From: a virus
Length of the DNA: 20,225 nt
Virus record (IMG/VR): IMGVR_UViG_3300023172_000258
Span: 1 to 20,225 of that record
Strand: one strand, 5' to 3'
In this document: positions 1 to 20,225 of the stretch, one piece after another
How positions within the stretch are numbered: position 1 is the first letter of the stretch
Layout: the number at the start of each line of letters is the position of its first letter
Notes under the pieces: generated by a model
Told to the model about the DNA's origin: nothing
Database searches by the model: none
The model's input: only the letters and a program-made list of their open reading frames with translations
Made by a program: the position numbers and the translations under genes

Positions 1-770
1 GTATAAATGATTTGATAGCTTGATGTTAAATCAAGGTTACCAATTGCAGATCCTGTGCCTGCGCCGGTTACAGTATCGTCAGATACATCTTCACCGTCTG
101 GTTCTCCGTCGCCGCCTGTAATATTTAAGTTATAACTATCAGTTGTGTCATAATTAAACTTGACAGTTTGCATTGCTGCTAACATTAATTTCCAGTCTTC
201 AGTTTTTTGATAATCTGGATCAGATACTGTTAAGGAATGAGATAAAGAAGAACTAAATCTTATTTCGCCGCCTGCATTGAAAAAACCTCTACGAGCATTT
301 GCTGAACCAAAATCAACAATAAACTCATGTATTACACTCTGTGGTAATGAACTACCACCCCATACAGTAGATCTTGAACTGTTTGCACCCGAAGATTCAA
401 CAGCAGCGTAATTGAAATTTATATCAAATCTGTTTGTTTCTAGTGCTGAAAGGTTAGCTTCATATTCAGCATATAGGTCATCCCAAATCAAACCTCTTTG
501 ATATTCTTCAAAACCCGATTTCAAACGAGTTTCAACATCTATTCCAATCAATCCTCCAGGTAAAGCACCTGTTTGATGGACATGTATTTTTGTGTAGTCT
601 GATGCTAAGTTTTGTAAATCTTCAGCAGTAACATCGTTGCCAGGCAAAACCGGAGTTGACAAGACTGTATTATTGTATCCTTTATCTCCACTTCCAACAC
701 CTAAGAGTGTAGCAACTCTACCTTGTAGTGTGTTGTATCTAGCTGCGCCTACAATGTCTTCTACTGCCAT
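1..770 (-). CDS. Virion structural protein, 3'-partial (cut by the left window edge)
   Basis: The frame opens at ATG 770-768, with AAGGA (781-777) six bases upstream, and runs without a stop to the window edge; 256 residues are visible. I chose this start because of the ribosome site and because the frame begins directly after the preceding stop (798). Visible motifs are 'YNTLQGRVATLLGVGSGDKG' (12-31), a 'VTAEDLQNLASDYTKIHVHQ' segment (47-66), 'GFEEYQRGLIWDDLYAEYEA' (86-105), 'VIHEFIVDFGSANARRGFFN' followed by 'AGGEIRFS' (146-173), and an acidic Gly-rich stretch near residue 220. The 'RGFFNAGGEIRFS' segment resembles conserved segments of marine phage structural proteins as I recall them, but I cannot name the family. 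The location with fibre genes under a late promoter supports a virion or baseplate role. Confidence 0.85.
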   Translation of the reverse strand, partial: MAVEDIVGAARYNTLQGRVATLLGVGSGDKGYNNTVLSTPVLPGNDVTAEDLQNLASDYTKIHVHQTGALPGGLIGIDVETRLKSGFEEYQRGLIWDDLYAEYEANLSALETNRFDINFNYAAVESSGANSSRSTVWGGSSLPQSVIHEFIVDFGSANARRGFFNAGGEIRFSSSLSHSLTVSDPDYQKTEDWKLMLAAMQTVKFNYDTTDSYNLNITGGDGEPDGEDVSDDTVTGAGTGSAIGNLDLTSSYQIIY

Positions 771-776
771 AACTAT

Positions 777-781
777 TCCTT
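777..781 (-). promoter_or_regulatory. Ribosome binding site AAGGA
   Basis: AAGGA six bases before the ATG at 770; it decides the start of the left-edge gene, which is otherwise known only from its open frame. Confidence 0.75.
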
Positions 782-794
782 AATTAACTACGTA

Positions 795-802
795 TATTTA
801 TG
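795..802 (-). promoter_or_regulatory. T4-type late promoter box (CATAAATA) before the left-edge gene
   Basis: CATAAATA on the minus strand contains the TAA stop (800-798) of the 502-residue gene in the same phase as the box at 7115. AAGGA and the ATG of the left-edge gene follow. Confidence 0.68.
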
Positions 803-2306
803 TTTTCAAAATACACTCAACAAGTTTTTCTTCTGCATTTGTATTTGTTTCAAGTGCTATACCAATTAATGCTCTTGTTGCAGTAGTTGTGCAAACACCA
901 TCTTGCCATGCGTATACTGCTTGACCTTTTGATACTGGTTCTTTTACTCTTACTGGAACACGACCTTTAAGTGCAATAGCCTGTCCGTCAAGATCACTGT
1001 TCATCAAATAAGCAGGATTTTCACTTATAACACCAACTGCAATATCCGAACTCTTACATGCTGTTGCTTCTGCTTCGATTTCAGCACCACCAATTGCCAT
1101 AGCTGTTCCAACAGGATACTCTTTATCAGTTGTATAATTTTCAGCTAGGTCAGCATAACGTGCTTTTGTTGCTGTTCCTGAAAATAAAACAGCAGAAAGG
1201 TTACCAGACGGATCTCTAACTGCTACTGTGTTTGCAGTATCAGCTGTGGACGCTGTTCTTGCAGTTCCAGCAACATCAAGTGCAGCAGCAGAAGTTGCTT
1301 CACCATTAAATGTATCTGCCCAAACATTTGAAAATTTAAGTGCTGAACTACCAATGTTATACTGAGCTGTTGTTTCAGGAAAAATACCTGTATTTGTAGC
1401 ATCTACATTTCTAACACTGATAATATTTGCAACACCAACTCCGCTACGTGTAGCACCAAAATATATCCTATCACCGATTGTATTTTGTATTTGTCCTATT
1501 GTATCTGAAACAATACTTACAGACAAATCATTACTGTTACCAACTGTAAATCCTGCATCTGCAAATCTTGCAGTTGTTGTAAAGTTTGCTGTAGTTGATG
1601 TAAGGAAATCACTTGCTGGTTGTCCATTTAATTTGAGTGCATCGCTTGCAGTTGCCCAAAGAACTGGTTCGCCTGCAGTGCCTGCTCCTGTTGTAACACC
1701 TGTTGTGCTATCAGTATTAATCAGTGTAATACCTCGACGTATTAGAGTAAATCCTGTTAAATCTGGAACATCTGCAGGTTGTGTTGATCCTAATGTAAAT
1801 TCTTGTGAGCTGATGACATAAACTGGTGTATCGTTAATAAGAGCAACAATAATAGACTTGTTAGCACTGAGGGTGTCTGTTACTGTAACACTTAACATTT
1901 GTGTTGTTCCGTCGCCAGCAGCTTGTGGACCTACAAGTATAAATTCACCTGTGCCGTTTTTTGCATATAGCTGGCTACTTGTGGTGCTATACCAAAGGTC
2001 GCCTTCGTTTAATCCTGCAGGTTCTGTAGCAGCAACTTCAGCGCCGCCTGCATTTTTCCATGCTGTTCCTGTATAGAATTTAAGTTTTGCAGTTCCTGCA
2101 TCATACCAAACCTGTCCTGTAATTGCTTTTGCAGGTGCAGTTGTATTTGCAAAATGCTCTAGTAAATGCAAAAAGTTCTCGTTTTGTGCTTCGCCGTAAC
2201 CACTGTAGTTTTTACCTATCAGTTTGATATCGGTAGTTTGATCAACTGTGCCGTCTTCAACTACAACCAGTTGGTTACCGTTAAAAGTGTTTATTATGTA
2301 TGCCAT
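798..2306 (-). CDS. Tail fibre-like structural protein with 'ARYADLAENY' C-terminal domain
   Basis: This 502-residue protein starts at ATG 2306-2304 behind a strong GAGGAG site (2317-2312). Residues about 24-190 are the shared N-terminal module ('IGKNYSGYGEAQNENF', 'TGQVWYD', 'EGDLWYSTTSSQLY', 'ILVGP'). Residues 317-335 ('NIGSSALKFSNVWADTFNG') match a segment of the collar fibre. An Ala/Thr-rich linker (336-380) leads to the C-terminal domain (about 381-502), which starts 'KARYADLAENYTTDKEYPVG' and continues with 'GVISENPAYLM', 'ALKGRVPVRVKEPVSKGQAV' and 'ALIGIALET'. This layout recurs in cyanophage virion proteins and loosely resembles the Peptidase_G2/neck-appendage C-terminal domain ('YAE...GVVS'). 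I see no proof of autocleavage, and a beta-clip-type trimer cap is equally possible. It has its own late promoter box. Confidence 0.9.
   Translation of the reverse strand: MAYIINTFNGNQLVVVEDGTVDQTTDIKLIGKNYSGYGEAQNENFLHLLEHFANTTAPAKAITGQVWYDAGTAKLKFYTGTAWKNAGGAEVAATEPAGLNEGDLWYSTTSSQLYAKNGTGEFILVGPQAAGDGTTQMLSVTVTDTLSANKSIIVALINDTPVYVISSQEFTLGSTQPADVPDLTGFTLIRRGITLINTDSTTGVTTGAGTAGEPVLWATASDALKLNGQPASDFLTSTTANFTTTARFADAGFTVGNSNDLSVSIVSDTIGQIQNTIGDRIYFGATRSGVGVANIISVRNVDATNTGIFPETTAQYNIGSSALKFSNVWADTFNGEATSAAALDVAGTARTASTADTANTVAVRDPSGNLSAVLFSGTATKARYADLAENYTTDKEYPVGTAMAIGGAEIEAEATACKSSDIAVGVISENPAYLMNSDLDGQAIALKGRVPVRVKEPVSKGQAVYAWQDGVCTTTATRALIGIALETNTNAEEKLVECILKT
1737..2237 (-). repeat. 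Shared N-terminal fibre module, copy in the 502-residue protein
   Basis: Residues about 24-190. Markers are 'IGKNYSGYGEAQNENFLHLL', 'TGQVWYD', 'EGDLWYSTTSSQLY', 'ILVGP', 'NDTPVYVISSQEFT' and 'GFTLIRRG'. Confidence 0.88.
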
Positions 2307-2311
2307 ATTCG

Positions 2312-2317
2312 CTCCTC
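2312..2317 (-). promoter_or_regulatory. Ribosome binding site GAGGAG
   Basis: Strong GAGGAG five bases before the ATG at 2306; it decides the start of the 502-residue fibre gene. Confidence 0.78.
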
Positions 2318-2328
2318 GTGCTTACACT

Positions 2329-2336
2329 TATTTATC
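2329..2336 (-). promoter_or_regulatory. T4-type late promoter box (GATAAATA) before the 502-residue gene
   Basis: GATAAATA on the minus strand lies in the 34-base gap, five bases after the upstream stop and 12 bases before the GAGGAG ribosome site. Same box and same geometry as the boxes at 7115 and 795. Confidence 0.7.
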
Positions 2337-2340
2337 GTAA

Positions 2341-4347
2341 TTATGGATATGTTACGGTTGACACCCATTCCCATGTATTCAAACCAAAATTTGCTCTTAA
2401 TTCAATTATATGCCTATCCATTCCGAATGTAATAGTAGATGTTGGATCAGGACTTACAATAACATCTGATAATACAGATACGTTTTGAACACCCGCACTA
2501 TCAACAGCTAAGAAACTTTTTACTACGCTAGAGTTTACATCAATTGGATCCGTTGTTGCGGTTGGAGATTCTGCTAAAATTCTGCACGTTGTATTATTTT
2601 GAACAACATTTGCATTAATAGGTATCCATACATTTAATAAATTTACCAATGCAGTTTCTAAGTCGCCTGCTGCTCCAAATCCAGCTGCACCAAATCCTGT
2701 TGCATTTACAGTGAAATATCTAGTGGCACCTGTAATTTCTTCATCTACATAACCTTTTGTTGCTGCAAGATCATCTGCCGATTCATTCTCGACACTATAA
2801 TCTGCAACTAATTTACTTATTGGTTTTTTAACACCTGTAATATTTCTATAATTAAGTGTTCCTGGATTGATTGCTATATCGTTAAGAACATTAAATTCTA
2901 GTCCGTCAGCATTAGAACTTGTTATTACATTTCCGTCAATATTAATGTCATCAACATCAATTGCAACTAGTGTTCCAATACTTGTAAGATTACTGTTAAC
3001 AACGCTAGGACCTAGTCCTGTTTTTGTTAAAACTGTTTCATCTTCAATTTTATATTTTCCAGCAATGCTGTCAATGTTAATATTAACTGCTGTTGTCCAA
3101 TTATGGTTTTCGTTTCTATATACCCAGTCAATACTTCCAGAAGTTGTATTGATTACTATACCAGCACCGTCTATATATTCACTTGAACTATCTAGCAATG
3201 TGCTGTCGTCTGGGGTTGCAAGTTCAATAACCTTATCTGCAACCTTCAATGTTGTGACTTGTTCATTTACAACAGTTCCTACACGTAGATCGCCTTCAAT
3301 ACGCATATCACCTGTAACTACTAAGTTACGTGGATCTGCTGTTGTTCCTATATGAACACCTGTAGTTCTTGGTGATAAACCGTCAGAAATATCACCACGT
3401 TCAATACTAGGATTCGGAGCATCATTAAAAATACCCATACGTTGATTAGCTGCATCAAATTTAAATGCACTGTAAGTTAAAGGAGTTCCTGATCCAAGGT
3501 CTTGGCGCAATTGTAGTTCAAAATCATTATCAGGGCCGGTGTTGTCGAGAAGTGTTTTTGTTCCAGATTTTTTAATGTTTAATCTATTATCATTACCAAC
3601 AAAAATACCATTTGGACCTCTAAAAGTAAGTGTTCCATACGCAGTTCTAGCACCAGCCGGATTAGTATCATCAAGTGTGCTTAAGAAACTATCTTTAGTA
3701 AATTGATCTCCAGTTGAAGACACCAATTTTTCAGCACTATCAGCTTTTCCATAAAAACTAAAGTCTGCAAATCCACTATTAGGATTGAATCCTGTTTTTA
3801 TATCAGTAAATCCGGCTATTGCAGGAAATGGTGTAAATGTTTCTTTTGACCAAATACCAACATTACTACCATTAATAAACAGTTTTACAATAATTTTATT
3901 TTGACCAATTGTATCTTTGACTGTTACTGTTTCAATACCTGATTTTAATTGAGATTTTGTGTAGGTAGGTCCAACTGGTATTAAGTCAGTTCCGTCAAAG
4001 AAATACATAACATTTTCAACACCATTAATCCAAATATCTCCTTGCACAAGAGTAGAAGGTTGCGTAGATGAAAATATTGTGCTATCAGTGCTTCTAAAAG
4101 TAGTTCCGTCATATACTTTTAATCTGCCTTCAGCTGTATCATACCATAATTGTCCTCGTAGTGGTTTATTAGGTGGTGCAGTGTTTGCAAAGGATTCTAA
4201 TATTGCAATAAAATTTTCATTTATGCTTTCTCCAAACCCTTGATAGTTTTTTCCTATTAATGCAATGTCTGTCGTATTAACATCTAGTTTACCATCTACT
4301 AAATCTACAAGTAATGATCCGTCTGTTTTGTTTAATTTATAACTCAT
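2341..4347 (-). CDS. Tail fibre-like structural protein, paralogous N-terminus
   Basis: This 668-residue protein starts at ATG 4347-4345, overlapping the collar-fibre stop by one base (TAATG). Only a weak GGGG-type site precedes it, so translation is probably coupled to the upstream gene. Residues about 25-185 match the shared N-terminal module ('IGKNYQGFGESINENF', 'RGQLWYDT', 'QGDIW', 'IPVGP'). The middle contains 'FRGPNGIFVGNDNRLNI' (242-258) and 'TTLKVADKVIELA' followed by 'DGAGIVI' and 'IDWVYRN' (365-412), a pattern I recall from cyanophage fibre-like proteins. 'LAATKGYVDEEI' (528-539) resembles the boundary segment before C-terminal fibre domains. A tandem GFGAA pair lies at 551-560. The last 90 residues are Thr/Val-rich beta sequence ending in 'TWEWVSTVTYP', with no collar domain or recognised tip. 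A fibre or baseplate appendage is likely; the binding target is unknown. Confidence 0.9.
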   Translation of the reverse strand: MSYKLNKTDGSLLVDLVDGKLDVNTTDIALIGKNYQGFGESINENFIAILESFANTAPPNKPLRGQLWYDTAEGRLKVYDGTTFRSTDSTIFSSTQPSTLVQGDIWINGVENVMYFFDGTDLIPVGPTYTKSQLKSGIETVTVKDTIGQNKIIVKLFINGSNVGIWSKETFTPFPAIAGFTDIKTGFNPNSGFADFSFYGKADSAEKLVSSTGDQFTKDSFLSTLDDTNPAGARTAYGTLTFRGPNGIFVGNDNRLNIKKSGTKTLLDNTGPDNDFELQLRQDLGSGTPLTYSAFKFDAANQRMGIFNDAPNPSIERGDISDGLSPRTTGVHIGTTADPRNLVVTGDMRIEGDLRVGTVVNEQVTTLKVADKVIELATPDDSTLLDSSSEYIDGAGIVINTTSGSIDWVYRNENHNWTTAVNINIDSIAGKYKIEDETVLTKTGLGPSVVNSNLTSIGTLVAIDVDDINIDGNVITSSNADGLEFNVLNDIAINPGTLNYRNITGVKKPISKLVADYSVENESADDLAATKGYVDEEITGATRYFTVNATGFGAAGFGAAGDLETALVNLLNVWIPINANVVQNNTTCRILAESPTATTDPIDVNSSVVKSFLAVDSAGVQNVSVLSDVIVSPDPTSTITFGMDRHIIELRANFGLNTWEWVSTVTYP
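3793..4275 (-). repeat. Shared N-terminal fibre module, copy in the 668-residue protein
   Basis: Residues about 25-185. Markers are 'IGKNYQGFGESINENF', 'RGQLWYDT', 'LKVYDGT', 'QGDIW', 'IPVGP', 'IWSKETFTPF' and 'GFTDIKTG'. It shares 'IGKNYxGxGE' with the copy at 1737-2237. Confidence 0.88.
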
Positions 4348-4349
4348 TA
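4345..4349 (-). promoter_or_regulatory. TAATG stop/start overlap between the two fibre genes
   Basis: The collar-fibre stop TAA (4349-4347) and the ATG of the 668-residue gene (4347-4345) share one base. The nearest purine-rich site is only GGGG some ten bases upstream, so re-initiation by the terminating ribosome is likely to matter. Confidence 0.72.
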
Positions 4350-6488
4350 TGTTACCCCGTGATAGATGATAAAGTTGATTGCAGCAAACGGTGGTGTAAT
4401 ATCTAAAGGATCGTTAGGAGTGCCGTCAGTTATAGATCCACTATTAAGTAGTCTACTACCTGTTCCGCCATCAATTCCTCCTCCACTAATTGTTTCCGAA
4501 GAACTTGTTGTAGCGTTTGTTACTGCATAAAATTGTTCACCTGTGCCAGCAGCACGTAAATCGTGTGTGTGTTCTGGCAAATTTGGTTGCGTAATAGTCA
4601 CTTCGTCACTACCTGATACACCGCCCATGCTACCTGTGCCGCTATTAGTTATTCGGTTTGCTCCACCAGGAGTTCCTATACCAGTTGGTAAGCGACCTCT
4701 AAAATCCGGTATACGGAAAAAGTCTGTTGCACTACCAGAATATGGATTACCCCAATACCAGGTTGTTGAATTACTTGGATCCCAACCCATAGCATCAGCA
4801 AGTAGTCGATAATTAGTTGATCCTGTTCTAGGTTTATCTGTTCCATCGCATATAAACCAACCAGTTGGTGCAACCAATCCTGCCCACATCATAACTGTTC
4901 CAATTGGCAGTGAAGAAATTTGTGCAGTTATGTCTGCTATTGTGGTTTTGAATACTCCTAAAGTTCCTGTAGGATCTACTGTAACATCGTCTGCTGTTGG
5001 TCTATAGATGATGATTTCATCTGAGCTAATTAATCTACCAAGTTGTGTTGCTACATCTAATTTTGTGTTTATAAAATCATCGTTAATAGTGGTTGTAAAA
5101 GTTTTTGAACTTCCGCCAGTTTGTCCATCAAAACTAAAAGATGTTGCACTTACATCACCTGTCATACTAAAAGTAGTAGGACTAGTTAATTTGCTCGATG
5201 AACCTGTAACATTGCCAGTTACATTACCGTTGACGTTGCCTTGTAGATTACCGTATACTGTATTGGCATATATACCGCTGAATCTTTTACCTGTGCTACC
5301 TATGATACCTTGTCCGTTTGTATCAGGTTCCATAACAGTTCCAACAGGGTTTGTCTGGATTACATCTGTAAATGTAGCTCTGCCACCAACTTGTAATTGC
5401 TTTGCAACCCCTAAACCGCCTTTGACAGTTGCAGCACCTGTTGTTGGTGCTAAACTATCAAACTCACTGTTTACAACAAGTTTACCAGTGGTATCTAATT
5501 CTGCATCATCGCCTGTTTCTACACCAATATTGAGATTGCCTCTCATGTCTAATTTTTCTGTTGGACTTAAAGTATTGATGCCAAAATTACCATCGTTGCT
5601 TATTCTTACAACAGGATTAGTGCTTACTGGAGTTCTTATATCTAACGTTCCAGCACCAGTTAATTCTAGTATACCGCTTTGTCCTTCAACTAATGCACTA
5701 AAAGTTTTTACTGTGCCAATTTCAATACCTGCATTAGGTGTTGTAAGTTTGTTTTGAAATACTTGAGTGCCGCCACCTGCATCCTTACGTGCAAGTGTTG
5801 CAACAGCAACAGTTCCTGAAGGCTGTGTGAGTGTTGGATTTTCTTGTATATATGCCGCTTGCTCAACAATACCTTTGATGTTTGCTAAGTCTCCGCCTAC
5901 ATTTGTGCTTAAAGTTGTGCCTTTATATATTTTAGAAAATCCAGACCATGCAGCCTTAGGTGTAAATTCTGTGGCACTTATTACACTAACAGGTATGTCA
6001 TTTACATAATTTACAATTACATCTCTTTCTACATCACTGGTATCAGTTCTTGTTTCAGCTAATGCTCCTGTTTTATTACCAGTGGCAAAACTAGGCCCTA
6101 CAAGAATCCATCCACTACCACTATACAAATATAATTGGCTAGTGCTTGTGTCAACCCAAAGATCGCCTACTGTGCTGTTAATGCTTTCAGGCTCTGCTCC
6201 GCTTTTTTTAAGACCTCCGGCAGCAACCCAATTTGTGCCATCATATATTTTTAATTGATCAACATCATTGGTTGTATCATACCATAATTGTCCTTCAACT
6301 GGATTTCTTGGTGGATTTACATCAGCAAAATTTTCTAACAGATGTAAAAAATTTGTTAATATAGGTAAACCATAGTCTGTGCTATTTTGAGGAGGTAATT
6401 GTAAACTAGTCTCAGTATTCGGACTAGTGCCTTCAACGGTGATGCTACCTTTGTTTGCTGAATCTGTAAACGGAACATTATATGCCAT
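4347..6488 (-). CDS. Tail fibre-like protein with C-terminal phage tail-collar domain
   Basis: This 713-residue protein starts at ATG 6488-6486, which overlaps the previous stop as TAATG; GGAGG lies about nine bases upstream. Residues about 32-190 are the N-terminal module shared with the next two genes, with two tandem LW...W units (66-91 and 108-131). The middle carries fibre-type repeats: 'VVRISNDGNFGINTLSPTEK' (293-312, like endosialidase/fibre 'GIGTTSPTEKL' segments), 'TTGAATVKGGLGVAKQLQVG' (349-368, a motif common in cyanophage fibres as I recall), 'IIGSTGKRFSGIYANTVYGN' (395-414) and a G-N-V-x tetrapeptide run (414-429). Residues about 528-713 are a phage tail-collar domain: PIGTVMMWAG, PTGWFICDGT, FFRIPDFRGRLPTG, LPEHTHD and C-terminal PPFAAINFIIYHGV. 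Collar domains occur in T4 gp12-type short tail fibres and other receptor-binding fibres, so host attachment is likely. No T4 gene name can be assigned with certainty. Confidence 0.93.
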   Translation of the reverse strand: MAYNVPFTDSANKGSITVEGTSPNTETSLQLPPQNSTDYGLPILTNFLHLLENFADVNPPRNPVEGQLWYDTTNDVDQLKIYDGTNWVAAGGLKKSGAEPESINSTVGDLWVDTSTSQLYLYSGSGWILVGPSFATGNKTGALAETRTDTSDVERDVIVNYVNDIPVSVISATEFTPKAAWSGFSKIYKGTTLSTNVGGDLANIKGIVEQAAYIQENPTLTQPSGTVAVATLARKDAGGGTQVFQNKLTTPNAGIEIGTVKTFSALVEGQSGILELTGAGTLDIRTPVSTNPVVRISNDGNFGINTLSPTEKLDMRGNLNIGVETGDDAELDTTGKLVVNSEFDSLAPTTGAATVKGGLGVAKQLQVGGRATFTDVIQTNPVGTVMEPDTNGQGIIGSTGKRFSGIYANTVYGNLQGNVNGNVTGNVTGSSSKLTSPTTFSMTGDVSATSFSFDGQTGGSSKTFTTTINDDFINTKLDVATQLGRLISSDEIIIYRPTADDVTVDPTGTLGVFKTTIADITAQISSLPIGTVMMWAGLVAPTGWFICDGTDKPRTGSTNYRLLADAMGWDPSNSTTWYWGNPYSGSATDFFRIPDFRGRLPTGIGTPGGANRITNSGTGSMGGVSGSDEVTITQPNLPEHTHDLRAAGTGEQFYAVTNATTSSSETISGGGIDGGTGSRLLNSGSITDGTPNDPLDITPPFAAINFIIYHGVT
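4350..4907 (-). other. Phage tail-collar domain (receptor-binding tip candidate)
   Basis: Residues 528-713 of the 713-residue fibre. Diagnostic elements are the Gly-Trp 'APTGWFICDGT' segment, 'RIPDFRGRLPTGIG', the His pair in 'LPEHTHD' and the hydrophobic closing strand 'PPFAAINFIIYHG'. The Gly/Ser/Thr-rich stretch between the His pair and the last strand (about residues 645-692) is the part expected to be exposed and variable. In T4 gp12 the equivalent region forms the receptor-binding head around a metal bound by His-x-His pairs; here a His-Thr-His triplet is at 640-642. Confidence 0.88.
5199..5252 (-). repeat. G-N-V-x tetrapeptide repeat in the collar fibre
   Basis: Residues 413-430 read GNLQGNVNGNVTGNVTGS: four near-perfect four-residue units encoded by twelve-base repeats. 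Such Asn-Gly repeats form triple-helical fibre shafts in other phages. Confidence 0.8.
5919..6395 (-). repeat. Shared N-terminal fibre module, copy in the collar fibre
   Basis: Residues about 32-190. Markers are 'LTNFLHLLENFADVNPPRNP', 'EGQLWYDT', 'VGDLWVDTSTSQLYLYSGSG', 'ILVGP', 'NDIPVSVISATEFTP' and 'GFSKIYKG'. It is closest to the copy at 1737-2237 (shared 'NFLHLLE', 'VISxxEFT'). Confidence 0.88.
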
Positions 6489-6502
6489 TAAATGTTACCT
6501 CC
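6486..6502 (-). promoter_or_regulatory. TAATG stop/start overlap with upstream GGAGG
   Basis: The stop of the 202-residue gene and the start of the collar fibre share one base (TAATG at 6490-6486). GGAGG lies about nine bases upstream, inside the end of the first gene. This points to coupled translation. Confidence 0.75.
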
Positions 6503-7096
6503 ACTCAAACTCTGCACTCTAACTGTATAATCAATTTGTATAAGTCTGTTTAAGGATTTTTGCACAGGATGGAATATAACATGTGTTATAAGTTTTCCTG
6601 TGCCAGTTGGTGAATAACTTATCAATCCAAGTTCATCAAAAACAAATTGGTCTTCGGCATTGGCGGCAGTATCGTATGCTGCTTGACCATCTGGCTCACC
6701 ATAATCTAACAAACATGAAACTAATATGTCAGTATAATTAGTTCCACTTAAATGCCTTGTTTCTATTTTGTTCCTTGTTGGATCAGTGTTGTTTACACTT
6801 TGATCATCAACTACTTTTGTATAGGTTTGATTATAAAGGCTTGCATTAGTTCCTGTGCTGTTGGGTGTGAGATACGTAATTATACCAGTAGGATCAACAC
6901 TTGTGCCTCCATTGCCAAACGCCATTTCATATATAAATCCTTGGCCAGCATTACCGAGGCTTTCTGCCAAAGCAATACTCATGTTTTCATAATGAATAGC
7001 ATTACGTTTGTTTATAAAGACTTCACCAGATTCTGGGTTGTGTATCTTTATATGTCCTTCAACGTGTATGCCGCTATAATCAGTTTTTTGTTCCAT
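6488..7096 (-). CDS. Conserved hypothetical structural protein, probably baseplate/fibre-associated
   Basis: This 202-residue protein starts at ATG 7096-7094, preceded by AGGTGAG (7108-7102) at good spacing and by a late promoter box. I do not recognise a named family. Visible features are a Gly/Asn-rich 'EMAFGNGGTSVDPTG' segment (residues 57-71), a 'FDELGLISYSPTGTGKLITH' segment (153-172) and a beta-rich C-terminus (173-198, 'IQIDYTVRV'). 'FDELGL' motifs of this kind occur in phage tail/baseplate-associated proteins. There is no signal peptide or membrane segment. It sits between the giant structural gene and the collar fibre gene and overlaps the latter by one base, so it is probably made with the fibre set, perhaps as a connector or baseplate component. 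A small chaperone-like role is also possible. That it is a real gene is nearly certain; its function is inference. Confidence 0.85.
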   Translation of the reverse strand: MEQKTDYSGIHVEGHIKIHNPESGEVFINKRNAIHYENMSIALAESLGNAGQGFIYEMAFGNGGTSVDPTGIITYLTPNSTGTNASLYNQTYTKVVDDQSVNNTDPTRNKIETRHLSGTNYTDILVSCLLDYGEPDGQAAYDTAANAEDQFVFDELGLISYSPTGTGKLITHVIFHPVQKSLNRLIQIDYTVRVQSLSGGNI

Positions 7097-7101
7097 GTTA
7101 T

Positions 7102-7108
7102 CTCACCT
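7102..7108 (-). promoter_or_regulatory. Ribosome binding site AGGTGAG
   Basis: Shine-Dalgarno-like AGGTGAG ends five bases before the ATG at 7096 and fixes that start. Confidence 0.7.
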
Positions 7109-7114
7109 ATACTG

Positions 7115-7122
7115 TATTTATC
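7115..7122 (-). promoter_or_regulatory. T4-type late promoter box (GATAAATA) before the 202-residue gene
   Basis: The minus strand reads GATAAATA. T4 late promoters are TATAAATA at -10, recognised by the phage sigma gp55 with gp33/gp45; in marine T4-like phages the first base is relaxed (NATAAATA). The TAA stop of the giant gene (7120-7118) lies inside the box. Transcription would start a few bases before the AGGTGAG ribosome site. Confidence 0.7.
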
Positions 7123-10100
7123 GTGGTAGCGATATTGTTTTGTCTCTTATAAATCTTGCGATTTTATTTTGGCTATCACTGAGCGATAGTGAAGTATTTG
7201 TATCAACTATATCGTTCCAGAGATTACCATTTTTCTTAACTAGTAATATTTGTTCACCAGTCAACGGTATATTATCAGGGTGTGCATCATCCTGTATATT
7301 TAATATTAACAGCGTTTTTGGTTGTCCATCAATATACGCTATTTCCATTGTATATTCAGCTGGCACTATTTCGTCACCGTCTGGAGAATCTAAATCAACT
7401 GCTGCATTAAATTTATACCAATTCCTGTCTTTGAGTTTGTTGTTTGGTTCTAGAGGTAAAGGCTTTCTTAATCGTCTTCCACCAACAAAAATATCAACCA
7501 TACTTGCTGCTATTTCATCAATTAATGTTTCAGACTCAAATGCACTTAAACTGCTTCCTATTTTTGTAACGTATTCGTTTGCAGGAGTATGAAGATCTAC
7601 ATCTAGTAATATTTCTCCTGTGCTACCATCAGCAAAATCTGTTAAATCAGTAATTTGTTGATTTTCTTTATAAGGAATAGTTTCTTCAGGTCCTTGCCCT
7701 ACAACAGTTGTGCCGCTTTGATGCACAGTTGCAATGCCTGTTCCTAATGTTCCTCTACGTAATCCAGATAATGTTGCATTTTCTACAGCATAATATTCAA
7801 TACGTTCTTTATCAATCCATATTATACCAGGCTGATTTCTATTGCGATCAGGTATTGTAATTCCATCAGCATTTTGTAAAATAATTTGACTATCATAATA
7901 ATTTAATGGTTGTGCTAATGTATATGTATTTTGATTATTCAAACGCTTGAAGTGGAATCTGTTTAGCATGTCTTTGAATATTCTAAATCCATATTTAGGT
8001 GTTGATACACTACCTGCAAAATGCAACACTTCTATTGTGCTGTTTTTGTTTACACGTCTTGCTAATTGGACTCCTGTCTTATCTGCATTTAACACGTAAT
8101 CAATTTCTGGTGTCAATAATTTGCCATTTTTAACAATCCAAACATAGTTTGTGCTTATAGCAGGCTTGCTTAATTCTAAATATCCTTTAGTTAGATTATT
8201 TCTATCTATATAAGCATTTGTTCCTTCTGGAGCATGTGTGGTTGAAAACACAACATCAAAACTTTCTCTTTCAAGTCCAGTGATATCATGATTACTAAAT
8301 GTATATATTTTAACATCGTGTGTAGATCTAGGAGCATATGCAAAATTTAGCGTGTCGCCCTGTGTGTAATCAAACCCTGTCAATGTTACAGTTTCGTATG
8401 TGCTATCATTTCCATAAGTAGCAATTGCTGTAACACGTTGTGGTGTGTCATCGATTGTAAATAGAGCTTCCATATCTCTCAAATATCCATACAATTTTAA
8501 TGTTACTGAATTTCCATTTACACTTTTTTCTTTGACAATACCTCTAACAGTTGTGCTATCATCTGTCAATGCCAATATTATTTCATCTCCAACTGGAATG
8601 CCGTTAGTCCACGCAGGACTTGTTGTTTCAAATGTGATACTCGTATCAGTAAAAGTATATTCCGCATCTCTAATAATATGCACTTCTAATGTATCGCCTA
8701 CTTCTCCAATTTGGTTAGAAGTTAAAACTATCCTACCAGTTATTGCATCAAAGTCCCAATATTGAGGTGCAAGATAAGTTTCATTAAGGTAAACCAAAAT
8801 ATCTCTTTGGAAAACTTTTGATAAATTTTCAAACTGCCATTTGTCTATTTCATAACTTCTATCAGAAGTTATTATTATTTTTTTCCTATATCCAGGATTT
8901 AATATCTTATTGTTGACTTGCACAATTATGTTGTTTGCAATAGGTAATCTATTGTAAGGCAATAATACAGAACCGTTTGGATTTTTCGCTGTTTTAAATT
9001 CGTGATAATATTTTACATCGTCAGGAACAAAAGATTCGTCAATTACAATTTGACTAAAATCAGGAGTTGTGTTATTATACACAGTATAATCAAAAATGTC
9101 ACCTATAGCACTTTGTGTTGTAAGTTCAATTTCTAATGTTCCATTATTATCTTTTGGTTCAGCTAATTCAACATTTCCGTTTCTTGTTACAAATAAACTA
9201 TATTCTGTGCTGTATTTTATATTTGTATCAAGTCTTGTGGTTTTTTCTGTTGTTACTATTCTGTCACTATCAATTAAATCTAATCCATTGTTATCAATAA
9301 GAATAATATTGAGATTTTTATTTGGTTCTATTGCTGTGCTATCTGCAAAAATAAATGTGTTTGTTTTCCAATCAATAGTATATTCAGATTGATCAATAAT
9401 AACATCGTCTAATTTAGCAATAACATTTGTTTGAGATGCAGCAACTCCACTTAATGGATATTCTAATCTACCATCATCGGTTAGGTAGTTATGAACTGTA
9501 ATTATACCTTGGCCGTCTTGAACTCTGTTGAAGACTTGTATATCAAGTGCATCGACTAACTGTCCTGGAACTTGCTCTTCTGGACCTTTGCTCGTTGTTG
9601 GCGTAACAAACCCATCACCGTCAACAGTTATATCACCTGCTTGCACACCGGTAGCTGTAGAAAGCGCAAAATCGCCGCCTTTTAATTCTATGTCAAAGTT
9701 TGTAAAGTCTGGTGTTGTAGTTCCATCACTAGATGCTTTTCTGAATATTACAGTATCGCCTGTTGTGTTTGCAACATACGGAACATCGTCGAGTTCATTG
9801 AATTTTTCTAAAATATCGTTTACAACAATACTTGTGGTTATACCGTCACCTGTAATAGGAGATATAACTGCATATGGAATCCTTGGATCTGGAGTAGGCC
9901 ATTTTGGACTGTCTAATCTAATAGGATTTTCACTAGTAGGTGCTAATACACTTTTAAAGTATACATTGTATTCAACATTGGCTTCGAGAGGAAGAGCTAA
10001 ATCTAAAATATCAGTGCTTCCATCTAAGACAAATATTTCATCATCAAATGTAGTATCATATGTGTCAAAACTATTGGCTCCAAAACCATCGGCATCAAAT

Positions 10101-13100
10101 CCAAGAGTATTGCCAAAACTGATTGTGTCTATCTGAACTCCACCATAATCAATTCCGTCCATTACTTGTGCTAAATCAACACTGCCGTCTTCATTAGTGC
10201 CTAAACCAGGCATACCAGTTGTAGGTTTATAAAAATAACTAATCCTATCAGCAGCAGTAAGCATACTTGCGTTTCTATAATAATCAACCAAAATTTCTGC
10301 ACCCAAAGCAGGTGGTTCAGTAAAGGTAATAGTGCCCAGGTTTCTAGTATAACCTACACTTGTATCTTCTTTGTTTCCTGGGGTGTATTCACTACTTAAT
10401 GCTTCAACTCCATTTACTGTTACAACAACTTTTGATTTTCTTGTGTCAATAGGCCAAGTAAGTGTAAATTCTTCTTGTGCACCAGTTCCTGTAAATGTTT
10501 CTGTAGGAACTTGAAGACTTGTGAATACTAAGCTACCACTTACACGGTCAAACTTCATTAACATATGTGTGGCTTTTGCTTTACCATTTCCAAGTATAAC
10601 AATTGCTTTTGCTGGTGTAGAGTCTTCGTCTTGACTTCCATCAAATGTAATTGTAGGAGCTGTAATGTATCTAGCATTACTTGTATTAATTTCTATTGAA
10701 TTTACCTTGGTTCCTGCAAGAGATGCTGTCCCTTTTAGTGTAGGACCTCCGCCGCCGCTGATTGTAACGTTAGGACCGTCTGTCCATCCACTACCACCGT
10801 CGTAAATTTTAATTTCTTTGATTTCAAAACCAACATTATCTAACCAATGTTTCTGAGGATAAGTTTGAACAAAAGGACTATATGTCTGAACTTCGCTATT
10901 AAATACACTTGTTCTTTCAGCAACAATACGTCCTTCAACTGCATCATAACGTGGCTGTAGGTCAAAATCTGTGACGCTTGTTTGAGAAGGTTCAGTTTTT
11001 TGGTAACTGCTAACATATTCTCTAATTTTGGTTTTGTAAGGTTTAACTTCGTTTACATAATCTTGATAATTTGATAAATTATCATTTTTAAATGTTATTT
11101 TCTGTTCTAATTCGCCAACGTTGTGTTGTGCTTTAACAAAGCTGGTTTTGAATATCCAATCAATATTAACCTGTTCTGATAATGCATATCTTACACTTGC
11201 AAAGAATAATTTATTCCATTCAACTTCTAATTGATCAACAAATATTTGATTTTGTAATGATTCCATAATTATACGAACTTCATTAACTGGTTCTCTATCA
11301 TACAAATAAGAATCAAATACTTGATTATCAAAACCGCTTGATACATTTTGATATAACAATTTACTGAATTCTATTGTTCCGTTTTGTCTACCAATTACTT
11401 TATAATTTACAGTATAATCTACTTCTGGCTGATTATCTATTTTTTCTAGTAGAAGCCAACCGCCTGAACCTATATTTTCGATTTTAACAATTTCACCAAT
11501 AAGGTCATTTGTTGCTTCAAGAGCATAGCTGCCTGGGACTAAATGATTTATAGCTGTTGTTTCATCATATCCATCTACATAATAATCTACATATTGCCAA
11601 TACAGAGTTGTGTCATATGATTGTATTCTTTCAACACTCCATTCTCGTTGTGCAGGTGTATAATTGTATAAACTCCAAAATCCGCCTATAGTGCTATCGT
11701 TTTCTACTAGGACAGTAAAACGTCTTACAATACAAATTGTATCGGCACCATAATTTTTACCTTCATTCAAAACTACTGCACTAGTTACTTGTCCTATATT
11801 ATTAATATACAATTGTATTTTTGCACCAGTTCCTGTGCCTCTAATGTCAACTGTTGGACCTTTTCTTACACTACCAGAAACATAACTAGTGTCAATATAT
11901 CCTCTACCAGGATTAGTAATTGTAACACTTTTTATTCTACCGTCAATAACTGTAGGCGACAAAGTAGCAGTTTCAATTTTAGCAACTGCAACAAATCTTA
12001 AAAGATTTTCACTTGCAATTTTTACATCATAATCATTACTGTATATGCTAGGCAAAGGATCAACTTTTTGTAATCCACTGATGTCAAAATCATCAACAAT
12101 TAAATTTTCCGCTAATACACCGTTGACCCTTTCAACTATTTGTTTTAAGGCTTCAGTTTTATTAATAAACATACTTTGATTAGGTGTGTTTAAAACACCA
12201 TATCTACGTGGTATGCTTATATCTATATCAGGTATTTGGTTACTGTTTTTATCATAACCAACTAAACTGTCTATCCATTTTTGCACAATATCTGCATTTG
12301 GTTTACTTGAAGGCACACCTTCAGTTAGAAGCTGATATTCACTATGAATGTTGTTTTCAGTTTCAAACTTTTTCCATTCAATATGCAGAACTATATTTTC
12401 ATCCTTGACTAGATTTCTTACGTTATAAAGTCCAAATTTGTTGTTTTCATAGAACGCAACAAATCTGTATCCTTGCCCTGCAGGATCTTGTATAAGAAGT
12501 GTAACATCAAATGCACTAATTGATCTTGATTCAATTGAAGGCAATGTTTTTTTATTTTTTACCCAATAATAATATTTGTTTGCAAACGTTCCTGTAACAG
12601 GATCATAAATGTTTGCTATTACATAACTATCGTCACCATACTTAGATGTTCCGCTAATGCCATCGGCTAAACCTTCTACAGTGTCTGCAATATCATCCCA
12701 TTCTGTTGGAAGTAAATCACTTTCAACCCATTCATAGACATCTACTTCAAAACTAGGTAATGGTGTATTCCAGTTATTAGTTTTATATTCTAATCCACGT
12801 TGTCTTGTATTAAACCACTTAATAGTGCTTAAATCCCACCACAGTTTTCCTATATAACTACTGTCCCAAGGTGTTTTGTTTCCTGTATTTGTGCTGCCTA
12901 TATTATAAACAGCAGGATCATAATATAGTTTATATGACAATTCTTGTTCTGCAGGTCCTGCAATTTTTCCCTGCACAGGGTCGATATAATCTAAATATGT
13001 TACAAGATCTCCATTGGTTTTATCGTATAAGAAAACATTTTTAATTTTTGTTAAATCAACAAAATCTTGAACTAAACTGTTTGATGTCCATGAGTTTGTA

Positions 13101-16100
13101 TTTTTGTCAGATCTAAAATCTACAACAAAACCAGTATTTGTTCCAACACCTGCATCGTTTGTAAACAACGAACCAGGCTGTCCAACAATAATATGATTAT
13201 CAATTAGTTTTAATGTTGGTTCAACTGCTTTTGTTGTGTCTCTAAAATAGCGCATTTTTTCTGCATATATCCAAGTATCATTATAATTTTCAAAAATGTA
13301 TACTTGTCCATTATCTCTTACAGTGTCTGTAATTGTTGTAGCACTATTATCAAATTGTGTTGTGTTGCTATCAAATGTAACTTGAGAAATATTATCTCCG
13401 TTTATACTCATAATACCTAATTTATTATTTGCAAAATCGATACTATATCCAAACGCTTCATTTGCATCACCTTTTGGTGAAAATAATTCTTGTTGAAAAC
13501 TATATTCAGGATTATCACTATCAAAGTTATATCTAAAAATATAAACTTTTCCGTTGTTTAATCCAGTAACATCACTACCTATAGCACCAACTGCTATATC
13601 TTTTCCATCATCAGAAACAGCAAGAGCTTGTCCAAAATCTTCTTCTAATTTTATATCGCCATCAATATTGGATTCATATATGTAACGGCCTTGATTATCA
13701 TTATATCTGTATACACTTATACGATTAATTTCTGTAAGATCCAAATAACCTGATATAGCTAATACACTGCCATCTTTACTAACGTCAAAACTTTTACCAA
13801 TTTCAACAGCAGTTCCTAAACCAACACTGTCACTTTCAACTGCTGTAACATCTCCAAAGTTAGGCACAAACCCTACATAATCAACATATTGATCTAATGC
13901 TTCCCAATCTGATGAGCTGCCAGGTAAAACACCACTACTTGCAAAAATATTAGTTGTAGCTCTATACAAAATATAATCGGCAAATACTATCTCATTTTGA
14001 TAATAATTTTTCAAAGGATCAAAAGTGCCTTTGTAATTTTGATCTCTAGTATAGTTGAAAAAATTAACATTTGCTAAACTATTTTCTATAAAATAGATTC
14101 TGCCGTTATCTGCTAAACTTCTTATGTAGAACCTATGAACTAAATCGTTAGTAAATGCCGATTTAATAGCAATACCAAATTGTTCATTATCTCTAGCTAC
14201 AGGAGATAAGATTGTGGTTTCTAATTTATATGTTGTTACATCTTTTTTGTAAACATGGATAACACCTTGATTGCTATAACCGCTTAGATTTCCTGTGGGA
14301 TCTGCTTCAAGAACATCAACCAATTCCCAATCTTGAGATAATGTTCCTATTGTGCTATCCGCAATACCAGCCGGTGTGTCTCTAACAGCTCTCCATAGTG
14401 TTCCTCTATCGCTTACAATATCATATTGTAAATAACTTGCTGTGCCGTCAAATTCTCCAACATACTTACTGCGAACATCACTTGCTAACGGCGCACCAAC
14501 TAAAATGTATTGTCCATTTTGAGTTACATCAACTGATGTTCCAAACCCAGAACCGGTGTCATATAAAACACCTGTAGAAATTAAACCAGAATTAGTTGTG
14601 TGTGAACCCATTGCTGAAGTATCAACAGGAGAAGTAAGATCTTTATCATTATAGATACTAAATGATGTAGAAGTCAAAATAGAAACATAATAGTAATTGT
14701 CGTTTAAAGCAGTAAGTCCTTCTGCGTTTCTGATTTGTATTCTTTCACTTTCTCTTAAACCATGCGGACCTGAAGTAGTAATTTCACCTGGATTGCTATT
14801 CACAATTCCTACAATACCTACTGATGAAATTGCTTCTGGTTCTAGTGTTTGTAATAATGTGTATTCTAATGCTTCACTTAATCTTGAATAAACGGCTACT
14901 TTACCATTCAAGCCAACATCAGGCATACCAACTGCTAATACTTGATTGCTGCCGCTTGCAGCAAAAGCTGTGCCATATCCTACATCGTTAAGGCCTTCTT
15001 CGTTTGGTATTTCTGCTTGTAGATTAAATATTTTTGTATTTGAAATAACTTCGCTTTTTTCGGCTCCGTTATTGTCTATCCATAAATTATCATTGTCATT
15101 GATATCGTAGTCTATTAGTAAAGCGTTCACATCGGTGATATTTGCTATTCTGCGACTGTTCAGCTGACTTACTATTCCAAGAGTGCTATCGCTTAAATCA
15201 ATTTCATCATCGCCGATGTCTTTGTTAGAATAAAATTCTACAACATTTAATGATACATCTCTAGCTGTCCAAAATCCATTTACATCCTCGTTTATATTGT
15301 TAATACCGATTATTTCACCAGTTGTAAATGGCACAGCTCTATCAAATATTGCTGTGAATCCTAAATCTGTTTTTATAATTTTGTTTATACGTGCAGGTGA
15401 TTGAATATGCTTGTAAACATTCCAACTCTGTTGAACTTCAGGCACCCAAATATATGTGTCTAGGTTAACTGAATTAATATCAAAACTTAGAACATCTTTT
15501 AAACTACGTGCAATAAAATTAACTTGATCTAATGCTACATATCCGCCAGTCTTTGTATATTCTTCTAAACTAGAATTAGTTGGAAATGGTGCATGATCAT
15601 AATCTTGGTTTTGCAAGTAAACTTTATTTTTAGGATATTGGTAAACAAGGTCTGTTCGGCTAATATCAACAGTGTTTACAAGTTCAACAGTTTGAGGTTC
15701 AATCCTAAATTGTTTTTCGTCTAGTTGATATTCAACTTCGTCAAAACTATCTGTCGCACCATACTGTCCTAAACGTATTGCCCATTCTTCATAAAATTCA
15801 AGACTGTCTTTGTCTGCACTGCCTAACTTGTCAAATAGTTTTGTTAGTGCATTTTTTGTGCCTTTGTCTTGTAACATTCCTTGATAGAATTTGTATTGTG
15901 CAACATCATCATTGATTATGTTTTCTAAATATTGACGTTTTTGATAGCCTATCAAATGCTGTGCTAAACGTTGCTGTTCGCTGTCAAAATTATCAGTATC
16001 TAAATCATAAAAATCAGTGAACTGATTTGCTCTATAATCCCAGTTAGGCATCAAAGAACTTTCAGGACGTTTTGGCAACACATTCCAGTTGTTAAAATCA

Positions 16101-19100
16101 AATTCTTCTGTGCCTGTATGTGTTACAGTAGCAGTATAATAAAATTGTTTATATTTTACTAGTTCGCCAATGTAATAATCTTTCCAAGATTCCCATTCTG
16201 TGACAAGTGCTTCATCATATGTGAAGCCTGGAATATTTAGACTACCGTTCCACCCGTCGGTTCTATATCCTACAATCTTTATACGCTCTTGTCTATAGCC
16301 TGGCTCAGGATCATATATTGTATCATTGAATACCGTGGTATTATCAATTAGCACAACATGCTCTTTTTGAACAAGCGGAAGTTTAACAAAGAATATGCCT
16401 TGAGCTGTTGATTTTGGAGTAATACCAAATTGGTTTGTATTGTCTCTAATTATGTTAGTAAAGCTACTTCTCAGTTTTGAAGTATCGGCTTGTAAAACAT
16501 CCAGACCATAAAAATTGTCAAAGATATTATCTACAACAAAATAATCTTTAGAAAATTTAAGTTGGTTAGCTGCGGGACTTAATACGATTACACTTGCTTC
16601 TGCCCAATTTTGTGTTGTCCAAAACAAATATTCTTTTATAGCTAACCTAAAATCTTCAATACTTTCAGTTTCTCTATTATTATAATCAAAAACAAATCCT
16701 TGTTCTTTTAAATATTTTTCATAACCTAAAATAAAATCAACGACTTCTTGTATCTTTGTATATACAGTGCCATAATCAACAACAGAAGGAACAGACTGAT
16801 ATCTTTTTCTAATTAAAGCAGTAGCACCACCTGTAATAGGCAACTCGTTTAATTGTGTATACAAAGTGTTGTCAAAATTTGTTCCGGTTGTGTGTGTTTC
16901 ATTTATCCTGTAGAATCTATTATTGTATTTTACAATTTTTCCTGCGACAAGTTGTTTGCCTTCATCCCAGGTTATAAAACTATCACTGATGCCGCCAACG
17001 TTGATTGCAATATCGTTTGCGCTTTCAAAAGGTTTATAGATTGTAAAGAATGGATCTTCTTTATCATATCCAGAAACTTTAAATCCTCTATCTACTTTTT
17101 CAATTACTATTCCACTATAAGAAATGAGATTTTGCGCACTACTTGTGTTTAGGAAAATTTGATAATTTTCCTGAGGAATAAAAACATTACCTTGATTTAA
17201 AGGTGTCCTACTGTCTAATACTAGTTTTAATTTGTCTTTATCTGCAAATCCTGCTAATTTAATTCCCATTTGTGAGTTTAAATTTTGTAAATTATCAATA
17301 TATTTTTCATAATTTGCATTGATATTGCTTTGTAAATAATTTTCTATATAATTTACTAAACCCAATGTTTGATTAACTAAATTATTTGTTTTAGTTTTAG
17401 GAAAAACTAGATCAACTGAACGAATTGCTTTTTTGTTATTGTAAACATAATTACCAGCAAGATTCCTACTAGTTCTAGATCTATCAAATGCAATTGCAAA
17501 AACTTGTGCAGGTCTATTTACAATCATAGCTAGTAATAAACTAAAAGCATAATCACTACTACGTCTCCATGCTGTTTCAATAGGTGCTTCATCTCCAAAT
17601 TTAAATAAAACATTAGACATAGTTGTGTAGCTAAAATCTTTAGCATACCCGCTGGCTAGTGGATCTAATAATTGTCCATATTCGTTTACGGGCAAATGAC
17701 TTGTCAAGCCTGGACGCACATATTTTTTTGCAACAATAAGTGGTTTGCCTGGTTCTTTAATATAACCATTTTCAATGTCTTTCCACATTATCAAATTATC
17801 TTTTGTATAAGGTGCTGGACCGTATTTGGTTTCCCACCATGTAGGCTTAACACTAAATCCTAGCATTTCCCATGGAGTTGTATGAGGTGTGTCAGTTTCG
17901 TATGCCATTTTGTATACTGCACGCCAATACCCTGGTAGTTGTTCACCAGTAGGACTTACACTCCTGCTGTAATTGTAAGTAAAACCATCACCTCGTGTTA
18001 CAAAATCATTTTCAGTATAATCAGGATTTCCTACCAATGGTAACCAAGAAATAAAGTCACTTATTAATATTTTGTCTAATGATTTTTTTGTAACATTACT
18101 ATTGCGATAATTGCCTTCTATGTAATCATGTATATTTAAAATAGACTTATCATAATCAATTTTTAAATTATTATAAATTCTTTTTTCTAATTCTAAAAGT
18201 AGATCATCTCTATAATCATTATAGGCAACAGATTTACTACCATCGTGACCTATTATTATATTGGTATTTGAAGAATATGTATTATCTACTTGCAATGACG
18301 GAACATACGAAGGATAAATTCCTATTTTTGTTGGAGTCGGAGGAACAAAACTACCTTCAGTATTTTCATACTCATAAATTTTAATTACATCGTCATTTTG
18401 CATTGTCGCTGTAATATCTACAAATCCGTTATCGGTAAAAGTATAATCAAGTCCATAAACTAATTGTGTATCGTTAATGTAAACATACACAGCTTTTCTA
18501 CTTAATTGTTTTACATTGAATATTTTTGATAAAGCATAATATGTATTTCTGCTATCTAAAACTTTATATTCAAGTAGTTTAGCACCACCAAATCCTAACA
18601 TATCAGTGCTGTAAAATGGCATATTTTTTGACTTGTTTTTTGTCAATTCTTGCATAATTAAATCAACATGATCTTTTATAGGTCCTACAAAAGAACTATT
18701 GGTTGCTGCTTTTAAAAATTCCCTTTTGAATTTGCTGTATTCTGTTTTTGCTAACCTAATAGCTTTTACTATATTTGCATTTTTATCTGTTAAATGATAA
18801 AGAGGTAAGTTTATAGGTCCGCTGTGTTGTAAGAACTTGCGTCCATATTTTGATACTATACCCAAATCTCTAAGATTACTACGTCCTGGTTGCATACCAG
18901 AAAATTCTGGTATTTCAGCAATCATGCCTTCAACATGATCATTTACTTGACCAAGTGTAAATTCTGTAATATTATTGTTTAGTGGGTTGCGTTCTAAATT
19001 GTAGGGTATTTCATAATATCCAACATCTGTTTTTTCTGCACTGCTTTTTGTTTTAATAATAATAACATCATCTGTAGATAATTCTTCAACTAGATTAATT

Positions 19101-20225
19101 TTTCTTACAGACAAGTCATCTACAAAATTCCAATCAATGCCTTGTATTAAAAATTTGTTGTTAACAAATACCTTACAAACCAAGTCTGTTAGATTTGCAC
19201 TATTTTTATATACATCAATAGGAAAGCGATTTGTTATATCATCGCCAGTGTATTTTCTAATCACATATTGACTGCTTAATTCATTTGCTTTTGTCCAACC
19301 GTTGCAATAGTATGTGGAACCGTTTTTAATTTTCTTTAAAAATAATTCTTCACTTGCAGTTGTAAAAATAGTATTATTTGTTTCATACTCGTAGCTTTGA
19401 GTAAGCAAAGGAAAATCAAATACTATATCACCTACATTGTTAATATTTTTGTAAGATAATGGAAATCCTAATTCTGTGTCATTTGCACCGGTGCCAACTC
19501 TATATGCAAAAATCCTGTTACCATTAAAACTGTTTGCTGGATAATAATCTGTGTCACCTACGCTATATCCATTGCTATCAAATAAATCAAATTTTGGTGC
19601 TTGGTTTAAGGCTGTTTTATCTTGCGCAGATTGCCATTCTGTTCCGTTATACCAAAACATCTTACCAGCATTTTTGTTACCATCTTTAACTAAAACTGTT
19701 TGGTCTAATAAAGGATCAGTGTCTTCAGTTTCAATTAAACTAATTTGAGTTGTATTAGTATGTGTAATAAATTTAACTTCATAAATTTTGCCGTTTACTA
19801 AAGTATCAGGATCTGCTGTAAACAAAATACGCATACCCTCTACAATATCTATGCCATCGATATTGTATCCTGCTTGTCCTTCTATATTACTAAAAACATC
19901 TTTAGTATAGGTATCAACAAGATCAACATTCTTCTTTGCTGTTGATCCATGATTATACAAACGTATGTTTGCTTCAAATTCTATAATAGGACGTTTTGCT
20001 CTAAACGACTCGTCTAGGCCTGCATCTTGATTGTTAATTTGTGCAGCTAATTCTATTACATCTTTGTGGAACCAACGGTTATATCTTGCCCAACCATTTC
20101 TGCTTTCATCTGCTCTGTTAATACAGATATAATCTTTTGTTCCTGCAAAACTTTTTGCATCGCCAAAAGGAACTCTGTCAAAGCCGTTTGTATCAAATGG
20201 TATAAGTGTATCTTGTGTGAATATA
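7118..20225 (-). CDS. Giant multi-domain virion structural / adhesin-like protein (5'-partial)
   Basis: The reading frame is open from the window edge at 20225 to TAA at 7120-7118, giving at least 4,368 residues with no stop or frameshift. The N-terminus lies outside the window; the TTG at 19960 is an internal Leu codon, because clear coding sequence continues upstream of it (for example RNGWARYNRWFH). Modules from N to C: a 'KFDLFDSNGYSVGD' block (about 19600-19380); VNG-type beta-sandwiches; a Trp-rich PHTTPWEMLGF block (about 17940-17760); CBM5/12-like modules; a seven-bladed FG-GAP-like propeller (about 14985-13110); a 'GKLWWDLSTIKWF' block (about 12860-12690); two Gly-rich GSGY/PTV modules; a 'DGIDYGGVQIDT' block; more VNG repeats; and a C-terminal 'PGIIWIDKERIEYY' block. 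I see no enzyme signature, transmembrane helix or coiled coil. Context and composition indicate an extended tail/baseplate adhesin. That it is structural is well supported; the exact location in the virion is inference. Confidence 0.9.
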   Translation of the reverse strand, partial: IFTQDTLIPFDTNGFDRVPFGDAKSFAGTKDYICINRADESRNGWARYNRWFHKDVIELAAQINNQDAGLDESFRAKRPIIEFEANIRLYNHGSTAKKNVDLVDTYTKDVFSNIEGQAGYNIDGIDIVEGMRILFTADPDTLVNGKIYEVKFITHTNTTQISLIETEDTDPLLDQTVLVKDGNKNAGKMFWYNGTEWQSAQDKTALNQAPKFDLFDSNGYSVGDTDYYPANSFNGNRIFAYRVGTGANDTELGFPLSYKNINNVGDIVFDFPLLTQSYEYETNNTIFTTASEELFLKKIKNGSTYYCNGWTKANELSSQYVIRKYTGDDITNRFPIDVYKNSANLTDLVCKVFVNNKFLIQGIDWNFVDDLSVRKINLVEELSTDDVIIIKTKSSAEKTDVGYYEIPYNLERNPLNNNITEFTLGQVNDHVEGMIAEIPEFSGMQPGRSNLRDLGIVSKYGRKFLQHSGPINLPLYHLTDKNANIVKAIRLAKTEYSKFKREFLKAATNSSFVGPIKDHVDLIMQELTKNKSKNMPFYSTDMLGFGGAKLLEYKVLDSRNTYYALSKIFNVKQLSRKAVYVYINDTQLVYGLDYTFTDNGFVDITATMQNDDVIKIYEYENTEGSFVPPTPTKIGIYPSYVPSLQVDNTYSSNTNIIIGHDGSKSVAYNDYRDDLLLELEKRIYNNLKIDYDKSILNIHDYIEGNYRNSNVTKKSLDKILISDFISWLPLVGNPDYTENDFVTRGDGFTYNYSRSVSPTGEQLPGYWRAVYKMAYETDTPHTTPWEMLGFSVKPTWWETKYGPAPYTKDNLIMWKDIENGYIKEPGKPLIVAKKYVRPGLTSHLPVNEYGQLLDPLASGYAKDFSYTTMSNVLFKFGDEAPIETAWRRSSDYAFSLLLAMIVNRPAQVFAIAFDRSRTSRNLAGNYVYNNKKAIRSVDLVFPKTKTNNLVNQTLGLVNYIENYLQSNINANYEKYIDNLQNLNSQMGIKLAGFADKDKLKLVLDSRTPLNQGNVFIPQENYQIFLNTSSAQNLISYSGIVIEKVDRGFKVSGYDKEDPFFTIYKPFESANDIAINVGGISDSFITWDEGKQLVAGKIVKYNNRFYRINETHTTGTNFDNTLYTQLNELPITGGATALIRKRYQSVPSVVDYGTVYTKIQEVVDFILGYEKYLKEQGFVFDYNNRETESIEDFRLAIKEYLFWTTQNWAEASVIVLSPAANQLKFSKDYFVVDNIFDNFYGLDVLQADTSKLRSSFTNIIRDNTNQFGITPKSTAQGIFFVKLPLVQKEHVVLIDNTTVFNDTIYDPEPGYRQERIKIVGYRTDGWNGSLNIPGFTYDEALVTEWESWKDYYIGELVKYKQFYYTATVTHTGTEEFDFNNWNVLPKRPESSLMPNWDYRANQFTDFYDLDTDNFDSEQQRLAQHLIGYQKRQYLENIINDDVAQYKFYQGMLQDKGTKNALTKLFDKLGSADKDSLEFYEEWAIRLGQYGATDSFDEVEYQLDEKQFRIEPQTVELVNTVDISRTDLVYQYPKNKVYLQNQDYDHAPFPTNSSLEEYTKTGGYVALDQVNFIARSLKDVLSFDINSVNLDTYIWVPEVQQSWNVYKHIQSPARINKIIKTDLGFTAIFDRAVPFTTGEIIGINNINEDVNGFWTARDVSLNVVEFYSNKDIGDDEIDLSDSTLGIVSQLNSRRIANITDVNALLIDYDINDNDNLWIDNNGAEKSEVISNTKIFNLQAEIPNEEGLNDVGYGTAFAASGSNQVLAVGMPDVGLNGKVAVYSRLSEALEYTLLQTLEPEAISSVGIVGIVNSNPGEITTSGPHGLRESERIQIRNAEGLTALNDNYYYVSILTSTSFSIYNDKDLTSPVDTSAMGSHTTNSGLISTGVLYDTGSGFGTSVDVTQNGQYILVGAPLASDVRSKYVGEFDGTASYLQYDIVSDRGTLWRAVRDTPAGIADSTIGTLSQDWELVDVLEADPTGNLSGYSNQGVIHVYKKDVTTYKLETTILSPVARDNEQFGIAIKSAFTNDLVHRFYIRSLADNGRIYFIENSLANVNFFNYTRDQNYKGTFDPLKNYYQNEIVFADYILYRATTNIFASSGVLPGSSSDWEALDQYVDYVGFVPNFGDVTAVESDSVGLGTAVEIGKSFDVSKDGSVLAISGYLDLTEINRISVYRYNDNQGRYIYESNIDGDIKLEEDFGQALAVSDDGKDIAVGAIGSDVTGLNNGKVYIFRYNFDSDNPEYSFQQELFSPKGDANEAFGYSIDFANNKLGIMSINGDNISQVTFDSNTTQFDNSATTITDTVRDNGQVYIFENYNDTWIYAEKMRYFRDTTKAVEPTLKLIDNHIIVGQPGSLFTNDAGVGTNTGFVVDFRSDKNTNSWTSNSLVQDFVDLTKIKNVFLYDKTNGDLVTYLDYIDPVQGKIAGPAEQELSYKLYYDPAVYNIGSTNTGNKTPWDSSYIGKLWWDLSTIKWFNTRQRGLEYKTNNWNTPLPSFEVDVYEWVESDLLPTEWDDIADTVEGLADGISGTSKYGDDSYVIANIYDPVTGTFANKYYYWVKNKKTLPSIESRSISAFDVTLLIQDPAGQGYRFVAFYENNKFGLYNVRNLVKDENIVLHIEWKKFETENNIHSEYQLLTEGVPSSKPNADIVQKWIDSLVGYDKNSNQIPDIDISIPRRYGVLNTPNQSMFINKTEALKQIVERVNGVLAENLIVDDFDISGLQKVDPLPSIYSNDYDVKIASENLLRFVAVAKIETATLSPTVIDGRIKSVTITNPGRGYIDTSYVSGSVRKGPTVDIRGTGTGAKIQLYINNIGQVTSAVVLNEGKNYGADTICIVRRFTVLVENDSTIGGFWSLYNYTPAQREWSVERIQSYDTTLYWQYVDYYVDGYDETTAINHLVPGSYALEATNDLIGEIVKIENIGSGGWLLLEKIDNQPEVDYTVNYKVIGRQNGTIEFSKLLYQNVSSGFDNQVFDSYLYDREPVNEVRIIMESLQNQIFVDQLEVEWNKLFFASVRYALSEQVNIDWIFKTSFVKAQHNVGELEQKITFKNDNLSNYQDYVNEVKPYKTKIREYVSSYQKTEPSQTSVTDFDLQPRYDAVEGRIVAERTSVFNSEVQTYSPFVQTYPQKHWLDNVGFEIKEIKIYDGGSGWTDGPNVTISGGGGPTLKGTASLAGTKVNSIEINTSNARYITAPTITFDGSQDEDSTPAKAIVILGNGKAKATHMLMKFDRVSGSLVFTSLQVPTETFTGTGAQEEFTLTWPIDTRKSKVVVTVNGVEALSSEYTPGNKEDTSVGYTRNLGTITFTEPPALGAEILVDYYRNASMLTAADRISYFYKPTTGMPGLGTNEDGSVDLAQVMDGIDYGGVQIDTISFGNTLGFDADGFGANSFDTYDTTFDDEIFVLDGSTDILDLALPLEANVEYNVYFKSVLAPTSENPIRLDSPKWPTPDPRIPYAVISPITGDGITTSIVVNDILEKFNELDDVPYVANTTGDTVIFRKASSDGTTTPDFTNFDIELKGGDFALSTATGVQAGDITVDGDGFVTPTTSKGPEEQVPGQLVDALDIQVFNRVQDGQGIITVHNYLTDDGRLEYPLSGVAASQTNVIAKLDDVIIDQSEYTIDWKTNTFIFADSTAIEPNKNLNIILIDNNGLDLIDSDRIVTTEKTTRLDTNIKYSTEYSLFVTRNGNVELAEPKDNNGTLEIELTTQSAIGDIFDYTVYNNTTPDFSQIVIDESFVPDDVKYYHEFKTAKNPNGSVLLPYNRLPIANNIIVQVNNKILNPGYRKKIIITSDRSYEIDKWQFENLSKVFQRDILVYLNETYLAPQYWDFDAITGRIVLTSNQIGEVGDTLEVHIIRDAEYTFTDTSITFETTSPAWTNGIPVGDEIILALTDDSTTVRGIVKEKSVNGNSVTLKLYGYLRDMEALFTIDDTPQRVTAIATYGNDSTYETVTLTGFDYTQGDTLNFAYAPRSTHDVKIYTFSNHDITGLERESFDVVFSTTHAPEGTNAYIDRNNLTKGYLELSKPAISTNYVWIVKNGKLLTPEIDYVLNADKTGVQLARRVNKNSTIEVLHFAGSVSTPKYGFRIFKDMLNRFHFKRLNNQNTYTLAQPLNYYDSQIILQNADGITIPDRNRNQPGIIWIDKERIEYYAVENATLSGLRRGTLGTGIATVHQSGTTVVGQGPEETIPYKENQQITDLTDFADGSTGEILLDVDLHTPANEYVTKIGSSLSAFESETLIDEIAASMVDIFVGGRRLRKPLPLEPNNKLKDRNWYKFNAAVDLDSPDGDEIVPAEYTMEIAYIDGQPKTLLILNIQDDAHPDNIPLTGEQILLVKKNGNLWNDIVDTNTSLSLSDSQNKIARFIRDKTISLPR
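8012..8155 (-). repeat. VNG-type beta-sandwich repeat, copy 6
   Basis: 'YVWIVKNGKLLTPEIDYVLN' then 'GVQLARRVNKNSTIEVLHFA' repeats the strand-NG-strand-DY-strand pattern near the C-terminus of the giant protein. Confidence 0.55.
8668..8805 (-). repeat. VNG-type beta-sandwich repeat, copy 5
   Basis: 'DILVYLNETYLAPQYWDFDA' then 'GRIVLTSNQIGEVGDTLEVH'. A degenerate partner ('IIVQVNNKILNPGY') lies just before it, near 8945-8900. Confidence 0.55.
9280..9435 (-). repeat. VNG-type beta-sandwich repeat, copy 4
   Basis: 'NVIAKLDDVIIDQSEYTIDW' then 'TFIFADSTAIEPNKNLNIIL' retains the strand pattern but has Asp-Asp in place of Asn-Gly. Confidence 0.5.
10265..10445 (-). repeat. VNG-type beta-sandwich repeat, copy 3
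   Basis: 'KVVVTVNGVEALSSEYTPG' then 'LGTITFTEPPALGAEILVDY' is the most canonical copy: V-x-V-N-G, then I-x-F-x-x-P-x-x-G-x-x-I-x-V-x-Y. Confidence 0.65.
10585..10820 (-). repeat. Gly-rich 'GSGW...PNVTISGGGG' module, copy 2
   Basis: 'IKIYDGGSGWTDGPNVTISG' then 'SNARYITAPTITFDGSQDED'. Two half-repeats are again visible, the second having lost most of its glycines. Confidence 0.62.
11730..11932 (-). repeat. Gly-rich 'NPGRGY...PTVDI' module, copy 1
   Basis: 'SVTITNPGRGYIDTSYVSGS' then 'GPTVDIRGTGTGAKIQLYIN' and 'GKNYGADTICIV'. The layout I-x-N-x-G-x-G-Y...P-x-V-x-I-x-G-x-G-x-G-A is a common phage structural repeat; here it is two half-repeats long. Confidence 0.6.
13890..14036 (-). repeat. CBM5/12-like module, copy 4, between propeller blades 3 and 4
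   Basis: 'YKGTFDPLKNYYQNEIVFAD' followed by 'YILYRATTN' and 'SSDWEALDQ' has the same layout as copy 3, with which it shares the 'Y-x-G-x-F-D' lead-in. Confidence 0.6.
14314..14460 (-). repeat. CBM5/12-like module, copy 3, inside propeller blade 2
   Basis: 'EFDGTASYLQYDIVSDRGTL' followed by 'WRAVRDTPAG' and 'QDWELVD' matches the layout Y-x-x-x-D-I-V...G-x-x-(W/Y)-x-A...W-x-L. It splits the FG-GAP blade between 'LVGAPLAS' and 'NQGVIHVYKK'. Confidence 0.6.
14585..14815 (-). other. FCCH-like (E1-type beta-barrel) module inserted after propeller blade 1
   Basis: The stretch includes 'NPGEITTSGPHGLRESERIQ', then 'NAEGLTALNDNYYYVSIL', 'TSTSFSIYNDKDLTSPVDTS' and a Gly-Ser-rich tail. This is the pattern that profile searches label as the ubiquitin-activating-enzyme FCCH domain in phage proteins: I-x-T-x-x-x-HGL, then LN-x-x-YYV, then (F/S)-x-(I/L)Y. 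It is a small structural barrel here; no link to ubiquitin is implied. Confidence 0.68.
15180..15400 (-). other. Possible second FCCH-like module before the propeller
   Basis: 'FTTGEIIGINNINEDVNGFW' followed by 'TARDVSLNVVEFYSNKD' follows the same 'enter barrel / NGFW / x-V-x-F-Y' pattern as the module at 14585-14815 but is more divergent. It is followed by a 'LWIDNNG' segment that leads into the propeller. Confidence 0.4.
16062..16200 (-). repeat. CBM5/12-like module, copy 2
   Basis: 'WESWKDYYIGELVKYKQFYY' followed by 'TATVTHTG' and 'FNNWNVLPKRPE' has all the hallmark positions: first Trp, Y-x-x-G-x-x-V-x-Y, Tyr-Ala/Thr strand and closing W-x-x-L. It is the best of the four copies. Confidence 0.6.
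16838..16975 (-). repeat. CBM5/12-like module, copy 1
   Basis: 'TWDEGKQLVAGKIVKYNNRF' followed by 'YRINETHTTGTNFDNTLY' and 'TQLNELP' shows the small chitin-binding-type layout W...Y/L-x-x-G-x-x-V-x-Y-x-x-x-x-Y...W/Y-x-x-L. The final aromatic is Tyr instead of Trp. Confidence 0.5.
18361..18500 (-). repeat. VNG-type beta-sandwich repeat, copy 2
   Basis: 'AVYVYINDTQLVYGLDYTFT' then 'ITATMQNDDVIKIYEYEN' repeats the pattern of the copy at 19050 almost position for position. Confidence 0.6.
19050..19195 (-). repeat. VNG-type beta-sandwich repeat, copy 1
   Basis: 'CKVFVNNKFLIQGIDWNFVD' then 'INLVEELSTDDVIIIKTK': the pattern V-x-V-N-x-x-x-L-x-x-G-x-D-(Y/W)-x-F followed by D-x-I-x-(I/V). Similar short repeats build long tail fibres in many phages. 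Confidence 0.6.

Follow-up and report, generated by a model that had tools for sequence, protein, structure and literature searches.

The window, a 20,225-base fragment from IMG/VR, carries on its minus strand, in order of transcription, a gene for a giant virion protein, a gene for a 202-aa protein, three fibre genes encoding proteins of 713, 668, and 502 aa, and a gene for a 333-aa protein (Table 1). We labeled the three fibres C (collar), M (middle), and A (ADLAE) after their ends. From the 202-aa gene through the gene after A, neighboring genes overlap by 1 base or are separated by gaps within ∼35 bases, a spacing as in one operon, and the 202-aa protein is the best-conserved member of the cassette. 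A 51-kb contig (L088) holds the same genes. There, A is followed by two genes (333 and 391 aa; L088:11537-13766) that are diverged tandem paralogues, which indicates that duplication recurs in this operon. Farther downstream of the fibres (L088:14173-20054), glycosyltransferase-like, radical SAM-like, and desaturase-like proteins are apparent by eye, and the corresponding area of Sinorhizobium phage Phosso and Agrobacterium phage Atu_ph07 contains several genes annotated as radical SAM. On the opposite strand, at L088:20051-21445, lies a gene for a 464-aa fibre-like protein which ends in a short NSSSNKFEGYNGSAW stretch.

Table 1 Features of the fibre cassette and its neighbors, with positions in the window
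Feature	Position	Strand	Basis or remark
Giant virion structural protein, at least 4368 aa, 5' end beyond the window	7118..20224	-	phrog_10938, E 2e-293
Conserved 202-aa protein, between giant protein and fibres	6488..7096	-	phrog_11259, E 1e-69
C fibre, 713 aa	4347..6488	-	1-base overlap with each neighbor
N-terminal module of C, residues 1-193	5910..6488	-	Pairwise comparison of the three fibres
C tip, collar and receptor-binding-like end, residues 520-713	4350..4931	-	Pfam Collar, 1OCY profile match, H-x-H
Collar within C tip, residues 530-601	4686-4901	-	PF07484
H640-x-H642 in C tip	4563-4571	-	Invariant
M fibre, 668 aa	2341..4347	-	ORF
N-terminal module of M, residues 1-192	3772..4347	-	Pairwise comparison of the three fibres
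M tip, predicted beta domain, residues 540-668	2344..2730	-	Block pLDDT 68-93, fairly confident
A fibre, 502 aa	798..2306	-	ORF
N-terminal module of A, residues 1-195	1722..2306	-	Pairwise comparison of the three fibres
A tip, putative Peptidase_G2-like (phi29 gp12 C-terminal) domain, residues 378-502	801..1175	-	Pfam in orthologues, fold matches, motif
ADLAE motif in A tip	1140-1154	-	Motif comparison
Gene after A, first 256 residues in the window (333 aa in the longer contig copy)	3..770	-	PA5oct gp360 homologue, E 1e-12

A preliminary description of this DNA had the three fibres sharing ∼160 N-terminal residues and differing at the tip. When residues 1 to 200 of the three proteins were compared pairwise, the local scores were 344, 322, and 246 against shuffled means of ∼35 (SD ∼6), and pairwise identity to the 502-aa protein was 41%; past residue 200, the scores (52, 83, and 49) were within the shuffled range. 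The shared N-terminus is borne out far above shuffled controls, at a length of ∼190 to 195 residues rather than 160, and the three ends do differ, with a Collar domain (PF07484) in the 713-aa protein, a beta domain in the 668-aa protein, and an ADLAE-type end in the 502-aa protein, the remainders resembling one another at chance level only. Residues 1 to 60 are the best-conserved stretch of the module across the C, M, and A types. In lone-chain structure prediction, these first ∼60 residues mostly had pLDDT values of 40 to 55, which would be compatible with folding of this segment upon contact with a partner. The module had no solved relative, so the common docking site is one that we infer. 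Single-sequence PDB searches returned noise only and profiles were required; no match to gp9, gp10, or gp11 appeared for the N-terminal module or for M in the PDB matches of two profiles (A2 and A3) or in the fold-match lists, and signal for T4 gp10/gp11 was limited to a sub-threshold Pfam match to Gp10_C.

In C, Collar scored 33.5 bits against a Pfam cutoff of 24, a profile search matched the tip to the receptor-binding domain of T4 gp12 (1OCY, E 8.8e-10), and H640 and H642 were invariant in 33 C orthologues. At the level of sequence, C is T4 gp12-like, with a collar domain followed by a gp12-type receptor-binding end. The tip of M had no PDB fold match with an E value under 0.001 and no solved relative was found. 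A fold search of M against BFVD returned the Atu_ph07 fibre and many unnamed phage proteins, none of them explanatory, and we found no full-length M homologue in a phage with proteomics. The middle part of M resembles a protein of cyanophage S-SKS1 annotated as a baseplate wedge subunit.

Peptidase_G2 was matched in 43 of 58 A orthologues at E values up to 1 (best 1.3e-9), often weakly and over a partial model; most members tested individually scored below or near the cutoff and covered part of the model only, and the window copy had no Pfam match. The predicted fold of the A tip matched the phi29 gp12 entries 3suc (E 1.2e-4) and 3gqh (E 1.2e-3), both among the top matches, and the fold matches also included small capsid decoration proteins and the base of the phi29 head fibre. 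All 161 A tips carry Ala-D-[LI]-A-E where phi29 has Ser691-D-F-A-E; the D and E are retained, and the serine at the phi29 cleavage point is alanine throughout. In the mature phi29 gp12 chain, this serine is the last residue (PMC4690869). Judged by motif and predicted fold, the A tip is probably related to the Peptidase_G2 assembly domain of phi29 gp12, and A would be the one fibre with the chaperone-type end that had been anticipated. Because the Ser691 equivalent is alanine in 161 of 161 tips, phi29-type self-cleavage of A is doubtful, and this activity has likely been lost. A-type ends also occur in Campylobacter phages such as CP220 (NC_027997:29158-29505), often twice per genome, at places without a match to the shared N-terminus.

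Four scans of IMG/VR gave at least 304 loci, and the family is larger than this sample. ORFs with this N-terminus formed three large tip clusters, with at least 154 (C), at least 168 (M), and at least 161 (A) unique proteins, and the order C-M-A was found in 234 of the 309 loci listed, overlapping ones included. The relatives yielded at least 144 distinct C-M-A protein triplets, and the giant virion protein and the 200-aa protein preceded the cassette wherever this was checked. When the N-terminus was the only query, 56 of the 80 loci listed were complete C-M-A sets and the rest were mostly cut by contig ends or had partial genes; since the order was the same, C-M-A is not merely an artefact of full-protein queries. 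Across nine IMG/VR contigs of up to 382 kb, strong N-terminal matches occurred solely as the trio, with at most one weak partial match outside it. The same trio in the same order in ∼140 distinct versions among environmental phages points to an old, stable baseplate set and not to a fresh shuffle of tips. Three separate orthologous lines have diverged in a fixed order, with three unrelated tip types, and the fibre genes, paralogous by their N-terminal module as had been proposed, sit together in a baseplate operon.

A few loci depart from this pattern. At L085 and L087, an extra gene, the fourth of the set, lies between M and A; its N-terminus is A-like and its tip is unrelated. At L159, the middle gene is short and ends differently, in a stretch similar to the one that closes the 464-aa protein of L088. 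Duplication accompanied by a new tip does happen, but seldom. We rejected short N-terminal-only ORFs in L051 and L056 as new architectures, as they look like broken genes. We also rejected a 752-aa protein of L087 as an M chimera; its tip is new and its link to M is a weak generic match, and it was left out of the final count of 259 proteins given below.

Tandem duplication followed by tip exchange had been suggested as the origin of the three genes. The N-terminal tree groups by tip type. By identity, each of the dereplicated proteins (259 of 259) had a nearest neighbor with its own tip type, and identity across types never exceeded 46%. No tip exchange between the three slots was seen among 260 dereplicated proteins of this clade. 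Since the N-terminus predicts tip type in every case, the duplication must be old. The duplication part of the suggestion stands, given the paralogous N-terminal modules, and the exchange part is not supported between slots, where the fixed C-M-A order and the agreement of N-terminal and C-terminal comparisons at the level of the three types speak against it. We conclude that the trio is sound and worth annotating and that ongoing tip exchange between genes is not what the data show.

Within slots, the situation differed for A. Across 70 dereplicated cassettes, the correlation between tip similarity and N-terminus similarity was 0.75 for C, 0.64 for M, and 0.21 for A; within cassettes, the N-terminal modules, the C and M tips, and the giant protein co-varied (r ∼0.6-0.8). 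In some cassette pairs, the A N-termini stood at 0.50 and the A ends at 0.79, and in others at 0.78 and 0.26. In fast searches with 36 cassettes, constraining the tip to the body tree lowered lnL by 252 units for A, by 63 for C, and by 97 for M; in AU tests, the body tree was rejected for the tips of C and M as well, at a much smaller cost. The low correlation and the high likelihood cost show that the A end moves between orthologues, and exchange between orthologues is clear in the A slot only. Higher general conservation of the A end may contribute to this incongruence, and it is insufficient alone to explain the reversed rankings. The earlier exchange claim is thus rescued in part, by the A-end incongruence and the fourth genes of L085 and L087, with no swap between the three slots.

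Among cultured relatives, Phosso, Atu_ph07, and PA5oct have fewer fibre genes in the cassette. In Phosso and Atu_ph07, the large gene equivalent to that of the giant protein comes after the baseplate wedge gene, and the giant and 200-aa proteins are followed by just one fibre, whose N-terminus is the shared one and whose end is A-type (gp176 in Atu_ph07); position, N-terminus, and end are those of the trio, whereas there is only one fibre gene in the cassette. A gene for a ∼200-aa protein occupies the matching position in Phosso, Atu_ph07, and PA5oct. The order in jumbo phage PA5oct is giant protein, 200-aa protein, gp358, gp359 (with an A tip), and gp360 (the homologue of the gene after A); the records of gp358, gp359, and gp360 bear 'ESI-MS/MS' notes, and gp358 and gp359 are annotated as virion proteins. 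The end of gp358 is collar-like as judged by eye from its end sequence and position, and the BLAST alignment between gp358 and the C fibre is mostly confined to the first 86 residues. PA5oct gp358-gp360 and phage MIJ3 are like the trio in gene order, homologous N-terminus, collar-like and A-type fibres, and the homologue of the next gene, but they have no M gene in the cassette and their N-terminal homology extends over only ∼80 to 100 residues. A second PA5oct cluster, gp316-gp318 (L313:925-6423), comprises three neighboring virion proteins that match the N-terminus weakly, and Xanthomonas phage XacN1 has six tandem genes with this N-terminus (L007:7522-16578), none in the three main tip clusters.

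We consider it likely that C, M, and A are three fixed, specialized fibre proteins that, as homotrimers, belong to a single baseplate of the contractile tail of a large T4-like myovirus. Each would form its own homotrimer, and the N-terminal modules would dock on the same or equivalent baseplate sites, with the first ∼60 residues making the contact. C would bind the host surface in the manner of T4 gp12, A would end in an assembly or trimerization domain related to that of phi29 gp12, and M would bear a second surface-binding or partner-binding end. The terminal domain of A probably stays on the fibre, since alanine stands where phi29 has its cleavage-point serine. The set would have arisen by duplications older than the sampled clade and then specialized, as is thought for T4 gp10, gp11, and gp12, with the A end occasionally replaced by recombination between orthologues.

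The three proteins could instead be alternative receptor-binding fibres which compete for one docking site, are mixed on each virion, and have their tips shuffled to give a wider host range. The N-terminal module common to all three could serve such an arrangement, and the six tandem genes of XacN1, the second cluster of three in PA5oct, and the fourth gene of L085 and L087, with its new tip, would fit it; PA5oct, whose C- and A-type fibres are distant relatives, requires two receptors (PMC6950013). The fixed composition and order in at least 144 cassettes, together with the lack of exchange between slots, suggest three fixed roles, and the A tip resembles an assembly domain and not a receptor binder; we therefore regard alternative fibres as improbable. 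A hetero-trimer of the three chains, also raised in the preliminary description, draws on the shared N-terminal module only and seems to us very improbable. A single threefold tip could not be assembled from three unrelated ends, the PA5oct cassette has just two such genes, and the C and A ends belong to the T4 gp12 and phi29 gp12 families, which are known from homotrimers. A better fit is given by separate homotrimers, which might branch from one site.

Branching would be a special case of the three-homotrimer explanation, in which a single fibre is docked on the baseplate and carries the remaining two through their N-terminal modules. There is precedent in the T4 gp10-gp11-gp12 unit and in phage CBA120, where TSP1-4 form a branched complex on TSP4 (PMC8825819). 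Comparison of the module with the XD domains of TSP4 gave no convincing fold match (7rej probability 0.18, E 0.32), no T4 gp9 or gp10 match was listed, and all three fibres share one module rather than one of them having extra docking domains; branching is possible, and we lean against it. With similar reserve, we put forward the tentative generalization that in a widespread family of large aquatic T4-like phages, the baseplate rim is built of three homotrimers which are paralogues of one another and use one docking module. In this view, an uncleaved relative of the phi29 chaperone domain would have become a permanent fibre end that is exchanged between orthologues separately from the remainder of the fibre.

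For a large group of aquatic phages which are uncultured and whose adsorption proteins are unassigned, these results supply a named, testable set of fibres. The set offers clear orthologue lines, includes one end (M) with no recognized fold, and provides a natural setting in which to ask if an assembly domain is able to move from fibre to fibre on its own, apart from the receptor-binding regions.

Among known systems, the C-terminal domain of phi29 gp12 is like the A tip in predicted fold and in the motif D-x-A-E-x-[YF], and differs from it in having Ser691 and in the A tip's partial match to the Pfam model. CBA120 TSP1-4 resemble the trio as several fibres of one baseplate arranged via N-terminal domains (PMC8825819), although no XD-type fold was recognized in the trio. 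The nearest known arrangement is T4 gp10-gp11-gp12, encoded by adjacent genes and forming baseplate-rim trimers which are thought to share a common fold and origin (PMC3004832). The trio differs from these in that no T4 counterpart was found for the M and A tips and in that its N-terminal sequence homology is still plain. Both sets comprise three adjacent genes for baseplate fibres or pins, trimeric in T4 and probably so in the trio, one with a gp12-like end.
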